Source: Nocardioides silvaticus (GTDB lineage Bacteria; Actinomycetota; Actinomycetes; Propionibacteriales; Nocardioidaceae). Taken from it: DNA of 64,000 nucleotides. Position numbers and translations under genes: made by a program. This document shows, piece by piece, positions 1 through 64,000 of this stretch (position 1 is its first letter; every line of letters starts with the position of its first letter). Location of the stretch: positions 1 to 64,000 of the forward strand of contig NZ_QGDD01000013.1 of assembly GCF_003160695.1 (NCBI RefSeq), in the 5' to 3' direction. The notes below the pieces were generated by a model. That model was not told the DNA's origin. It did not search any database and was given only the letters and a program-made list of their open reading frames with translations.

Positions 1-135
1 CGCCTTGACCTGGGCGAGGGCAGCGGCGGCCTGTACCGCCTCGGAGCCGGTGAGCTGGTCCCATGGGACCTCGGCAAGTTCCCGGGCGTGGTCGAGGACG
101 GCGGTCGCCGTCTCGAGCGCTCCGGGAGAAGTCAT
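1..135 (-). CDS. N-terminus of a DUF222 / 13E12-type HNH endonuclease-like protein (partial)
   Basis: Only the first 45 codons are in the window; the gene runs off the left edge. The reading starts MTSPGALETATAVLDHAREL and continues through EVPWDQLTGSEAVQAAAALA, a helical N-terminus of the kind that precedes the DUF222 domain in actinobacterial 13E12-repeat HNH proteins. The ATG lies 6 nt after a TAGACT -10 box and has no Shine-Dalgarno sequence, so the mRNA is probably leaderless. A perfect LexA-type box fills the -35/-10 spacer, which fits known SOS control of 13E12 genes in mycobacteria. The HNH domain itself is not visible, so the family call rests on the N-terminus plus the SOS box. Confidence 0.6.
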   Translation of the reverse strand, partial: MTSPGALETATAVLDHARELAEVPWDQLTGSEAVQAAAALAQVKA

Positions 136-141
136 GCGCTC

Positions 142-170
142 AGTCTATCGAACAAGTGTTCGAACAGCAA
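142..170 (-). promoter_or_regulatory. SOS (LexA) box within a complete promoter
   Basis: Reading the minus strand: -35 TTGCTG (165-170), a 17-bp spacer, then -10 TAGACT (142-147), then 6 nt to the ATG at 135. The spacer contains TCGAACA-N2-TGTTCGA (148-163), a perfect 7-bp inverted repeat matching the actinobacterial LexA box. Bound LexA would cover the whole core promoter. Confidence 0.85.
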
Positions 171-306
171 GGGTTGTACGCGATCTACTCGAGGGAATCT
201 GGGGCCCGCCGGCCGGGAAACAAGGGCGCCCACCCGCCCTCCTCGCTCCGTCCAAAGCACTTTCGATCGCAACAACCCACAGCCGGAGGTCGCGGGCAGA
301 GGCACG

Positions 307-355
307 GCGTCTCGATACGACCTCGCGCCAGAGCGCTCGGCCTACTCGACGACCG
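307..355. repeat. Interspersed 49-bp repeat, family A, copy 1
   Basis: Begins GCGTCTCGATACGACC and ends GGCCTACTCGACGACCG. Its ends are partly complementary (GTCTCGATAC against the GTCGAGTA seen on the other strand), so it can fold as a stem-loop. It is identical to the copy at 406-454 and nearly identical to those at 18083-18130 and 33330-33378. Confidence 0.85.
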
Positions 356-405
356 ATAGCGGCGGTCGCCACCACCCACAGCCGCAAGGCCGCAGTGATC
401 GCACC

Positions 406-454
406 GCGTCTCGATACGACCTCGCGCCAGAGCGCTCGGCCTACTCGACGACCG
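406..454. repeat. Interspersed 49-bp repeat, family A, copy 2
   Basis: Exact copy of 307-355 in the same orientation, with a 99-bp start-to-start distance. There are only two copies here and no regular array, so this is not a CRISPR. Confidence 0.85.
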
Positions 455-511
455 GACGGCGCTCGGTTCCTCCTCGACGACCAATGGCGGCCTGCTCGAC
501 GACCGAGGGGG

Positions 512-1954
512 TCAGCCCATCGTGTTGGGGTCGCGCCACCGCCGCTCGAAGGGCAGCCGCCAGGCGTAAGGGGCTACGAGCTGGTGGATCTGGTTCGGTC
601 CCCAGCTGCCCTGCCGGTAGGGCCGGACGATCGGCGGGTTCTCGAGGAGCGGGGTCGAGATCTCCCAGAGCCGTTCGATGCCCTCGGCGGAGCTGAAGAG
701 GGTCCGGTCGCCGCGGGCGGCGTCGTAGATCAGCCGCTCGTAGGCCTCAAGCACCGACCCCGCCCAGGTGGTGTCCTGCATCGCGAACTGCATCGACAGC
801 TTGTCGAGCTTCATGCCGGGGCCGGGGCGCTTGCCGTAGAAGGACAGAGACATCTTCGCCCGGTCGGCGAGGTCGAAGGTGAGGTGGTCGGGGCCGTAGT
901 CGCCGACGCCGGAGTTCTTCGGGAACATCGACCGCGGCGGCTCCTTGAACGCGATCGAGATGATCCGCGCCCCTTCGGCCATCCGCTTGCCGGTGCGCAG
1001 GTAGAACGGCACGCCCGCCCACCGCCAGTTGTCGATGAAGCACTTGAGGGCGATGAAGGTCTCGGTCTCCGACTCCGGCGCGACGCCCTCGATGTCGCGG
1101 TAGCCCTGGTACTGGCCACGGACGACGCACGCGGGGTCGATCGGGAGCATCGACCGGAAGACCTTGTTCTTCTCCTCGTTGATCGCGTCCGGCGAGAGCG
1201 ACGTCGGCGGCTCGAGCGCGATGAAGGCGAGCACCTGGAACAGGTGCGTGACCACCATGTCCTTGTAGGCGCCGGTCGCCTCGTAGAAGCTGGCGCGCTG
1301 CTCCAGACCGAGCTCCTCGGGCACGTCGATCTGGATGTGGTCGATGTGGTTGCGGTGCCAGATCGGCTCGAACAGGCCGTTGCCGAAGCGGAACGCCAGG
1401 ATGTTCTGGGCCGCCTCCTTCCCGAGGAAGTGGTCGATCCGGTAGATCTGCGACTCGTCGAACACCCTGTGCAGCTTGGAGTTGAGGTCGACCGCTGACG
1501 CGAGGTCGACGCCGAACGGCTTCTCCATCACGATCCGGCTGCCCTTGGCGAGGTCGGCCTCCTCGAGCATCGAGACCACCGCGAGGGCGGCCTTCGGAGG
1601 GACACTGAGGTAGTGGAGGCGCACGTTGTCGCCGTCCCAGTCCGTCTCGGCCTTCTCGACCGCGGCTCGGAGCCCGGCCGCGCCCTCGGCGCCCGGCGCC
1701 CAGTGCAGCCGCTCGGAGAACTCCGACCACGCCTTCATGTCGGCGTCGTCACCGTGCTCCGCGACCGCCTCGTGCGCGAGCTCCACGAACGACTCGGTGG
1801 TGTGCTCGTCGAGCGAGGTGCCCACGACCTGGATGTCCTGCAGCAGCCCGCTCTCGAAGAGGTGGAGCAGCCCCGGGAGGAGCTTGCGTCGCGACAGGTC
1901 TCCCGTCGCCCCGAACAGCACGACCGTCACGCGTTTCGTCGCCATGTCCTCCAC
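512..1954 (-). CDS. zwf: Glucose-6-phosphate 1-dehydrogenase
   Basis: Oxidises glucose-6-phosphate to 6-phosphogluconolactone and reduces NADP+, the entry step of the oxidative pentose phosphate pathway in the cytoplasm. The 480-residue protein has the dinucleotide motif GATGDLSRRKL near residue 15, EKPFG (144-148) and the active-site signature RIDHFLGKE (172-180) with catalytic His175 and Lys179. The GTG at 1954 has GGGAGG 4 nt upstream. An ATG three codons later (1945) is the alternative, with GGAGG very close to it. It lies 17 bp downstream of the TetR gene on the same strand and may be co-transcribed with it. Length and motifs are normal for the family. Confidence 0.97.
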   Translation of the reverse strand: MEDMATKRVTVVLFGATGDLSRRKLLPGLLHLFESGLLQDIQVVGTSLDEHTTESFVELAHEAVAEHGDDADMKAWSEFSERLHWAPGAEGAAGLRAAVEKAETDWDGDNVRLHYLSVPPKAALAVVSMLEEADLAKGSRIVMEKPFGVDLASAVDLNSKLHRVFDESQIYRIDHFLGKEAAQNILAFRFGNGLFEPIWHRNHIDHIQIDVPEELGLEQRASFYEATGAYKDMVVTHLFQVLAFIALEPPTSLSPDAINEEKNKVFRSMLPIDPACVVRGQYQGYRDIEGVAPESETETFIALKCFIDNWRWAGVPFYLRTGKRMAEGARIISIAFKEPPRSMFPKNSGVGDYGPDHLTFDLADRAKMSLSFYGKRPGPGMKLDKLSMQFAMQDTTWAGSVLEAYERLIYDAARGDRTLFSSAEGIERLWEISTPLLENPPIVRPYRQGSWGPNQIHQLVAPYAWRLPFERRWRDPNTMG

Positions 1955-1971
1955 TGTGCCTCCCGGAAGTT

Positions 1972-2481
1972 TCAGTGCTGTGTCTCCATCGAACCACGGC
2001 GGTGGCGGAGGCCGTCCAGCAGAAGGCCCAGCCCGGCCGCGAAGTCGCGGTCGCTGTCGTCCTCGTGGGACAGCACGAACCGCACCAGGGTGCGGGCGCC
2101 CAGCCGCGCGATCTCCGCGTCCGCGCCGCCGCGTTCGAGCGCGGAGCGCAGCGGCAGCTCCAGCGCACCGGCGTCACTCCGGTGCACCCGGGAGATGAGC
2201 GCGGCGCCGTCCCGGTGGCGGCGCATGGCGTCGCGCAGCTCCACGCACAGCAGCTGGAGCTCGGCGTCCCAGGCGGCGATCTCCGCGGGCCGGCGGCCCC
2301 GCCTGAGGATCTCCTCGGCGACCGCGGCGAGCAGCGCCGCCTTGTTGTCGAAGTGGTGGTAGAGCGCGCCCACCTGCACCCCGAGGTCGGCGGCGATCCG
2401 GCGCATCGAGAGGTCCTCCAGCCCGGTCTCGTCGAGCACGGCGATCGCGCGCTCGACGACGTCCGAACGGCGGTAGCGCAC
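1972..2481 (-). CDS. bioQ: TetR-family regulator, probable biotin repressor BioQ
   Basis: A 169-residue TetR protein. The N-terminal helix-turn-helix (about residues 8-50) reads through [20 protein letters not shown], followed by a helical ligand/dimer domain. It is divergent from bioB, and the 68-bp gap holds the palindrome TGAAC-N3-GTTCA, the half-site reported for BioQ of corynebacteria and mycobacteria. From that context I infer that it represses the bio operon and itself. The GTG start at 2481 has a GAGGGGG ribosome-binding site about 8 nt upstream. The assignment is by position and operator; the DNA-binding helix alone would only support TetR family. Confidence 0.8.
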
Positions 2482-2514
2482 GTGACACCCCCTCGCGGAC
2501 CCCTTATCGTTACC

Positions 2515-2527
2515 TGAACACCGTTCA
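2515..2527. promoter_or_regulatory. BioQ-type operator between bioQ and bioB
   Basis: TGAACACCGTTCA: perfect 5-bp arms around a 3-bp centre. It sits 22 bp before the bioB ATG and 33 bp from the start of the TetR gene, so one site can control both directions. A TATCGT sequence (2505-2510) just upstream is a candidate bioB -10 element. Confidence 0.8.
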
Positions 2528-2549
2528 ACTTACCGTGCCGAGGAGCCCC

Positions 2550-3629
2550 ATGAGCGCGCCGTTCGACCAGATCGCCACCCGCGTCCTCGAGGGAGGCGAG
2601 GCGACCGAGCAGGACGCGCTCGCAGTGCTCAGGGCCGACGACAGCGAGCTGATGGACCTCGTCGCCGCGGCGAGCCGGCTCCGCCGCGCGCACTTCGGCA
2701 ACACGGTGAAGGTCAACTACCTCGTCAACCTGAAGTCGGGCCTCTGCCCCGAGAACTGCAACTACTGCAGCCAGGCGCTCGGGTCGCAGGCACCGATCCT
2801 CAAGTACTCGTGGCTGTCCAAGGACGAGACGCTCAAGCAGGCCGGCGCCGGCCTCGCCGGCGGCGCGACCCGCGTCTGCATGGTGTCGTCGGGCCGCGGG
2901 CCGTCGGACCGCGACATCGACAAGGTCACCGAGATGACCGAGGCGCTGAAGGCGGAGTACCCCGACGTCGAGGTGTGCGCCTGCCTCGGCCTGCTCAAGG
3001 ACGGCCAGGCCGAGCGCCTCAAGACGGCCGGCGTGGACGCCTACAACCACAACATCAACACCGCCGAGTCCCACCACGACAACATCGTCCAGACCCACAC
3101 CTACGAGGACCGGGTCGAGACCATCGGCAAGGCCAAGTCGGCCGGTCTCTCCCCCTGCTCCGGGCTGATCGCCGGGCTCGGCGAGACCGACGAGCAGCTC
3201 GTCGAGGCGCTCTTCGCGCTGAAGGCTCTCGACGCCGACTCGATCCCGGTGAACTTCCTGATGCCGTTCGACGGCACGCCGTACGAGAACACCTGGGAGC
3301 TCACCCCCGGGCGCTGCCTGCGCATCCTCGCGATGGCGCGCTTCGTCTGCCCCGACAAGGAGGTCCGGATCGCCGGCGGCCGCGAGATGCACCTCCGCTC
3401 GCTGCAGGCGATGGCGCTGCAGGTGGCCAACTCGATCTTCCTCGGCGACTACCTGACCTCCGAGGGCCAGGACGCCAAGTCCGACATCGAGATGATCCGC
3501 GACAACGGCTTCGTGATCCTCGGCGCCGAGGACGCGCTCGTCGGCTCTCCGGTGGTCGAGCCGGTCGAGACCCACGACCCGGCGATCCGGCACCGCGGCG
3601 CCGGCACCGAGGTCCCCGCGAACGCGTAA
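2550..3629 (+). CDS. bioB: Biotin synthase
   Basis: Radical-SAM enzyme that inserts sulfur into dethiobiotin, the last step of biotin synthesis. From the ATG at 2550 (GAGGAG 4 nt upstream) the protein has 359 residues; an in-frame GTG at 2535 would add five. The [4Fe-4S]/SAM motif CxxxCxxC is Cys66, Cys70 and Cys73 (CPENCNYC). The rest of the barrel is well conserved ([28 protein letters not shown]). The C-terminal tail is odd: residues 335-341 read VVEPVET, which is the translation of an interspersed palindromic repeat (3554-3572). It is first in bioB-bioA-bioF-bioD, 7 bp before bioA, behind the BioQ-type operator. Confidence 0.97.
3554..3572. repeat. Short palindromic repeat (family E) inside bioB
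   Basis: GGTCGAGCCGGTCGAGACC differs by one base from the intergenic copy at 42980-42998. Here it lies in frame in the last 25 codons of bioB and encodes the VEPVE-type heptapeptide. It sits beyond the conserved catalytic core, where it would be tolerated. Confidence 0.7.
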
Positions 3630-3636
3630 CCGGACC

Positions 3637-4947
3637 GTGCGCAAGGCACAGGCGGTGGTCGAGGAGGCCGCCCGCGGCCGTCTCGAGACCCTCGCCTTCG
3701 ACCGCGAGCACCTCTGGCACCCCTACACCTCCATGACCGAGCCGGCCCCGGTGCGGCTCGTGACGGGCGCCCGCGGTTGCGAGCTCGAGGTCGACGGCCG
3801 GTGGGTCGTCGACGGCATGTCGTCGTGGTGGGCCGCCATCCACGGCTACCGGCACCCGGTGCTCGACGCCGCGGTGCGCGACCAGGTGGAGCGCTTCAGC
3901 CACGTGATGTTCGGCGGCCTGACGCATGAGCCCGCAGTCACGCTCGGACGCCGGCTCGTCGACGTCACCCCCACCGGGCTGGAGCGCGTGTTCCTCGCCG
4001 ACTCCGGCTCGGTGTCGGTCGAGGTCGCCGTCAAGATGGCGCTCCAGTACCAGCGTGGGATCGGTCGTCCGGAGCGCCGGAAGCTGCTGACCGTCAGGGG
4101 CGGTTACCACGGCGACACGTTCCACCCGATGAGCGTCACCGATCCGGACGGCGGGATGCACACGATGTGGAGCGGCCTCCTGCCCGAGCAGGTGTTCGCA
4201 CAGGTCCCGCCCCGGGCGGGCGCCGGCACCGGCCACCTCGAGAGCTGGATGCTCGCACTCGAGCGTCAGGTCGTCCGTCGCCGCGACGAGCTGGCCGCGA
4301 TCATCGTGGAACCGCTGCTCCAGGGAGCCGGGGGCATGAGGCACTACGACTCCGAGTGCCTCCGGGTCATGCGCGACCTCGCTGACGAGCACGGGCTCCT
4401 GCTGATCTTCGACGAGATCGCCACCGGGTTCGGGCGCACCGGCCACCTGTTCGTCAGCGAGCTGGTGACCCCCGACATCCTGTGCCTGGGCAAGGCGCTG
4501 ACCGGTGGCTACCTCTCGCTCGCCGCCGTCCTGACGAAGGACGCGGTCGCGCGGGGCATCTCGGGGTCGGAGTCGGGCGTCGTCATGCACGGCCCGACGT
4601 TCATGGGGAACCCGATGGCCTGCGCGGTCGCCACGGCCTCGATCGACCTGCTCCTCGCGAGCGACTGGCCGTCGCGAGTGGCCTCGATCAACGAGCGGCT
4701 CGCCACCGGGCTCGAGCCGCTCCAGGAGCTCCCCGGCGTGAAGGACGTCCGCACCGTCGGAGCGGTCGGCGTGGTCCAGCTCGATCACCCCGTCGACGTC
4801 GTCGCCGCGACCGACGCCGCCGTGGCGGCCGGAGTGTGGCTGCGTCCCTTCCGGGACCTGATCTACACGATGCCGCCCTACGTCATCGCCGACGAGGAGC
4901 TCGACCGGCTCCTCCACGGCATCACCGAGGCGGTGAAGGCGGGATGA
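3637..4947 (+). CDS. bioA: Adenosylmethionine-8-amino-7-oxononanoate aminotransferase
   Basis: PLP enzyme that converts 8-amino-7-oxononanoate to 7,8-diaminononanoate using S-adenosylmethionine as amino donor. The 436-residue fold-type I class III aminotransferase has LWHPYTSM (26-33), [10 protein letters not shown] (62-71), GGYHGDTF (155-162), Asp259 (IFDE) and the PLP lysine Lys286 (LGKALTGG). The GTG start is 7 bp after the bioB stop and no better start is visible. Its stop overlaps the bioF start (ATGA), indicating translational coupling. Confidence 0.97.
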
Positions 4948-6062
4948 CCTGGAGCGAGTGGCTGGCCGAGGAGGCCGCGGCCCGCGAGGAGGCCGGGCTG
5001 ACCCGGCGCCTCAGTCCGCGGCCCGCCGTCGACCCGATCATCGACCTGGCGGGCAACGACTACCTCGGGCTCTCGCGCCACCCCGAGGTCCGGCAGGCCG
5101 CTGCCGACGCCGCGCTCACCTGGGGAGGCGGAGCCGGTGCCTCCCGCCTGGTCAGCGGCACGCTCGAGCTCCACGCGGAGCTCGAGGCCGAGCTGGCCGA
5201 CTACCTCGGACAGCCGTCGGCCCTGGTGCTGTCGTCCGGCTACGCCGCCAACCTCGCGGTCGTCACCGCCCTGGCCGACCGCACCGCGCACGTGGTCTCC
5301 GACGCCCACATCCACGCCTCCCTCGTCGACGCGGCCCGGCTGTCGAGGGCGCGGCTCACCGTCACGCCGCACAGCGACGTCGAGGCGGTCCGGGAGGCGC
5401 TCGAGACATCGAGCGGCGACCGCACCCTGGTGCTCGCCGAGTCGGTCTACTCGGTCCTCGGCGACGCGGCGCCGCTGACGGAGCTAGCCGAGCTGTGCGC
5501 GTCGTACGACGCACTGCTCGTGGTCGACGAGGCGCACGGCCTGGGCGTGCACGGGCCGGGCCTGGTGACCGGCGCGGGGCTGGCCGGTCACCCGAACGTC
5601 GTCGTCACCGCGACCCTGTCGAAGTCGCTGGGCAGCCAGGGCGGCGCCGTGCTCGGACCGGCGAGGCTGCGCGAGCACCTGGTCAACCGCGCGCGACCGT
5701 TCATCTTCGACACCGCGCTGGCACCCGCGCCGACCGCGGCGGCGCTCGCCGCGCTCCGCGTGTTGCGCGCACGGCCCGGGCTCTCGGGCACGGTCCACGA
5801 CCGGGTGCGCACCCTGGCCGACGCGCTCGGCGTGGTCGCGCCCGACGGCGCCGTGCTCTCGATCCCGATGCCGTCGCCGCAGGCCGCGGTCGCCGCACAG
5901 GCGGCCGCCCTGGCCGAGGGCGTGCGGGTGGGCTGCTTCCGGCCGCCGTCGGTGCCCGACGGCGTCTCCCGGCTGCGGGTCACCGCGAGCGCCGGCACCG
6001 CCGAGCCCGACTGGGACCGGGCGGTCGAGGTCCTGGTCGCGGTCACCAAGGAGCACCAGTGA
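4944..6062 (+). CDS. bioF: 8-amino-7-oxononanoate synthase
   Basis: PLP-dependent alpha-oxoamine synthase that joins pimeloyl thioester and alanine. It has 372 residues, normal for the family. Visible motifs are [13 protein letters not shown] (35-47), [11 protein letters not shown] (64-73), the HIHAS loop, [12 protein letters not shown] (193-204) and the PLP lysine Lys227 in [11 protein letters not shown]. The ATG at 4944 overlaps the bioA stop by the ATGA arrangement, and the gene ends in GTGA with bioD. Translation is therefore coupled on both sides. Confidence 0.97.
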
Positions 6063-6763
6063 CCCGACGCATCGTCGTCGTCACGGGCACCAGCACCGGC
6101 GTCGGCAAGACCGTCGCGACCGCGGCGCTGGCGGCGACCGCCACCGGCGACGTGCTGGTGGTGAAGCCCGTGCAGACCGGGGTCGCCACCGACCCGGAGC
6201 GCGACGTCGCCGCGGTCGAGCGGCTCACCGGCCGTGCCGTCCTCGAGCTCACGGCCCTCGACGAACCGCTCGCGCCCGACACCGCCGCCCGCCGGCAGGG
6301 GGTCGAGATCCCGCGGGTCGCCGAGCACGCCGAGCGGATCCGCTCGCTCGTCCCGGACCACGAGACCGTCCTCGTCGAGGGTGCCGGCGGCCTGCTGGTC
6401 CGGCTCGACACGTCCGGCGGCACGCTCCTCGACCTGGCCGCGCAGCTGGCCGGCAGCGTTCCCCACGATGTTCGCGTCGAGGTGGTCGTGGTGTGCGCGG
6501 CCGGCCTGGGGACGCTCAACCACACCGAGCTCACCGTGGGTGCCCTCCGGGCCCGCGGGCTGGAGCCGGCCGGTCTGGTCGTGGGGTCGTGGCCCGAGCA
6601 GCCGGGGCTCGCCGAGGAGTGCAACCTCGAGGACCTGCCACGGGTCACCGGCCTCCCGGTGCTCGCCGTGCTGCCGGAAGGGGCAGGCGGCCTCGACCGC
6701 AAGGCCTTCCTGGCGGCCGCGCCCCGTTGGTTCGGAGCGCCGGCGGAGCCAGCGGGCGCTTAG
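6059..6763 (+). CDS. bioD: Dethiobiotin synthetase
   Basis: ATP-dependent ring closure of 7,8-diaminononanoate with CO2 to dethiobiotin. The 234-residue P-loop protein has GTSTGVGKT (10-18), VKPVQTG (about 35-41) and EGAGGLLVRL (about 108), as expected for BioD. The GTG start overlaps the bioF stop (GTGA). It is the last gene of the bio operon. No pimeloyl-forming gene (bioC/bioH/bioW) lies in the window. Confidence 0.96.
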   Translation: MTRRIVVVTGTSTGVGKTVATAALAATATGDVLVVKPVQTGVATDPERDVAAVERLTGRAVLELTALDEPLAPDTAARRQGVEIPRVAEHAERIRSLVPDHETVLVEGAGGLLVRLDTSGGTLLDLAAQLAGSVPHDVRVEVVVVCAAGLGTLNHTELTVGALRARGLEPAGLVVGSWPEQPGLAEECNLEDLPRVTGLPVLAVLPEGAGGLDRKAFLAAAPRWFGAPAEPAGA

Positions 6764-6863
6764 GTCTTTGAACGGGCGGCCCGCGTCACGGCCTTCCGCC
6801 GCCCGAAACCGCCTCACTAGCGTTGCGGGCGGAGTTGGGGGACCGATTTCCAGCGGGACCTGG

Positions 6864-6898
6864 TGCGGTGCTCGCCCGGTGGGGTGGTGAGCACCGCA
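6864..6898. terminator. Hairpin between convergent bioD and response-regulator genes
   Basis: TGCGGTGCTC and GAGCACCGCA form a perfect 10-bp stem around a 15-nt loop, between bioD and the convergent gene ending at 6925. No U-run follows, so it is either a U-less actinobacterial terminator or simply a barrier. About 100 bp before it (6764-6863) carries no recognisable gene. Confidence 0.5.
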
Positions 6899-6924
6899 GC
6901 AGGCCTGCGGCGCTTGCCCGAGGG

Positions 6925-7575
6925 TCAGGCGTCCTCGCCGCGCAGGATCGCGAAGGCGCTCTCCCGGTCGGTGACCCGCAGCTTCTTCAACGCGGCGGAG
7001 ACGTGCACCCGCACCGTCGAGCGGGACAGGAACAGCCGCCGCGCCACCTGGTCGGTGGTGAGCCCGGCGCCGAGCAGCTCCATCACCTGCCACTCGCGCG
7101 CGGTGAGCTTCGAGGCCGCCGGCGTGCTCTGCACGAACCGCGGCAGGGCCGGGGCCCGGAACTCCTCGGCGAGCCTGCGCACCAGCTGCCGCGGGATCGC
7201 GGCCTCTCCGTTGAGCACGCCGCGCAGCGCGAAGCCGAGCCGCGACGGGTCGGTCTCCTTGAGCAGGTAGCCCGCGGCGCCGGCGCGGAGCGAGTCGAAG
7301 AGGTCGTCGTCGTCCGCGGTCTGGGCGAACATCACCAGCGCCGAGGTCGGCAGCCGCCGGGCGAGCTCGCGCGCCGCGGAGATCCCGTGGCCGGGCAGGT
7401 CGACGTCGAGCAGCACGACGTCGGGGCGCTGCTCGACAGCGACGGCGACGACCTCTTCGGTCGTGCCGGCCTCACCGCAGACCTCGCACCCGTTGCCCTC
7501 GAGGGCAGCGACGACCCCGGCGCGGGCGGCGGGGTCGCCTTCCGCGACCACCACGCGGATCGGGTCGTCGGTCAC
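6925..7575 (-). CDS. NarL/FixJ-type response regulator
   Basis: A 216-residue two-component regulator. The receiver domain (about 5-118) has the phospho-acceptor Asp57 in VVLLDVDLPG and Lys106 in YLLKE. The conserved Thr/Ser of the receiver is replaced in MFAQT, a mild deviation. A LuxR-type HTH occupies about 150-210 (LTAREWQVMELLGAGLTTDQ, then VARRLFLSRSTVRVHVS). No histidine kinase is adjacent, so this is an orphan regulator and its signal is unknown. It starts with GTG at 7575, preceded by a weak AACCAT box at 6 nt; the start is plausible but not certain. Confidence 0.9.
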   Translation of the reverse strand: MTDDPIRVVVAEGDPAARAGVVAALEGNGCEVCGEAGTTEEVVAVAVEQRPDVVLLDVDLPGHGISAARELARRLPTSALVMFAQTADDDDLFDSLRAGAAGYLLKETDPSRLGFALRGVLNGEAAIPRQLVRRLAEEFRAPALPRFVQSTPAASKLTAREWQVMELLGAGLTTDQVARRLFLSRSTVRVHVSAALKKLRVTDRESAFAILRGEDA

Positions 7576-7666
7576 GCACGCATGGTTCCACGAACCGCTG
7601 CTCCGCAGTCCGGTTTGGGTGCGACACGCGGTACCAGATCTGGCGTACCCCTCGGGCGACCCGCCC

Positions 7667-9100
7667 TCACCAGATCGGCGGCCGCCGCTCGCTCCAGGGC
7701 GCCGCGGCCTCGACCTGGGCCGCCAGCGAGAGCAGCAGCTCCTCCTCCGCGGGGCGCGCGGCGAGCATCACGCCGACCGGCAGTCCGTCGGTCGTCCAGT
7801 GGAGCGGCAGTGAGACGGCCGGCATGCCGGTGACGTTCCAGGCCGAGGTCCAGGGGGTGAACCGCTTCTGCGCCTCGAAGTCGGCGGCCGGGTCGGCGTC
7901 GTCGCGGATCGCGCCCACCGGGAGCGGCGGGCTGGCCAGGGTGGGCGTGAGGACGGCGTCGTACGGCGCCAGCCGGATCAGCGCCTCCGCCGCGAGCTGC
8001 CGGAGCCGGCCGATCGCAAGCCCGAACTCCGGGCCGCTCACCGCCTCGCCGCGCTCGCCGAGCCAGCGGGTGAGCGGTCGCAGCAGGTCCCTCCTCTCCG
8101 GCGGCAGCGGCGTGACCGACAGCGCGGTCAGCACCGACCAGCAGACCTCGAAGGTCGCCACCGCCTCGGGCGGAAGCGGCACCGGCACGTCCTCGACGCT
8201 GTGACCGAGGTCGGCGAGCAGGCGCGAGGTCTCGTCATAGGCCTGCCGGCTCTCGACGCTCACCTCGACGTCGGCGATCACCGGCTGCACGAACCGGGCG
8301 ATGCGCAGCCGGCCGGGCTCGCGGCGGGTCGCGTCGAGGAAGGTGCCGCCCGGCTCCGGGGCCCAGAAGGGGTCGCTCGCACGACGCCCCGCGAGCACGT
8401 CGAGCAGCGCCGCGGCGTCCCCGACGCTGCGCGCGATCGAGCCGGAGGTGGCCAGGCCGATGGGGTCGCCGTACATCGGGAACCCGCTGATCCGCCCCCG
8501 GGTCGGCTTGAGCCCCACCAGGCCGCAGCACGACGCCGGGATCCGGATCGACCCGCCGCCGTCGGAGCCCTGGGCGACCGGCACCAGGCCGGCGGCCACC
8601 GCTGCGGCCGCACCCCCGGACGAGCCGCCGGCCATCCGGCTGGTGTCCCACGGCGTGACCGCGGGCGGGCGGCCCTCGGGCTCGGTGTAGCAGGGCGAGC
8701 CGAGCTCCGGCGTGCTCGTCTTGCCGAGGCTGACCAGCCCGGCCGCCTCCAGCGCCAGCGTGACGGCGTCGGAGACGTCGGGCACGTAGTCGGCGAACAC
8801 CGGCGAGCCGAACGAGGTCGGCACCCCTGCGGTCAGGTTGAGGTCCTTGATCGCCGTCGGCACGCCCGCCAGCGGGGACGCGCCCTCTCCGACAGGACCG
8901 ACCGCCGCCACCTCCCGGGCCCGGGCCCGGGCCAGGTCGGCGTCACGGAACGCGAACGCGCCGGCCACGAAGTCGGGGACCTCGCGGTCGGCGCGCTCGA
9001 TGCGGTCGAGGTAGTGGTCGGTCAGCTCGACGGCGCTGATCTCGCCCGTGCGGAGGAGGGCGCCCTGCTCGAGCGCGGTGAGGTCGTGCAGGTCTGCCAC
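7667..9100 (-). CDS. Amidase (amidase-signature family)
   Basis: A hydrolase of amide bonds, 477 residues, with the Ser-cisSer-Lys triad in place: Lys85 (AIKDLN), Ser161 (MAGGSSGGAAAA) and nucleophile Ser184 (SDGGGSIRIPAS). The Gly/Ser-rich signature is complete. The substrate cannot be read from sequence. It is not GatA: there is no gatB/gatC nearby and the C-terminal half differs. The GTG at 9100 is exactly 6 nt after TAGGTT and lacks a ribosome-binding site, so the transcript is probably leaderless. It is followed on the same strand by the response regulator after a 91-bp gap. Confidence 0.93.
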   Translation of the reverse strand: MADLHDLTALEQGALLRTGEISAVELTDHYLDRIERADREVPDFVAGAFAFRDADLARARAREVAAVGPVGEGASPLAGVPTAIKDLNLTAGVPTSFGSPVFADYVPDVSDAVTLALEAAGLVSLGKTSTPELGSPCYTEPEGRPPAVTPWDTSRMAGGSSGGAAAAVAAGLVPVAQGSDGGGSIRIPASCCGLVGLKPTRGRISGFPMYGDPIGLATSGSIARSVGDAAALLDVLAGRRASDPFWAPEPGGTFLDATRREPGRLRIARFVQPVIADVEVSVESRQAYDETSRLLADLGHSVEDVPVPLPPEAVATFEVCWSVLTALSVTPLPPERRDLLRPLTRWLGERGEAVSGPEFGLAIGRLRQLAAEALIRLAPYDAVLTPTLASPPLPVGAIRDDADPAADFEAQKRFTPWTSAWNVTGMPAVSLPLHWTTDGLPVGVMLAARPAEEELLLSLAAQVEAAAPWSERRPPIW

Positions 9101-9106
9101 CCGACC

Positions 9107-9112
9107 AACCTA
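9107..9112 (-). promoter_or_regulatory. -10 box of amidase gene (leaderless)
   Basis: TAGGTT on the minus strand, 6 nt before the GTG at 9100. It lies in the 18-bp gap after the FMN reductase gene, so the amidase has its own promoter. Confidence 0.65.
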
Positions 9113-9118
9113 GTGGGA

Positions 9119-9673
9119 TCAGGCAGCCGCACCCGAGGCGTCGTACGACGCCAGGTCGGTCACCGCGGCGACGAACCGGTCCACGGTGTCGGCCTCGGCC
9201 AGCGGGTCGCTGCCGAACGCGTAGGCGTGCGAGAGCGCGATCCGCTCGACGACCGCGGCACCCGCCACGCGGGCGGACTTGCGGGTGTCCTCGTGGGCCC
9301 ACTGGCCGCCGTACTGACCACCGGCGGTGCCGACGACGGCGAGCGGCTTGCCGCGCAGGGCGTTCTCGCCGTACGGGCGCGAGACCCAGTCGATGGCGTT
9401 GTTGAGGACAGCGGGCATGGTGCCGTTGTACTCGGGGGTGACGACGAGGATCCGGTCGGCAGCGGTGACCTGCTCGCGGAGCCGGACGGCAGCGGCGGGG
9501 GCCTGCCCCCCGTCGATGTCCTCGTTGTAGAACGGCAGCTCGCCGAGGCCCTCGGCGATCTCGACGGTCACGCCGCCAGGGGCGTTCGTGCGGATCGCCT
9601 CGGCGATCCGGCGGTTGTGCGAGTCGGCGCGGAGGCTGCCGACGAGGACCAGGACGCGGGTGGTGTGAGTCAT
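9119..9673 (-). CDS. NADPH-dependent FMN reductase family protein
   Basis: A 184-residue flavodoxin-fold oxidoreductase. It has the FMN phosphate loop VLVGSLRADSHNRRIA (about residues 9-24), ELPFYNED and the family signature TPEYNGTMPAVLNNAIDW (about 79-96). It probably reduces FMN or quinone-like substrates with NAD(P)H. I chose the ATG at 9673; an upstream in-frame start (9745) would run through the palindromic operator and adds unconserved residues. It is divergent from a TetR regulator with one operator in the shared gap, so expression is probably derepressed by an unknown ligand. Confidence 0.92.
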   Translation of the reverse strand: MTHTTRVLVLVGSLRADSHNRRIAEAIRTNAPGGVTVEIAEGLGELPFYNEDIDGGQAPAAAVRLREQVTAADRILVVTPEYNGTMPAVLNNAIDWVSRPYGENALRGKPLAVVGTAGGQYGGQWAHEDTRKSARVAGAAVVERIALSHAYAFGSDPLAEADTVDRFVAAVTDLASYDASGAAA

Positions 9674-9681
9674 GTCGATCG

Positions 9682-9701
9682 AAACGGACCATAGTCCGTT
9701 T
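9682..9701. promoter_or_regulatory. Palindromic operator between FMN reductase and TetR genes
   Basis: AAACGGAC-N4-GTCCGTTT: perfect 8-bp arms, 9 bp from the reductase start and 66 bp from the TetR start. TATGGT on the minus strand (9688-9693) lies inside it and could be the reductase -10 box. Size and symmetry fit a TetR dimer site. Confidence 0.75.
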
Positions 9702-9767
9702 TCATTCCCGGGTGTCGGGAAAAAGTTCCGGCGTCGGATGGGCACCGCCTCCTAGAGTGACCACGCC

Positions 9768-10361
9768 ATGCCGAAGCCACTCCCCCTGCTCACGTCGCCG
9801 CCGCCCGAGCGGCGCGACGCGGCGCGCAACCGGGAGGCGCTGATGGAGGCTGCCGAAGCCCTCATCAAGCAGCACGGGGTGCGGGGCGTCACCATGGACG
9901 CGCTCGCGGCGGCGGCCGGGGTGGGCAAGGGCACCGTGTTCCGCCGGTTCGGGAGCCGGGAGGGACTGATGGCCGCGGTCCTCGACCACTCCGAGACCGA
10001 GTGGCAGGCCGCCGTCATGGGCGGGCCGGCCCCGCTCGGGCCGGGCGCCCCGCCGATGGAGCGGCTGCTCGCCTTCGGCGAGTCCCGGATGCTGCTCAAC
10101 TTCAAGCACGCGGAGCTGATCGAGGCTGCGGGCTACCCGGGTCAGCGCAGCCTGCAGGCGCTGTCGTTCACGACGATGCACGTGCGCTACCTGCTCGGCG
10201 AGCTCGGGGTCGAGGGCGATCTCGCCTACCTCGCGACCGCGCTCGTCGCACCGCTCGAGCTGATCGTGCTGCGCCAGCAGGCCGACCGTGACCAGATCTC
10301 GACGACGCGCATCGTCGCCGGCTGGACCGACCTGGTCCATCGGGTCGTCAGGCCGGACTGA
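9768..10361 (+). CDS. TetR-family transcriptional regulator
   Basis: 197 residues. An N-terminal extension (MPKPLPLLTSPPPERRDAA) precedes the HTH at about 20-65, reading MDALAAAAGVGKGTVFRRFG, and a helical C-terminal domain follows. It is divergent from the FMN reductase, with a perfect palindrome between them, so it most likely controls that gene and itself. TAGAGT (9753-9758) is a candidate -10 box 9 nt before the ATG, which would give a leader of only 2-3 nt. The inducer is unknown. Confidence 0.9.
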   Translation: MPKPLPLLTSPPPERRDAARNREALMEAAEALIKQHGVRGVTMDALAAAAGVGKGTVFRRFGSREGLMAAVLDHSETEWQAAVMGGPAPLGPGAPPMERLLAFGESRMLLNFKHAELIEAAGYPGQRSLQALSFTTMHVRYLLGELGVEGDLAYLATALVAPLELIVLRQQADRDQISTTRIVAGWTDLVHRVVRPD

Positions 10362-10378
10362 CCGGCCCGGGCGCACCC

Positions 10379-10422
10379 CTCATTCGACCCTCGACCGACC
10401 CTCAATCGACCCTCATTCGACG
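10379..10422. repeat. Tandem 11-bp repeat at a gene-end junction
   Basis: Four imperfect units with an 11-bp period, each containing CGACCCTC or its variant (10385, 10396, 10407, 10418). They lie between the convergent ends of the TetR gene and cimA and overlap the cimA stop codon. Confidence 0.7.
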
Positions 10423-12029
10423 TGGTGCCTCAGCAGCCCGTAGGTGAGCCCGTCGACCAGCGCCTCCCACGACGCCTCGATCACGTTGGCGCCGACACCC
10501 ACCGTGACCCACGACGACTCTCCGTCGGAGGTCTCGATGAGCACCCGGGTGATCGCGTCCGTGCCGTGGCCCTGGTCGAGGATGCGGACCTTGAAATCGA
10601 TGAGCTCGAACTTCGCGATCTCCGGGTAGGCCTGCACGATCGCGGTGCGCAGCGCCTGGTCGAGCGCGTTGACCGGCCCGTTGCCCTCGCCGGTCACGAC
10701 GTAGCGGACCCCCGCCGCGGTGAGCTTGACGGTCGCCTCGGAGACCGCCTCCTCCCCCGGCTGTGCGTGGGTGAGGGTCTCGGTGATCACCCGCCACGAC
10801 TCGACGTCGAAGTATGACGGGCGGTTGCCCTCCGCCTCTTCCATCAGCAGCAGCTCGAAGGATGCGTCGGCCGCCTCGAACGTGTAGCCCTGCGACTCCA
10901 GCTCCTTGACCCGGCTGGTGACGCGGGTGACGACCTCGGGGTGCTCGGAGAGGTCGAAGCCGAGCTCCTTGCCCTTGAGCTCGATCGATGCCCGACCGGC
11001 CATCTCCGAGACGAGCAGCCGCATGTCGTTGCCGACTCCTGCGGGGTCCATGTGCTGGTAGAGGTCGGGGTCGACCTTGATCGCGCTGGCGTGCAGGCCC
11101 GCCTTGTGCGCGAAGGCCGAGACCCCGACGTACGGCTGGCGCGACGCGGGCGGCACGTTGGTGACCTCGGCGATCGCGTGGGCGATCCGGGTCGCCTCCG
11201 ACAGCAACCCGGGCGGGAGCACCTGCCGGTCCAGCTTGAGCTCGAGGTTGGCGACCACGTTGACGAGGTCGGCGTTGCCGGTGCGTTCGCCGTAGCCGTT
11301 GATGCAGCCCTGCACGTGGGTGGCGCCGGCGTCGACGGCGGCCAGGGTGTTGGCGACCGCGCAGCCGGTGTCGTTGTGGCAGTGGATGCCGACCCGCACG
11401 CCGGTCGTCTGCACCACGTCGTGGACGACGTCCGCGACCCAGCCCGGGAGCATGCCGCCGTTGGTGTCGCAGAGCGCGATGACGTCGGCGCCGGCGTCGT
11501 ACGCCGTCCGCAGCACCTCGAGCGCGTAGGACCGGTCGAGACGGTAGCCGTCGAAGAAGTGCTCGGCGTCGAGGAACACCTGCTGCCCCTCCGCCCGGAG
11601 GTGGCTGACGGTGTCGCGCACCATCGCGAGGTTCTCCTCGAGCGTGGTGCGCAGCGCCTTCTCGACGTGACCCGCGTGCGACTTCGCGACCAGCGTCACG
11701 ACGCCCGCGCCGCTGTCGCGCAGCGCCGCGATCAGCGGGTCGTCGGCAGCCTTCATCCCGGCACGACGGGTCGCGCCGAAGGCCGCCAGCCTCGCGTGCC
11801 GGAGGTCGAGCTCCTGGGCGGCGCGGCGGAAGAACTCGGTGTCCTTCGGGTTCGCGCCCGGCCAGCCGCCCTCGATGTAGCCGACGCCCAGCCCGTCGAG
11901 CTGGCGGGCGATGGCCAGCTTGTCCGCCACCGTCGGGTTGAGACCCTCTTGCTGCATGCCGTCGCGCAGGGTGGTGTCGTAGACGTGGAACGTCCCGTGC
12001 AGGTCGAGCGTCTCGGCTGGCTGGTTCAT
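10413..12029 (-). CDS. cimA: Citramalate synthase
   Basis: Condenses pyruvate and acetyl-CoA to (R)-citramalate, giving a threonine-independent route to 2-ketobutyrate and isoleucine. The 538-residue protein has the DRE-TIM metallolyase motif YDTTLRDGMQQEGLN, the CimA-type VGYIEGGWPGANPKD, metal ligands in GIHCHNDTG, and a C-terminal LeuA-type dimer/allosteric domain (about 400-538). LeuA itself would have a different N-terminus. Start ATG 12029; the reading frame remains open upstream to 12347 but crosses the attenuator, so that part is not coding. It is controlled by a leader peptide and terminator at 12068-12150. The convergent TetR gene ends 51 bp from its stop. Confidence 0.93.
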   Translation of the reverse strand: MNQPAETLDLHGTFHVYDTTLRDGMQQEGLNPTVADKLAIARQLDGLGVGYIEGGWPGANPKDTEFFRRAAQELDLRHARLAAFGATRRAGMKAADDPLIAALRDSGAGVVTLVAKSHAGHVEKALRTTLEENLAMVRDTVSHLRAEGQQVFLDAEHFFDGYRLDRSYALEVLRTAYDAGADVIALCDTNGGMLPGWVADVVHDVVQTTGVRVGIHCHNDTGCAVANTLAAVDAGATHVQGCINGYGERTGNADLVNVVANLELKLDRQVLPPGLLSEATRIAHAIAEVTNVPPASRQPYVGVSAFAHKAGLHASAIKVDPDLYQHMDPAGVGNDMRLLVSEMAGRASIELKGKELGFDLSEHPEVVTRVTSRVKELESQGYTFEAADASFELLLMEEAEGNRPSYFDVESWRVITETLTHAQPGEEAVSEATVKLTAAGVRYVVTGEGNGPVNALDQALRTAIVQAYPEIAKFELIDFKVRILDQGHGTDAITRVLIETSDGESSWVTVGVGANVIEASWEALVDGLTYGLLRHHVE

Positions 12030-12067
12030 CGGTGTCTCTCGGTTCGGGGCTGCGGATGCGTCCGGGC

Positions 12068-12120
12068 AAAAGAAAAACCTCTCGGGAACGAGAGGTTGGC
12101 GCGTCGAGGGTCTCGACGCG
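12068..12120 (-). terminator. cimA attenuator: pause hairpin and U-tailed terminator
   Basis: On the minus strand two hairpins follow the leader peptide. The first (12120 to 12100) has arms CGCGTCGAG/CTCGACGCG. The second (12097 to 12076) has arms AACCTCTCG/CGAGAGGTT with a 4-nt loop and runs into TTTTTCTTTT, a classic intrinsic terminator. Transcription therefore tends to stop before cimA unless ribosome stalling on the leader changes the fold. Base pairing of CGAGA in the first hairpin with TCTCG in the second is a possible antiterminator; this is inferred. Confidence 0.85.
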
Positions 12121-12150
12121 CTAGCTAATGATGATCGTGGTGCGGTGCAC
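12121..12150 (-). CDS. cimA leader peptide (Thr-Thr-Ile-Ile-Ile)
   Basis: GTG CAC CGC ACC ACG ATC ATC ATT AGC TAG encodes MHRTTIIIS. Three consecutive Ile and two Thr codons are what an isoleucine-responsive attenuator needs, and cimA feeds isoleucine synthesis. The GTG lies 6 nt after CACACT without a Shine-Dalgarno sequence, so the mRNA may start at the G. The stop abuts the first hairpin directly, placing a stalled ribosome next to it. I know the principle from ilv and leu leaders; the assignment to cimA here is inferred from sequence. Confidence 0.8.
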   Translation of the reverse strand: MHRTTIIIS

Positions 12151-12156
12151 GTGCTC

Positions 12157-12162
12157 AGTGTG
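12157..12162 (-). promoter_or_regulatory. Candidate -10 box of the cimA leader transcript
   Basis: CACACT, 6 nt before the leader GTG. It keeps the A and final T of TANNNT but not the first T, so it is weaker support than the other boxes. No clear -35 element is seen. Confidence 0.45.
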
Positions 12163-12207
12163 CCACGAGGTCCGGCAGTGAGTCTCGCGGTCTCGCTACG
12201 CGGGTCG

Positions 12208-13836
12208 TCAGAAGGGCGGGCCCGAGCCCGGGGTCCAGCTGACGCCCTGGCTCGCGACGACCAGGCCGAGGACGCCAGCGAGGAGCACGAGCCCGGCGCA
12301 GAGCGGCAACCAGCGCCGCCAGGTGCGGGTGAGCGGGTAGAGAGCACGGGACAGCGGCGAGCGGAACCGGCTGGCGCCGGGACCCGACCACAGCGCGATG
12401 CCGAGCGTGGTGCCGCCCGCGAACAGGGTGGTCGCGCCGTCGACGGCCGCGGCGTAGCAGAGCAGCCCGGCCGCGAGCGCGAGGCCGAGGCTCCAGAGCG
12501 TGAGCACGAGGGTGCCGGTCAGGGCGCGGACCGAGTGCCACGGCGTGGTGAGGAGGACCTGCGGCGCGTCGTACCACTTCGTGCCGCGGGTGGTACGACG
12601 GTCCGCGCCGGCCGATGCTGCGAGCGAGCCGGTGCGGAGCACCCACACGCCGAGGACGACCGCGGTGAGCGCCAGCCACGGGGCGAGCGCCGTCGCCGCA
12701 CCGAGCACGAGTGCTGCGCAGGTGACCGCAGCGCCCCGGCGGAACCGCTCCGCGAACGGCACCTTCGGCTGCACCAGCGCGCGGGCGTCCCACTCCTGCT
12801 CCCACTGGGCCACGGCCTGCGCGTGCTGCGGCCACGGTGCTGCAGACACCGGCGCGGGTCCGATCGTCGGCGGAGCGGGCGGTGGCGGGCCAGGCGGCGG
12901 GGTCAGCACCCGGGTCGCCGGACGGGGCTCGACCTGGGTCTCGGCGGTCCGCGGTGCCTGCGCGACGGGCAACGTGAAGTCGTCGGGTGCGTTCTCGACC
13001 GGGGGCGGCACCGCCGGCGCGGACGGCTGCGTGCTCAACGGCCGTAGCCACGCGAGCAGCTCGATGAGCGAGGGCCGCGCGAGGGGATCGGGGTCGAGCG
13101 CCGCGTCGAGGACGTCGCCGAGCGGGCCCTCGATGCCGCGCAGGTCGTGCTCGCCGCGCCGGGCGCGGTCCATGATCGCCATCGACGGGCCGCGGCCGAA
13201 CGGCGGGTGGCCGGTGGCGCCGTAGGCGACGGTCGCCGCCCATGCGTAGACGTCCGCGGCGGCGGTCGCGTCGTCGCCGTACAGGATCTCGGGAGCGAGG
13301 TAGCCCGGCGTCCCGAGCAGCCAGCCGGTCTGGGTGAGCCGCGGGTCGTCGGCGACCCGGGCGAGGCCGAAGTCGATGAGGATCGGCGTCCGGCCCTCCA
13401 TCAGCACGTTGGAGGGCTTGATGTCGCGGTGCAGGACGCCGGCGTGGTGGACCGCCGCGATGCCCTCGGCGAGGCAGCCGGCCAGCCAGAGCAGGTCGCG
13501 GTCGGCGACGGGCCCTTCCTCGACGACGTGGTCGTGCAGCGAGAGGCCGGGCACGTAGCGGGTCACGACGTAGGGCACGTCGGCCCACGGGTCGGCGTCG
13601 AGGAACTCCGCGATCCACGGGCTGCGGACCAGAGTGAGCGTGGTGACCTCGCGCGCCAGCCGCGCGCGGGCCTCCTCGTCGCCGACGATGTGCGGTCGCA
13701 GCACCTTCAGCGCGACCCGGCGCCCGTCGGTGTGCCGGGCGAGGTGGACGATCCCCATCCCGCCTTCCCCGAGGCGCGCCAGCAGCGTGTAGTCGCCCAC
13801 GCGCGTGGGCGACTCGCTCTGCGGCTGGGTCGTCAC
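12208..13836 (-). CDS. Membrane-anchored Ser/Thr protein kinase (Hanks type)
   Basis: 542 residues. The kinase domain (about 14-275) has glycine loop LGEGGMGIV (22-30), Lys44 (VALKV), Glu63, catalytic HRDIKPSN (136-143) and DFG (155-157), so it should be active. A Pro/Ala-rich linker (about 278-350) follows. The C-terminal third contains about five hydrophobic helices, starting AAVTCAALVLGAATALAPWL, so the kinase domain is cytoplasmic and the tail is in the membrane. There are no PASTA repeats, so it is not PknB. GTG start 6 nt after TAGCCT, leaderless type. Substrates are unknown; neighbours are metabolic genes. Confidence 0.92.
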   Translation of the reverse strand: MTTQPQSESPTRVGDYTLLARLGEGGMGIVHLARHTDGRRVALKVLRPHIVGDEEARARLAREVTTLTLVRSPWIAEFLDADPWADVPYVVTRYVPGLSLHDHVVEEGPVADRDLLWLAGCLAEGIAAVHHAGVLHRDIKPSNVLMEGRTPILIDFGLARVADDPRLTQTGWLLGTPGYLAPEILYGDDATAAADVYAWAATVAYGATGHPPFGRGPSMAIMDRARRGEHDLRGIEGPLGDVLDAALDPDPLARPSLIELLAWLRPLSTQPSAPAVPPPVENAPDDFTLPVAQAPRTAETQVEPRPATRVLTPPPGPPPPAPPTIGPAPVSAAPWPQHAQAVAQWEQEWDARALVQPKVPFAERFRRGAAVTCAALVLGAATALAPWLALTAVVLGVWVLRTGSLAASAGADRRTTRGTKWYDAPQVLLTTPWHSVRALTGTLVLTLWSLGLALAAGLLCYAAAVDGATTLFAGGTTLGIALWSGPGASRFRSPLSRALYPLTRTWRRWLPLCAGLVLLAGVLGLVVASQGVSWTPGSGPPF

Positions 13837-13842
13837 GAAACG

Positions 13843-13848
13843 AGGCTA
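13843..13848 (-). promoter_or_regulatory. -10 box of the kinase gene (leaderless)
   Basis: TAGCCT on the minus strand, exactly 6 nt before the GTG at 13836. Confidence 0.65.
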
Positions 13849-13956
13849 CCCAGCGGACCGCCGTACGACGCCCAAGCGGGGCCGGATTCCGTTCCGTGCC
13901 CAGCGAATGGGTACCGTCGGTGGAGAAGGACGGCCGACTCGGGAGGTACGGCACGG

Positions 13957-14748
13957 ATGACGGTTGCACGTACGGACGCCGCAGAGGCGGCCTACCGCGC
14001 GTTCGCCGGTGACCTGGCCAAACGGGCCCGGAAGCTGCCCCGCGAGGTGGTCAGCGAGCGCGTCGAGACCGCGTTCCGCGAGCTCTGCGTGTCGGTCCGA
14101 CCCACCGTGAGCCTCGAGGTCGGCGCCCACGAGGCCGGCTTCAGCCGCTGGCTCAAGGCTGAGGTCCCCGACGCCCGCTGCGTCGCCTTCGAGGCCAACC
14201 CCTACGTCCACCGGAAGTTCGCCGCGGACCTTGCCGCCGCGGACGTGGAGTACCACCACCTCGCGGTGTCCGACGTCGCCGGCTCCGTCGACCTGCGCAT
14301 CCCCCGCCGGCTGCACAACACGAAGCGGGACCGTTGGTTCCGCAAGCAGCGCACCAGCCGGATGGCGAGCCTCGCCGACCACCGCTGGGCGGTGCGCACC
14401 GAGAGCGTCGCCGTGCCGTCGGTGCCGCTCGACGACTTGATCCGGGTGCAGGACCACGACGCCGTCGTGGCCTGGATCGACGTCGAGGGCTCGTCCCGCC
14501 AGGTGCTGTCCTCCGGTCGCGAAGTGCTCTCGCGCGCCGAGCTCGTCTACATCGAGGTCGAGAAGGAGCAGGTCTGGGACGGCCAGTGGCTCGACACCGA
14601 CGTCGCCGCCTTCTTCGCCGACTGCGGCCTCGTCCCCGTGCTGCGCGACATCCAGCGACGTCACCAGTACAACGTCGTCTTCGCCGCCGCCGACCTGGCG
14701 AACGATCCGCTCGTCACCCGGTTGCGCGACGACGTCTACCGGCCCTAG
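13957..14748 (+). CDS. FkbM-family SAM-dependent methyltransferase
   Basis: 263 residues. The SAM-binding strand reads SLEVGAHEAGFSRWL (about 47-61), then CVAFEANPYVHRKF, and the FkbM-typical WIDVEGSSRQVL (about 170). Such enzymes often O-methylate hydroxyl groups of sugars or secondary metabolites, but the substrate cannot be told here and no biosynthetic cluster is nearby. ATG 13957 has GGGAGG about 10 nt upstream. The stop overlaps the stop of the convergent ilvE (shared CTAG), so 3' regions of the two mRNAs overlap. Confidence 0.88.
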   Translation: MTVARTDAAEAAYRAFAGDLAKRARKLPREVVSERVETAFRELCVSVRPTVSLEVGAHEAGFSRWLKAEVPDARCVAFEANPYVHRKFAADLAAADVEYHHLAVSDVAGSVDLRIPRRLHNTKRDRWFRKQRTSRMASLADHRWAVRTESVAVPSVPLDDLIRVQDHDAVVAWIDVEGSSRQVLSSGREVLSRAELVYIEVEKEQVWDGQWLDTDVAAFFADCGLVPVLRDIQRRHQYNVVFAAADLANDPLVTRLRDDVYRP

Positions 14749-15824
14749 ACGACGCGCTTCATCCAGCCGAAGGTGTCGTCGGCGCGCCCGAACTGCACGT
14801 CGACGAGCGCCTCGCGGATCCGCATGGTGAGGTCGGTGCTGGCAGGCGCGGGGACGTCGCCGTCCTTGGTCCTGAGCGCTCCGACCGGCGTGACCACGGC
14901 AGCGGTGCCGCACGCGAAGACCTCGGTGATCCGCCCGCTGGCGACGCCGTCGCGCCACTCGTCGATCGCGAACTTCCGCTCGGTCACGTGGTGGCCCATC
15001 TTGCCGGCGAGCTCGATGATCGAGGAGCGGGTGATGCCCTCGAGGATGGTGCCGGTCTCGGGCGTCACGATCGAGCCGTCGTCGAAGACGAAGTACATGT
15101 TCATGCCGCCGAGCTCCTCGACGTACTTGCCCTCCTGGCCGTCGAGGAAGACGACCTGGTCGCAGCCGTGGGCGTAGGCCTCGCGTTGGGCGACGAGAGA
15201 GCTGGCGTAGTTGCCGCCCGTCTTGGCCGCACCCATGCCGCCGCGGCCGGCGCGGGTGTACTCCTCGGTCAGCCACAGGCTGACCGGCTTCGCGCCGCCC
15301 TTGAAGTAGGCCCCGGCCGGGCTCGCGATGACCATGAAGGTCACGTGCTCGGCAGGACGGACGCCCAGGAACTTCTCCGAGGCGAACATGAACGGGCGCA
15401 GGTAGAGGCTCTTCTCGCCGGCACCGCTGTTGCTCGGCACGAACCGCTGGTCGACCTCGACCAGCGCCGCCACGGCCTGCACGAAGTCGTCGGCGGGCAG
15501 CTCGGGCAGTGCCAGCCGATCGCAGGAGCGCACCATCCGCTCGGCGTTGGCCTCGGGACGGAACATCCACACCGAGCCGTCGTCGTGGCGGTAGGCCTTC
15601 ATGCCCTCGAAGATCTCCTGCGCGTAGTGCAGGACCGCTGCGGCGGGGTCGAGGGTGAGCGGGCCGTACGGCGTGATGCGGGCGTCGTGCCAGCCGTCGG
15701 TGGGGGTCCACTCCACCGTGAACATGTGGTCGGTGAAGTGGGTGCCGAAACCGGGGTTCTCGAGGATCTCGGCCAACCGCGCGTCATCGGTCGGGGACGA
15801 CGTGAGCGTGGTGGTGATCTGCAT
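14745..15824 (-). CDS. ilvE: Branched-chain amino acid aminotransferase
   Basis: PLP (fold type IV) transaminase for the last step of isoleucine, valine and leucine synthesis. 359 residues, the length of the actinobacterial IlvE class. Motifs include QEIFEGMKAYRH, SLYLRPFMFAS, the PLP lysine in GAAKTGGNYASSL, and EELGGMNMYFVFDD. ATG 15824 lies 7 nt after TAAATT with no ribosome-binding site, so a leaderless transcript is likely; in-frame sequence further upstream is unconserved repeat DNA. Confidence 0.96.
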   Translation of the reverse strand: MQITTTLTSSPTDDARLAEILENPGFGTHFTDHMFTVEWTPTDGWHDARITPYGPLTLDPAAAVLHYAQEIFEGMKAYRHDDGSVWMFRPEANAERMVRSCDRLALPELPADDFVQAVAALVEVDQRFVPSNSGAGEKSLYLRPFMFASEKFLGVRPAEHVTFMVIASPAGAYFKGGAKPVSLWLTEEYTRAGRGGMGAAKTGGNYASSLVAQREAYAHGCDQVVFLDGQEGKYVEELGGMNMYFVFDDGSIVTPETGTILEGITRSSIIELAGKMGHHVTERKFAIDEWRDGVASGRITEVFACGTAAVVTPVGALRTKDGDVPAPASTDLTMRIREALVDVQFGRADDTFGWMKRVV

Positions 15825-15831
15825 GCCGGAC

Positions 15832-15837
15832 AATTTA
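15832..15837 (-). promoter_or_regulatory. -10 box of ilvE
   Basis: TAAATT on the minus strand, 7 nt before the ATG at 15824. It is the most AT-rich box among the leaderless set. Confidence 0.65.
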
Positions 15838-15895
15838 GTCGCACTTCCTAGCATTTCTACGGGGCAGGGGTCATGACTTGTCAGGCACTCCCCTT

Positions 15896-15954
15896 GGTTG
15901 TCAGCCATTGCAGAGGCGGACAACCCGCGGAATACCCGGCCGACCGGGTATTCC
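15896..15954. repeat. Compound palindromic repeat, family B, copy 1
   Basis: Two stem-loops in series. GGTTGTCAGCC (15896-15906) pairs with GGCGGACAACC (15915-15925) with one mismatch. GGAATACCCGG (15929-15939) pairs with CCGGGTATTCC (15944-15954). It lies between the leuB stop and the ilvE promoter. The second copy is at 41821-41915. Confidence 0.85.
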
Positions 15955-15963
15955 CCGGTCGAC

Positions 15964-17079
15964 TCAGCCCGCTACTCGCGCCGCGATCGCGTCGCCCACC
16001 TGGGGCGTCGACCGCTTCTCGCCCGCGGTGCGGGCGGCGAGGTCGTCGATGACGGCGGCCTCGATCCGGGCGGCCGCCTCGGGGTGACCGAGGTGGTCGA
16101 GCAGGAGGGCGCCGCTGAGGATCGCGGCGGTGGGGTCGGCGACCTGCCGGCCGGCGATGTCGGGCGCGGAGCCGTGGACGGGCTCGAACATGGACGGCGC
16201 GGTGCGGTCCGGGTTCACGTTGCCGGACGCGGCGAGGCCGATGCCGCCGGTGATCGCGGCGGCGAGGTCGGTGACGATGTCGCCGAACAGGTTGTCGGTG
16301 ACGATCACGTCGAACCGCTGCGGGTCGGTCGCGAGGAAGATCATCACCGCGTCGATGTGGCAGTAGTCGGTCGTGACGTCGGGGTGCTCCGCAGCCACCT
16401 GCTCGAACAGCCGCCACCACAGCGACCCCGCGTTGACGAGCACGTTGGTCTTGTGGACCAGGGTGAGCTTCTTGCGGGGCCGGCGCTGGGCACGGGCGAA
16501 CGCGTCGCGGATGACCCGCTCGACGCCGTACGCCGTGTTGACCGACACCTCGGTCGCGACCTCGGCCGGGGTTCCCGTCCGCAGTGCGCCTCCGTTGCCG
16601 GTGTAGGGACCCTCGGTGCCCTCGCGCACCACCACGAAGTCGACCTCGCCCTTGCCGAGGACGTCGGCGGAGAGCGGCGAGACCGCGCCCGGGTAGATCC
16701 GGGACGGGCGCAGGTTGACGTAGTGGTCGAGCTCGAAGCGCAGCCGCAGCAGCAGCCCGCGCTCGAGGATGCCCGGGGGCAGGTTGGGGTCGTTGGGCTT
16801 GCCGCCCACCGCTCCGAGAAGGATCGCGTCGTGCTCCCGGATCTCGGCGAGCACGGAGTCGGGCAGCACCTCTTGGGTGGCGAGGTACCGCTCGGCGCCC
16901 AGGTCGTAGCGGGTCTGTTCGAACTTCACCCCGGCAGGGGCGGCGACCTCGAGCACCTTGAGTGCCTCGGCCGTCACCTCGGGGCCGATGCCGTCGCCGG
17001 GGACGACGGCCAGCGCGACGCTCCCTTCTGCGGGCGTGGTCGCGGGCACGGCGGACTCGGTGTCGGGGGTGGAGGTCAT
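15964..17079 (-). CDS. leuB: 3-isopropylmalate dehydrogenase
   Basis: Oxidative decarboxylation of 3-isopropylmalate in leucine synthesis; the same enzyme usually handles the citramalate-derived intermediate for CimA-dependent isoleucine synthesis. 371 residues with [15 protein letters not shown] (about 24-38), the substrate-binding arginines in [18 protein letters not shown] and the metal site [22 protein letters not shown] 17079 was chosen because conserved sequence begins shortly after it; TAACGT 8 nt upstream is a candidate -10 box. leuA, leuC and leuD are not in the window. A small ORF lies 11 bp upstream on the same strand. Confidence 0.96.
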
Positions 17080-17090
17080 GGGCGAAGACG

Positions 17091-17243
17091 TTAGTTGTCG
17101 TCGGGACGGAGGTCGTCCTCGTCTCGCAGGGCAGTCCCGGCGGGACGGTCCAGCGTCGCCTGGAGCGCGCCGGCGTAGTTGCGGTGCAGCGGGTGATCGG
17201 GGTCGTGCTTCGCCGGGCCCCAGTCGGGATACATGTCGTACAT
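17091..17243 (-). CDS. Small hypothetical protein (50 aa)
   Basis: Starts [19 protein letters not shown] and ends acidic ([10 protein letters not shown]). AGAGGCGAG lies 5-8 nt before the ATG, a reasonable ribosome-binding site. It sits directly upstream of leuB on the same strand, so the two may be co-transcribed. I recall similar short MYDMYP-type proteins in actinobacteria but know no function. It has no membrane segment and no cysteines. Confidence 0.6.
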
Positions 17244-17509
17244 CGTGCTCGCCTCTCGGGAAAGCGCACCGGCTCTCGCCGGGCACAGGGCTTCTGTCAG
17301 TTTGATCGAGAAGCCCATGCAGGCGGGGGATGCACGCCGCAGTACACCGCGGCGAGGTGGCCTCTCTCAGGCCTCGCCGCGGCGCACGATGAGTACGAAG
17401 AACTGCCGCATGGTGGTCCGAGCGTACGACGCCACGGCCCTCCTGTCTCGCGGATATCGCTCGCTGTTCGGATGCCGAGACACCCGTCTTGGGATGAAAG
17501 ACTCTTTGC

Positions 17510-18079
17510 ATGAGCGCGAACCCCGACCTGCCCCACGTGGTCAACCGCGCTTTCGACGTGTCGCGTCGCGCGGGGTACGTCTCGTTCTGCCGCAACGAGA
17601 CCGGCCGGCTGCTGGCTGCGCTGGCTGCGACCCGCAACGGGATCATGGCCGAGTTCGGCACCGGCTGCGGCGTCGGCACCGCGTGGCTCCGCTCCGGCGT
17701 CCGCGGCACCCAGGCCCGCATCCTCACCGCCGAGCTCGATCCCGCGCTGGCCCGGGCGGCCGCCGAGATCTTCATCGACGACCCGCTCGTCGACGTGCTC
17801 ACCGCGGACTGGTCGACCCTCCGCGACAAGGGCCCCTACTCGCTGCTCTTCCTCGACTCCGAGCAGCCCAGCGAGGTGGGCGTCGACGCCATCGCCGACC
17901 TGGTCGAGCCGGGCGGCATCGTGGTGCTCGACAGCTTCTGGCCCTGCGAGCAGTGGCCCCCCGTCGTCGACGGCCGGGTCGACATCCTGCGCGAGCAGTG
18001 GCTCACCGACGAGCGGTTCACCGCCGTCGAGGTGATGGTCGCCAGCGACTCCTCGGTCGTGCTGGCCACCCGCCGCTAG
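17510..18079 (+). CDS. Class I SAM-dependent methyltransferase (O-methyltransferase-like)
   Basis: 189 residues. SAM motif I is [15 protein letters not shown] (about 46-60), the acidic end of strand 2 is LTAELD (about 73), and [11 protein letters not shown] then [11 protein letters not shown] follow the order of the catechol O-methyltransferase-like family. The substrate is unknown. It stands alone on the plus strand: leuB diverges upstream and a convergent operon end follows. AAGACT lies 6 nt before the ATG, a possible but weak -10 box; the region 17244-17509 holds no other feature that I can support. Confidence 0.85.
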
Positions 18080-18082
18080 CTC

Positions 18083-18130
18083 CGGTCGTCGAGTAGCCCG
18101 AGCGCGCAGCGCGAGGGCGTATCGAGACGC
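18083..18130. repeat. Interspersed repeat, family A, inverted copy
   Basis: CGGTCGTCGAGTAGCCCG...GGGCGTATCGAGACGC, the reverse complement of the units at 307-355 and 33330-33378 with a few changes. It fills the gap between two convergent gene ends (18079 and 18140) and could act as a U-less terminator hairpin. Confidence 0.8.
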
Positions 18131-18139
18131 CGTGCGCCG

Positions 18140-18946
18140 TCAGTGGACCTCGCCGGGCGCGGCCTTCCGGACGATGATCCGGCTCCACGCACCGAGGTAG
18201 ACCCGGTCGTCGGGGCCGAGCTCCTTCTTCTCCCCCGGGGTCAGCGGCGTCGTGGGCAGCGGGCCGAGCGGACCGCCGACGTAGGTGCCGTTGGACGAGC
18301 CGAGGTCCTCGACCCACCAGCGGGTGCCGTCGGTCGTGAGCTGGCAGTGCCGCCGGCTGATGCCGTTGTCGGTGGCCAGGTCGATGTCGGGGTGGATGTT
18401 GCGGCTGCGCGACTGGCGGCCGACGAGGACCGACGTCGTCCGCAGGGGTACGACGACCGGCACGCCCGCGGACGGGAGCGGGTCGCTCGAGTCCTGGTCG
18501 GCGTACCAGTCCGGATCGATCCAGACCTCGGCCACCCACGAGCTGCTCAGCGGCGGTGCGATCGACGGCTGCGCATCGGCGGTCGGCGGGTCGAGGTCGG
18601 GCGGGCCCGCGGCCGCCGGCGCGTCGCCCGCGGCTGCGCCAGGGTCCGGCCCCGCCGGCGCGCCGAGGTCCAGCGAGGAGGGCGCGCGGGGCGGCTGCCC
18701 CGTGGTGAAGTCGTAGCCGCACGCCTCGCAGAACAGGGCGTTGTCCGGGTTGACCGCCGAGCAGTTGGGGCAGGTCGTGCCGGCCGGGCCGGGGGCCGGC
18801 GGGTCGGCCGGCTGGTCGGGGGCCGAGGGCGGCGGCGACGGCGTGCCGCTCGACGGCGTCGCCGGCCCGGCGTCGGTGATGGGCAGGCCGCAGACGTCGC
18901 AGTAGTCGTCGGCGGTCGAGTCGTGGCCCGAGGGACAGGTAGGCAA
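18140..18946 (-). CDS. FHA-domain protein with N-terminal zinc ribbons
   Basis: 268 residues, last gene of the pknG operon. Two Cys-rich ribbons come first: MPTCPSGHDSTADDYCDVCG (Cys4, 17, 20) and Cys59/62/73/76. A Pro/Ala linker follows, then an FHA domain (about 170-260) with Gly176-Arg177, SRRH (197-200) and NGT (219-221), the phosphothreonine-reading residues. It is therefore a candidate reader of phosphorylation by the kinase encoded upstream. It lacks the N-terminal ETTSVF phospho-motif of GarA, so I do not call it GarA. The start is TTG at 18946, with GGGAG 8 nt upstream, 2 nt past the VWA stop. Confidence 0.9.
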   Translation of the reverse strand: MPTCPSGHDSTADDYCDVCGLPITDAGPATPSSGTPSPPPSAPDQPADPPAPGPAGTTCPNCSAVNPDNALFCEACGYDFTTGQPPRAPSSLDLGAPAGPDPGAAAGDAPAAAGPPDLDPPTADAQPSIAPPLSSSWVAEVWIDPDWYADQDSSDPLPSAGVPVVVPLRTTSVLVGRQSRSRNIHPDIDLATDNGISRRHCQLTTDGTRWWVEDLGSSNGTYVGGPLGPLPTTPLTPGEKKELGPDDRVYLGAWSRIIVRKAAPGEVH

Positions 18947-18948
18947 GG

Positions 18949-20241
18949 TCAGCTCCCGGTCGGGTCCTTGCGGACCCGGGTCGTCTTCGTCGACGCGGTG
19001 TCCAGCGCCATCTCGTCGGCCTTGTCGACCGCGCGCTTGAGCCGCACCGTCCCGTCCGCCTCGTTCTCGACGTCGACGACCTTGCGCAGCTTCGACGTCG
19101 CCTCGTCGTTGCCGGTCTCTGCGGCGAGCTGCACCGCGCGGCCGAGCTTGGTCGTCGCGGTCGCCTCGTCGCCGGCGGCCTTGGCAGCCAGGCCCTCCTG
19201 GATCATCGCCGCGAGCTCGGTCTGCCCGGTGTAGTGGGCCACCTGCTGGTCGATGCGCGTGGTCAGCTCGGAGTTGTTGGACCAGGTGGCCTTGATCAGT
19301 CCCTGGGTCACGGCGTTCTCGCCGAGCGCCAGCTGCACCCGCGCCGCGAGCTGCTCCTGGCCGATCGCCTTGGCGGCGACCCGCACCGCGACGTGGTAGT
19401 CGCGTGACTCGTCGGCCCAGGCACCCGTCGGGTAGTCGCGGGTCAGCGGGTTGACCGCGGTGCCGCGGTCGGTGAGGTCCTCGAGCGTCGGCGCGACCTG
19501 GCGCACGAAGAGGACCTGCGCACCCTGCGGCGTCCAGATCCGCAGCTTGGCGTCGGCCACGCCGCGGGCCATCGAGGCGCGCATGATCTCCTGGAACTGC
19601 GCGCGCATCTGGTCCGGCCTCGGGATGATGTCGACGGTGCCGAGCAGGGCCTGCGCGATCCGCCGGATCTCCGCGACCTGCCAGTCGGTGCCGGCGCCGC
19701 GGCAGTCGCACTGGAAGTAGCCGGTCGCGCGGTTGATCGCCTCGTCGAGGCGGCCGGGGCGCTCCCGGTTCTCACCGTCGGTGAGCAGCAGCGCGTGGCG
19801 CTGGGTCACCTGCGGCACCGACGCGAAGATCTGCCCCGCGAGGTCGAGCCAGGTCGAGATCGCCGTACCGCCGCTGCCGACGAACCGGCCGATCGCCGCG
19901 GACGCCTCCTGGCGGGTCTGGGCGTTCATCTGGACCAGGGCCGGCCCGCTGGTCACGGGCGGGTAGGCCAGCATCGCCCGGTCGGCGCCGGCGATCACCG
20001 CGAACCAGGTGCCGTCGACGATCTCGGCCAGCGCCGCCTGGGCCGCGTCCTTGGCCGCCGCCATCGTCGCCGGGCCCATCGAGCCCGACGTGTCGACGAT
20101 GATGATCTCGCCGGCGTCGCCCGAGCCGGACTGGCCGGCCGTGCCGGCGCCCGTGCAGGAGATCGTCACGATCGCGTTGACGTCGGTCCCGCCGTCGGGC
20201 AGGAACTCGTTCTGGAAGACGGCGGTGGTGAACTCAGCCAT
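18949..20241 (-). CDS. VWA-domain protein
   Basis: 430 residues. After a short beta-rich N-terminus, a von Willebrand A domain (about 45-215) carries an intact MIDAS: Asp50-x-Ser52-x-Ser54 (VDTSGSM), Thr126 (GGTAIS) and Asp155 (LLTDGEN). A beta-type region and a helical C-terminus (about 350-430) follow. There is no signal peptide, so it is presumably cytosolic. VWA proteins with AAA partners commonly act in metal-dependent assembly, and a CbbX-type AAA is in the same operon. Its ATG overlaps the phosphatase stop by 8 bp. Confidence 0.9.
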   Translation of the reverse strand: MAEFTTAVFQNEFLPDGGTDVNAIVTISCTGAGTAGQSGSGDAGEIIIVDTSGSMGPATMAAAKDAAQAALAEIVDGTWFAVIAGADRAMLAYPPVTSGPALVQMNAQTRQEASAAIGRFVGSGGTAISTWLDLAGQIFASVPQVTQRHALLLTDGENRERPGRLDEAINRATGYFQCDCRGAGTDWQVAEIRRIAQALLGTVDIIPRPDQMRAQFQEIMRASMARGVADAKLRIWTPQGAQVLFVRQVAPTLEDLTDRGTAVNPLTRDYPTGAWADESRDYHVAVRVAAKAIGQEQLAARVQLALGENAVTQGLIKATWSNNSELTTRIDQQVAHYTGQTELAAMIQEGLAAKAAGDEATATTKLGRAVQLAAETGNDEATSKLRKVVDVENEADGTVRLKRAVDKADEMALDTASTKTTRVRKDPTGS

Positions 20242-21556
20242 CGGTCGGGGCTTCCTCTCCTGCTGCGTCGGTTCCTGCTGCGTCGGCGGCGGGTGCGGCC
20301 GGTGCTTCGGGGGTCGCTGCCGGCGGTGCCGGGGTACCGGCATTCTGCCCCGCCGGTGGTGGCGGCGGTACGGCGGGCGCGGACGGCGTCGCCGTCTCGA
20401 CCTCCGCCGGCGGCGGCGGCGGGGGCGGAGGAGGCGGCGGGGGCGCCAGCGGCCCCAGGCGCGCCAGGCTGACCGTGATGTTGTCGTGCCCGCCGGAGGC
20501 GTTGGCGAAGTCGACGAGCCTCAGCGCGAGGGTCCCCGGGTCGGCCGGTCCGACCGCCCGGACCTGGGCCTGCAGCGCGGACGGCTCGGAGGCGTAGTTC
20601 CACAACCCGTCGGAGCAGACGAGCAGCCAGCCGGCGCCGCTCACGTCGAGCGTGGACACCGTCGGCACGAAGTCCTGGGAGTCGCGACCCAGCCACTTGG
20701 TGATCGCGTGCGCGAACTCGCCCGTCTCCGCCTCCTCCTTCGCCACACCCGAGGCGATCTGCTGCTGCGCGACCGAGTCGTCGACGGTCAGCTGCACCGC
20801 CTCGCCCTCGTCGGGGATCCAGTAGGCGCGCGAGTCGCCGATCTGGGCCGCGCTGATCCGTGTGCCCTCGAGGACCGCGACCGTGAACGTCGCCGACGCC
20901 GGGTTCGGCGAGTCCGGGTCGGTCACCGCGATGATCGCGGTGTTGGCGGCGGCGGCCGCGTCGGCGAACACCTTGGCGACGGCCGCGTCCCGGCTCTGCG
21001 GGGTTCCCATCCCCGCCGGGAGCGGGGTGCGCAGCACCTCCCGCGCGGCACGGGCACCGGCCAGCGAGGCGACGTCGGAGTCGATCGAGCTCGAGACGCC
21101 GTCCATGACCACCAGCACGGCCCGCGAGCCCTGCTCCTCGCCGGCGAGCAGCGCCATCGCGTCCTCGTTGCGGTTCTTGCGGACGCCCTTGTCGCACACG
21201 CCGGCCACCCAGGCGGCCGGCTCCTCGCGGAAGTGGTCGCGCTCGCTCGGCGCCTTGGTGCCGCACGACATGCAGTAGAGGTCGGGGCCGACCTCTCCCC
21301 CGCACGCCGCGCACGGCCGCCGGCCGGGGTCGGGCGGCGGGTCGGGCAGCGCGTCGTGCGGCCGTCGGGTGGGCGCGCTGATCGGCGCGTCCCCGAGCGG
21401 ATCGGTCGTGTCGTCGGCGGGCACCATCGTCGGCGGCGTCAGCTCGGTCGAGGCAGCGGCGGCGCCCGTCTGCGCGCCGCACGACTCGCAGAACCGTGCT
21501 CCGGCTGCCAGCGGCGCACCGCAGGAGGGGCAGGCGACGTCCGGGGTCGCGGTCAT
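20234..21556 (-). CDS. PP2C-type Ser/Thr protein phosphatase with zinc ribbons and poly-proline tail
   Basis: 440 residues. Two N-terminal ribbons (Cys9/12/23/26 and Cys82/85/95/98) precede a PP2C domain (about 113-368). Metal-binding and catalytic motifs are present: KNRNED (127-132), VVMDGVS (149-155), GDSRAY (240-245), CSDGLW (314-319) and GGHDN (355-359). The C-terminus (about 370-440) is low-complexity with an unbroken run of 12 prolines (372-383), which should need EF-P for translation. It probably dephosphorylates targets of PknG or PknG itself. ATGA overlap with pknG gives a fixed kinase/phosphatase pair. Confidence 0.94.
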   Translation of the reverse strand: MTATPDVACPSCGAPLAAGARFCESCGAQTGAAAASTELTPPTMVPADDTTDPLGDAPISAPTRRPHDALPDPPPDPGRRPCAACGGEVGPDLYCMSCGTKAPSERDHFREEPAAWVAGVCDKGVRKNRNEDAMALLAGEEQGSRAVLVVMDGVSSSIDSDVASLAGARAAREVLRTPLPAGMGTPQSRDAAVAKVFADAAAAANTAIIAVTDPDSPNPASATFTVAVLEGTRISAAQIGDSRAYWIPDEGEAVQLTVDDSVAQQQIASGVAKEEAETGEFAHAITKWLGRDSQDFVPTVSTLDVSGAGWLLVCSDGLWNYASEPSALQAQVRAVGPADPGTLALRLVDFANASGGHDNITVSLARLGPLAPPPPPPPPPPPPAEVETATPSAPAVPPPPPAGQNAGTPAPPAATPEAPAAPAADAAGTDAAGEEAPTDG

Positions 21557-23952
21557 GTGAGGCTCCAGTTCCGTACGGCGTTCGCCTGGTTGACCAGGTC
21601 CACGCGCTCGTCGAGCTCGTGGGCGTCGCGGGCCAGCAGCCGCAAGGCGTTCTCCAGCCCGTTCCTGATGTCGGTCTCGGACGCCGGCACCGAGCCGATG
21701 TGGGCGCCCTTGCCCGGCGGGTTCTTCGTCACGACCGGCAGTGCCTCCTTGAGGATCCGTACGGTGTAGCGCTGGCGGGTGGGCCCGTCGACCGACGAGC
21801 TCTCGATGGTGCGCAGCGCCTGGTCGAGGACGGTCAGGTCCATCGCGCTGCCCGCGAGGAGCACCTCGGCCCGCTGCTGGCGGCTCTCGGTGTAGCCGCG
21901 GCTGGTGGTCGGCACCAGGTCGAGCGCGGCGACGGCACCGGCCGTGTCGCGGCGCTCGGCACGCACCCGGGCCATGCCGAAAGCGGCAGGGGCGACGTAC
22001 GTCGCGTCGGTGGCGACGCAGGTCTGGTACAGGCTCTCGGCCACCTCCGGCTGCCCACCCTTCTCGCACGCGAACGCCAGCGCCAGCTTCGGGGCGAGCT
22101 CGCCGGGGACCTGCTGGTAGACGGCGTTGAACGTCGCCTTCGCGACCTCCCAGTCCTGCTGCTGGACGGCCGCGAGACCCTCCATCCACAGCGCTCGCCA
22201 CTCCCACGGGTCGGCCGAGAGCAGGTTGCCGGCGTAGCTCTTCGCGGCCGACGCCTCCTTGAGCTCGAGTGCCGCCTTGCAGCGGGCCAGCCACACTTCC
22301 GCGCTGTCCTCGGGAGCCGCGTCGAGGTCCTTGAGCCGCTGGCGCGGGTCGTCGGTGCCGATGGTCGACAGCCAGCCGTGCTGCGGGTCGGTGGTGTCCT
22401 CGCGCAGCGCGGGCAGCTGGTCCCACGACGTGATCGGACGGGCTGTCGCCGGCGACTCGAACAGGACCGACGCGGCAGAGGTGAGCGCCGTGCCCTGACG
22501 CTTGCGCGCGACCACCTCGCGCAGCACGCCGAGCAGCTGGGTGCGCAGCTCGTCGACGGAGGCGAACCGGTCGGCCGGGTCGGGAGCGCAGGACTTGGCG
22601 ACCAAGTGGTAGAGCGAGTCGTACTGCTGGAACAGCGGCGTCGAGTCCACCGGCGGCAGGCTGTGCAGGTAGGTGCCCTGATAGCCGCGGAACTCCATCG
22701 TCAGCACCAGCAGGGTGCGGCCGATCGTGTAGATGTCGGAGGCCACCGACGGGCCGACCTCGGCCACCTCCGGCGCCTGGTAGCCGACCGTGCCGTAGAT
22801 CGCCGACTCGTCGTCGTCGACCCGGCGGACACCGCCCAGGTCGATCAGCTTCATGGCGTCGCCGACCTGGATCATGTTGTCGGGCTTGAAGTCGCAGTAG
22901 ACGAGCCCGAGGTCGTGGAGGTACTGGAACGCGGGCAGCAGCTCGAGGATGTAGGCGAGCGCCTGGTCGACGGGCAGCGGGTCGTAGGCGCCGTTGTTGG
23001 CCCGCATCCGGTCCTTGAGGATCTGCTTGAGCGACTTGCCGCCGACGTACTCCATGACGATGTAGCCGGCGCCCTCGTGGGTCACGAAGTTGTAGATCTC
23101 GACGATCGCCGGGTGCTCGACCTGGGCCAGGAACTGCTGCTCGGCGATCGCCGCCGCGAGCGCGTCGGGGTCGCCGGAGTTGAGCAGGCCCTTGAGCACG
23201 ACCCACCGGTTGGACACGTTGCGGTCGCGGGCGAGGTAGATCCAGCCGAGGCCGCCGTGCGCGAGTGCGCCCGCCACCTCGTACTGGCCGGCGACCAGGT
23301 CGCCCTGCTGCAGCTTCGGCGTGAACGAGAACGCCTGGCCGCAGTTGGCGCAGAACCCCTCGGTGCGGCCGGGCTTGCCGTCGATGCTGCGACCGACCTT
23401 GTTGCCGCACTTGGCGCAGCTGCGCTTGTCCTCGGGCACCTCGGCGTGGGCCATGATCGCCTTCGCGGCGTCGACCGGCGGTGCCGGCGGCACCGAGGTG
23501 AGCCCGGCGCCGAGCCGGGCCGCACGCATCCGCTGGGAGCCGGTGCGGGTGCGCCGGGTGGAGCCGGTGCCGGTCGAGCCGGCTCGCCTGGAGCCGATGG
23601 CGGCCGACTGCACCCGGGCCGACGAGGTCGCCACCGAGGCGCCTCCGTGGGACACCGGCTCCGCCTCCTGCGCGACGACCGGCGCGTCGGCGGCGGTGCC
23701 GCAGATGTCGCAGTACCCGTCGAGGATCTTGCCCGAGCAGCCCGGCTGGCGGCACGGCGTGCCGTTGGGCACGGCGGCTGCCGGGGCGGGGCCGGTGGCC
23801 GGCGCACCGACGGTCGCGGTCGGGATGCCGGTCGTCGAGCCTGCGCCACCGGCGGTCGAGCCGGTGGCGGCCCCGGGCGACCCGCAGACGTCGCAGTAGC
23901 CGTCGAGGATGTTGCCGGTGCAGCCCGGCTGGGTGCAGGTGTTCGCAGTCAC
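21553..23952 (-). CDS. pknG: Serine/threonine protein kinase PknG
   Basis: 799 residues, longer than mycobacterial PknG (about 750) because of the N-terminus. Two copies of a C-x4-C-TG/SG-x-ILDGYC-D-x-CG ribbon (Cys6-23 and Cys67-84) are followed by a basic linker. The PknG rubredoxin-like module comes next (Cys179/182 and Cys201/204). The kinase domain (about 222-490) has AHGGLGWIYLARDRN, Lys254, the non-RD catalytic loop VYCDFKPDN (Asp354) and DLG (Asp371). The C-terminal third is TPR-like (FPGELAPKLALA is here VPGELAPKLALA). In mycobacteria PknG phosphorylates GarA to regulate glutamate metabolism. GTG start overlaps the upstream stop (GTGA); soluble, cytosolic. Confidence 0.96.
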   Translation of the reverse strand: MTANTCTQPGCTGNILDGYCDVCGSPGAATGSTAGGAGSTTGIPTATVGAPATGPAPAAAVPNGTPCRQPGCSGKILDGYCDICGTAADAPVVAQEAEPVSHGGASVATSSARVQSAAIGSRRAGSTGTGSTRRTRTGSQRMRAARLGAGLTSVPPAPPVDAAKAIMAHAEVPEDKRSCAKCGNKVGRSIDGKPGRTEGFCANCGQAFSFTPKLQQGDLVAGQYEVAGALAHGGLGWIYLARDRNVSNRWVVLKGLLNSGDPDALAAAIAEQQFLAQVEHPAIVEIYNFVTHEGAGYIVMEYVGGKSLKQILKDRMRANNGAYDPLPVDQALAYILELLPAFQYLHDLGLVYCDFKPDNMIQVGDAMKLIDLGGVRRVDDDESAIYGTVGYQAPEVAEVGPSVASDIYTIGRTLLVLTMEFRGYQGTYLHSLPPVDSTPLFQQYDSLYHLVAKSCAPDPADRFASVDELRTQLLGVLREVVARKRQGTALTSAASVLFESPATARPITSWDQLPALREDTTDPQHGWLSTIGTDDPRQRLKDLDAAPEDSAEVWLARCKAALELKEASAAKSYAGNLLSADPWEWRALWMEGLAAVQQQDWEVAKATFNAVYQQVPGELAPKLALAFACEKGGQPEVAESLYQTCVATDATYVAPAAFGMARVRAERRDTAGAVAALDLVPTTSRGYTESRQQRAEVLLAGSAMDLTVLDQALRTIESSSVDGPTRQRYTVRILKEALPVVTKNPPGKGAHIGSVPASETDIRNGLENALRLLARDAHELDERVDLVNQANAVRNWSLT

Positions 23953-25061
23953 TGCGCGGTCTCCTTCTGAAGCCAGGTCTGGTAGGTCGCGACCAGCTGC
24001 TGGGCGACGGCCATCGGGGCCGGGGTGCGGGCGAGCACGGCGCGTGCCTGCCGCTCGCTCTCGACCAGGTCGCGGTTGCCGGCCACGCCTTGCGCGGTGG
24101 CCTTGGCGACGTAGGCGTCGAGCAGGGCGACCAGCTCGGTGTGCTGGGCCAGCGCGTCGGCGTACTTGTGCTGCGCGAACTCGAGCGCCTGCGAGACCCG
24201 GTCGAGCTTCTTGAGGTACTCGTCGATGGCGTCCGGCGTGTTGGGGACCGGGCCGAGGGCGTCGACGTCGGGCACGGCGAAGTGCGGCGCGGTGTCGACG
24301 GTCGCCACGCACTGCGCCGCGAGCTTCTCCAGCGCCTGCTCGCGCGCCTCGAGGTCCGCTCGGAGCTCGCGCGCCGACTCCAGCTTGGAGCGGGCGTCAC
24401 GGCGCCGGGCGTTGCCGACGATGAGGTCGCGCTCGAACGTCGTCGCCTCGACCTCGAGCGGCCCCAGCATGCCGCCGACGTCGGCCCCGCGCTCCGACCG
24501 CTCGGTGAGCTGGTCGAGCCGCAGCATCAGCCCGGCCAGGGTCCGCGCGGCCGCCTCCTGCGACGCCGGCGGCTCGAGCCCGACCTGGTCGCGGATCCGC
24601 TCCAGCTGCGCGCGCAGGTCCCGGATCCGCGCCACCTGCTCGGTGGCGTCGTAGGTCAGCGCGAGCTTGGTGCGCAGCTGGCCCGTGAGCGCGTCGTTGA
24701 GACGGCACGCCTCCGGGAGCGACACCGCCAGCCCGCCGGGCATCCCGGACGCGCCGTCGAGCCGACCCCAGATCAGGGTCGAGATCCGCTCCCGCTCCTG
24801 CTGGAGCACCCGGCCGCCGTCCCACGTCGCGAAGACCAGCTGGTAGCGGTCGTGGATCGCCTTCCACATCGCCAGCACCAGCTGCATGTCCCCCGCCAGC
24901 TCCTCCCCCCGCCCGGCAGCGATCGCCGCGGCGTCGAGCTCTCTCAGCTCGTCGTCGCGCGTGCGCAGCCACCCGTCCAGCTCGACGACGTAGCGCTGGA
25001 TGAGCGCCGGCTCGATGGCCTCGCCGAGCTTGCCGGGTGCGGAGGGGGCGGTCGCGGTCAT
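23949..25061 (-). CDS. Helical / coiled-coil protein of the pknG operon, unknown function
   Basis: 370 residues, almost entirely predicted alpha-helix with heptad-like stretches such as RDLRAQLERIRDQVGLEPPA and ELRADLEAREQALEKLAAQC. It has no signal peptide, membrane segment or recognised domain. The ATG at 25061 follows the glnH stop by 16 bp (TAGGAG near the stop may serve as ribosome-binding site), and its stop overlaps the pknG start. Strict linkage suggests a scaffold or adaptor for the kinase; that is inference only. Confidence 0.8.
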   Translation of the reverse strand: MTATAPSAPGKLGEAIEPALIQRYVVELDGWLRTRDDELRELDAAAIAAGRGEELAGDMQLVLAMWKAIHDRYQLVFATWDGGRVLQQERERISTLIWGRLDGASGMPGGLAVSLPEACRLNDALTGQLRTKLALTYDATEQVARIRDLRAQLERIRDQVGLEPPASQEAAARTLAGLMLRLDQLTERSERGADVGGMLGPLEVEATTFERDLIVGNARRRDARSKLESARELRADLEAREQALEKLAAQCVATVDTAPHFAVPDVDALGPVPNTPDAIDEYLKKLDRVSQALEFAQHKYADALAQHTELVALLDAYVAKATAQGVAGNRDLVESERQARAVLARTPAPMAVAQQLVATYQTWLQKETAQ

Positions 25062-25077
25062 GGACTGGTCGTCACTC

Positions 25078-26055
25078 CTACCGGTACGGCAGGGTCGGAG
25101 GCGGCTGCACGGCGTCGGCACCGTTCAAGGCGCTTTTGAGCCACCTGGTGTAGATCGGCTGCCACTGGTCGTTCTCGCGCATCGACTCCAACACGCCGTT
25201 GACGAAGGCCACCAGCTCGGTGTCGTCCTTGTTGGCACCGATCCCGTAGGGCTCGTCGTTGAGGGGAGCCTGCTCCGGGACGACGGCGTAGGGGTCCTGG
25301 GCTGCGAGGCCGGCGAGCACCGTGTCGTCACCGGTGATGGCGTCGACCTCGCCGCGCTGGAACTTCACGAGGCACCCCGTGTGGTTGGCGGCCGGCTCGA
25401 TGATCGCTTCCTCCTCGGCTTCCTTGATGTTGTCGAGGCTGGTCGAGCCGGTAGGCGCGCAGACGCGCAGCCCAGCGAGGTCCGACGGGTCCTGGTACTC
25501 GCCGTTGCCCTCGTCGCCGTCGTCCAGCGACCGGCTCACGAGCACCTTCTGGGTGGCGGCGTAGTAGACCTGCGAGAACGCGATCTGCTCCCACCGGGCG
25601 CAGTTGATCGTGAAGTTCCGGATGACCAGGTCGACCGCTTCCTCCTCGAGGAGCGGGATCCGATCCGCGGCCGTGATCACGCGCAGCTCGAGGTTGCGAC
25701 CGGTCTCGAAGTCGGAGCCGAAGATGGCCCGGCCGATGGCCTTGGCGAACTCGATGTCGAATCCCTCGATGCGGTTGCCCTCGTCGGGGTTCTCCGAGGC
25801 CATCAGGTAGGTGTCGGCCGAGACCCCGACGATGAGGCGGCCGCGGCTCTCGATCTCGGCGACCTTGCCGGTGATCTCGTCACTCGGCTCGTACGACGCG
25901 AAGTCGCTGTCCGAGGGGGTGCAGGTCGAGGCCGCGGGAGCGCTGCTCGGGGCGGCCTCGGGCTCCTCCGGCAACGGAGTCTCGTCGTAGCCGCAGCCGG
26001 CGAGGAGCGCAGCCATCGCACTCATCGCGGCCAGACCATTTGTCACGCGGCTCAT
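25078..26055 (-). CDS. glnH: GlnH-like solute-binding lipoprotein (amino-acid sensor)
   Basis: 325 residues. A lipoprotein signal peptide ends at LLAGC (Cys21), followed by a Pro/Ala-rich spacer and a family 3 extracellular solute-binding domain (about 65-310) with GRLIVGVSADTYLMA, GFDIEFAKAIGRAIFG and VDLVIRNFTINCARWEQIAF. No ABC permease or ATPase is nearby. In mycobacteria GlnH binds aspartate/glutamate outside the membrane and signals through GlnX to PknG. The gene order here is the same, so a sensor role is more likely than uptake. The start overlaps the glnX stop (ATGA). Confidence 0.92.
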   Translation of the reverse strand: MSRVTNGLAAMSAMAALLAGCGYDETPLPEEPEAAPSSAPAASTCTPSDSDFASYEPSDEITGKVAEIESRGRLIVGVSADTYLMASENPDEGNRIEGFDIEFAKAIGRAIFGSDFETGRNLELRVITAADRIPLLEEEAVDLVIRNFTINCARWEQIAFSQVYYAATQKVLVSRSLDDGDEGNGEYQDPSDLAGLRVCAPTGSTSLDNIKEAEEEAIIEPAANHTGCLVKFQRGEVDAITGDDTVLAGLAAQDPYAVVPEQAPLNDEPYGIGANKDDTELVAFVNGVLESMRENDQWQPIYTRWLKSALNGADAVQPPPTLPYR

Positions 26056-27392
26056 GCGTACTCCTTCCGCCGGGCGCCGATTCCTCGCGCCACCGCGATC
26101 GCCGACGCGCATCCGAGCAGCACCGTCAGGAGGCTGCCTACGAGCGCGAGCGACCGTCCCGCTCGGAGCTCCTCGCTGACCGTTGCTCCGTTCTCCTGCA
26201 CCAAGCCCTTCACGACGCCGTCGAACGCGTCGAAGGCGGCAGTGGAGTTCTGCCCGCCGGGCGCGTTCTCGGCGCCGGTCGCGATCTGGATAGCGGGGCC
26301 GCGGCGGTCCTCGTCGTCGTACTTGACGATGCTCGCGTGCGCGTTGGCGTAGCTCCGCCACTCGTCGAGCACGATCCGGTCGCCCTTCTCCTCGACGATC
26401 TCGGCCGCGGCGATCCACGGGTCCTCGTAGCGCGGTCCGGAGCCCCGGTTGACGAGTCGCAGGCTCTCGTTGGCCTTGGCGTCGTTGCCGGCCGTCCGCA
26501 CGGCTGCCTGATCGACCGCCATCCGCAGCTCACCGGCGAGCAGGTCGTCGTTCTGGCTGTCGGCACGCCAGGCAGCGATCGCGGCAACGATTGTCGTCAC
26601 GACGACCACGATCATCGCGACAGCGATACCGACGTTCACGTAGCGGCGGAACCGTCCGGCGAGCAGGATGCTGATCCACACCAGCACGGCGACGCTCGCC
26701 AGCCCGATGAGGAGCAGCCAGATCGGGTGCTGCCCGCCCATCGAGTCCTCGGCCCGCTCGGTGTTCGCGTCGACGAGGTTCGTCAGGATCGGCAGGGCGT
26801 CGGCGCGGAGGTTCGCGCTGGCCCCGCTCAGGTACTCCTTGCCCACCGGGTAGCCCTGTCTGAGGTTGGCGCGAGCCTCGGCGATCGCCGTCGCGTAGTC
26901 GTTGACCGCGACGTTGAGGGCGGCGAGCGCCTTCTCGTCCGCCGGCTGCGCCTCGGCCGCCGACGCGATCTCACCGAGGACGTCATCCAGCGCTTGGTCG
27001 TACTCCTCGTCGCGCGACGCGATCTCCGCCGGATCGAGGTTGCCACCGCTGACGGCGAGGTTGGTCGCGATCGCATCCACCCTCAGGAGGTTGGACTGGA
27101 TCTCCTGCACCCTGACCAGCTGCTCGGTGTCGTCGGCCGCACGGCCGTCGGACTGGTAGGACAGGAACTGGACGAGCCCGCTGGCGAGGCCGAACAGGAG
27201 GACGGCCGCCATGCCGATGACCTGCAGGCGGTTGAGGAGCGTGGGGGTGTTCTCCACACCGACGCCCACCGGCTTGCCGGTGGGCGCGGCCCAGGAGCGC
27301 TTGGGTTTGGCGTTCGGTGGCGCTTGTGGGGCCGGCGCCGGCTGAGCCGCCGGGGTCGCCGGGGGCGGCGGCGCGGCAGCGGACTGGCTCAT
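26052..27392 (-). CDS. glnX: GlnX-like transmembrane signal transducer
   Basis: 446 residues. A Pro/Ala-rich cytoplasmic N-terminus (1-50) leads to four hydrophobic segments: near 55-75 (VIGMAAVLLFGLASGLVQFL), 225-250, 255-280 and 418-440. A long helical extracytoplasmic region (about 77-222) between the first two resembles a four-helix sensor domain, and a second lies between the third and fourth. This topology and the position between AAA/glnH and pknG match mycobacterial GlnX, which couples GlnH to PknG. No kinase or HAMP motif is evident to me. Start and stop both overlap neighbours by ATGA. Confidence 0.85.
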   Translation of the reverse strand: MSQSAAAPPPPATPAAQPAPAPQAPPNAKPKRSWAAPTGKPVGVGVENTPTLLNRLQVIGMAAVLLFGLASGLVQFLSYQSDGRAADDTEQLVRVQEIQSNLLRVDAIATNLAVSGGNLDPAEIASRDEEYDQALDDVLGEIASAAEAQPADEKALAALNVAVNDYATAIAEARANLRQGYPVGKEYLSGASANLRADALPILTNLVDANTERAEDSMGGQHPIWLLLIGLASVAVLVWISILLAGRFRRYVNVGIAVAMIVVVVTTIVAAIAAWRADSQNDDLLAGELRMAVDQAAVRTAGNDAKANESLRLVNRGSGPRYEDPWIAAAEIVEEKGDRIVLDEWRSYANAHASIVKYDDEDRRGPAIQIATGAENAPGGQNSTAAFDAFDGVVKGLVQENGATVSEELRAGRSLALVGSLLTVLLGCASAIAVARGIGARRKEYA

Positions 27393-29002
27393 GAGGGCTC
27401 CTCTTCGGGCTCGGCAGGAGAGAGTACGTCGACCGGCTCGGCCGGGGGCGCGTCGGCCGGGGGCAGCAGGGTGCCGTCCTCGGCGACGACCGGCTCCTCC
27501 TCGTCGGCGCTGGGCGGCACCAGGTCGTCGGCCTCGAGCGAGCGCAGCTGCTCCACCGTCGGCTCCTCGATGTCGCGCAGCCGCCATGCGTGGTGACCGA
27601 TCGCGGCCTCGAGCATGTTGCGCACGTAGCGCGCGTTGCCGAACGACGGCCCGCGCGGGACGTCGGCGAGGATCTCGCGGAGACGTTGGACCACCGGCTC
27701 CCCCGCGTCGTAGTCGGCGCCCTTCGCCATCTGCTCGAAGATCGCCACCAGCTCGTCGTCGCTGTAGTTCGCGAACTCGATGTGCGTGCGGAACCGGCTC
27801 TCGAGGCCGGGGTTCTCGGCGATGAAGACCGCCATCGGCAGCGGGTAGCCGGCGACGATGACCACCAGGTCGTCGCGCTTGTCCTCCATCTCCTTGACCA
27901 GCGTGTCGATGGCTTCCTTGCCGTACTGGTCGCCGGAGAGCGCGTACGCCTCGTCGATGAACAGCACCCCGCCCTCGGCGGACTTCACGACGTCGGCGGT
28001 CTTCTGCGCGGTCTGACCGAGGTAGCCCGCCACCAGCTCCGACCGGTCGCACTCGACCAGCTGCCCCTTCGAGAGCAGCCCGAGCGCACGGTAGATGCCG
28101 GCGACCAGCCGCGCGACCGTCGTCTTGCCGGTGCCGGGGTTGCCGTTGAAGACCAGGTGCCGGGTGATCGTCGGGCTCTCCAGCCCGGCCTTCTTCCGCA
28201 GCCCCTCCACCCGCAGCACGGCGGCCTGCCGGTGGATCTCGTCCTTGACGTTCTTCAGCCCGATCAGCGCGTCCAGCTCCGCCAGCAGCTCCTCAACCGT
28301 TTTCGTCGGTTCTGGATCAGCCTGAGCTTGAGCCGACCCGTCGGAAACCTCTGGCGCCGTCGCGGCTTCGTCGCGCTTCTCTACGGTCTGTGCGCCGGAG
28401 GTTTGCGACGTGTCGGCGTCGTCGGGCGCGTCCGGCGTGGACGGTGTGTGCGACGGCGGCGTGAGGCCCAGGCCAGCTCCGCGATTCATCGCCTCCAGCT
28501 GCTTCTGCACCTGGTCACCCATCCGTCGCACCTGGTCGAGCAGCTCGTCGCCGACGCCGGGGACGGGCTCGCGGGTGGGGAGGTCGAAGGCACCGGGTGC
28601 GCCGGCTGCCGGCCGGGTCGGCGCGCCGGACTGGGCGGCGAGGATCGTGGCGGCGGCGCCGCGGGCGTCGGGGCCCGGCTGGCCGAGCGTCTGCGCCGCC
28701 ACCGCGACGTCGGAGAGGGCGGCGGCGTAGTCGGCGGCGTGCGCCGACTTCTCCAGCAGCAGCTGGTTCATCAGCGGCGTCGGGCCGCCGCGGAACCGGT
28801 TGCCCTGCTTGGCGGCGAGGAAGAAGTCCTCGGTCGCGCCGGGCTTCCCGACCTGTTCGCACCAGTCGACGAAGGCGCCCTTGGAGCGCTCGGAGACCGT
28901 GGCGGCCAGCGCTTCGCCCTCCGCGCGGGCCGCGGTCTCGTCGGCACCCGCGGTGCGGGCGACGCCGGCCAGCGCGTCGAGGGCCTCGGACAGAGTCGTC
29001 AT
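27389..29002 (-). CDS. CbbX/SpoVK-type AAA+ ATPase
   Basis: 537 residues. A helical N-terminal region (1-170) is followed by an acidic, Ser/Thr/Asp-rich linker (about 180-235) and an AAA module (about 236-500). Walker A is GNPGTGKT (287-294), the pore loop is AGYLGQTA (325-332), Walker B is VLFIDEAY (346-353), and NPGLESRFRTHIEF supplies the arginine fingers. CbbX-type ATPases form hexamers that remodel target proteins. In this operon the target may be TelA, VWA or another subunit; this is inferred. ATG 29002 overlaps the upstream gene's stop; its own stop overlaps glnX. Confidence 0.92.
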   Translation of the reverse strand: MTTLSEALDALAGVARTAGADETAARAEGEALAATVSERSKGAFVDWCEQVGKPGATEDFFLAAKQGNRFRGGPTPLMNQLLLEKSAHAADYAAALSDVAVAAQTLGQPGPDARGAAATILAAQSGAPTRPAAGAPGAFDLPTREPVPGVGDELLDQVRRMGDQVQKQLEAMNRGAGLGLTPPSHTPSTPDAPDDADTSQTSGAQTVEKRDEAATAPEVSDGSAQAQADPEPTKTVEELLAELDALIGLKNVKDEIHRQAAVLRVEGLRKKAGLESPTITRHLVFNGNPGTGKTTVARLVAGIYRALGLLSKGQLVECDRSELVAGYLGQTAQKTADVVKSAEGGVLFIDEAYALSGDQYGKEAIDTLVKEMEDKRDDLVVIVAGYPLPMAVFIAENPGLESRFRTHIEFANYSDDELVAIFEQMAKGADYDAGEPVVQRLREILADVPRGPSFGNARYVRNMLEAAIGHHAWRLRDIEEPTVEQLRSLEADDLVPPSADEEEPVVAEDGTLLPPADAPPAEPVDVLSPAEPEEEPS

Positions 29003-29520
29003 GGTGTTCCCAGGTTGAGGTCGGGGCCACCGGTCGAGGAGTGGCCGAACTTGGCTTCGAGGAAGCGCCCGTGGGCGATCAGCGCCTGCGCGTCACCCAG
29101 GTTGGCGGCGTCGAAGATCTTGTCCATCGTCACGCCGAGCAGCTCGAGCTGTTCGATGAGCACCATCAGCGAGGTCTTGTTGCCGTCGATGGGCCGGGTG
29201 TCGGCCCATTCCCGCGGGAGTCGCAGGTAGCCGCCGAGCGCCTCGGGCAGGTAGTCGGTCGCGGTCGCCATCAGCGAGTAGCCGTCCTGGCTGCCCAGCC
29301 CCAGGTCGTTGAGCCGCGGGAGCGTCTGGTGGATGGTGCGCGCGATCTTCACCACCCGCGAGGTCACCACCGGCGGTGCGTTGCCCTCACGGCACATCGC
29401 GTTGACGCGGTTGAGCGCCGCCAGGATGTCGTTGTCGGTCGGCGGGGGCGGCGCGACGTACTCGGTCCCGGCGTCGTCGCCCTTGCCGCGGACCTTGCGG
29501 AACCACGACCCAAGGCCCAC
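28999..29520 (-). CDS. Hypothetical protein of the pknG operon (173 aa)
   Basis: Begins MGLGSWFRKVRGKGDDAG, has a PPPP stretch near 24-27 and then a helical domain (about 30-155, DNDILAALNRVNAMCREG...). No recognised motif, signal peptide or membrane helix. It is co-encoded with TelA (3-nt gap) and the AAA protein (ATGA overlap), so it is presumably a partner of one of them. GTG start at 29520 follows GACGG closely, so translation is probably coupled to telA. Confidence 0.8.
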   Translation of the reverse strand: MGLGSWFRKVRGKGDDAGTEYVAPPPPTDNDILAALNRVNAMCREGNAPPVVTSRVVKIARTIHQTLPRLNDLGLGSQDGYSLMATATDYLPEALGGYLRLPREWADTRPIDGNKTSLMVLIEQLELLGVTMDKIFDAANLGDAQALIAHGRFLEAKFGHSSTGGPDLNLGTP

Positions 29521-29523
29521 CCG

Positions 29524-30753
29524 TCAGCCCTGGATGTCGAGGGTGCCGGCGGCGTTCCGCTGGTCGTGCTGCTGGACCCGCTCGAGGTAGGACTTGGACT
29601 TCTCGACCTCGGCCTCGAGCACACCGATGGTCGTCGACATGTTGTCGAGCGCCTTCGACTTGAACTCGTCGATGGAGTCCATGGTCGCGTAGATGTTCGC
29701 GAACGCGGCCTGCAGCTGCTCGATCCCGATGGTCGACGACGCTGCCTGCTCCTGGATCGCCGCGGAGTTCTCCTTGAGCATCTCCGAGGTCTTCTGGATC
29801 AGGTTCGACGTCGTGGTGTTGAGCGCCGTGATCTGGTCGAGCACCAGCTTCTGGTTGCTCAGGGCCTGCGCCACGATGACGGCCGTGCGTAGCGCGGAGA
29901 TCGTCGTGGTGGTGGCGCGGTCGACGCCCTTGATGAGCTCGATGTTGTTCTTGATGATGATGTCGATCGCCAGGTAGGCCTGGATCGACACCGCGAGCTG
30001 GGTCAGCAGGTCCTGGTGCTTCTGCCGCACGTAGAAGAGCACGTCCTGGCTGAGCGTCTTGGCGCCCTCGGGGTCGGACAGCTCCATCTCCGCGATCTTC
30101 GCCGACAGCTTCGCGTCGAGCCGCTCCGCGACGTAGATGTACTGGTTGAGCCGGCCCATCGTCGCCCAGAGGTTCGTCTTCTCCAGGTTGAGCGCGACGT
30201 TGTCGCGGGTGAGCTCGTCCTGGCCGCTGCGCAGGTGGTGCAGGATCCCGTTGAGCTGGCTCTGGGAGGACTGGTACTTGCGGAAGTAGTCCTCGATCTT
30301 GTCGTTGAAGGGCAGCTTGTCCCACCACTTCTTCGCACCGGTCGCCTGGCCCGGGTCGAGGTCCTCGATCGTGCGGCGCAGCTCGAGCAGGGTCTTGCCC
30401 ACGTCGGAGCCCTGCGCGATGCCGCCCTTCTTCAGCGCCTGCACCGGCTTGTCGAGCATCCGGTTGGACGTCTCGGCGGCCTTGCGGATGTCGGCGTCGC
30501 CCATCGTGCGGACGTTCTCTGCCTGGGCCGCGAAGCCCGGGCTGCCGATCTTCTCGGTGGTGAGTGCGTCGAGGAAGCTGTCGACCTTCGAGTCCAGCTC
30601 CGGCACCATCGCGGCGTCGACCTGGGGCGCCATCTTCGGCGCCGCCGTCGCCGCGACGGGCTGGGGCGGCTCCGGGGCCGTCAGGGTCAGCACGGGCTCG
30701 GGCGGGGCGAGCGGGCTCGGCTCGGGGGCGGTAGCGGAACCATCGGTGGTCAT
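29524..30753 (-). CDS. telA: TelA-family (toxic anion resistance) protein
   Basis: 409 residues. A Pro/Ala-rich N-terminus (1-50) precedes a long helical domain typical of TelA/YaaN (DIRKAAETSNRMLDKPVQAL ... LWATMGRLNQYIYVAERLDA ... VRQKHQDLLTQLAVSIQAYL). It is soluble and has no membrane segment. The family name comes from tellurite-resistance plasmids, but chromosomal members take part in broader envelope or stress responses; the biochemical role is unknown. It is the first gene of a ten-gene operon. The ATG at 30753 is 7 nt after TAGGCT, so the operon mRNA is probably leaderless. Confidence 0.93.
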   Translation of the reverse strand: MTTDGSATAPEPSPLAPPEPVLTLTAPEPPQPVAATAAPKMAPQVDAAMVPELDSKVDSFLDALTTEKIGSPGFAAQAENVRTMGDADIRKAAETSNRMLDKPVQALKKGGIAQGSDVGKTLLELRRTIEDLDPGQATGAKKWWDKLPFNDKIEDYFRKYQSSQSQLNGILHHLRSGQDELTRDNVALNLEKTNLWATMGRLNQYIYVAERLDAKLSAKIAEMELSDPEGAKTLSQDVLFYVRQKHQDLLTQLAVSIQAYLAIDIIIKNNIELIKGVDRATTTTISALRTAVIVAQALSNQKLVLDQITALNTTTSNLIQKTSEMLKENSAAIQEQAASSTIGIEQLQAAFANIYATMDSIDEFKSKALDNMSTTIGVLEAEVEKSKSYLERVQQHDQRNAAGTLDIQG

Positions 30754-30760
30754 GCCGCTG

Positions 30761-30766
30761 AGCCTA
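30761..30766 (-). promoter_or_regulatory. -10 box of the telA-pknG operon
   Basis: TAGGCT on the minus strand, 7 nt before the telA ATG. I see no convincing -35 element, which may mean activator or alternative sigma dependence. The next genes in the operon have no comparable gaps for a second promoter except the 16 bp at 25062-25077. Confidence 0.6.
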
Positions 30767-30820
30767 TCCAGTCATCCCACCTCGCACACCGGGGAAATCC
30801 AGGACCTCACCCCGAGGGTT

Positions 30821-30970
30821 TCAGCGGTCTAGACCACGTGCCCAGTGCCGGGTGTCGAGCCCGCGCCCGCTCGTGGCGGGAGGGCGGAAGTCGTGCGGGG
30901 TGAACCGGGAGCGCGGGACCGAGCGCGGGGCGTCCAGCCAGCTGACGATGCGGTTGAAGCGATTGCTCAT
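30821..30970 (-). CDS. Small basic protein (49 aa) coupled to yczE
   Basis: Starts MSNRFNRIVSWLDAPRSVPR and ends GLDTRHWARGLDR. It is rich in Arg and Trp and has no membrane segment. Its ATG overlaps the stop of the YczE-like gene (ATGA), which is the main evidence that it is translated. Function unknown. Confidence 0.45.
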   Translation of the reverse strand: MSNRFNRIVSWLDAPRSVPRSRFTPHDFRPPATSGRGLDTRHWARGLDR

Positions 30971-31680
30971 GACGAGACCTCCGTCTCGGGGGTGGTGGTT
31001 GCGGTGGAGGGAACGGTGACGTCGACGACGCACCAGGGCAGGAAGAGCTGGGTGAGCGGCCCGATGCCGAGCGCGTAGAGCACGGTGCCGGCACCGGCCA
31101 CGCCGCCGAGGACGAGGCCGACGAGGACGACCGCCACCTCGAGCAGCGTGCGGACCAGCCGCAGCGAGAGCCCGGTACGACGGTGCAGGCCGGTCATCAG
31201 CCCGTCCCGCGGGCCGCGACCGAGCTGGGCGCCGATGTAGAGGCCCGAGGCGATGCCGCACAGCACGACCCCGCCGACCATCAGCGCGACCCGCGCCGCC
31301 AACCCGTGCGGCGCCTCGAGCACGGCCAGGGTCGCGTCCGCGGACAGGCCGACGAGCAGCGCGTTGCCCACGGTGCCGATGCCCGGCTTCTCCCGCAGCG
31401 GGACCCACAGGAGCAGCACCACGAAGCTCATCACGACGACCGCCTGCCCGAACGTCATCGGCAGGTGTTGGATCAGGCCGGTGTGGAGCACGTCCCACGG
31501 CGCCAGGCCGACGTCGCCGCGCACCATGAGGGCCAGGCTGACGCCGTACAGGACCAGCCCGACGAACAGCTGCGGGAGCCGACGGCCCAGCCGGCCGGCC
31601 CGCAGCTGGGCCACCGGGCCGAGGTCGGCCAGGATCGGGGCCGGGCGGCGGTCGGCCGTCGTGGCGGTCAGGGTCGTCAT
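30967..31680 (-). CDS. yczE: YczE/YitT-like integral membrane protein
   Basis: 237 residues with five or six membrane helices (LFVGLVLYGVSLALMV near 38-53; AVVVMSFVVLLLWVPL near 80-95; ALMVGGVVLCGIASGLYIG; LLEVAVVLVGLVLGGVAGAG). The motif GDVGLAPWDVLHTGL and the second LGRGPRDGLMTGL repeat are characteristic of the YczE family. It is divergent from a MocR regulator, the same arrangement as yczE-yczR in Bacillus. The transported substrate is unknown. The 61-bp gap holds interleaved inverted repeats. Confidence 0.85.
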   Translation of the reverse strand: MTTLTATTADRRPAPILADLGPVAQLRAGRLGRRLPQLFVGLVLYGVSLALMVRGDVGLAPWDVLHTGLIQHLPMTFGQAVVVMSFVVLLLWVPLREKPGIGTVGNALLVGLSADATLAVLEAPHGLAARVALMVGGVVLCGIASGLYIGAQLGRGPRDGLMTGLHRRTGLSLRLVRTLLEVAVVLVGLVLGGVAGAGTVLYALGIGPLTQLFLPWCVVDVTVPSTATTTPETEVSS

Positions 31681-31697
31681 GCATCAAGGATCCCGAG

Positions 31698-31728
31698 AAG
31701 TGGCCTGTTCACAAATAGCCACTTGTGA
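31698..31728. promoter_or_regulatory. Interleaved inverted repeats in the yczE/MocR gap
   Basis: AAGTGGC (31698-31704) pairs with GCCACTT (31718-31724), and TCACAA (31709-31714) pairs with TTGTGA (31723-31728). Their place between the divergent starts suits a MocR operator controlling both genes. Confidence 0.6.
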
Positions 31729-31741
31729 TCTACTGGACTGC

Positions 31742-33199
31742 ATGTCGCAGTCCATTTCAGCCAGTCGGGTGGCCACCCTCGCCGGCGACTTCCACCGCTC
31801 ACCCGCCTACGTCGGGTTGGCCGACGCCCTCAAGGAGCTGATCGGCGACGGCCGCATCGGCTACGGCACCCGGCTGCCGAGCGAGCGCGAGCTCACCGCG
31901 GCGCTGGGCGTCTCCCGGACGACGGTGACCCGGGCGTACGCCGTGCTGCGCGACACCGGGTACGCCGAGGCCCGCCACGGCTCGGGCACGTTCACCCGAC
32001 TGCCGGGCGGGCCGACCCGGGCCCACGACCGGGCGCTCTGGCCCACCCACGTCAGCGGCGGGGTGATCGACCTGGTCTGCGCTGCTGCCACCGCCCCGCC
32101 CGGGATGGCGGCGGCGTACGCCGAGGCGGCGGCCGCCCTCCCGGCGCACCTCGGCAACCACGGCTACTACCCCGCCGGGCTGCCCGACCTGCAGGCCGCC
32201 ATCGCCTCGTCGTACGACGACCGCGGGCTGCCCACCGACCCCGAGCAGATCATCGTCACGACCGGTGCGCTGGCCGCGAGCGCCGTCGTGGGCGCCGCGT
32301 TGGTCGGCCCGCGCGAACGGGTGCTGATGGAGTCACCGACCTATCCCAACGCGGTCCAGGCGCTGAAGACCGGCGGCGGCCGGCTGGTCACGATCCCGCT
32401 CGACCCGTCCGGGTGGGACCTCGATGCAGTCGGGCAGGTCCTCGCCAAGCACGGGCCGCGACTGGTGCACGTCATGCCCGACCACCACAACCCGACCGGG
32501 CTGGTGATGACCGAGGACGAGCGGGCGGCGTACGCCCGGTTGCTGTCGCGGCACGGGGCGACCGCCCTCGTCGACGAGGCCCACCACACCCTGCGACTCG
32601 ACGACGACCCACCGCTACCGCCGTTCGCGACGTTCTCGCCGGACGCGATCACGGTCGGCAGCGTCAGCAAGAGCATCTGGGGTGGGCTGCGGATGGGGTG
32701 GATCCGGGCGCCCCACAACCTGGTCGACACGCTCACCCGGGCCCGGGTCGGTCTCGACCTCGGGGCTCCCGTGCTCGAGCAGGTGCTGCTCACCCAGCTC
32801 ATCGGCAGCGGCCTCGAGACGATGCTGGCCGTGCACCGCGAGCGGCTCCGCGAGCAGCGCGACGCGCTCGTCGCCGCGTTGCACGAGGAGCTCCCCGACT
32901 GGACGTTCCGCGTCCCTGTCGGCGGGATGGCGTTGTGGTGCCACCTCCCCTCCGACCCCCCGGCCGGCGCGACCGCCCTCGTCATCGAGGCGGAGCGCCA
33001 CGGCGTGATGCTGGCCCCCGGGCCGTCGTTCGCCCCCGCGGGCGGGCTCGACCGCTACCTGCGCTTCCCCTTCACCGTCCCGGTCCCCCAGCTCCAGGAG
33101 GCCGTCCGACGGGTCGCCGACGCCTGGCGTGCCGTCTACGGCACGGGCCCGGCGTCCTCCGCCGTACCCCGGCGACGCGGGGGCGTGCTGGTCGCCTGA
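31742..33199 (+). CDS. MocR-type regulator (GntR HTH fused to aminotransferase-like domain), YczR-like
   Basis: 485 residues. The winged HTH (about 22-88) reads GTRLPSERELTAALGVSRTT, then VTRAYAVLRDTGY. A fold-type I aminotransferase-like domain (about 105-470) retains the PLP lysine Lys310 (GSVSKSIWGG), Asn250 (HNPTG) and Asp278 (LVDEAHH), so PLP binding is likely. MocR proteins sense PLP or amino compounds and usually regulate a divergent neighbour, here yczE. The ATG at 31742 is 61 bp from the yczE start; no ribosome-binding site is seen, so the leader may be very short. Confidence 0.92.
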   Translation: MSQSISASRVATLAGDFHRSPAYVGLADALKELIGDGRIGYGTRLPSERELTAALGVSRTTVTRAYAVLRDTGYAEARHGSGTFTRLPGGPTRAHDRALWPTHVSGGVIDLVCAAATAPPGMAAAYAEAAAALPAHLGNHGYYPAGLPDLQAAIASSYDDRGLPTDPEQIIVTTGALAASAVVGAALVGPRERVLMESPTYPNAVQALKTGGGRLVTIPLDPSGWDLDAVGQVLAKHGPRLVHVMPDHHNPTGLVMTEDERAAYARLLSRHGATALVDEAHHTLRLDDDPPLPPFATFSPDAITVGSVSKSIWGGLRMGWIRAPHNLVDTLTRARVGLDLGAPVLEQVLLTQLIGSGLETMLAVHRERLREQRDALVAALHEELPDWTFRVPVGGMALWCHLPSDPPAGATALVIEAERHGVMLAPGPSFAPAGGLDRYLRFPFTVPVPQLQEAVRRVADAWRAVYGTGPASSAVPRRRGGVLVA

Positions 33200-33206
33200 C
33201 CCCTCC

Positions 33207-33378
33207 GGTCGTCGAGGAGTAGAGCGAGCGCAGCGAGCCCCTGGTCGTCGAGGAGTAGAGCGAGCGCAGCGAGCGACGTATCGAGACGCCGCAAGCCGCC
33301 CATGGCCTCAGGTCGGCGGCCGGGCGCAGGCGTCTCGATACGCCCTCGCGCCAGAGCGCTCGGGCTACTCGACGACCG
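33207..33378. repeat. Cluster of family A repeats
   Basis: A 32-bp unit beginning GGTCGTCGAGGAGTAGAGCG occurs twice (33207-33238 and 33243-33274), followed by GACGTATCGAGACGCC. After about 40 bp a 49-bp copy in the other orientation follows (33330-33378). Complementary arms allow large hairpins. The cluster fills the 214-bp gap between the convergent ends of the MocR gene and serA; no gene is visible in it. Confidence 0.85.
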
Positions 33379-33413
33379 AGAGCGGCTCGGGCTACTCGAC
33401 GATCGATAGGGCG

Positions 33414-35003
33414 TCAGACGAGGTCGACGGCGCGGATCGAGGCGGCCGAGATCGCGGAGGCGATCTCGGTGAGGGTGTCGGCGGGGATCGCGGAGTCGAC
33501 GGACAGGGCGACGAGCGCCTGGCCGCCCTTGGAGTCGCGGGAGACCTGCATGCCGGCGATGTTGACCTGGGCGTCGCCGAGGATCTGGCCGACGGTGCCG
33601 ACCATGCCCGGGCGGTCGTCGTAGGTGAAGAACGCCAGGTGGTCGGTCGGCTCGATGTCGATGTCGTAGCCGTTGACCTCGACCAGGCGCTCGCGCTGGT
33701 GGATGCCGACGAGGGTGCCGCTGACGGAGATCTGAGCGCCGTCGGCCAGGGTGCCGCGGATCGTGATCAGGTTGCGGTGGTCGGGGCTGTCGGCGTCGGT
33801 GACGAGACGTACGGCGACGCCTCGCTCGGCCGCGAGGAGCGGTGCGTTGACGTAGGAGACCTGGTCCTCGACGACGCTGCTGAACACGCCCTTCAGCGCG
33901 GCCAGCTCGAGCACCTTGACGTCGTGGTCGGTGATCTCGCCGCGCACCTCGACGTCGAGCTGCTGGGGGAGCTCGCCGGCAACGCCGGTGAAGATCTGGC
34001 CGAGCTTCTCGGTCAGCGGGATGCCGGGCCGCACGTCCTCGGCGATGACGCCGCCCTGGACGTTGACGGCGTCGGGCACCAGCTCGCCGGCGAGCGCGAG
34101 GCGCACCGACCTCGCGACGGCGATGCCGGCCTTCTCCTGGGCCTCGTCGGTCGAGGCGCCGAGGTGGGGGGTCGCGACGACGTTCTCCAGCTCGAAGAGC
34201 GGGCTGTCGGTGCACGGCTCCTTGGCGAACACGTCGAGGCCGGCGGCGGCGATGCGGCCGGTCTTGAGGGCGTCGAAGAGGGCGGCCTCGTCGACGATGC
34301 CGCCCCGGGCGGCGTTGACGAGCACGAGCGACGGCTTGGCCTTGGCGAGTTGGTCGGCACCGATGAGGCCCGCGGTCTCGGGAGTCTTCGGCAGGTGCAC
34401 GGACATGAAGTCCGACTCCGACAGGAGGGTGTCGAGGTCGACGAGGCGGACGCCCATCTGGGCGGCGCGGCCGGCCTGCACGTAGGGGTCGTAGGCGATC
34501 ACGTTCATGCCGAAGGCGCTCAGCCGTTGGGCGACGAGGACGCCGATCCGGCCGAGGCCGACGATGCCGACGGTCTTCTCGTAGAGCTCGATGCCGCTGT
34601 ACCTCGACCGCTTCCACTCGCCGTTCTTCAGCGCCGCGTGTGCGGGCGAGACGTTGCGGGCGGCGGCGAGCATCAGCGCGACGGCGAGCTCGGCCGCGGA
34701 GACGATGTTGGAGGTCGGCGCGTTGACGACCATCACACCGGACTGGGTGGCCGCCTTCACGTCGACGTTGTCGAGGCCGACCCCGGCCCGCGCGACGACC
34801 TTGAGGCGCTTGGCGGCGGCCAGCGCCTCGGCGTCGACCTTGGTCGCCGACCGCACGAGGATCGCGTCGACGTCGGCGATCGCGGGCAGCAGCTCGTCGC
34901 GGTCCGCACCGTTGCAGTGCCGGATCTCGAAGTCCGGGCCCAGCGCCTCGACGGTGGCGGGGCTGAGCTCTTCGGCGAGGAGTACGACGGGACGGTCAGT
35001 CAC
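33414..35003 (-). CDS. serA: D-3-phosphoglycerate dehydrogenase
   Basis: First step of serine synthesis: 3-phosphoglycerate + NAD+ to 3-phosphohydroxypyruvate. 529 residues, the long type with an intervening (ASB) domain and C-terminal ACT domain as in mycobacteria. NAD motif VGIVGLGRIGVLVA (145-158); catalytic Arg233 (AARGGIVDE), Glu262 (FAKEP) and His280 (TPHLGAS). The ACT domain (about 455-529) suggests feedback by serine. GTG start at 35003 with AAGGA about 11 nt upstream. The longer frame to 35072 is rejected because conserved sequence begins at DRPVVLLAE. Confidence 0.96.
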   Translation of the reverse strand: MTDRPVVLLAEELSPATVEALGPDFEIRHCNGADRDELLPAIADVDAILVRSATKVDAEALAAAKRLKVVARAGVGLDNVDVKAATQSGVMVVNAPTSNIVSAAELAVALMLAAARNVSPAHAALKNGEWKRSRYSGIELYEKTVGIVGLGRIGVLVAQRLSAFGMNVIAYDPYVQAGRAAQMGVRLVDLDTLLSESDFMSVHLPKTPETAGLIGADQLAKAKPSLVLVNAARGGIVDEAALFDALKTGRIAAAGLDVFAKEPCTDSPLFELENVVATPHLGASTDEAQEKAGIAVARSVRLALAGELVPDAVNVQGGVIAEDVRPGIPLTEKLGQIFTGVAGELPQQLDVEVRGEITDHDVKVLELAALKGVFSSVVEDQVSYVNAPLLAAERGVAVRLVTDADSPDHRNLITIRGTLADGAQISVSGTLVGIHQRERLVEVNGYDIDIEPTDHLAFFTYDDRPGMVGTVGQILGDAQVNIAGMQVSRDSKGGQALVALSVDSAIPADTLTEIASAISAASIRAVDLV

Positions 35004-35172
35004 AGCTGTGGGGTCCTTCGAACGAGGATCGTGCGGGGCGGTGAAGGTGCACGACGCTGTGCCTCTCCTCACGGTACCGGACCGGTTCCTGTGTCACGAA
35101 CCTGTGTCAGACATCGAAAGGGCGCGTGGCGGGCCGGACGTAAATGGGTCGCGCCCCGCACGCCCGCGCGCC

Positions 35173-35233
35173 TACGGTGGTGCACATGGAGCTCTGAGGC
35201 CGTCCGCGTCCGCCCCCTCACCCAGAGAGCTCC
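35173..35233 (+). promoter_or_regulatory. Leader of the ABC-F gene: -10 box, micro-ORF and hairpin over the ribosome-binding site
   Basis: TACGGT (35173-35178) is followed after 7 nt by the micro-ORF at 35186. GGAGCTCT (35188-35195) can pair with AGAGCTCC (35226-35233), which ends one base before the ABC-F ATG and includes the only purine-rich ribosome-binding sequence (AGAGAG, 35224-35229). When the stem forms, initiation would be blocked; a ribosome held on the micro-ORF would open it. This resembles translational attenuation of antibiotic-resistance ABC-F and erm genes. The mechanism is inferred. Confidence 0.55.
35186..35197 (+). CDS. Micro-ORF Met-Glu-Leu upstream of the ABC-F gene
   Basis: ATG GAG CTC TGA, beginning 7 nt after TACGGT, so it would be the first start codon of a leaderless transcript. 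Its codons form the left arm of the hairpin that sequesters the downstream ribosome-binding site. A three-codon ORF can occur by chance; the position is what makes it interesting. Confidence 0.4.
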   Translation: MEL

Positions 35234-35234
35234 T

Positions 35235-36803
<1,569 letters not shown>

Positions 36804-36819
36804 GGGTGTCCGGGCAGGG

Positions 36820-37536
36820 TCAGATCGCGCAGCCGTCGGGGCCGCAGGCGTCGGCGTCCTCGGCGCCGGGCACCGTCGCGAGGACCGGCCGGCTCTCCGA
36901 CCACGCGCGCTCGAGGAGCTGGGCGAACAGCTCGGTCGGCTGGGCACCGGAGACGCCGTACTTCTCGTCGACCACGAAGAACGGCACACCGTTGGCGCCG
37001 TACGCCCGCGCCTGCGCGACGTCGGCGGCGACCGCGTCGGCGTACTCCTCGCTCGCGAGCACCGCGCTGACCCGTCCGGCGTCGAGGCCGATCCCGGTCG
37101 CGACCTCGCGGAGGACGTCGTGGTCGGCGAGGTTGCGGGCCTCGCCGAAGTAGGCGTGCAGGAGAGCGTCCTTGAGCGCCGCCTGCTGGCCCCGGCCGCC
37201 CTCGGCGAGCGCGAGGTGGAGCAGCCGGTGGGCGTCGACGGTGGCGGCATGCGGCGAGTCGGGGTGCCGGGACCAGTCCATCCCGAGCTCGGCGGCGACC
37301 GCGATCACCGCGCCCTGCTTCTCGGCGGCCTCCTCGAGGCTCAGTCCGTACTTGCGGGCCAGCATCTGCTGCGCCGTCTCCGTGGGCTCGGTGGGAGCAC
37401 CGGGGTCGAGAAGGAAGGAGTGGAAGACCATCTCCACCTCGTCGCGGTGCGGGAAGTCGGCCAGCGCCCGCTCGAGCCGGCGCTTGCCGATGGAGCACCA
37501 GGGACAGACGACGTCGGACCAGATGTCGATGCGCAT
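36820..37536 (-). CDS. DsbA-family oxidoreductase (FrnE-like)
   Basis: 238 residues, thioredoxin fold with helical insertion. The active site CPWC (11-14) follows MRIDIWSDVV. The cis-Pro loop is NGVPFFVVDEKYGVSGAQ (about 182-199). There is no signal peptide, so it acts in the cytoplasm, as for FrnE/2-hydroxychromene isomerase-like members. The extreme C-terminus carries CGPDGC, an additional Cys pair seen in FrnE proteins that may be redox- or metal-sensitive. Convergent with the ABC-F gene, 16 bp apart. No strong start signal besides ATG. Confidence 0.92.
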   Translation of the reverse strand: MRIDIWSDVVCPWCSIGKRRLERALADFPHRDEVEMVFHSFLLDPGAPTEPTETAQQMLARKYGLSLEEAAEKQGAVIAVAAELGMDWSRHPDSPHAATVDAHRLLHLALAEGGRGQQAALKDALLHAYFGEARNLADHDVLREVATGIGLDAGRVSAVLASEEYADAVAADVAQARAYGANGVPFFVVDEKYGVSGAQPTELFAQLLERAWSESRPVLATVPGAEDADACGPDGCAI

Positions 37537-37700
37537 GTCGTTGAAACCGCAAGCACCTCGGTGGTGTTCCCCGGGGGTGCTCCCGCCGTACCCCGAGGGT
37601 CGGCCTCCCCCTCCCCTGGGTGGCCTCAGGGTCGGGTCAGGGGCCGATCCGGGGGTCTGCCCGACGCGCGCAGGAGGGCTCGGCCGGAAGGCTGACGGCC

Positions 37701-38621
37701 ATGATCACCATCGACTCCCTCACCAAGAAGTACGGCGCCTTCACCGCCGTCGACGAGGTGACGTTCACCGCCGAGCCCGGTCGGGTGACCGGCTTCCTCG
37801 GCCCGAACGGCGCCGGCAAGTCCACCACCATGCGGGTCATGGTCGGCCTCACCGAGCCGACCTCCGGCCACGTCCACGTCCTCGGCCGCCCCTTCGGCGC
37901 CCTGCCGAACCCCGGCCGCGAGGTCGGCGTCCTGCTGGACGCGTCCGCCCAGCACGCGGGCCGCACCGGCCGCGAGATCCTCACCATCGCGGCGCGCACC
38001 ATGGGCCTGCCCAAGGGGCGCGTCGACGAGATGCTCGAGCGTGTCAGCCTCACCGAGGAGGAGGCGGGCCGCCGTGTGCGCAACTACTCCCTCGGCATGC
38101 GGCAGCGGCTCGGCATCGCGACCGCGCTGCTCGGCGACCCCGAGGTCCTCATCCTCGACGAGCCGGCCAACGGACTCGACCCGGCCGGCATCCGTTGGAT
38201 GCGCGACCTGCTGCGCGGGTTCGGTGACCAGGGCGGCACCGTGCTGCTCTCCAGCCACCTGCTCCACGAGATCGAGGTCATCGCCGACGACATCGTCGTC
38301 ATCGGCAACGGCCGGATCGTCGCGGGCGGCACCAAGGAGGAGCTGCTGGCGTCGGCCGGCACCCTGGCCCGCGCGGCTGACCCCGCCGTCCTGAGCCGCG
38401 CCCTCGAGGCCGCCGGCCTCGTCACCTCGATCGCCGACGGCGCGGTCTTCACCGACGCCGACCTCACCACCGTCGGGCGGGCGGCGTTCGCCGCCGGCAT
38501 CGCCCTCACCGAGCTGCGCACGGCCGACGGAGCGGGGCTGGAGGAGATGTTCCTCGAGCTGACCGCCGAGAGCCAGCGCGACGCCGTCACCGACAACAAG
38601 CTGGAAGGAGCCGCGGCATGA
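37701..38621 (+). CDS. ABC transporter ATP-binding protein
   Basis: 306 residues. Walker A GPNGAGKST (about 34-42), signature YSLGMRQRLG (about 133-142), Walker B ILDEPANGLDP and the switch histidine in LLSSHLLHE. The C-terminal 80 residues are the extension seen in DrrA/CcmA-type exporters of drugs or lipids. ATG 37701 with GGAAGG about 9 nt upstream; the frame is open further up but unconserved. Overlaps the permease by ATGA. The export substrate is unknown. The 163 bp upstream (37537-37700) hold no other recognisable feature. Confidence 0.93.
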   Translation: MITIDSLTKKYGAFTAVDEVTFTAEPGRVTGFLGPNGAGKSTTMRVMVGLTEPTSGHVHVLGRPFGALPNPGREVGVLLDASAQHAGRTGREILTIAARTMGLPKGRVDEMLERVSLTEEEAGRRVRNYSLGMRQRLGIATALLGDPEVLILDEPANGLDPAGIRWMRDLLRGFGDQGGTVLLSSHLLHEIEVIADDIVVIGNGRIVAGGTKEELLASAGTLARAADPAVLSRALEAAGLVTSIADGAVFTDADLTTVGRAAFAAGIALTELRTADGAGLEEMFLELTAESQRDAVTDNKLEGAAA

Positions 38622-39466
38622 GCACCGCGACCATGACCCCGGAGGCGTCCAACACGCCTTCGACCGTCGGCGGCGGGACCGCTGCCGTCGCCCGGCGCCC
38701 CGAGCGCGCCGTACCCGACCCGATCCCCTTCGGCCGGATCCTCGGCGTCGAGCTGCGCAAGATGTTCGACACCCGGTCCGGCTTCTGGCTGATGGCGAGC
38801 ATCGTCATCACCTCGGCTGTCGCGACCGTGCTGACCGTCCTGCTGAGCGACCGCGACGAGCTCACCTTCGACTCGTTCGCCGCGTCGGTCGGCAGCCCGA
38901 TGTCGATCATCCTGCCCATCATCGGCGTCCTGGCGATCACCAGCGAGTGGAGCCAGCGGACCTCGCTGACCACGTTCACGCTGGTGCCGAGCCGGGGCCG
39001 GGTGATCGGGGCCAAGCTCGTCAACGTGCTGGTGATCGGCGCGGTCTCGATGCTGATCGCCCTCGGCGTCGGCGCCGTCGGCAACCTGGCGACCGCTGCC
39101 ATCACCGGCAACGACGCGGTGTGGGACATCCCGGCCTGGACGTTCGCCCAGATCGTCCTCGCCAACGAGCTCGGCATGATCTTCGGCTTCACCCTCGGCC
39201 TGCTGTTCCGCAGCTCGCCCGCGGGCATCGTCGGCTACTTCGTGTGGGCCCTGGTCCTGCCTGGGATCTCCGAGGCGCTCGCGTCCGCCCAGGACTGGTG
39301 GGCCGACAACGCCGCCTGGTTCGACGTGAACCAGACCCGGTTCCTGCTCTTCGACTCCAAGCTGACCGACACCGAGTGGGTCCAGCTGGCCGTCACGTCG
39401 GGCATCTGGGTCGTGCTGCCGTTCCTCATCGGCCTGCGGCTGGTCATGCGGTCCGAGGTCAAGTAG
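38618..39466 (+). CDS. ABC transporter permease (ABC-2 type)
   Basis: 282 residues. A hydrophilic N-terminus (1-40) then about six membrane helices, among them WLMASIVITSAVATVLTVLL, MSIILPIIGVLAITSEW, VLVIGAVSMLIALGVGAVG and GIVGYFVWALVLPGI. SEWSQRTSLTTFTLVPSRGR is a typical cytoplasmic loop of this class. It forms the exporter with the ATPase gene it overlaps. A strong hairpin follows the stop. Confidence 0.9.
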   Translation: MSTATMTPEASNTPSTVGGGTAAVARRPERAVPDPIPFGRILGVELRKMFDTRSGFWLMASIVITSAVATVLTVLLSDRDELTFDSFAASVGSPMSIILPIIGVLAITSEWSQRTSLTTFTLVPSRGRVIGAKLVNVLVIGAVSMLIALGVGAVGNLATAAITGNDAVWDIPAWTFAQIVLANELGMIFGFTLGLLFRSSPAGIVGYFVWALVLPGISEALASAQDWWADNAAWFDVNQTRFLLFDSKLTDTEWVQLAVTSGIWVVLPFLIGLRLVMRSEVK

Positions 39467-39475
39467 CGCGCACCC

Positions 39476-39521
39476 GACGTCCTGCGGACGGGGCCGCCGA
39501 CGGCCCCGTCCGTCGGACGTC
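39476..39521 (+). terminator. Strong GC-rich hairpin after the ABC exporter operon
   Basis: GACGTCC (39476-39482) and GGACGGGGCCG (39486-39496) pair with CGGCCCCGTCC (39501-39511) and GGACGTC (39515-39521), separated by a small symmetric internal loop. It lies 10 bp after the permease stop. There is no U-tract, which is common for actinobacterial terminators. Confidence 0.75.
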
Positions 39522-39626
39522 CTCGTCGGTCCTAGTCCGATCGGGCCATCCGTCCGGACCCCTTGACCGATGTGGTCGCCGCGCCCGTGGCGCAGGGTAG
39601 AGATGCGATGAAAAAGGAGGCACCCG

Positions 39627-39788
39627 ATGCTTGTCGCACCAGCAGCGTTCCCGACGCCGAAGCCGGAGACCCGGCCCTCCGCCGGCGAACGGCAGGCCAC
39701 GTGGGCGATCATCCTGATCTCCCTCGCCCTGTTCTGGTACGGCGTGGGCGTGGGTGTCCAGCACCTCTGGACCTCGTTCGCCGGCTGA
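39627..39788 (+). CDS. Small single-pass membrane protein (53 aa)
   Basis: ATG 39627 follows AAGGAGG with 6-nt spacing, the best ribosome-binding site in the window. The product begins MLVAPAAFPTPKPETRPSAG, has one membrane helix (about 25-45, ATWAIILISLALFWYGVGVG) and ends QHLWTSFAG. A second ATG at 39608 is in another frame without support. Function unknown; it lies alone between the exporter operon terminator and a convergent GNAT gene. Confidence 0.75.
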   Translation: MLVAPAAFPTPKPETRPSAGERQATWAIILISLALFWYGVGVGVQHLWTSFAG

Positions 39789-39798
39789 CCGGCGCCGG

Positions 39799-40308
39799 CT
39801 ACCGCTGACGCGGGATCGCCAGCCACTCCGCCCAGGAGAGGTCGCGCCCGACGTACCGCGGGGCCTGCAGCGGCCAGTCCTCGGCGATCCACCTCGGGAC
39901 CAGCTCGTCGAGGGCGGTCTCGACCTCGGTGCCGACGTACTCGTCGCGCACCCACCACGAGATGTCCGCGTCACCGCCGGCCTTGTCGGTCGGGTCGATG
40001 TAGACGCAGCCGATCAGCTCGGTCTCCTCGGCGTCGAAGAGCGCGTAGTTGAAGGACTCGTGGGCCACGATCTCGTCCCAGTGGTGCTGCAGGTCCTCCC
40101 GGTCCTGCTCGGCGGTCATGTCGGCCGGCGGCCAGCCCCACGCCTCGCCGTAGATCGACCACAGCCGCTCGCGGGAGCCCATCACCGCGGGCATGTCGAG
40201 CTCGGTGTCGTCGGGGTGGATCGGCCGGAGGTGGTGCCCGGTCGGCAGCTCGACGCGGGTGGGGTGCTCCCAGTCGGCGGGCAACCAGGGGGTCTCGTCG
40301 TTGGTCAC
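39799..40308 (-). CDS. GNAT-like acetyltransferase
   Basis: 169 residues, acidic. The centre reads FNYALFDAEETELIGCVYID, then PTDKAGGDADISWWVRDEYVG, which matches strand 4 and the following segment of the GNAT fold, but the acetyl-CoA pyrophosphate loop (R/Q-x-x-G-x-G/A) is degenerate (RDEYVGTEVE). It may be an atypical or inactive member. GTG at 40308, exactly 6 nt after TAGGGT, leaderless type. The stop is 10 bp from the convergent small membrane protein gene. Confidence 0.7.
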   Translation of the reverse strand: MTNDETPWLPADWEHPTRVELPTGHHLRPIHPDDTELDMPAVMGSRERLWSIYGEAWGWPPADMTAEQDREDLQHHWDEIVAHESFNYALFDAEETELIGCVYIDPTDKAGGDADISWWVRDEYVGTEVETALDELVPRWIAEDWPLQAPRYVGRDLSWAEWLAIPRQR

Positions 40309-40314
40309 CGCGGC

Positions 40315-40320
40315 ACCCTA
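40315..40320 (-). promoter_or_regulatory. -10 box of the GNAT-like gene (leaderless)
   Basis: TAGGGT on the minus strand, 6 nt before the GTG at 40308. Confidence 0.6.
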
Positions 40321-40407
40321 CGTGCGGAGCGCGGGCCGCGCCGCCGAATTGCGGCGGGCGGGCGCGGCGGGGGCGCGGGCGACGTCGCGGGATGACAGCA
40401 TCGCGGG

Positions 40408-41805
40408 ATGACGGCACTCTCGGCCCGGCTGCTCGGCGGCTTCCTCGCGATCGCGACCGTCCTCGGACTCGGGGCCGCCCCGGCCACGGCAGCCGACCCG
40501 GAGCCGCCCGTCCTCACCATCACCGCGCCGCGCGCGCACGAGGGCGAGCCGACGACGGTGACCGTGGTCGTCACCCGGCTCGGCGCGCCGGTCAGCGGTG
40601 CGGCCGTGACCGTCGAGCGCCGTCGGAACGGCGCCTGGACACCGGTCGCGGAGGTGGTCACCGACGCCCAGGGCGTCGCCACGACCGAGGTCACGTTGGC
40701 CCGCGACCCGCGCGACAACACGGTCCGCGGCACGACCCCGCCGACCCAGGAGCACGAGGGAGCGACGGCCACCTTCGACGTACCGCTGGAGAAGCGGGAC
40801 AGCGTCGTGACCTTGCGTGGGCCCGAGGAGTTCAAGGACGAGACCGAGGCGACCTTGACGATCCGCTGGCGAGCGGTGGGCGGCGGACCGGTGGCCGGGA
40901 ACGTCCGGCTCCTGCGCCGGCTCGCGGGCGAGCGGAAGTGGCACGCCGTACGACGGCTCGCGACCGGCGCCGACGGCGAGGTCGCTGTCGACGTGTCCCC
41001 GCGCGTCGACAGCCGCTGGCGCGCGATCGCCGTCGGGGTGCCGTGGGCGCGCCGCGGCCGCAGCGACGTGCACCGCCTCGACAACCTGCCGCCGATCGCG
41101 CCGGTGTCGATGCCGCGCGGGGCGCCGCGCCCGCGCCGGTCGCTGCCGCCGCAGAAGCACGCGGTCGGCAAGGGCGCCAACGCCAAGATCTCGCGGATCC
41201 CCGGCGGCGTGTGGCGGCAGATGACCGGTCGCAGCTGGCACGCCGGCTGCCCCGTCGGGCGCGCCGGCCTGCGGCTGGTCCGCGTCAACTACTGGGACTA
41301 CACCGGCTACCGGCGCCGCGGCGAGGTCGTCGTCGCCTCGGGTGTCGCCCGTCAGGTCGCGGGTGCGCTGAAGGCGATGTACGCCGCCGAGCTGCCGATC
41401 CGCTCGATGTACCGCGTCGACCGGTTCGGCTGGTCCGCCCGGCTGCACGGGGCCGACGACTACGCCTCGATGTCCGCCGGCAACACCTCGGCCTTCAACT
41501 GCCGGGAGGTCGTCGGCCGCCCCGGCGTCCGGTCACCGCACTCCTACGGCCGGTCCCTCGACATCAACCCGTGGGAGAACCCCTACCGCTCCCCCCGCGG
41601 CGTCTTCCCCAACACCTGGTGGCTGAGTCGCTCCCACCCCGAGGTCGCCTGGCGCTCCCGGAGCCACCGCGTCGTGCAGATCATGGCGGGCCACGGCCTG
41701 CGCTGGACCTACGGTCTGCAGGACATCCACCACTTCGACGCCGTCCCCCGCGGCGGGCGGATGATCGCGCTGCCCCGGGGTTGTGCGGACGTGGTGTGCC
41801 ACTGA
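40408..41805 (+). CDS. Secreted M15-family D-Ala-D-Ala carboxypeptidase / L-Ala-D-Glu peptidase-like
   Basis: 465 residues. A Sec signal peptide (1-29, cleaved near PATAADP) is followed by two Ig-like beta domains (about 33-130 and 131-225), a basic linker and an M15C peptidase domain (about 255-465). The zinc site is recognisable as His378 (SPHSYG), Asp385 (SLDINPWENP) and His441/442 (DIHHFD). It should cut peptidoglycan cross-bridges outside the cell. Four cysteines in the catalytic half (281, 365, 459, 464) could form disulfides. ATG 40408; CAGCAT 6 nt upstream is a weak -10 candidate. Confidence 0.88.
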   Translation: MTALSARLLGGFLAIATVLGLGAAPATAADPEPPVLTITAPRAHEGEPTTVTVVVTRLGAPVSGAAVTVERRRNGAWTPVAEVVTDAQGVATTEVTLARDPRDNTVRGTTPPTQEHEGATATFDVPLEKRDSVVTLRGPEEFKDETEATLTIRWRAVGGGPVAGNVRLLRRLAGERKWHAVRRLATGADGEVAVDVSPRVDSRWRAIAVGVPWARRGRSDVHRLDNLPPIAPVSMPRGAPRPRRSLPPQKHAVGKGANAKISRIPGGVWRQMTGRSWHAGCPVGRAGLRLVRVNYWDYTGYRRRGEVVVASGVARQVAGALKAMYAAELPIRSMYRVDRFGWSARLHGADDYASMSAGNTSAFNCREVVGRPGVRSPHSYGRSLDINPWENPYRSPRGVFPNTWWLSRSHPEVAWRSRSHRVVQIMAGHGLRWTYGLQDIHHFDAVPRGGRMIALPRGCADVVCH

Positions 41806-41820
41806 GCCGGGCTGGCCGGT

Positions 41821-41915
41821 CCGCGGAATACCCGGTCGACCGGGTGTTCCGCGGGTTGTCAGCCTCTGCAATGGCTGACAACCCGTGGGATACCCGGTCG
41901 ACCGGGTATCCCACG
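41821..41915. repeat. Triple palindromic repeat, family B, copy 2
   Basis: Three palindromes in series: 41821-41854 (34 bp, one mismatched pair), a 12-bp-arm hairpin GGGTTGTCAGCC/GGCTGACAACCC (41853-41864 and 41873-41884), and a perfect 32-bp palindrome (41884-41915) with GGTCGACC at its centre. It fills the gap between the convergent M15 peptidase and ilvC genes. It shares sequence with 15896-15954. Confidence 0.9.
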
Positions 41916-41926
41916 CCGCCCCGAGC

Positions 41927-42952
41927 TCAGCGCGCCGCCGAGCCCTCGGTGTAGTCGTCGTCGGTCTGCTTCCACGCGAAGTGGGCGCGGAGCGCCTTGC
42001 CGGTCGCCTCGATCGGGTGGCCGGCCTCCTCCTCGCGGAGCTTCTGGAACTCCGGGGCGCCGGCGTCCTGGTCGGCGATGAACCGCTCGGCGAAGGAGCC
42101 GTCGCGGATCTCGGCGAGGATGCCGCGCATCGACTCCTTGACGGCGCTGTCGATGACCCGCGGTCCGGAGACGTAGTCGCCGTACTCGGCGGTGTCGGAG
42201 ACCGACCAGCGCTGCTTGGCGATGCCGCCCTCCCACATCAGGTCGACGATCAGCTTGAGCTCGTGGAGCACCTCGAAGTAGGCGATCTCCGGCTGGTAGC
42301 CGGCCTCCATCAGGGTCTCGAAGCCGGCCTGCACGAGGTGGGAGACGCCGCCGCAGAGGACGGCCTGCTCGCCGAACAGGTCGGTCTCGGTCTCCTCGGC
42401 GAAGGTGGTCTTGATGACGCCGGCGCGGGTGCCACCGATGGCCTTGGCGTAGGACTTCGCCAGGTCCCACGCAGAGCCGGACGCGTCCTGCTCGACGGCG
42501 ATGATGTCCGGGATGCCGCGGCCGGCGACGTACTCGCGGCGCACCGTGTGTCCCGGCGCCTTCGGGGCGACCAGGATGACGTCGACGCCCTCGGGCGCCT
42601 GGATGTAGCCGAACCGGACGTTGAAGCCGTGGCCGAACACGAGCGTGTCGCCGGCGGCGATGTGCGGGGCGATCTCCTCGGCGTAGATCGTGCGCTGGTG
42701 CTGGTCGGGGGCGAGCACGACGATGACGTCGGCCTCCTCGACGGCCTCCGCGACCGGGAGCACCTTGAGGCCCTGCTCCTCGGCCTTCGCGACGCTCTTG
42801 GAGCCGGGGCGCAGGCCGACGCGCACGTCGACGCCGGAGTCGCGCAGGTTCAGCGCGTGGGCGTGGCCCTGGCTGCCGTAACCGATGACGGCCACGTGCT
42901 TGCCCTGGATCAGGGACAGGTCGGCGTCGTCGTCGTAGTAGATCTCAGCCAC
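41927..42952 (-). CDS. ilvC: Ketol-acid reductoisomerase
   Basis: Second common step of valine and isoleucine synthesis: Mg2+-dependent isomerisation and NADPH reduction of acetohydroxy acids. 341 residues, class I. NADPH loop [17 protein letters not shown] (about 25-41), [14 protein letters not shown] (about 101-114), [13 protein letters not shown], and the C-terminal knot with catalytic acids in [13 protein letters not shown] and [17 protein letters not shown] at 42952 has AAGGAG 9 nt upstream. Third gene of ilvB-ilvN-ilvC, 64 bp after ilvN; the gap contains a family E palindrome. Confidence 0.97.
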
Positions 42953-42979
42953 GGGGGGCTTCTCCTTCATCTCTTTGCT

Positions 42980-42998
42980 GGTCGAGCCTGTCGAGACC
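42980..42998. repeat. Short palindromic repeat (family E) between ilvN and ilvC
   Basis: GGTCGAGCCTGTCGAGACC, one base different from the copy inside bioB (3554-3572). It lies between the ilvN stop and the ilvC ribosome-binding site, where its hairpin could affect mRNA processing or translation of ilvC. Confidence 0.75.
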
Positions 42999-43016
42999 CG
43001 ATGGACGGTGGTGCTT

Positions 43017-43550
43017 TCAGCTGGCAGGCGTGACGGGTACGGCGACCGGCTTGCCGCGCTCGGAGATCGACCGCGAGCCGCGGCCGATCGCGATCGCACC
43101 CGACTGCACGAGCTCACGGATGCCGAACGGCTCGACCACGCGGAGGAAGTCCGCGATCTTGCCGGTGTTGCCGATGATCTGGATGGTCACGGCGTCGGGG
43201 GCGACGTCGACCACCTTCGCCTTGAACAGCTGGACCGCGTCGAGCACCTGGCTGCGGGTCTCGGGGGTGGCGCCCACCTTGACCAGCACCAGCTCGCGCT
43301 GGACCGCTGCTGCAGCGTCGAGCTCGACGATCTTGATGACCTCGACCAGCTTGTTGAGCTGCTTGGTGACCTGCTCGAGCGGACTGTCCTCGACGTTGAC
43401 GACGATCGTCATCCGGGAGACCTCGGCATGCTCGGTCGGGCCGACCGCGAGCGACTCGATGTTGAAGCCGCGGCGGCTGAACAGGGCCGCGATCCGGGTC
43501 AGGACGCCGGGCTTGTTCTCGACCAGGACCGACAGGGTGTGCTTGGCCAT
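43017..43550 (-). CDS. ilvN: Acetolactate synthase small (regulatory) subunit
   Basis: 177 residues. An N-terminal ACT domain ([20 protein letters not shown], then [23 protein letters not shown]) binds the feedback inhibitor valine, and a C-terminal domain (about 80-165) contacts IlvB. It follows ilvB by 3 bp and precedes ilvC by 64 bp; expression is set by the ilvB leader attenuator. Confidence 0.97.
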
Positions 43551-43553
43551 GGC

Positions 43554-45326
43554 TTACAGGTCGTCCTCGTCGAACTGGGGAGCAAGGTCCCGGGCGTACT
43601 TGATGTCGTCGTTGCTGGTGCCGGCGGCCACCATCGGCCACACCATCGCGTCGCGGTGGACGCGGAAGTCGACCACGACGGGGACGTCGTTGATCTCCAT
43701 CGCCTTGCGGATCGTCGCGTCGACGTCGTCGGGCGAGTCGCAGGCCAGGCCCACGCAGCCGTAGGCCTCGGCGAGCTTCACGAAGTCGGGGATCCGCTTC
43801 GAGTGCAGGTCGGTGTTGGAGTAGCGCTCGTTGTAGAAGAGCGTCTGCCACTGGCGCACCATGCCGAGCGACTCGTTGTTGATCACCGCGACCTTGATCG
43901 GGATGTCGTTGATGGCGCAGGTGGCGAGCTCCTGGTTGGTCATCTGGAAGCAACCGTCGCCGTCGATCGCCCACACGGTCTGGCCGGGCATGCCCACCTT
44001 CGCACCCATCGCGGCGGGGACGGCGTAGCCCATCGTCCCGGCGCCTCCGGAGTTCAGCCAGCGGTTCGGCTGCTCGTAGTCGATGAACTGGGCCGCCCAC
44101 ATCTGGTGCTGGCCGACGCCTGCGGTGTAGATCGTGTCGCTGTCGGAGATCGCGTTGATCCGCTCCAGCACGTACTGCGGGGCGAGACCGCCGTCGGCGG
44201 GCTTGTCGTAGCCGAGCGGGTACTTCTTCTTCACGCCCGCGAGGAACTGCACCCAGCCCTCGTAGTCGCCGGTGTTGCCGGCGTCGGCCTCGGTGCGCAG
44301 CGCCGTGATCAGGTCGATGAGGACCTCGCGGACGTCGCCGACGATCGGCACGTCGGCATGGCGGTTCTTGCCGATCTCGGCCGGGTCGATGTCGGCGTGG
44401 ATCACCTTGGCGCCCGGGGCGAACGAGTCGAGGTTGCCGGTCACCCGGTCGTCGAAGCGAGCGCCGAGGCTGATGATCAGGTCGCTCTTCTGCAGGCCGG
44501 CGACCGCGGCCACCGTGCCGTGCATGCCGGGCATGCCGAGGTGCTGCGGGTGGCTGTCAGGGAAGGCGCCGCGGGCCATCAGCGTGGTCAGCACGGGGAT
44601 GCCGGTCAGCTCGGCGAGCTCGATGAGCTGCCGGGACGCGCCGGAACGGATGGTGCCGCCGCCGACGTAGAGCACCGGCCGGCGGGACTCGAGCATCAGC
44701 CGAGCGGCCTCGCGGATCTGCTTGGCGTGCGGCCGGGTCACCGGGCGGTAGCCGGGCAGGTGGATCTCCGAGGGCCAGGCGAACGACGTCGAAGCCTGCA
44801 GCGCGGACTTCGCGACGTCGACGAGCACCGGGCCCGGGCGGCCGGTCGAGGCGATGTGGAAGGCCTCGGCGATGGTCCGCGGGATCTCCGCCGGGTCGGT
44901 GACCAGGAAGTTGTGCTTCGTGATCGGCATCGTGATGCCGCGGATGTCCGCCTCCTGGAAGGCGTCGGTGCCGATGAACTGGGCGCCGACCTGGCCGGTG
45001 ATCGCCACGATCGGCACGGAGTCCATGTGGGCGTCGGCGATGGGCGTGACCAGGTTGGTCGCGCCCGGTCCGGAGGTGGCCATGCACACGCCCACCCGAC
45101 CGGTCGCGGAGGCGTACCCCTGCGCGGCGTGCCCGGCGCCCTGCTCGTGCCGCACCAGGATGTGGCGGATCGGGCTGTCCATCAACGGGTCGTACGCCGG
45201 GAGGATCGCGCCGCCGGGGATGCCGAAGATGTCGGTCACGCCCGCCGCCTCGAGGGACTTGACCAGGCTCTCGGCCCCGGTCACCTGCCCCGAGCTGGTG
45301 CTGGCGCCCTGCTGCTGCTCACTCAT
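43554..45326 (-). CDS. ilvB: Acetolactate synthase large (catalytic) subunit
   Basis: ThDP enzyme condensing pyruvate with pyruvate or 2-ketobutyrate, the committed step of valine/leucine and of isoleucine synthesis. 590 residues. Catalytic Glu61 in [18 protein letters not shown]-binding middle domain; ThDP/Mg motif starting [20 protein letters not shown] and ending NN. ATG 45326. The leader 45395-45489 controls the ilvBNC transcript. Confidence 0.97.
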
Positions 45327-45394
45327 CCGACTACTCGTTCCTCACATCTGGACATCTGGTCGACCCGGTCGCCCGACTGGTCGTCGTACTCAAC

Positions 45395-45426
45395 AAAAAA
45401 CCCCTCGGTTGCGAGGCAACGAGGGG
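45395..45426 (-). terminator. ilvB attenuator terminator
   Basis: On the minus strand CCCCTCGTTGC pairs with GCAA-C-CGAGGGG (one bulged C), followed immediately by TTTTTT. It lies between the leader peptide stop and ilvB, the expected place for an attenuator. Confidence 0.88.
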
Positions 45427-45444
45427 CGGACGCGCAGGGCGGTG

Positions 45445-45489
45445 TCAGCCGGCGCGTCCGGTGCGTACGAGGAGAAGGTCCTGGCGCAT
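45445..45489 (-). CDS. ilvBNC leader peptide (Leu-Leu-Leu-Val)
   Basis: 14 residues, MRQDLLLVRTGRAG, with CTT CTC CTC GTA in a row. Leucine and valine are end products of the controlled pathway. The ATG is exactly 6 nt after TACTCT, so the transcript probably begins at the A of ATG. The terminator starts 19 nt past its stop codon. Attenuation of ilvB by such leaders is known in corynebacteria and streptomycetes. Confidence 0.87.
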   Translation of the reverse strand: MRQDLLLVRTGRAG

Positions 45490-45495
45490 GCGGAC

Positions 45496-45501
45496 AGAGT
45501 A
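45496..45501 (-). promoter_or_regulatory. -10 box of the ilvBNC leader transcript
   Basis: TACTCT on the minus strand, 6 nt before the leader ATG. No obvious -35. Confidence 0.7.
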
Positions 45502-45538
45502 CGCCGTCGCGCCTCACGCCGTGCGCGGACCCTGCCTG

Positions 45539-45559
45539 GCGTCCCAAATGGCGGGACGC
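45539..45559. promoter_or_regulatory. Inverted repeat upstream of the ilvB promoter
   Basis: GCGTCCC-N7-GGGACGC, perfect 7-bp arms, about 40-60 bp upstream of the ilvB -10 box and 22 bp past the VOC gene stop. It could be an activator/repressor site for ilvB or the terminator of the VOC gene; sequence alone cannot decide. Confidence 0.45.
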
Positions 45560-45580
45560 GCGTCTCAGATCCAGCACGGG

Positions 45581-46009
45581 TCACGGCAGGACCAGCTGGC
45601 CGATCGGACCGGGGTTGAACGCGACCTCCCACCGGTAGCCGTCGGGGTCGCCGAAGTAGCCGGTGTAGCCGCCCCAGTCGCGCTCGACCGCGTCGGAGAC
45701 CGGGTCGGCGCCGGCGCGCCGAGCCGTCGCGAGCACCGCGTCGACCGCTTCCTTGGTGGCGACGTTGTGGGCGAGGGTGATCGGTGCGATGCCGCCGGTC
45801 GAGCCGCCGGGCATGGTCGGCTCGCCGACCTCCTCGGCGAAGTGGGCACGGTCCCAGAGCGAGAGGACGAGGCGCTCGCCCGTGCGGATCATCAGCACCT
45901 CCCCCGGCACGTCGAGCTCCGGGTGCCACCCGAGTCCGTCGACGTAGAACCTTCGGGTGGCCTCGAGGTCGGCCACTGCGAGCGTGACGAAGCTGATGCG
46001 CGGGTCCAC
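45581..46009 (-). CDS. VOC-superfamily (glyoxalase/bleomycin-resistance-like) protein
   Basis: 142 residues, two beta-alpha-beta-beta-beta modules: ISFVTLAVADLEATRRFYVD (5-24) and the second, after TGGIAPITLAHNV, ending DWGGYTGYFGDPDGYRWEVA. The GDPDGYRWEVAFNP end is typical of VOC proteins with a metal ligand Glu. Substrate unknown. The GTG at 46009 lies 6 nt after TACAGT; a longer frame to 46165 has no support. Divergent from the P-loop regulator gene at 46086. Confidence 0.88.
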   Translation of the reverse strand: MDPRISFVTLAVADLEATRRFYVDGLGWHPELDVPGEVLMIRTGERLVLSLWDRAHFAEEVGEPTMPGGSTGGIAPITLAHNVATKEAVDAVLATARRAGADPVSDAVERDWGGYTGYFGDPDGYRWEVAFNPGPIGQLVLP

Positions 46010-46015
46010 CGGCTC

Positions 46016-46021
46016 ACTGTA
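46016..46021 (-). promoter_or_regulatory. -10 box of the VOC gene (leaderless)
   Basis: TACAGT on the minus strand, 6 nt before the GTG at 46009. Confidence 0.65.
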
Positions 46022-46085
46022 GGAAGACGCACCGACTGAAGCCCACTGGAAGGAAACTGGAAGGCACCTCCCGCACCCTTCCGGC

Positions 46086-48077
46086 GTGGGCTCACTCCAG
46101 CACCTCTCCTCCCGGCGCGCGGTCGCACGGACGGACCTCGCCGCCCTGGCGAGCTCGGTCGACAAGCGCCGCTACGTCTGCCCCGACCAGCTCGACCGAC
46201 GGCTCGACCAGCTGCTCGGCGACGGTCCTGACGCCCGGCTGCTGCTGCTCAACGGCACCGGCGGGTCCGGCAAGAGCGCCGCCCTGCGCGAGGCGGCCCG
46301 ACGGGGCGAGCGCCTCGGCTACCACGTGGTCACCCTCGACGGCCGCCAGCTCGCGGCAGCGGGGCCGCGGCTGGCCGACGTCCTCGCCGACCTGCCCGGG
46401 ACCGACCTGCTGGTCCTCGTCGACGAGCTCGGCCACCTCGGCGCCCACGCCCACGCACTGGGCCGGGCTCTTCTCGCGCTGCCCGACTCCACCCGGGTCG
46501 TGACCGCGGCCGTCGAGCAGCCGCACGGCTGGGTGCCGCCCGAGCTGGCTCCGCTCGTCGCGTCGCTGCGGATGCCGGTCCTCACCCCCGACCAGGCCGA
46601 CCGGGTGCTGGGCAACCACGGGGTCGAGGACCCCAGCGCCCGCGCCACCATCCGCGCCTGGGCGTGCGGGCTGCCGCTCGCGCTCGTGCTCGGCGCGGCG
46701 GCGTGGGTCGAGCACGGCGCCGACGCGATCGAGCCCGGCGGGCCGGTGCTGGCCGCGACCGCCGACGACCTGGTCGGGCACCTGTCCGGACTGGCGCTCG
46801 ACCAGCTCGACACCGACCTGCTCGAGGTGGCTGCCGTGGCCGGCTGGCTGGACGAGCGGCTGCTCGCCGACGTCCTGCCGGAACGGGACTGCCACGCCGC
46901 ACTGACCACGCTGTCGTCGTACTCCTTCGTCGAGCGGAGCGGCAGCGGCATCACCCTCCACCCGCTGGTCGCGCACGCCGTGGCCGAGCGGGTGCGGCAC
47001 GACGGCGTGCGGGTCTCCGACCTGGTGCTGCGGATCGCCTCGCACCTGCGGGACCGCGCGATCCACGGCGACGCCCGGTCGCTGCACCAGCTGGCCGCGC
47101 TGTCCGAGGACCCGCGACTGCGCGCCGGAATGTCGCCGGGTCACAGCTCCACCCTCTACGGCGACGACATCCGGGCCGGCGAGGTCGACGAGGTCGGCCG
47201 CTGGGCGCCCGACGGGCTCGGCGCCGCCGTACGGCCCTGGCTGCAGACGCTGCCCGCCTCGACCTGGCGGACACCGACCCAGGTGGTGCGCCACACCGAC
47301 GGCCGGGTGGTGGCGGCGGCGATCGCGGTCCCGATGGCCGAGGCCGCCGCGCTGGTCCGGGCCGACGACCCGCGGGCCGAGCTGGTGCGGCCGCTGCTGG
47401 AGTACGCCGAGCGCAACGGCATCGCCGACCGGGTGGTGATCAGTCCCTTCCAGCTGCTCGCGCCGGGTGCGGTGGAGGAGGACCCCAGCGTGATGGCGCT
47501 GCGCAACGGCCACACGCTGCGCCGCTGCCGGGTGCCGAACCCCAGGTTCGACCTGGTCAACGAGTTCGGCTGGAGCGACTTCGAGCGCGCGGTCGTCGCC
47601 GACTGCGGCTATGTGGAGGTGCCCGAGCTGCGCCGGGAGGTCCGCGGCCAGGAGGTGCGGACCTGGCTGGCCGACGTCGGTCCGTGCGGCCTGGTCGGTC
47701 TGCTGTTCCGCGGGATCGCGAGCGAGCACGGCATCACGTTCCCGGAGCCCCGCACCCAGGGCGAGCTGGTGCTGACGGCCCTCGACGACTTCCACGACGA
47801 CGCGGTCCTCGCCGGGCTGCCGCCGGCACCGCTCGGCCACGACCCCCGGTACGCCGCCGACCGGGTGCGCACCTGGGTGCGGCGGCTGATGATGAGCGCG
47901 CTGCACGACCAGCCCGACCTGGCCGCGCTGCTGGAGCAGCGCTACCTCACCCCGGCCGCCACCCACGACCAGGTGATGCGCGCGACGTTCCTGAGCCGGG
48001 CGACGTACTTCCGCCGGATCCGGACCGCCCGCGACCTGCTCGCTACGGCTGCGGACCGGGTGGGCGCGCCGCTCTGA
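46086..48077 (+). CDS. P-loop NTPase regulator with C-terminal HTH
   Basis: 663 residues. Walker A NGTGGSGKS (56-64) and Walker B LLVLVDELGH (about 107-116) mark an NB/AAA-type ATPase, followed by winged-helix and helical segments (about 200-340) as in STAND proteins. A region of unknown fold (about 390-600) may hold a GNAT-like ligand domain. The C-terminal 40 residues (LLEQRYLTPAATHDQVMRAT, then FLSRATYFRRIRTARD) look like a sigma-region-4-type HTH. It is probably a signal-responsive transcription factor. GTG 46086 with only a weak CACCCT box. Its 3' end overlaps the convergent GNAT gene by 35 bp. Confidence 0.75.
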   Translation: MGSLQHLSSRRAVARTDLAALASSVDKRRYVCPDQLDRRLDQLLGDGPDARLLLLNGTGGSGKSAALREAARRGERLGYHVVTLDGRQLAAAGPRLADVLADLPGTDLLVLVDELGHLGAHAHALGRALLALPDSTRVVTAAVEQPHGWVPPELAPLVASLRMPVLTPDQADRVLGNHGVEDPSARATIRAWACGLPLALVLGAAAWVEHGADAIEPGGPVLAATADDLVGHLSGLALDQLDTDLLEVAAVAGWLDERLLADVLPERDCHAALTTLSSYSFVERSGSGITLHPLVAHAVAERVRHDGVRVSDLVLRIASHLRDRAIHGDARSLHQLAALSEDPRLRAGMSPGHSSTLYGDDIRAGEVDEVGRWAPDGLGAAVRPWLQTLPASTWRTPTQVVRHTDGRVVAAAIAVPMAEAAALVRADDPRAELVRPLLEYAERNGIADRVVISPFQLLAPGAVEEDPSVMALRNGHTLRRCRVPNPRFDLVNEFGWSDFERAVVADCGYVEVPELRREVRGQEVRTWLADVGPCGLVGLLFRGIASEHGITFPEPRTQGELVLTALDDFHDDAVLAGLPPAPLGHDPRYAADRVRTWVRRLMMSALHDQPDLAALLEQRYLTPAATHDQVMRATFLSRATYFRRIRTARDLLATAADRVGAPL

Positions 48078-48768
48078 GCGCTGTCCGCTGCCGGCCGTCG
48101 TCGTCGAAGTTCGCCGGGTCGAGCCAGGCCCGGTGGGCGGCCGCGACCTCCGGCCACTCCTCGGCGGTGACCGAGAACCAGTCGGTGTCGCGGTTGCGGC
48201 CCTGGGTGACCATGTGGTTGCGGAACCGGCCCTCGTAGGTGAAGCCGAGCCGCGCGGCCGCCCGCCGCGACGGCTCGTTGAGGCTGTCGCACTTCCACTC
48301 GAAGCGGCGGTAGCCGAGGTCGTCGAAGGCGTGGGCCATCAGTAGGTGGATCGCCTCGGTCGCGGCCCGGGTGCGCTGGAGAGCACTGCCGAACAGCACG
48401 CCGGCGACCTCGACCTGCCCGGTCCGCGGCTCGATCCGCATGTACGACGCGATCCCGCTCGCGCGGTCGGCCCGCTCCCCCTCCTGCGGCACCAGCGCGA
48501 AAGTCACGTCGCTGGGCGAGTCGACCAGCTCCGCGAGGTGCATCCACAGCGTCGCCAGCGAGTCCGGCTTCGCTATCGGCCGGTAGGTCCACCGCGGGCC
48601 GTCGTCCGGACCGCACACGGCCGCGAACAGGTCGGCGTAGTGCACCGACGACAGCGGTACGACGCGTACGTACCGGCCGGTGAGCGTGACCGGCTCCGGC
48701 GCCGGGCGGGTCTCCCAGCCCGGCACCTCGTCACCGACCTGCTGCCCCCACCGGTTCACCTCCACCAC
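48043..48768 (-). CDS. RimJ/RimL-type GNAT acetyltransferase
   Basis: 241 residues. The GNAT core (about 28-205) has VEVAGVLFGSALQRTRAATE (strand 4, pyrophosphate loop QRTRAATEA) and HAFDDLGYRRFEWKCDSLNE followed by SRRAAARLGFTYEGRFRNHM, a clear RimJ/RimL signature. Such enzymes acetylate protein N-termini or small amines; the substrate is unknown. The first of two adjacent GTG codons, 48768, is 6 nt after TAGGCT. It is convergent with the regulator gene, overlapping its last 35 bp. Confidence 0.9.
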   Translation of the reverse strand: MVEVNRWGQQVGDEVPGWETRPAPEPVTLTGRYVRVVPLSSVHYADLFAAVCGPDDGPRWTYRPIAKPDSLATLWMHLAELVDSPSDVTFALVPQEGERADRASGIASYMRIEPRTGQVEVAGVLFGSALQRTRAATEAIHLLMAHAFDDLGYRRFEWKCDSLNEPSRRAAARLGFTYEGRFRNHMVTQGRNRDTDWFSVTAEEWPEVAAAHRAWLDPANFDDDGRQRTALRAARPPGPQP

Positions 48769-48774
48769 GACGCG

Positions 48775-48780
48775 AGCCTA
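48775..48780 (-). promoter_or_regulatory. -10 box of the RimJ/RimL-type gene (leaderless)
   Basis: TAGGCT on the minus strand, 6 nt before the GTG at 48768, identical to the telA box. Confidence 0.65.
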
Positions 48781-48799
48781 GCCAGGCCGCCGGGGCGAC

Positions 48800-50482
48800 T
48801 CAGCCGGTGACAGCGCCCAGCGCAGCCGACTGGACCGTCTTGGCGTACTTGCCGAGCACCCCGCGGGTGTACTTCGGCGGCAGCGGCTCCCAGCCCTCCT
48901 TGCGCTTCTCCAGCTCCTCGGGCTCGACGTCGAGCTCGAGGGTGCGGTTGGCGACGTCGAGGGTGATCGGGTCGCCGTCGCGGACGAAGGCGATCGGGCC
49001 GGCGTCCACCGCCTCGGGGGCGATGTGGCCGACGCAGAGGCCGGTCGTGCCGCCGGAGAACCGGCCGTCGGTGATGAGCAGGACGTCCTTGCCGAGGCCG
49101 GCGCCCTTGATGGCACCGGTGATGGCGAGCATCTCGCGCATGCCCGGGCCGCCCTTGGGGCCCTCGTAGCGGATCACCACCACGTCGCGGGGCTGGATCT
49201 TCCCCTCGGCCAGCGCGTCCAGCGCGGCACGCTCGCCGTCGAAGACGCGGGCGGTGCCCGTGAAGGTGGTGTCGTCGAAGCCGGCGCTCTTCACGACCGC
49301 GCCCTCGGGAGCCAGCGTGCCCTTGAGGATCGTGAGGCCACCGGTCTTGTGGATCGGCTCGTCGAGGTGGCGGATGATGTCGCCGTCGACGGCCGGGGGC
49401 GCGATGTCGGCCAGGTTCTCGGCCATCGTTTTGCCGGTCACCGTCAGGCAGTCGCCGTGGAGGAGGCCGGCGTCGAGCAGCGCCTTCATCACCACCGGGA
49501 TGCCGCCGACCTTGTCGACGTCGTTCATCACGTAGCGGCCGAACGGCTTGAGGTCGCCGAGGTGCGGCACCTTGTCGCCGATGCGGTTGAAGTCGTCGAG
49601 GGTCAGGTCGACCTCGGCCTCCCGCGCGATGGCGAGCAGGTGCAGCACCGCGTTGGTCGAGCCACCGAGCGCCATCGTCACCGCGATGGCGTTCTCGAAC
49701 GCCTCCTTGGTCATGATCTGGCGGGCGGTGATGCCCTTGCGCAGCAGCTCGACGACCGCCTCGCCCGACTTGTGCGCGAACCCGTCACGACGACGGTCGA
49801 CCGCCGGCGGCGCCGCGGACCCGGGCAGCGACATCCCGAGCGCCTCGCCGATCGAGGCCATCGTGTTGGCGGTGTACATGCCGCCGCAGGCGCCCTCGCC
49901 CGGGCAGATCGCGCGCTCGATGCGGTCGACCTCCTCGCGGGTGATCTTGCCGGCCAGGCAGGCCCCGACCGCCTCGAACGCGTCGATGATCGTCACGTCC
50001 CGACCGTCGACGTTGCCGGGCATGATCGAGCCGGCGTAGAGGAACACCGAGGCCAGGTCGAGGCGCGCGGCCGCCATCAGCATCCCGGGCAGCGACTTGT
50101 CGCAGCCGGCGAGCAGCACCGAGCCGTCGAGGCGCTCGGCGTTCATCACGACCTCGACGGAGTCCGCGATCACCTCGCGCGAGACCAGCGAGAAGTGCAT
50201 CCCCTCGTGGCCCATCGAGATGCCGTCGCTGACCGAGATCGTCCCGAACTCGAGCGGGTAGCCGCCGCCCGCGTGCACGCCGTTCTTCACGGCCTTCGCG
50301 AGCCGGTCGAGCGACAGGTTGCAGGGGGTGATCTCGTTCCAGCTCGACGCGACGCCGACCTGGGGCTTGGCGAAGTCCTCGTCACCCATGCCTACCGCGC
50401 GGAGCATGCCACGGGCAGCGGCCCGCTCCAGGCCGTCCGTGACGTCGCGCGATCGGGGCTTGATGTCGGGGGCGTCGCTCAT
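48800..50482 (-). CDS. ilvD: Dihydroxy-acid dehydratase
   Basis: Iron-sulfur enzyme that dehydrates 2,3-dihydroxy acids in isoleucine and valine synthesis. 560 residues with cluster/metal motifs [27 protein letters not shown] and [14 protein letters not shown], and the C-terminal [15 protein letters not shown] 50482 is 6 nt after TAGATT with no Shine-Dalgarno, predicting a leaderless mRNA. No leader peptide or terminator precedes it, so unlike ilvB and cimA it seems not to be attenuated. Confidence 0.97.
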
Positions 50483-50488
50483 GCCCCA

Positions 50489-50494
50489 AATCTA
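50489..50494 (-). promoter_or_regulatory. -10 box of ilvD (leaderless)
   Basis: TAGATT on the minus strand, 6 nt before the ATG at 50482, in the 9-bp gap after the MFS gene stop (50492); the box overlaps that stop codon. Confidence 0.7.
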
Positions 50495-51766
50495 GTCGGG
50501 CGGCGCAGCGCCGGCCGGGGCAACCCGTTCTGCGGGATCGGGCTCGGCCAGGGCGCGGGACGCTCCGGCGCCCTGCCGCCACTCCGCGGCGATGTGCTCG
50601 CGCAGCCAGTACACGATGTGGAGCGCACCGAGCGCCATCACCACGGCGACGACGGCGAAGATCACCCGGTAGTCCCAGATGACGACGAGCAGCGACCCGA
50701 GCGCCAGCGAGACCGCCTGCGGCGTCGCCATCACGACCTCGGCCGCGGTCGACGCCCGGCCCATGATCGCCTGCGGCGTCCGGCGCTGCAGCAGCGTGAG
50801 GTAACCGATGATCATCAGCGGCAGACCGGCGCCGCTCACCGCGGCGAAGACCAGCACGACGTCCATCGACGGAGCGGCGGCGATGCCACCGACGGCGATC
50901 GCGAAGACGACCAGGCCGACCACGATCGCCGTCACCTCCCCGGCGCGCCGCACCGCCCGGGACGCGACCAGCCCGCAGCCGATCGCGCCGACACCCATGG
51001 CGGCGACGAAGACCCCGGCGTACGTCGGAGGCCGGTCGAACGCGTCGAGCAGGGCATAGATCGAGGACTCGACGAAGCCGATCACCAGCAACGACAGGCC
51101 CACGCCGATCAGGGTGTGCCCGAGCACCCGATCGCCGACCAGGTGCCGCACGCCGGCGGTGATCTGCTGGAGCACCGGCTCGTCGGTGCGCTCGGGCACC
51201 TCCTCGTCGAGCGGGAGCGAGGAGATCGCCAACGCCGCGACCACGAAGGTCAGCGCGTCGATGAACGCGACCGACCAGCCGCCGAGCCAGGCGAAGAGCG
51301 CGGCGCCGAGCAGCGGGCCGAAGAGCCGGTAGGCCTCCTTCGTGGTCTGCACCGCCGAGTTGGCCTCGACGAGGAGCTCGTCGGGCATCAGCTCCTTGAG
51401 CAGGCCGTTGAGCGCGGCCGGCAGCACCACGAAGCTGACGCCGTAGCCGAACGCGACCAGCCAGATGATCCACACGTCGCCCGCGTCGCGGACCAGCACC
51501 AGCGGCAGGACCACCAGCGCCGAGGCGAGGTTGCCCCAGACCAGCATCGGGCGGCGCCGGACCCGGTCGATGAGCACGCCGAGCAGCGGCGCGACGAGCG
51601 AGGGCAGCACCATGAACAAGAAGGTCAGGCCGGCCATCGCGTTGGAGCCGGTCAGCGTCTTCACCCAGATGCTCAGCACCAGGAGCATCATCGAGTCGCC
51701 GAGCATGGACGACGCGAGGCCGCCGTACAACCGGGCGAACCCTTGCTGCCGGAACGCCTGCCTCAT
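50492..51766 (-). CDS. MFS transporter (drug-efflux type)
   Basis: 424 residues, 12 predicted membrane helices. LLGVLIDRVRRRPMLVWGNL (about 57-76) is the loop 2-3 signature of MFS proteins, and the arrangement resembles the MFS_3 class of macrolide-type exporters. ATGA overlap with the upstream ArsR-like regulator indicates one operon and suggests efflux induced by a ligand of that regulator. Substrate unknown. Confidence 0.9.
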   Translation of the reverse strand: MRQAFRQQGFARLYGGLASSMLGDSMMLLVLSIWVKTLTGSNAMAGLTFLFMVLPSLVAPLLGVLIDRVRRRPMLVWGNLASALVVLPLVLVRDAGDVWIIWLVAFGYGVSFVVLPAALNGLLKELMPDELLVEANSAVQTTKEAYRLFGPLLGAALFAWLGGWSVAFIDALTFVVAALAISSLPLDEEVPERTDEPVLQQITAGVRHLVGDRVLGHTLIGVGLSLLVIGFVESSIYALLDAFDRPPTYAGVFVAAMGVGAIGCGLVASRAVRRAGEVTAIVVGLVVFAIAVGGIAAAPSMDVVLVFAAVSGAGLPLMIIGYLTLLQRRTPQAIMGRASTAAEVVMATPQAVSLALGSLLVVIWDYRVIFAVVAVVMALGALHIVYWLREHIAAEWRQGAGASRALAEPDPAERVAPAGAAPPD

Positions 51767-52335
51767 GTCCGGTCCTCACCCAGCGAGACCGGCACGCCCC
51801 ACGCGACGAGCTCGACCAGCCGCGCGCCCTCGGGTCGCTTCGAGGGATCGGTGAGCCGGTCGAGGTCGCGCATCAGGATCGCGTTGATCTCGGCGTTGCG
51901 CTCGGCGAGCTCCTCGTCGGTCAGCCAGGTCGCCGACTGCATCACCCCCATCGCGGCCCGCCACTCCGGCGGCTCCCCCGGAGCTTGGGCGCGCGCCGCG
52001 TGCAGGCGCTCGAGGTTCCGCTGGAGCATCATCTCCGACAGGCTCAGCGAGAGCTGGTGGTCGGCCACGGTCGGCGCCGCCTCGGAGTCCCAGCTGAGAC
52101 CGATCTCGGTCACCCGCCACGGCCGCCGACGTCCCTTGCCGTCCCCCGTCTCCTCGACGAAGTCGAGCTCGGCCAGCTTGCGAAGGTGCCAGCTGCAGTT
52201 GGCCGGCGACTCCCCGAGCCGGTTCGCCAGCTCGGTGGCGGTCTGCGGTCCCTCGATCGAGAGCAGCTCCAGGATTCCGATCCGGACCGGGTGGGCGAGC
52301 GCGGCCAGCTCGCGCGGGTCGGTGAGGCGGCGCAT
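51763..52335 (-). CDS. ArsR-like winged-helix regulator
   Basis: 190 residues. An N-terminal winged helix (about 8-95) reads ALAHPVRIGILELLSIEGPQ, then TATELANRLGESPANCSWHL and a wing. A long helical C-terminus (about 110-190) is unlike the short metal-sensing ArsR proteins and has no metal-site cysteines apart from Cys in NCSWH, so the ligand is probably organic. It is cotranscribed with the MFS exporter. ATG 52335 is 6 nt after TAGTTT; the promoter carries palindromes that are probably its own operator. Confidence 0.9.
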   Translation of the reverse strand: MRRLTDPRELAALAHPVRIGILELLSIEGPQTATELANRLGESPANCSWHLRKLAELDFVEETGDGKGRRRPWRVTEIGLSWDSEAAPTVADHQLSLSLSEMMLQRNLERLHAARAQAPGEPPEWRAAMGVMQSATWLTDEELAERNAEINAILMRDLDRLTDPSKRPEGARLVELVAWGVPVSLGEDRT

Positions 52336-52341
52336 GTATCG

Positions 52342-52370
52342 AAACTACTCTTTCGAAAGGATTCTTTCAA
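52342..52370 (-). promoter_or_regulatory. Promoter and probable operator of the ArsR-like/MFS operon
   Basis: Minus strand: -35 TTGAAA (52365-52370), 17-bp spacer, -10 TAGTTT (52342-52347), then 6 nt to the ATG. The spacer contains the perfect palindrome CTTTCGAAAG (52350-52359) and the overlapping GAAAG-N4-CTTTC. A dimer bound there would block RNA polymerase. Confidence 0.75.
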
Positions 52371-52495
52371 CACTTGGTTGAAGCTGGACGTTGTATCCGT
52401 AGTCGCCACGGATGTACGCACCCGCCCCGCCGAGCACGCTTGTCCGTGGGACAACGCAGCACCACGCAGGACGACCAGAGGTAGGGATCGAGATC

Positions 52496-52807
52496 GTGAC
52501 GACTTTGCTGATCAGCCTCGATCTCGATCCCGACCGGGCCACGGAGGTGGTCTCGCTGCTCCGGAGCGAGATGGCCCCGTGGATGCGCCAGCAGCCCGGG
52601 TTCGTCTCGAGCCACTGGCTGCTCGCCGAGGACCGCCGGCACTGCACCATCACCGTCGACTTCGAGTCCGAGGGCGACGCCGCCGCGGTCGCGAGGGCGA
52701 CCCTCGCCCTCCCCTCCAACGCCGCCCGCTCCTGGAACGTCGGGCGGGTGGAGACGGTCGCCGACCTCGACTTCGCGCCCCGCCCGGGCCTGCGGGTGGA
52801 GGGCTAG
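52496..52807 (+). CDS. Small dimeric alpha/beta-barrel (ABM-like) protein
   Basis: 103 residues. VTTLLISLDLDPDRATEVVS, then WMRQQPGFVSSHWLLAEDRR and HCTITVDFESEGDAAA follow the ferredoxin-like order of antibiotic-biosynthesis-monooxygenase-like domains. Catalytic details cannot be read. GTG 52496 follows GGTAGGGATCGA loosely; the upstream frame to 52412 lacks conserved sequence. A very strong hairpin follows the stop. Confidence 0.7.
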   Translation: MTTLLISLDLDPDRATEVVSLLRSEMAPWMRQQPGFVSSHWLLAEDRRHCTITVDFESEGDAAAVARATLALPSNAARSWNVGRVETVADLDFAPRPGLRVEG

Positions 52808-52814
52808 GGGCGGG

Positions 52815-52873
52815 TAGTCCCTGACGAAAAGCACCGGGATTGTGGGGATCTCGGTGCTTTTCGTCAGGGACTA
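52815..52873. terminator. Perfect 22-bp inverted repeat between convergent genes
   Basis: Left arm 52815-52836 (TAGTCCCTGACGAAAAGCAC...), 15-nt loop, right arm 52852-52873. All 22 pairs match. It lies 7 bp past the stop of the ABM-like gene and 20 bp before the stop of the convergent LAL gene, so it probably serves as a bidirectional terminator. Its length and perfection also suggest a mobile-type palindromic repeat. Confidence 0.75.
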
Positions 52874-52893
52874 TCGCGCCTGCCGACTTCCCC

Positions 52894-55761
52894 TCAGCCG
52901 GCGAGGTGGGGGGCGAGGGCGCCGCGGTCGGCGGCGCCGGTGCGCTGGAGCAGGCGGGCGACGTGGGTCTCGACGGTGCGGACCGAGAGGAACAGACGTT
53001 CGGCGATGGCCTTGTTGGGGAGACCCTCGACGACCAGCTCGAGCACGTCGTACTCACGGGCGGTGACGCCGATGCGCTGGAGATGGGCGGGGACCCGGTC
53101 GCTGCCGACGGCCCGGCGAGGTACGGCGACGCCGGCCTCCCGCATCGCGACCCGGCAGGCGGAGGCGGCCTCGGTCTGGCCGTAGTCGACCAGCCCCTCG
53201 AGCGCCTGGCGGAACCACTGCTCCGGGGCCCCCCAGCCGTCGGCGGCGGCCGCGCGGGCGACGAGGACCCGGGCGTGCAGCTCCATCCACGGCTCGCGGC
53301 CGGGGAACGGCCACTCGGCGTCGGCGAAGACCCGCTCCGCCTGCTCCTTCTCCCCCGTCCGGCCCAGCGCCACGGCCTCGGCGCAGCGCTGCACGAACCG
53401 GTTGTACGGCGCGTTCGCCTGCGGTCCGGTGCGGATCACCTCCCGGGCCCAGGCACCCCGCTCGTCGTCGGGGTCGAGGACGGTCTCGAGCAGCGCCCAG
53501 AGCCCGCGGGTCGAGAACGGCAGCGACGGGAACCGGGCGGCCGCCTCGACCGCGGTCTCCCAGTGCCGGCGCGCCTCCTCGTAGCGGCCGCGGGTCAGCG
53601 CGACCGGGCCGAGGACGTGTCCCGGGATCGCAACGGCGAGCATCGCGGCGTCGTGCGGCACGGCGCGGGACGCCTCGAGGTCGGCCGCCATCGCGTCCTC
53701 GTTGCCGAGGAGGCCGTGGGTCAGCGCCCGCACCATGAGGGCGACCGAGAGGTCGGGCAGCTTCAGCTTGGTCATCATCGCGATCGCGTTGTCGATCGCC
53801 GCCATCGCCTCGTCGAGCTCGAAGTAGCGGGTGCGCAGCATGTTGAGGTCGAGCTCGACGCGCGCGGCCGTGGCGATGGCCCCGGCCGCGAGGGCGGCAC
53901 TGCGGGCGGCGAGCAGCCGTTCGTCGCTGGGCCGCCGGTGCACGATGTCGAGGGCGCCGAGCGCGGCGAGCAACCGGCAGCGCCACAGGACCAGGCCGGT
54001 GCGGTCGGCGAGCCGGAACCCCTCCTCGAACGCCTCCTCCGCCTCGACCACGTCCCGGCCGCGCGCCGCCTGGCCGACGATCTCCCAGGCCTCGCACGCG
54101 ACCTCGGGCCGGTCGGCTCCGACCTCGCTCAGCGCCGAGCGAGCCCGCTCGACGGCGAGGTCCTCCTGCTGCCGGCCGAGCGCGAGCCGGGCCTCGAGCA
54201 CGTGGGTGAGGGCCGGGTCGCCCCCGGCCTCGGCGAGGGTCGCCTCGGCCTCGTCCCAGCGGCCGCCTGCCAGCAGCGCCCGCGCGAGCCGGAGCCGGAG
54301 CCGGGCCGACCGGTCGGACTGGTCGTCGAGCCCCCCGAGGACGCCGGTCAGGCTCGCCGCGGCTGCAACGGCCCGCGGGATGTCGCCGGCCAGGGCGTGC
54401 ACCTCGACCTCCGCCTCGCGGATGTCGAGGTCGAGGTCGCCGGCGAGGTCGGCGCCGGGGTGGTCCGACGCGCGGGCGAGCGCCTCGCCGGCGCTGCTCA
54501 GCGCGCCCCGGGCGATGGCCTCCCGCGCCGCCGCCAGCCAGTGCTCGGCCGCCCGACGGGCGTCGCCGGCCGCCTCGAACAGCTCGGCGAGTGCCTGCTC
54601 CGCGCCGGCGTCGCGGCCGGCGTCCTGGGCCGCGACGGCCTCGGCCAGCAACGCGGCCAGGCGGCGCCGGTCGGGCGGGAGCACGGTGGCGAGCACGGCC
54701 TCGCGGGTGAGCGCGTGCCGCATCGCGAACCCGTCGCCGTCGGGTACGACGAGGCGGTCGCGGGCCAGCTCCCGGATCGCGGCCGACGCGGTGCGGTCGT
54801 CCAGCCCGAGCGCGGAGCCGACCACCTGCCAGTCGAAGTCGGTGCCGAGCAGCGCGGCCGCCTCGATCACCTCGCGCGCCGTGGGCGAGAGTTGGTCGAG
54901 CCGGTCCTCGACCGACCGCGCGAACGAGGCGGGCACCGATGCCTCGAGCTCGGTCGCGACCCGCCACCCCGCCTGGCCCGGGCCCGCCGAAGGATCCTCG
55001 GCGAGCGTGCCGGAGGCCCGCAGGTCGGCGAGCACCTCCTCGACGAGCAGCGGGAAGCCCGCGGAGAACCGCAGGACCCAGTCCCGGAGGCCGTCCGGTG
55101 TCGCCCCGGACAGGCAGGCGTCGAGCATCTCCCCGACCTCGGCCTCGTCGAGCGGCTCCAGCGGCAGCACGTCCAGGGCACCCCGCGTCCGCAGCGCGCC
55201 GACGAGCTCGGTGACGACGGGCGCGTCGTACGGCCGCGTCGTGGCGACCACCAGCAGCGGCACGTCGCGCACGTTGTCGGCGAGGTACTCCAGCACGCTG
55301 AGCGTCTCCGGGTCGGCCCAGTGCAGGTCCTCGACCAGGAGCAGCACCCCGGGGCCGTCGAGCGCGGTGGCCAGCCGCAGCAGGCCCTCGCCGACGAGCA
55401 TCACCGACGAGCCGCCCTCCTCGGGCGCGGTGCCGAGCTGCGGGGCCAGCCGCCCCAGCGCCGGGAGGTACGGCGCCAGCCGGCGGTCGTCCGGGACCGA
55501 CCCGGTCCGCAGCCAGCCGAGCAGTGCCTCGCCCAACGGCCGCAACGGCACGGGCGCCGCCGACCGGACGGCCCGCCCGGCGAACACCGCCATCCCTGCC
55601 TGCTCCGCCTCCTCCACGACCGCGGCCGCGAGGCGGGACTTGCCGACTCCAGGCTCACCCTGCAGCACCCAGACGCCACCGCGACCTGAGCGCGGCAGCG
55701 CGAGCGCGTCCCGGAGCCGCGCCATCTCATCCGCCCGGGAGACGAGGACCGGACAACGCAC
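52894..55761 (-). CDS. LAL-type LuxR transcriptional regulator (large ATP-binding)
   Basis: 955 residues. N-terminal AAA/STAND ATPase with Walker A GEPGVGKS (35-42) and Walker B LLLVEDLHWAD (about 140), a long TPR-like helical middle (about 370-860) and a C-terminal LuxR HTH (about 893-955: LTAREYDVLELVVEGLPNKA is here VTAREYDVLELVVEGLPNKA, then RLFLSVRTVETHVARLL). MalT-like regulators of this kind sense a ligand in an ATP-dependent way. The GTG at 55761 is 6 nt after TACGAT. Target genes are unknown; it stands alone. Confidence 0.93.
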   Translation of the reverse strand: MRCPVLVSRADEMARLRDALALPRSGRGGVWVLQGEPGVGKSRLAAAVVEEAEQAGMAVFAGRAVRSAAPVPLRPLGEALLGWLRTGSVPDDRRLAPYLPALGRLAPQLGTAPEEGGSSVMLVGEGLLRLATALDGPGVLLLVEDLHWADPETLSVLEYLADNVRDVPLLVVATTRPYDAPVVTELVGALRTRGALDVLPLEPLDEAEVGEMLDACLSGATPDGLRDWVLRFSAGFPLLVEEVLADLRASGTLAEDPSAGPGQAGWRVATELEASVPASFARSVEDRLDQLSPTAREVIEAAALLGTDFDWQVVGSALGLDDRTASAAIRELARDRLVVPDGDGFAMRHALTREAVLATVLPPDRRRLAALLAEAVAAQDAGRDAGAEQALAELFEAAGDARRAAEHWLAAAREAIARGALSSAGEALARASDHPGADLAGDLDLDIREAEVEVHALAGDIPRAVAAAASLTGVLGGLDDQSDRSARLRLRLARALLAGGRWDEAEATLAEAGGDPALTHVLEARLALGRQQEDLAVERARSALSEVGADRPEVACEAWEIVGQAARGRDVVEAEEAFEEGFRLADRTGLVLWRCRLLAALGALDIVHRRPSDERLLAARSAALAAGAIATAARVELDLNMLRTRYFELDEAMAAIDNAIAMMTKLKLPDLSVALMVRALTHGLLGNEDAMAADLEASRAVPHDAAMLAVAIPGHVLGPVALTRGRYEEARRHWETAVEAAARFPSLPFSTRGLWALLETVLDPDDERGAWAREVIRTGPQANAPYNRFVQRCAEAVALGRTGEKEQAERVFADAEWPFPGREPWMELHARVLVARAAAADGWGAPEQWFRQALEGLVDYGQTEAASACRVAMREAGVAVPRRAVGSDRVPAHLQRIGVTAREYDVLELVVEGLPNKAIAERLFLSVRTVETHVARLLQRTGAADRGALAPHLAG

Positions 55762-55767
55762 GACGTG

Positions 55768-55773
55768 ATCGTA
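55768..55773 (-). promoter_or_regulatory. -10 box of the LAL regulator (leaderless)
   Basis: TACGAT on the minus strand, 6 nt before the GTG at 55761. Confidence 0.65.
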
Positions 55774-55809
55774 GTGGTCCAGACCGGGCAGCCGAGTCTG
55801 CGGCGCGGC

Positions 55810-56895
55810 TCAGCCGATCACGCCGGCCTTCACGCACATCACGTCGGGCAGGTTGCTCGCGATCTGGCGCCAGGTGGCGCCGTCGTCGGCCGAGGCCCAG
55901 ACCGACCCGTTGCGGGCACCGAAGTAGATCCCGGCCGGGTCGTGGGTGTCGGCGCACAGGGCGTCGCGCATCACCCCGACGTAGAAGGCGTCGGGCAGGC
56001 CGTCGGTGCGCGCGGTCCACGTCGCGCCCGCGTCGTCGGACTGCCAGACGGCTGCCTGGGCGCCCGGGGGATAGCGGCTCTCGCCGGCGCCGTTCGGGAA
56101 GACGTAGATCGTGTCCGGGCGGTGGGGGTGGACGACGATCGGGAACCCGAAGTCGCTCGACAGCTCGTCCCCGATCGAGGTCCACGAGCCGCCCTCGTCG
56201 TCGGAGCGGTAGACGCCGCCGTGGTTCTGCAGGTAGAGCCGCTCGGGCCGGCTCGGGTGCCGGGTCACCTTGTGCACGCACTGCCCGAACTCCGGGTACC
56301 GCTGCTCCTCGGGGAGGAAGTCCGCCCGGATGCCCTCGTTGCGCGGCGCCCACGATGCGCCGCCGTCGGTGGTCTGGTACACGCCGCCGGTCGAGATCGC
56401 TGCCGTGACCGACGCCGGGTCGACCGGGTGCGGGAGGATCGTGTGGAACGCCTGGCCGCCGAACCCCTCGCCCCACTCCGCCTTGTGCGGGTGGTTCCAC
56501 AGCGCCTCCTCGAGCGCGAACGTCGCTCCGCGGTCGACCGACTTCCAGACCGCGCCCGGCTCGGTGCCGGCGTACAGCACGCCGTCCTCGCACCCGGGCA
56601 CGATCTGCCACACCCGTTCGACCGTCGCGCCGCTCCCCTCCGGGAACCGGATCGCTCCGCCCGGCGTCTCCTGCCAGGTCGCGCCGAGGTCGTCCGACCA
56701 CCGCACCTGTGGGCCCAGCCAGCTCGACGACGCGCCCGAGAACAGCCGCGGCGTGCCGCCGCGGGTGTCGACGAGGCAGGAGTAGACCTCCTCCATGTCG
56801 TGGTGCGGCCCGCTCCACGACCACTCCTCGCGGCGGTCGTCGGACTGCCCGATCCAGAGCCCCTTCCGGGTGCCGACCATTACGACCGTGCTCAT
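55810..56895 (-). CDS. Asp-box (BNR) beta-propeller protein, sialidase/VPS10-like fold
   Basis: 361 residues with six Asp-box motifs of the S-x-D-x-G-x-T/S-W type (SDDLGATW, SVDRGATF, TTDGGASW, SDDEGGSW, SDDAGATW, SADDGATW). No signal peptide is evident and no sialidase FRIP or catalytic Tyr/Glu set is recognised, so I do not call it a sialidase. It may be a glycosidase-like or scaffold protein. ATG 56895 has GAGGAGGAGGA close upstream, a true ribosome-binding site in contrast to its neighbours. Confidence 0.85.
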   Translation of the reverse strand: MSTVVMVGTRKGLWIGQSDDRREEWSWSGPHHDMEEVYSCLVDTRGGTPRLFSGASSSWLGPQVRWSDDLGATWQETPGGAIRFPEGSGATVERVWQIVPGCEDGVLYAGTEPGAVWKSVDRGATFALEEALWNHPHKAEWGEGFGGQAFHTILPHPVDPASVTAAISTGGVYQTTDGGASWAPRNEGIRADFLPEEQRYPEFGQCVHKVTRHPSRPERLYLQNHGGVYRSDDEGGSWTSIGDELSSDFGFPIVVHPHRPDTIYVFPNGAGESRYPPGAQAAVWQSDDAGATWTARTDGLPDAFYVGVMRDALCADTHDPAGIYFGARNGSVWASADDGATWRQIASNLPDVMCVKAGVIG

Positions 56896-56946
56896 CGCGT
56901 CCTCCTCCTCGGCAGGGCCGGACCGCGGTGTCGGTCCCGCTCCTCC

Positions 56947-56952
56947 TACATT
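56947..56952 (+). promoter_or_regulatory. -10 box of the EamA transporter gene (leaderless)
   Basis: TACATT, 6 nt before the GTG at 56959. Confidence 0.65.
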
Positions 56953-56958
56953 GACCGA

Positions 56959-57861
56959 GTGACAGGCACGATGTCATCGGTCTCCGACAGCCGAATTCCG
57001 ACGAGGGGTACGGCGATCGGGCTGGTGATCATCGGCATCGCGTCGGTCCAGCTCGGGGCCGGTTTCGCCAAGACCCTCTTCGACGAGGTGTCGCCCACCG
57101 GCCTGGTCTGGCTGCGGCTGGCGTCGAGCGCGCTCGTGCTGCTCGCGCTGGCGCGCCCGCGGGTGCGGGGGCGCGACCGGGTCGACTGGCTGGTCGTGCT
57201 CGGGTTCGGTGCGTCGCTCGGGATCATGAACTGGGCCTTCTACCAGTCGTTCAGCCGGATCCCCATCGGCATCGCGGTGACCATCGAGTTCATCGGCCCG
57301 CTGAGCGTTGCCGTCCTCGGGTCGCGGCGGCGCCGCGACCTCGCCTGGGTGGGACTCGCCGCCGCCGGGGTGGTGCTGCTCGGCGCCGAGCGCGCCGACC
57401 TCGACCCGCTCGGTGTCCTCTTCGCGCTGGTCGCGGGCGGCTGCTGGGCCGCCTACATCCTGCTGAGCTCCCACACCGGCCGGCGCTGGGAGGGGCTCGA
57501 CGGGCTGGCCGTCGCGAGCGCCGTCGCGGTGCTGCTCCTCACCCCCACGCTGGCCGGCACCGAACGCGACCCGCTGGCGGACCCGCGGATCCTCGCGTTC
57601 GGCGCGGCGGTCGGGCTGCTCTGCTCGGTCGTCCCCTACAGCTGCGAGCTGGTGGCGCTGCGCCGGCTCCGCGCGGCACAGTTCGGGGTGCTGATGAGCT
57701 TGGAGCCTGCCGCGGCCGCGATGGCCGGCCTGCTCGTCGTCGGCGAGCAGCTCGAGCCACTCCAGTGGCTTGCGATCGGGTGCGTGGTCCTCGCCAGCAT
57801 CGGCGCCACCCGCACCTCGCCGCCCCCGGTCGAGCAGACGGCGCCACCGCCGGCCGGGTGA
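56959..57861 (+). CDS. EamA/DMT-family transporter (RhtA-like)
   Basis: 300 residues, about ten membrane helices in two EamA repeats. NWAFYQSFSRIPIGIAVTIE, then FIGPLSVAVLGSRRRRD, and the second-half VVPYSCELVALRRLRAAQFG resemble RhtA-type amino-acid/homoserine exporters, so efflux of amino acids or related metabolites is a reasonable guess. GTG 56959 was chosen over the in-frame ATG at 56971 because of the TACATT box at 6 nt. Divergent from the Asp-box gene. Confidence 0.88.
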   Translation: MTGTMSSVSDSRIPTRGTAIGLVIIGIASVQLGAGFAKTLFDEVSPTGLVWLRLASSALVLLALARPRVRGRDRVDWLVVLGFGASLGIMNWAFYQSFSRIPIGIAVTIEFIGPLSVAVLGSRRRRDLAWVGLAAAGVVLLGAERADLDPLGVLFALVAGGCWAAYILLSSHTGRRWEGLDGLAVASAVAVLLLTPTLAGTERDPLADPRILAFGAAVGLLCSVVPYSCELVALRRLRAAQFGVLMSLEPAAAAMAGLLVVGEQLEPLQWLAIGCVVLASIGATRTSPPPVEQTAPPPAG

Positions 57862-57897
57862 GGCGGGGCGAGGCGGAACCTCGCACTCAGGATCATT

Positions 57898-57922
57898 TCA
57901 CCGACATGTCATGTGCCGGTGA
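57898..57922. promoter_or_regulatory. Imperfect palindrome after the EamA gene
   Basis: TCACCG-ACAT-N3-ATGT-N2-CGGTGA: ten paired bases interrupted by a 2-nt bulge. It is 37 bp past the transporter stop and 23 bp before a TACGTT box (57945-57950) for the next gene. It could be that gene's operator or a weak terminator. Confidence 0.4.
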
Positions 57923-57988
57923 TGTGCTCGGGCCGGATCCGGCGTACGTTGATCGCAACCCCCGAACTTCCCCCATCGGAGCGATGCC

Positions 57989-58225
57989 ATGTTCACCCCC
58001 ATGAACCAGCTCGTCCGGCTCGGCCAGGCCATCTCGGAGTGGCCGGTCGCGTCCCAGCAGCAGGCCCGCCGCAACGCCATGATCGCCCTCACCGACTGCG
58101 CCCAGCGACGCGCGGAGCGTGAGGACGTCGAGTCCTTCCTCGCCGAGCGTGCCGCCCTGAGGGACGCCGCGACGACCGGCGGCACAACCGCCGCCACCGA
58201 TGCGGGAGTCGCCGCACACGCGTGA
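57989..58225 (+). CDS. Small hypothetical protein (78 aa)
   Basis: Starts MFTPMNQLVRLGQAISEWPV, followed by a basic/charged helix (ARRNAMIALTDCAQRRAERE) and an Ala/Thr-rich end. CGGAGCGA lies 5-11 nt before the ATG. It resembles short conserved actinobacterial proteins of unknown function that I recall only vaguely. Its stop overlaps a possible GTG start (58222) of the downstream hydrolase, so co-expression is possible. Confidence 0.65.
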   Translation: MFTPMNQLVRLGQAISEWPVASQQQARRNAMIALTDCAQRRAEREDVESFLAERAALRDAATTGGTTAATDAGVAAHA

Positions 58226-58236
58226 CCGGGCTCGGG

Positions 58237-58242
58237 CACAAT
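58237..58242 (+). promoter_or_regulatory. Candidate -10 box of the hydrolase gene
   Basis: CACAAT, 6 nt before the ATG at 58249. It lacks the first T of TANNNT. Confidence 0.4.
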
Positions 58243-58248
58243 CTGCCC

Positions 58249-59181
58249 ATGCCCACTTCGACGCCCGACACGGCCCGGACGGCCTCGGTGACGTTCCACG
58301 ACATCCTGTCCGACGACGGCACCCACGTCCGGGTGTGGACCAACGACCCCGACGGCGTCATCGACGGGCCGACCGTCGTGCTCTGCAACGGGCTGGGCAC
58401 CAACGCCTACATGTGGCCCGCGCTGCTCGACCCCGACTGCGGCGTCCGCGTCATCTCGTGGAACCACCGCGGCACCGGGGGCTCCGAGCGTCCGCGCGAC
58501 AAGAGCCACGTGGAGATCGAGCACTTCGTCGAGGACGGCTTGTCCGTCATGGACCACTTCGGTGTCGACCGCGCCGTCCTCATGGGCTGGTCGATGGGCG
58601 TCAACACGATGTTCGAGCTCGCCGCCCGCAACCCCGAGCGCGTCGCCGGGCTGTTCGCGGTCTGCGGCGTGCCGGGCGACACCTTCCGCACGATGCTCGC
58701 GCCGTTCCGGCTCCCCCACCCCGTCGCGCGGGCGATCACGATCGGGGCCTGCCACGTCGGCAAGCTCACCGGCTGGGCCATCACGCCGATCACCAGCCGG
58801 CTGCCGATCGGCCCCCGCACCATCGCGTTCATCTCCCACACCGGCTTCATGTTCCCGGTCGCCGACCCCGAGCTCGCGGCGGTCGGGATCAAGGAGTTCA
58901 TCAAGACCCCGGTGCAGTGGTACGCCCACATCGCGCTCGGCACCTCCAAGCACGCCCGGGTGTCACTGAGCGGGATCCACGTGCCGTCCCGGTTCGTCGC
59001 GGCGACCTACGACATCCTCGCCGGGGCCCGCGACATGTGGACCGCGGCGGAACGGCTCAGCGACGCCGAGTACATCGAGCTCCGCGGCTCGCACTTCATC
59101 CAGCTGGAACAGCCGGAGCGGGTGCACCAGCTGCTGCTGGAGTTCCTCGACAAGGTCGGGGTCACCGCGACCGACGGCTGA
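58249..59181 (+). CDS. Alpha/beta-hydrolase
   Basis: 310 residues from ATG 58249. The oxyanion strand reads VVLCNGLGTNAYMW (43-56), VISWNHRGTGGSERP follows, the nucleophile elbow is GWSMG with Ser115, the acid is in AATYDILAG and the base His in LRGSHFIQLEQPE. A cap region occupies about 125-235. Substrate unknown. An in-frame GTG at 58222 overlapping the previous stop would add nine residues; the CACAAT box at 6 nt favours the ATG, but both are possible. Confidence 0.9.
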   Translation: MPTSTPDTARTASVTFHDILSDDGTHVRVWTNDPDGVIDGPTVVLCNGLGTNAYMWPALLDPDCGVRVISWNHRGTGGSERPRDKSHVEIEHFVEDGLSVMDHFGVDRAVLMGWSMGVNTMFELAARNPERVAGLFAVCGVPGDTFRTMLAPFRLPHPVARAITIGACHVGKLTGWAITPITSRLPIGPRTIAFISHTGFMFPVADPELAAVGIKEFIKTPVQWYAHIALGTSKHARVSLSGIHVPSRFVAATYDILAGARDMWTAAERLSDAEYIELRGSHFIQLEQPERVHQLLLEFLDKVGVTATDG

Positions 59182-59182
59182 G

Positions 59183-59188
59183 TACGCT
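59183..59188 (+). promoter_or_regulatory. -10 box of the sugar dehydrogenase gene (leaderless)
   Basis: TACGCT, 6 nt before the ATG at 59195. It begins 1 bp after the hydrolase stop codon. Confidence 0.65.
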
Positions 59189-59194
59189 CGCGGC

Positions 59195-60334
59195 ATGCGC
59201 GCTCGTCGTACTGCCCTGGTGCTGGCGGCGACCGCAGCGCTGCTCGTCGCCTGCGGCGAGGAGGACGAGCCGGACGCCGACGAACCGTCGCCGACCGCCG
59301 GCCGGACCGACGGGTCGTCCGGTGCCGCGACGCCGGACCCGGGGGACGGACCGAGCGTCGTCGCGACCGTCGCCACCGGGCTGGCCGTGCCCTGGGGTCT
59401 CGACTTCCTGCCCGACGGAAGGGCGGTGGTCACCGAGCGCGACACCGCGCGGGTGCTCGTGCTGACGCCGTCGCGGGGGGACGCGGAGGCCGAGGTCACC
59501 GAGGTCGGCCGGATCCCTGAGACCGCGCCGCAGGGCGAGGCCGGGCTGCTCGGGGTCGCGGTCTCCCCCGACTTCGAGGACGACCGGTTCCTCTACTTCT
59601 ACGTCTGCACCGCCGAGGACAACCGGGTCGTGCGCGCCACCCTCGACGAGAAGGGGACGCTCGGCACGACCGAGCCGGTGCTGACCGGGATACCCGGCGG
59701 CGCGATCCACGACGGCGGGCGGCTCGAGTTCGGGCCCGACGGCCACCTCTACGTGTCGACCGGTGAGACCGGCGACGACCAGCTGGCGCGCGAGCGGGAG
59801 GGGTACGCCGGCAAGATCCTGCGGATCACGACCGAGGGTGAGCCCGCGCCCGGCAACCCCTTCGACGACGAGGTGTGGTCGTGGGGCCACCGCAACGTGC
59901 AGGGCCTGGCGTTCGACGACGGGGGGCGGCTGTGGGCCAGCGAGTTCGGCGCCAGCAGCTTCGACGAGCTGAACCTGATCGAGGCCGGGGATGACTACGG
60001 GTGGCCGACGGTCGAGGGCACCGGCGGCGAGCCCGACTTCCACGACCCTGCGCTGACCTGGCCGACCGAGGAGGCCTCGCCCTCGGGGTTGGCCTTCCTC
60101 GACGGCGACCTCTGGATGGCGGCGCTGCGTGGGGGCCGGCTGTGGCGGATCCCGGTGTCCGCTGACGGCACGGAGGGCGTCGGTGAGCCGACGGCGCACT
60201 TCACGGGTGAGTACGGCCGGCTGCGCACCGTCGCCGTCGCTCCCGACGGCCGGCTCTGGCTGACCACCAGCAACCTGGACGGGCGCGGGGACCCGGCGGC
60301 GGAGGACGACCGGATCCTCGCGGTCGCGCCCTGA
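59195..60334 (+). CDS. PQQ-dependent sugar dehydrogenase-like lipoprotein (GSDH family)
   Basis: 379 residues. A lipoprotein signal ends at LLVAC (Cys20), then an acidic linker and a six-bladed propeller (about 55-379). Family marks are TGLAVPWGLDFLPDGRAVVT, APQGEAGLLGVAVSPDF, IHDGGRLEFGPDGHLYVSTG and WSWGHRNVQGLAFD. Anchored outside the membrane, it would oxidise sugars with PQQ, but no PQQ synthesis genes are seen and many actinobacterial members have unknown substrates. ATG 59195, leaderless type. Confidence 0.9.
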   Translation: MRARRTALVLAATAALLVACGEEDEPDADEPSPTAGRTDGSSGAATPDPGDGPSVVATVATGLAVPWGLDFLPDGRAVVTERDTARVLVLTPSRGDAEAEVTEVGRIPETAPQGEAGLLGVAVSPDFEDDRFLYFYVCTAEDNRVVRATLDEKGTLGTTEPVLTGIPGGAIHDGGRLEFGPDGHLYVSTGETGDDQLAREREGYAGKILRITTEGEPAPGNPFDDEVWSWGHRNVQGLAFDDGGRLWASEFGASSFDELNLIEAGDDYGWPTVEGTGGEPDFHDPALTWPTEEASPSGLAFLDGDLWMAALRGGRLWRIPVSADGTEGVGEPTAHFTGEYGRLRTVAVAPDGRLWLTTSNLDGRGDPAAEDDRILAVAP

Positions 60335-60346
60335 CCCGGCGCCGGC

Positions 60347-61294
60347 TCACAGGTCGGTGAGCGGGTCCCGTCGGTCCTGCGCGTCCCAGTCCGCGTTGAA
60401 CTCGGAGTCCTTGCGGCTGATGATGTCGTGCCGCTCCTCCGCGGTGAGCGACTCCAGCAGCGCGGTCACCGATGGTGGCTGGCCGCTCACCTCGGGCGCG
60501 TCGTGGAGCGGGATGACCGTGTGGACGATGCGGTCGTCGTAGACGTGCACCGTGGTGAACGCCTGGTGCCCGTCGACCCCGGAGATCAGCCGGTCCAGCG
60601 GAGCGGGGTCGGTCGTGTAGCAGCTCGCCGAGGCGACCGAGACGGGCACGCCGGCGAACGTCGAGTGCGAGGAGTAGTGGTAGTGACCGCCGAGGACCTG
60701 GCGCACGTCGGTGCCCTCGATGACGGCCGCGAGCCGGTGCTGGTCGAACAGCTCGATGATCGCGGCGACCTCCATCGTCGGGGTCGGGATCGGCGGGTGG
60801 TGCATCGCGAGGATGGTGCCGTGCTCTGCTGGCGTGCTGAGCAGGTCGCGCAGCCAGTCGAGCTGGTCGTCGGTGAGCTCGCCGTGGTGGAAGCCGGGCA
60901 CGCTGGTGTCGAGCGCGACGATCCGCAGGCCACCGAGGTCGTGGACCCGGTCCTGCGGGCCGTCGTCGTCGGAGTCGAACAGCGCCTTGGCGAACGGCGC
61001 CCGCTCGTCGTGGTTGCCCATCACCCACACGACCTGGGCACCCAGTGCCTCGGCGGCCGGCTCGACCACCTCCCGCAGCCGGGCGTAGGCCTCGGGCTCG
61101 GCCTTGTCGGCCAGGTCGCCGGTGAACACGAGTGCCTGCGGCCGCGGGTCGAGCCGGGTCAGCCGGTCGAGGGCGAGCACCAGCCCGCTCTCGGGAGCGA
61201 CCACGCCGTACTGCTTGGCGTCGTTCGCGAGCAGGTGCGGGTCGCTGAGGTGGGCGATCGTGAACCGCGGAGCGGGATGCTGGCCGTACTGCAC
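60347..61294 (-). CDS. Calcineurin-like metallophosphoesterase (class III cyclic-nucleotide phosphodiesterase-like)
   Basis: 315 residues. All five metal-ligand blocks are present: LSDPHL (15-20), FTGDLAD (about 57-63), MGNHDE (about 91-96), MHHPP and GGHYHYSSH. The layout is that of CpdA/Rv0805-type phosphodiesterases, so hydrolysis of cAMP or related phosphodiesters is plausible. GTG 61294 is 6 nt after TAGTTT. Convergent with the sugar dehydrogenase gene (12 bp between stops). Confidence 0.92.
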   Translation of the reverse strand: MQYGQHPAPRFTIAHLSDPHLLANDAKQYGVVAPESGLVLALDRLTRLDPRPQALVFTGDLADKAEPEAYARLREVVEPAAEALGAQVVWVMGNHDERAPFAKALFDSDDDGPQDRVHDLGGLRIVALDTSVPGFHHGELTDDQLDWLRDLLSTPAEHGTILAMHHPPIPTPTMEVAAIIELFDQHRLAAVIEGTDVRQVLGGHYHYSSHSTFAGVPVSVASASCYTTDPAPLDRLISGVDGHQAFTTVHVYDDRIVHTVIPLHDAPEVSGQPPSVTALLESLTAEERHDIISRKDSEFNADWDAQDRRDPLTDL

Positions 61295-61300
61295 GAGCCG

Positions 61301-61306
61301 AAACTA
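61301..61306 (-). promoter_or_regulatory. -10 box of the metallophosphoesterase gene (leaderless)
   Basis: TAGTTT on the minus strand, 6 nt before the GTG at 61294; identical to the ArsR-like gene box. Confidence 0.65.
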
Positions 61307-61331
61307 GGGCATCGCGCCAAGGCGCGCGGCG

Positions 61332-62147
61332 CTATCGCCGCTCGATCCGGGCTCGGCGCGCGGCACGGCGCAGCGTGGTGAGGACCGCCGGGCCGAGGAG
61401 GGCGATGGCGAGCGCGTTGGTGATGGCGCGGCCGGTGTCCCACCCACCGGTGGACGTCAGCAGCGTGTAGACGCCGAACCGGTGGAGGTTCTCCAGCAGC
61501 GGCGCGCCCGGCGCGTAGGAGAGGTCGGTCGAGTCCTGGCCCGGCACCTGCACCCCGAGGATGAACGGCCAGCCCCAGAGGTTCATCAACAGGCCATAGG
61601 CGTAGGCCGCGAGGACGCCGTACCCGACGAGCATGAGGATCTCCCTGCGCCCGGAGACCCGGCGCGGCAGCAGCCCGGCGAACATGCCCACCCAGCCGGC
61701 CACCAGCATCTGGAACGGCAGCCACGGCCCGACGCCGGCCGTCATCAGCGCGGATGCGAACAGCGAGGTGCAGCCGAGGACGAACCCGAACCCGGGACCG
61801 AACACCCGCCCGCCCAGGATCAGCAGGAAGAAGACCAGCTCGAGGCCCGCCGTACCGGCGCTGACGCCGCGCAGCACGGCGTTGACCGCGCTGAGGACAC
61901 CGAGGATCGCCAGCACCCGGGCGTCCATGCCGCCCTCGCTGATCTCGGCCAGGACGACCGCGAGGATGACCGGCAGCAGGCCGATGAACAGGAATGGCGG
62001 GTCCACCCGTTCGGCCGGGTCGGCCTCGAGGAGCAGCGGCCAGCCGAGCATCATCAGCCCGATCAGCGAGGCGAGGCCCAGGACGAGGGCGGACCGCAGC
62101 CCGATCGGTACGGCGACGTGCCGGTCGGTGTCGGCGACGGCGGTCAC
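61332..62147 (-). CDS. ECF transporter substrate-binding (S) component
   Basis: 271 residues, about six membrane helices. Start MTAVADTDRHVAVPIGLRSA; the core has FGPGFGFVLGCTSLFASALM followed by GVGPWLPFQMLVAGWVGMFAGLLP, characteristic of S components of the cobalamin-precursor/queuosine-like group. The vitamin is not determinable from sequence. GTG 62147 overlaps the ATPase stop (GTGA). Last gene of a minus-strand ECF operon that continues past the right edge. Confidence 0.85.
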   Translation of the reverse strand: MTAVADTDRHVAVPIGLRSALVLGLASLIGLMMLGWPLLLEADPAERVDPPFLFIGLLPVILAVVLAEISEGGMDARVLAILGVLSAVNAVLRGVSAGTAGLELVFFLLILGGRVFGPGFGFVLGCTSLFASALMTAGVGPWLPFQMLVAGWVGMFAGLLPRRVSGRREILMLVGYGVLAAYAYGLLMNLWGWPFILGVQVPGQDSTDLSYAPGAPLLENLHRFGVYTLLTSTGGWDTGRAITNALAIALLGPAVLTTLRRAARRARIERR

Positions 62148-63808
62148 GACCGCACCTCCGTCCGGCCCGCGGCGGCCAGCGCGGCGGCGACCTCGTCGAC
62201 CCGCAACCAGCCGGGGCCGAGCACCTTGGTCACCTGCGGCGCGAACGCCGGCGACTCGGCGATGACCGAGCGGACCGGCCCGCTCGACACCACCTCACCC
62301 TCGGCGAGCACCACGACCCGGCCGGCGACCTGGGCCGCGAACTCGACGTCGTGGGTCGCGACCATCAGCGCGCGCCCCTCGGCCGCGAGGTCGCGCAGGA
62401 TCTCCGCCAAGGCGTGCTTGCCCGGGTAGTCGAGCCCGCGGGTCGGCTCGTCGAGCAGCAGCACCGGCGGGCCGGCCGTCAGCACGATCGCGACCGCCAG
62501 CGCCAGCCGCTGCCCCTCCGAGAGGTCGCGCGGGTGCCCGGACGGGTCGATCCCGGGCGCCAGTCGTTCCAGCAGCCCGGCACACGTGCCGCCCGCGGCC
62601 CCCGCGGAGCGGTCCGCAGCCGCGCACTCCTCGGCGACCGTCTCGAGGTAGAGCAGGTCGGCCGGGCTCTGCGGCACCAGCCCGGTGATCGCCCGCCGCC
62701 CCTCCGGCTTGAGCCGGTGCGGGTCCTCCCCCGCCACCCGCACGGTGCCGCTCGCGGCCGCGTGCCGGCCCTGGAGCGCCCACAGCAACGTCGTCTTGCC
62801 TGCCCCGTTGCGTCCCATCAGCGCGGTCACGGTGCCGGCTGCCAGCTCGAGGTCGACGTCCTGCAGCGCCGCGACCGGTCCGTGGGCGACCGTGAGCCGC
62901 CGTACCTGAACTCGAGGCTCCTCTGAGTCGCGACGCACCGGGGAAAATTGCTGGGAATCGGCGGGATCCACGACGATTTTCCCCGGTGCGTCGGGAGGAG
63001 GGGCACCGAGACGGGCCCGCAGGTCCGCCGTACGACGCCGCGCGTCGCGGACGGTGAGCGGGAGCGGCGACCAGCCGGCCAGCCGCCCGAGCTCGACGAG
63101 TGGCGGCGCGATCGGTGAGTCGACGAGGAGCTCGGCAGGATCGCCGACGCGCACCCGGCCGCCGGCGCCGAGCAGGCACAGCCGGTCGGCGAAGGGGACG
63201 ACCCGCTCGAGCCGGTGCTCGGCGACGAGCACCGAGACGCCGAGGTCGTGCACCAGCCGGGTCAGCGTGGCGAGCACGTCCTCGGCAGCGGTCGGGTCGA
63301 GGGCGGAGGTCGGCTCGTCGAGCACGAGCAGCCGCGGGTGGGTGGTCAGCACCGAGCCGATGGCGACCCGTTGCTGCTGGCCGCCGGACAGGGTGCGCAG
63401 GTCCCGGTGGCGGAGGTCGGCGATGCCGAGCAGGTCGAGGGTCTCCTCGACGCGGCGCCGCATCGTGGCGGCGGGCAGGCCGAGCTGCTCCATCCCGAAG
63501 GCGAGCTCCTCCTCGACGGAGTCGGTGACGAACCAGGCGGGCGGGTTCTGGCCGACGTAGCCGACCACGTGCGCCCGCTCCCGCGCCGGCACCGCCAGCA
63601 CGCTCTCGCCGTCGATCACCACGTCGCCGGTGAGGGTGCCGCCGGTGAAGGCCGGGACCAGCCCGGCCATCACACCGAGCAGCGTCGACTTCCCGACGCC
63701 GGTCGGACCTGCGAGCAGCACCAGCTCACCGTGGTCGATGGCGAGGTCGACACCGTCGAGGACCCGGCGGTCCTCGTAGCGGAAGGTGACGTCGCGCAGC
63801 TCGAACAC
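62144..63808 (-). CDS. ECF transporter fused ATPase (two ABC domains)
   Basis: 554 residues, equal to EcfA and EcfA' in one chain. Domain 1: Walker A GPTGVGKST (34-42), Q-loop, signature LSGGQQQR (140-147), LLVLDEPTSALD (160-171). Domain 2: GRNGAGKTT (332-340), LSEGQRLA, LLLDEPTRGLD. The linker (about 265-300) includes residues 272-293, which are encoded by a long palindromic repeat (62931-62993) and look inserted. GTG 63808 directly follows the TGA of the upstream partial gene. Confidence 0.93.
   Translation of the reverse strand: MFELRDVTFRYEDRRVLDGVDLAIDHGELVLLAGPTGVGKSTLLGVMAGLVPAFTGGTLTGDVVIDGESVLAVPARERAHVVGYVGQNPPAWFVTDSVEEELAFGMEQLGLPAATMRRRVEETLDLLGIADLRHRDLRTLSGGQQQRVAIGSVLTTHPRLLVLDEPTSALDPTAAEDVLATLTRLVHDLGVSVLVAEHRLERVVPFADRLCLLGAGGRVRVGDPAELLVDSPIAPPLVELGRLAGWSPLPLTVRDARRRTADLRARLGAPPPDAPGKIVVDPADSQQFSPVRRDSEEPRVQVRRLTVAHGPVAALQDVDLELAAGTVTALMGRNGAGKTTLLWALQGRHAAASGTVRVAGEDPHRLKPEGRRAITGLVPQSPADLLYLETVAEECAAADRSAGAAGGTCAGLLERLAPGIDPSGHPRDLSEGQRLALAVAIVLTAGPPVLLLDEPTRGLDYPGKHALAEILRDLAAEGRALMVATHDVEFAAQVAGRVVVLAEGEVVSSGPVRSVIAESPAFAPQVTKVLGPGWLRVDEVAAALAAAGRTEVRS
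62931..62993. repeat. 18-bp-arm inverted repeat inside the ECF ATPase gene
   Basis: CGACGCACCGGGGAAAAT (62931-62948) and its exact complement (62976-62993) around a 27-nt loop. The length, 63 bp, is a multiple of three, so the element keeps the reading frame open. It is the only region of the gene with an A/T-rich stretch of this kind. Confidence 0.85.
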
Positions 63809-64000
63809 TCAGACCCCCACCCTCGCGGGCTCGTCCGGGACGGGAGCGGCGACGGCGGTCGATGCACGGTTCTGCGCGGTGAGCGGCGGCGGAGCCACGA
63901 AGACCGGTGCGATGCCGACCAGGACCGCGGCGACCGCGACCAGGCCCAGCTCCGGTACGGCGAGCACGCCGGGGTGCGCGACCGCGTAGTCGTCGTGCTG
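63809..64000 (-). CDS. C-terminal end of probable ECF transporter T component (partial)
   Basis: The last 63 codons of a gene that enters from the right edge. Readable sequence includes GVLAVPELGLVAVAAVLVGI (a membrane helix) and a Pro/Ala-rich tail ending PARVGV. Position directly upstream of the fused ATPase, and a C-terminal helix, suggest the transmembrane T (CbiQ/EcfT) subunit; another membrane protein is possible. Its TGA abuts the ATPase GTG. Confidence 0.5.
   Translation of the reverse strand, partial: QHDDYAVAHPGVLAVPELGLVAVAAVLVGIAPVFVAPPPLTAQNRASTAVAAPVPDEPARVGV

Follow-up and report, generated by a model that had tools for sequence, protein, structure and literature searches.

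Most of what is known about PknG concerns GarA/OdhI in mycobacteria and corynebacteria. In the available parts of the published work, the PknG-GlnX-GlnH-GarA/OdhI system is established in these bacteria (PMC6069109, PMC8546545, PMC9769921); glnX and glnH are discussed as operon partners in PMC6069109, and the word "phosphatase" is absent from its main text as available. Another relevant system is the archaellum starvation switch of Sulfolobus, formed by ArnA, ArnB, ArnC and PP2A: the accessible sections report that phosphorylation of the vWA protein ArnB takes place in the C-terminal part, with ETTRR motifs among the targets, and that the FHA domain of ArnA binds there (PMC6509490, PMC7472852, PMC12852372); vWA architecture outside ArnAB is described, in the accessible part of PMC12852372, as mostly without a role in multi-phosphorylation. 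Among the matches listed from the open-licence PMC literature, no paper joins PknG with TelA or with archaeal ArnA/ArnB.

The window analysed here, i.e. the whole stretch of 64,000 nucleotides at the beginning of contig NZ_QGDD01000013.1 of Nocardioides silvaticus, contains a glnX-glnH-pknG operon, in which the gene for a helical protein lies between glnH and pknG. The ten genes that the initial annotation had placed on one strand are all found on the minus strand, where it had located them, with intact frames; the features are the following.

30761..30766, minus strand: -10-like TAGGCT, putative leaderless promoter, 7 nt before the telA ATG
29524..30753, minus strand: telA, 409 aa, TelA family (Pfam PF05816, E 2.6e-92, full-length)
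28999..29520, minus strand: u173, 173 aa, helical, matching no known family (AF2 pLDDT 78)
27389..29002, minus strand: CbbX/SpoVK/EccA-like AAA ATPase, 537 aa (Pfam AAA and AAA_lid_6)
26052..27392, minus strand: glnX, 446 aa, four TM-like segments (NF058618, E 9.8e-57; hydropathy)
25078..26055, minus strand: glnH, 325 aa, lipoprotein-like solute-binding protein (Pfam SBP_bac_3)
23949..25061, minus strand: helical protein, 370 aa, long helical bundle (AF2 pLDDT 93)
21553..23952, minus strand: pknG, 799 aa, two N-terminal zinc ribbons, rubredoxin, kinase and TPR (Pfam PknG_rubred, Pkinase and PknG_TPR)
23884..23937, minus strand: PknG zinc ribbon 1, CTQPGCTGNILDGYCDVC
23701..23754, minus strand: PknG zinc ribbon 2, CRQPGCSGKILDGYCDIC
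20234..21556, minus strand: PP2C phosphatase, 440 aa, N-terminal zinc ribbon(s) (Pfam PP2C and Zn ribbon)
18949..20241, minus strand: VWA protein, 430 aa, MIDAS intact (Pfam VWA and VWA_3_C)
18976..19002, minus strand: VWA C-terminal Thr tail DTASTKTTR, aa 414-422, putative phospho-acceptor
18140..18946, minus strand: zinc-ribbon and FHA protein, 268 aa, TTG start (Pfam Zn ribbon and FHA)

Six of the nine junctions overlap, rather than the seven initially counted (five by 4 bp, including AAA/glnX, and one by 8 bp), and the three gaps of 3, 16 and 2 bp hold as described. The Pfam scan assigns families to TelA, AAA, GlnH, PknG, PP2C, VWA and FHA. The start of telA is readable in 20 of the 22 sequences examined, window included, and TAG(G/T)CT is found 6-7 nt before the ATG in 12 of these 20; it is absent in the other eight, several of which have a GGAGG-like site instead. 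A generic sigma-70 scan of positions 17800-31100 gave no promoter, and terminator patterns occur there at chance level only; it is therefore likely that all ten genes form one transcript.

Comparison of neighbourhoods revealed that telA, AAA and VWA are conserved beside pknG, so that the refuting condition set with the initial proposal does not hold. Indeed, telA and AAA adjoin pknG in 58 of 58 loci that were retrieved with u173 and are 20 kb or longer, these loci coming from the best 80 of 280 u173 relatives, of which 22 lie on loci shorter than 20 kb; 60 further regions were chosen by hand, aiming at spread over families, and the counts from the two sets are not independent, since they share species (e.g. 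L070/L141). The latter pair includes a locus, L070, that was considered as a nine-gene locus or a VWA-FHA fusion and rejected, a run of N joining the two frames. Dozens of genomes show the same genes in the same order, so that the operon is more than a chance arrangement; it is real and conserved, and the initial proposal that sensor, kinase, phosphatase, phospho-reader, AAA and TelA share a single operon is borne out across genomes.

Within the order, 196 genomes were surveyed: PknG is present in 84, and PknG and u173 occur together in 82, PknG only in 2, u173 only in 1 and neither in 111. In 81 of the 82 co-occurrences the two genes are on one contig, 4.5-8.3 kb apart, and in one they are split over contigs; PknG thus accompanies u173 in 82 of 83 u173-bearing genomes, the exception, G550, having a stop in u173. 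In the genus, all ten genes are absent from the corresponding site in 16 of 16 PknG-negative genomes, where leuB and a methyltransferase gene are kept in all 16 and yczE also in 14. At the empty site of four PknG-negative genomes, the filler genes look ABC-transporter-like by eye. The ten-gene form constitutes one clade (SH-aLRT 100, by a quick tree method), whose members belong to Propionibacteriales, to Intrasporangiaceae/Dermatophilaceae and to family f88 (L109). The seven-gene core, devoid of telA, u173 and AAA, has a wider spread, and three genes are kept in mycobacteria-type loci.

TelA proteins have been associated with resistance to tellurite, antibiotics and phages, usually with partners such as TerC/TerD; we know of no account of their mechanism. 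The telA gene is the only copy found in this genome, no solved structure is related to its product at E<=1, and neither TerC nor TerD is detected by Pfam among the ten operon proteins. The VWA gene, which had been assigned to a TelA/VWA/AAA module, accompanies PP2C and FHA beside pknG also where telA is absent, and from this gene context it is placed in the kinase core. Neither u173 nor the helical protein of this genome matches Pfam at E<=0.01; across 19 members of u173 and 36 of the helical protein no convincing family emerges (best single E 0.006 and 0.003, respectively, in one or few members), and their AF2 models give no Foldseek match at E<=0.001. For the helical protein, the matches in VIA (Z up to 10.3, within what the tool's note gives for such models) were discarded as generic helical bundles, namely FAK FAT, talin, vinculin and designed proteins, and the coiled-coil-like PDB matches of its profile (best E 1.4e-5) were read as composition. 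The AAA protein carries Walker A GNPGTGKTT, Walker B LFIDEAY and GYLGQT, which, after CbbX biology, we read as pore-loop-like; its scores lie below the CbbX, SpoVK and EccA equivalog cut-offs (228/459, 278/423 and 230/467 bits, respectively), and no rubisco, sporulation or ESX genes are recognized by Pfam among the ten. A link of the operon to remodelling is a guess.

The MIDAS residues of the VWA protein (D50, S52, S54, T126 and D155) are intact and invariant in 20 aligned sequences. Its C-terminal tail is rich in Thr (LDTxSTKTxR), and an STxT tail is present in 71 of the 75 readable frames; of the 93 VWA frames collected 18 were unreadable (16 truncated at the end of the locus, 2 because of an N run), and five frames with a chance STxT elsewhere (three cut by the locus end, two with an N run) were not counted. 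L413 and T420 never vary in the unfiltered alignment of 20 sequences, and S417/T418 are conserved in at least 90%; the tail is variant only in L120, L123 and L128 and missing in L124. The FHA protein possesses the pThr-site residues R177, S197 and N219, which, together with G176, are invariant in 17 sequences. Two associations connect these elements, both confounded by phylogeny because they reflect few independent changes: zinc ribbons on PknG are found in 37 of 40 loci with VWA (the exceptions being L110, L112 and L117) versus 4 of 21 without it, and a Ser-Arg FHA site is found in 18 of 18 loci with a TT tail versus 5 of 17 with other tails, the latter being largely one phylogenetic contrast in which L075, actually a ten-gene-type contig cut short, was entered as core. 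Moreover, the ST(K/R)T tail occurs without an adjacent FHA gene in L092-L094; like the variant and missing tails, this counts against the switch proposed below.

A full-length homologue of the VWA protein has been solved, the vWA protein of Catenulispora acidiphila (4FX5, caci_2163; E 7e-108), and the profile match reaches the last residues. In the available text of PMC6509490, the three-part architecture of 4FX5 is the same as that of vWA2; neither a function for 4FX5 nor a link to PknG is given in the Arn papers, in their available parts. Through this homology, the VWA protein is indirectly predicted to fold as a vWA domain, a beta-sandwich and a helix bundle. The best PDB matches of the FHA profile are ArnA (5a8i, 5.7e-11; 8s05_C, 1.1e-10), spanning ribbon to FHA, nearly tied with GarA (6.5e-10); the VWA profile matches ArnB (8s05_A, 1.5e-8) in the vWA domain only, and unrelated vWA proteins score better.

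PknG is the only PknG_TPR match in the genome; residues 146-484 and 548-796 align with solved PknG, and the rubredoxin, kinase and TPR domains are present. All 97 genomes of the order that were scanned, whether PknG-bearing or not, encode a GarA/OdhI relative, in no case over the strict cut-off; the one in this genome carries a (D/E)-x-T-x-T-I motif near the N-terminus and also has a ribbon and an FHA domain. Here the motif reads DATATI, with Ala at the position matching the PknG site. Among the genomes of the genus that were read, the position that we take to be equivalent to OdhI Thr14 holds Thr in 1 of the 7 with PknG and in 3 of the 9 without it, the next Thr being unchanged in all 16, and in the PknG-bearing, Kribbella-like family f79 the sequence is DTAM. 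GarA is therefore a doubtful target of PknG here, although it had been taken as such from mycobacteria; nevertheless, since it persists with a related motif, PknG may still act on it.

GlnX scores 193 bits against the NCBIfam family NF058618 (cut-off 250), and the best PDB match of GlnH is GlnH 6h2t (E 3e-52). Asp/Glu side chains are contacted in GlnH by Arg147, Thr162 and Trp232 (PMC6069109, available part); here the Arg is kept, Thr162 is replaced by Asn and Trp232 by His, so that two of the three are lost, while among the other contacts Arg169 and Asp250 are kept and Ser164 is Thr. The Thr162 equivalent is Asn and Trp232 is lost in 12 of 12 telA-bearing GlnH loci of the order, which makes the sensing of Asp/Glu assumed initially doubtful; in L109, outside the order, the Thr is kept and the Trp is not. 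In several lineages glnH is not recognisable and glnX is diverged, with the rest of the set kept, so that amino-acid sensing is not essential to the set.

From these data we would give about an even chance to a reading in which the locus is one transcription unit for a phospho-threonine switch that is complete in itself and coupled to a nutrient sensor as well as to a clade-specific effector set. By analogy with the mycobacterial/corynebacterial proposal, GlnH outside and GlnX in the membrane would set PknG activity via the TPR domain; PknG would dock on VWA through its zinc ribbons and phosphorylate the threonines of the C-terminal tail (LDTxSTKTTR), not chiefly GarA. The zinc-ribbon/FHA protein may then read the phosphorylated tail, binding it tightly, and PP2C, which has a zinc ribbon too, may reset it, with the helical protein as a putative scaffold of the core; the working mode would resemble that of ArnC/PP2A, ArnB and ArnA in Sulfolobus as kinase/phosphatase, vWA and ZnF-FHA, respectively. 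In the ten-gene clade, we infer that the state of the switch would be passed to the CbbX-like AAA ATPase, which would remodel a TelA-u173 complex as output.

The locus could instead regulate GarA and the TCA cycle in the usual way, through GlnH, GlnX and PknG, with PP2C dephosphorylating GarA and VWA, FHA, TelA and AAA as accessory or hitchhiking genes. PknG keeps its domains, GlnX, GlnH and a motif-bearing GarA/OdhI relative are present, and the pathway is established in mycobacteria and corynebacteria, as far as the available texts go; however, GarA is found in all 97 genomes while PknG is in only 84 of 196, the Thr14 equivalent is rarely Thr (1 of 7; DTAM in f79) and PknG and the accessory genes are inherited together, en bloc, so that we regard this explanation as unlikely. 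Equally improbable, in our judgement, is a TelA-type stress or defence cassette against toxic anions, envelope or phage stress, triggered by PknG. Presence or absence of the whole unit at one fixed site within the genus and the resistance phenotypes linked to TelA would fit such a cassette, but the fixed site is unlike a mobile island, the telA-less core is widespread and the distribution of the ten-gene form is that of a single clade spanning several families. Furthermore, PADLOC, run on nine proteins with GlnH left out, yields nothing at E<=0.001 for TelA, u173, GlnX, the helical protein, VWA or FHA and a single weak match for PP2C (E 4e-4); the kinase and AAA match kinase and AAA models of several systems, which is read as superfamily-level similarity.

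Least probable, and quite improbable on the whole, is that telA-u173-AAA and the genes from glnX to fha are two independent units that merely adjoin and are transcribed and act separately: the seven-gene core stands alone in other families, so the two parts can be separate, but here they are joined by the 4-bp overlap of AAA and glnX and they remain together in 58 of 58 of the longer loci drawn from the best 80 u173 relatives and in 82 of 83 u173-bearing genomes of the order, G550 with its stop in u173 being the exception.

Returning to the phospho-threonine switch, the ten-gene set suggests a role of PknG beyond the mycobacterial one. Should a vWA/FHA/PP2C switch be present at many PknG loci of actinobacteria, this wider role, the phosphatase and other substrates become directly testable in harmless soil bacteria, with defined residues to mutate; TelA would be placed in a signalling context, with two new partners, and the nutrient switches of bacteria and archaea would be tied together. 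A broader view, which we hold tentatively and at somewhat below even chances, is that PknG has as its closest operon partner, across much of Actinomycetes, a bacterial counterpart of ArnA-ArnB and not GarA, with the zinc ribbons of kinase, phosphatase and reader docking on a vWA hub whose Thr tail the kinase writes; mycobacteria and corynebacteria would have kept only sensor and kinase and use GarA, and one clade would have added the TelA-u173-AAA output arm. Bacteria and archaea would then both possess a nutrient switch of the pThr-vWA/FHA type.

Compared with the GlnX-GlnH-PknG system, as described in the available texts, the locus shares the PknG architecture, a GlnX-family membrane protein, GlnH and a common operon; it differs by the helical protein, PP2C, VWA, FHA, telA, u173, AAA and the PknG zinc ribbons, by a changed GlnH pocket and by a GarA that does not track PknG. 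TelA matches its family (PF05816) over the full length and, unlike it, is tied to PknG and u173. The AAA protein has in common with the CbbX/SpoVK/EccA subgroup the Walker motifs and AAA_lid_6; the match covers only residues 213-494 or so, whereas the N-terminal part differs. Finally, VWA, the zinc-ribbon/FHA protein, a Hanks kinase and PP2C form a set similar to the Sulfolobus ArnA-ArnB-ArnC-PP2A switch: both include a vWA protein with C-terminal TT(R)-type threonines, a zinc-finger/FHA partner, a Hanks kinase with a TPR-like part, a Ser/Thr phosphatase and a nutrient input. Conversely, the locus is bacterial, has PP2C instead of PP2A and gathers all components in one operon with the sensor, and its putative phospho-threonines lie in a tail at the very C-terminus, while those of ArnB are in helices.

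The ten genes that the initial annotation had placed on one strand, encoding TelA, a 173-aa protein (u173), an AAA protein, GlnX, GlnH, a helical protein, PknG, a PP2C phosphatase, a VWA protein and an FHA protein, are indeed arranged in this way with all frames intact, and the domains assigned to them match a domain search of the operon proteins; u173 and the helical protein gave zero family matches at E<=0.01. Overlapping junctions are also present, although six rather than the proposed seven (values of +3, -4, -4, -4, +16, -4, -4, -8 and +2 bp). Site motifs of the kinase, phosphatase, AAA, VWA and FHA proteins are all there; PknG_TPR, TelA and VWA_3_C have one match each in the source genome, every one inside the operon. 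The 70 bases upstream of telA display two promoter types among relatives (L129-L170), one with TAG(G/T)CT 6-7 nt before the telA ATG, leaderless-like, and one with a leader carrying a GGAGG-like site.

18140-30753, minus strand: ten-gene operon
13231-13818, same strand: further Hanks-type kinase domain, about 4.3 kb downstream of the operon

This locus represents a genuine and conserved extension of the PknG system, and conservation of the operon is nearly certain. Profiles of the ten proteins were run against 60 Actinomycetota regions, each at most 20 kb long with a PknG_TPR match inside it and hand-picked for family spread, and arrangements were scored on the kinase strand. All ten genes occur in order in 10/60 regions, plus L070, and five more hold this set without a detected glnH; two telA-bearing regions miss two genes (L077 vwa and fha, L083 aaa and glnH). 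The seven-gene core glnX-glnH-hel-pknG-pp2c-vwa-fha is found in 11/60, one of which (L075) is a truncated contig belonging to the ten-gene type, and with glnX-glnH shifted behind in 4/60; glnX-glnH-pknG stands alone in 10/60, and other combinations, including contig ends, second copies and lone kinases, account for 17/60. A second set, sharing some species with the first, came from a genome scan for u173, which gave 280 relatives, the best 80 being taken as loci. The expected neighbourhood was borne out here: telA, AAA and pknG occur together in 58/58 loci of at least 20 kb among these best 80 of 280, the remaining 22 being shorter. Among the same 80 loci, u173 accompanies telA in all except the short contig L195, and pknG in every such locus of 20 kb. 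Nocardioides, Pimelobacter, Kribbella, Microlunatus and Enemella are represented, as are Intrasporangium, Terrabacter, Nostocoides and Mobilicoccus. The loci nearest to the window by u173 are those of Nocardioides, which makes this genus its probable origin. FHA was undetected in 28 otherwise complete loci, and those inspected stop within VWA at the locus end.

In L070 the VWA and FHA frames look joined, an appearance caused by a run of N between them; such a run hides the VWA tail in both L070 and L141, and in L070 the FHA start too, and the two look like the same species reached by both routes. Three loci of family f3 (L092, L093, L094) have a second, distant PknG-like kinase adjoining a VWA with an ST(K/R)T tail followed by its own zinc ribbon, and no PP2C or FHA was detected nearby.

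Among 196 genomes of Propionibacteriales, PknG_TPR is present in 84 and u173 in 83, both being found in 82; PknG occurs without u173 in G416 and G517, and u173 without PknG in G550, where it holds an internal stop codon. In 81 of the 82 co-bearing genomes the two genes share a contig, separated by 4.5-8.3 kb (different contigs in G491). In the genus, the operon has yczE on one side and a methyltransferase gene on the other, with serA/yczR and leuB as further flanking genes:

17510-18076 and 30970-35000: the two flanks of the fixed site, holding yczE (with serA and the MocR-like yczR) and the methyltransferase gene (with leuB)

The same site was located via leuB in 16 genus members that are PknG-negative (L259-L274, 12 kb each), and none of the ten genes was found there in 16/16 (tblastn, E<=1e-8, 12 kb); therefore, the operon is present or absent as a unit. 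Both yczE and the methyltransferase gene are present in 14/16 of these sites, separated by no more than about 0.2 kb in 7 of the 14, and the site is empty or occupied by other genes. In a maximum-likelihood tree built by a quick method from 59 PknG proteins and rooted arbitrarily, so that mycobacteria may either have lost the core or never have had it, the 24 ten-gene rows form one clade (SH-aLRT 100) adjoining core-type rows, and core-type loci are scattered over several lineages. Of the 12 rows labelled three-gene, ten are divided between two distinct branches, whereas L111 and L127 (one a contig end) fall among the core rows of family f93.

The GlnH of the window keeps Arg169, Asp250 and the side-chain contact Arg147, with Thr162 replaced by Asn and Trp232 by His. 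Asn is kept and Trp absent in 12/12 aligned telA-bearing loci of the order, window included; the ten-gene locus L109, which does not belong to the order, carries Thr and Leu at the two positions, and Trp is kept in 10/10 GlnH proteins of three-gene loci. The ligand of GlnH is probably an amino acid, which need not be Asp or Glu. Several Propionibacteriaceae-like genomes and Mobilicoccus have a diverged glnX and no recognisable glnH, the other genes being kept. Seven glnH-less loci (L083, L084, L087, L108, L187, L201, L205) with strongly diverged glnX, the Propionibacteriaceae-like ones from small genomes, keep kinase, phosphatase and telA, and also vwa, except that it was undetected in L205; our reading is that their sensor was lost or replaced.

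A relative of GarA/OdhI, the PknG target of mycobacteria and corynebacteria, was found in 97/97 genomes of the order examined, with or without PknG, 0 of them over the strict family cut-off.

G000:C11:621398-621754 (L004): GarA/OdhI relative of the source genome, with a zinc ribbon at its N-terminus and DATATI in place of the expected ETTS

When the N-termini from 16 genus genomes were aligned by eye, the position that we take to be the PknG-type phosphosite threonine was Thr in 1/7 PknG-positive genomes (Ser in 3, Ala in 3, including the source genome) and Thr in 3/9 PknG-negative ones (Ser in 6); the next threonine is identical in 16/16. GarA does not track PknG, but may still be one of its targets here.

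The VWA protein ends in the consensus DEMxLDTxSTKT(T/V)R. Of 93 VWA frames, 18 are unreadable (the locus end cuts 16, and a run of N conceals 2), and an STxT tail is found in 71/75 readable ones, being variant in L120, L123 and L128 and absent in L124; across an unfiltered set of 20 sequences, L413 and T420 never vary, and conservation at S417 and T418 is at least 90%. A TT tail goes with a Ser-Arg FHA site in 18/18 loci, and of the 17 loci with non-TT tails 5 have Ser-Arg and 12 Ser-His, a pairing that is largely one evolutionary contrast. The window PknG carries two CxQPGCxGxIxDGYCDxC ribbons, absent from mycobacteria-type PknG of the sample. PknG ribbons occur in 37/40 loci with VWA versus 4/21 without (Fisher p 1e-8, phylogeny ignored), and among the four exceptions L113 sits at the end of a contig and the VWA match of L118 is fragmentary; under a permissive pattern, ribbons are present in 102/103 PP2C and 38/39 FHA frames.

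The nearest families to the AAA protein are SpoVK/EccA/CbbX, although it scores below each family cut-off, and u173 is predicted to be helical by a structure model. It is the shared, overlapping gene order by itself that suggests a switch that would drive an AAA-TelA-u173 machine, and a TelA output arm may be regarded as a reasoned guess.

The extended system is best interpreted as an Arn-like phospho-switch of bacteria, equipped with a sensor and, in a single clade, with TelA as output arm, the odds of the phospho-switch mechanism being roughly even. No description of this extended PknG system was found among the matches inspected in the open-licence PMC literature. In Sulfolobus, according to passages of PMC6509490, PMC7472852 and PMC12852372, the ArnC kinase and PP2A phosphatase control ArnA-ArnB in the nutrient response; the C-terminal part of ArnB is phosphorylated, on peptides such as IETTRR, and the zinc-finger/FHA protein ArnA binds there (passages of PMC6509490, PMC12852372). 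A full-length solved homologue of the operon VWA, 4FX5 of Catenulispora acidiphila, shares its three-part architecture with vWA2 of Sulfolobus (a passage of PMC6509490), an architecture which elsewhere, as the Arn authors state in part of PMC12852372, is mostly unconnected to multi-phosphorylation. In a PDB search, the FHA-protein profile placed ArnA on top (5a8i, 5.7e-11; 8s05_C, 1.1e-10), with GarA close at 6.5e-10, and the VWA profile matched ArnB of complex 8S05 at 1.5e-8, a hit limited to the vWA domain and outscored by several unrelated vWA proteins. Because of the 4FX5 architecture and these ArnA/ArnB matches, ArnAB-like working is well motivated, with sequence likeness to ArnB confined to the vWA domain. 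The ArnA zinc finger docks on ArnB; by analogy, the ribbons of PknG, PP2C and the FHA protein would be docking tags onto a VWA hub. The operon FHA protein shares the combination of zinc finger or ribbon and FHA type with ArnA, and those paired with TT tails also share its Ser-Arg site, which the authors link to doubly phosphorylated motifs in a passage of PMC6509490.
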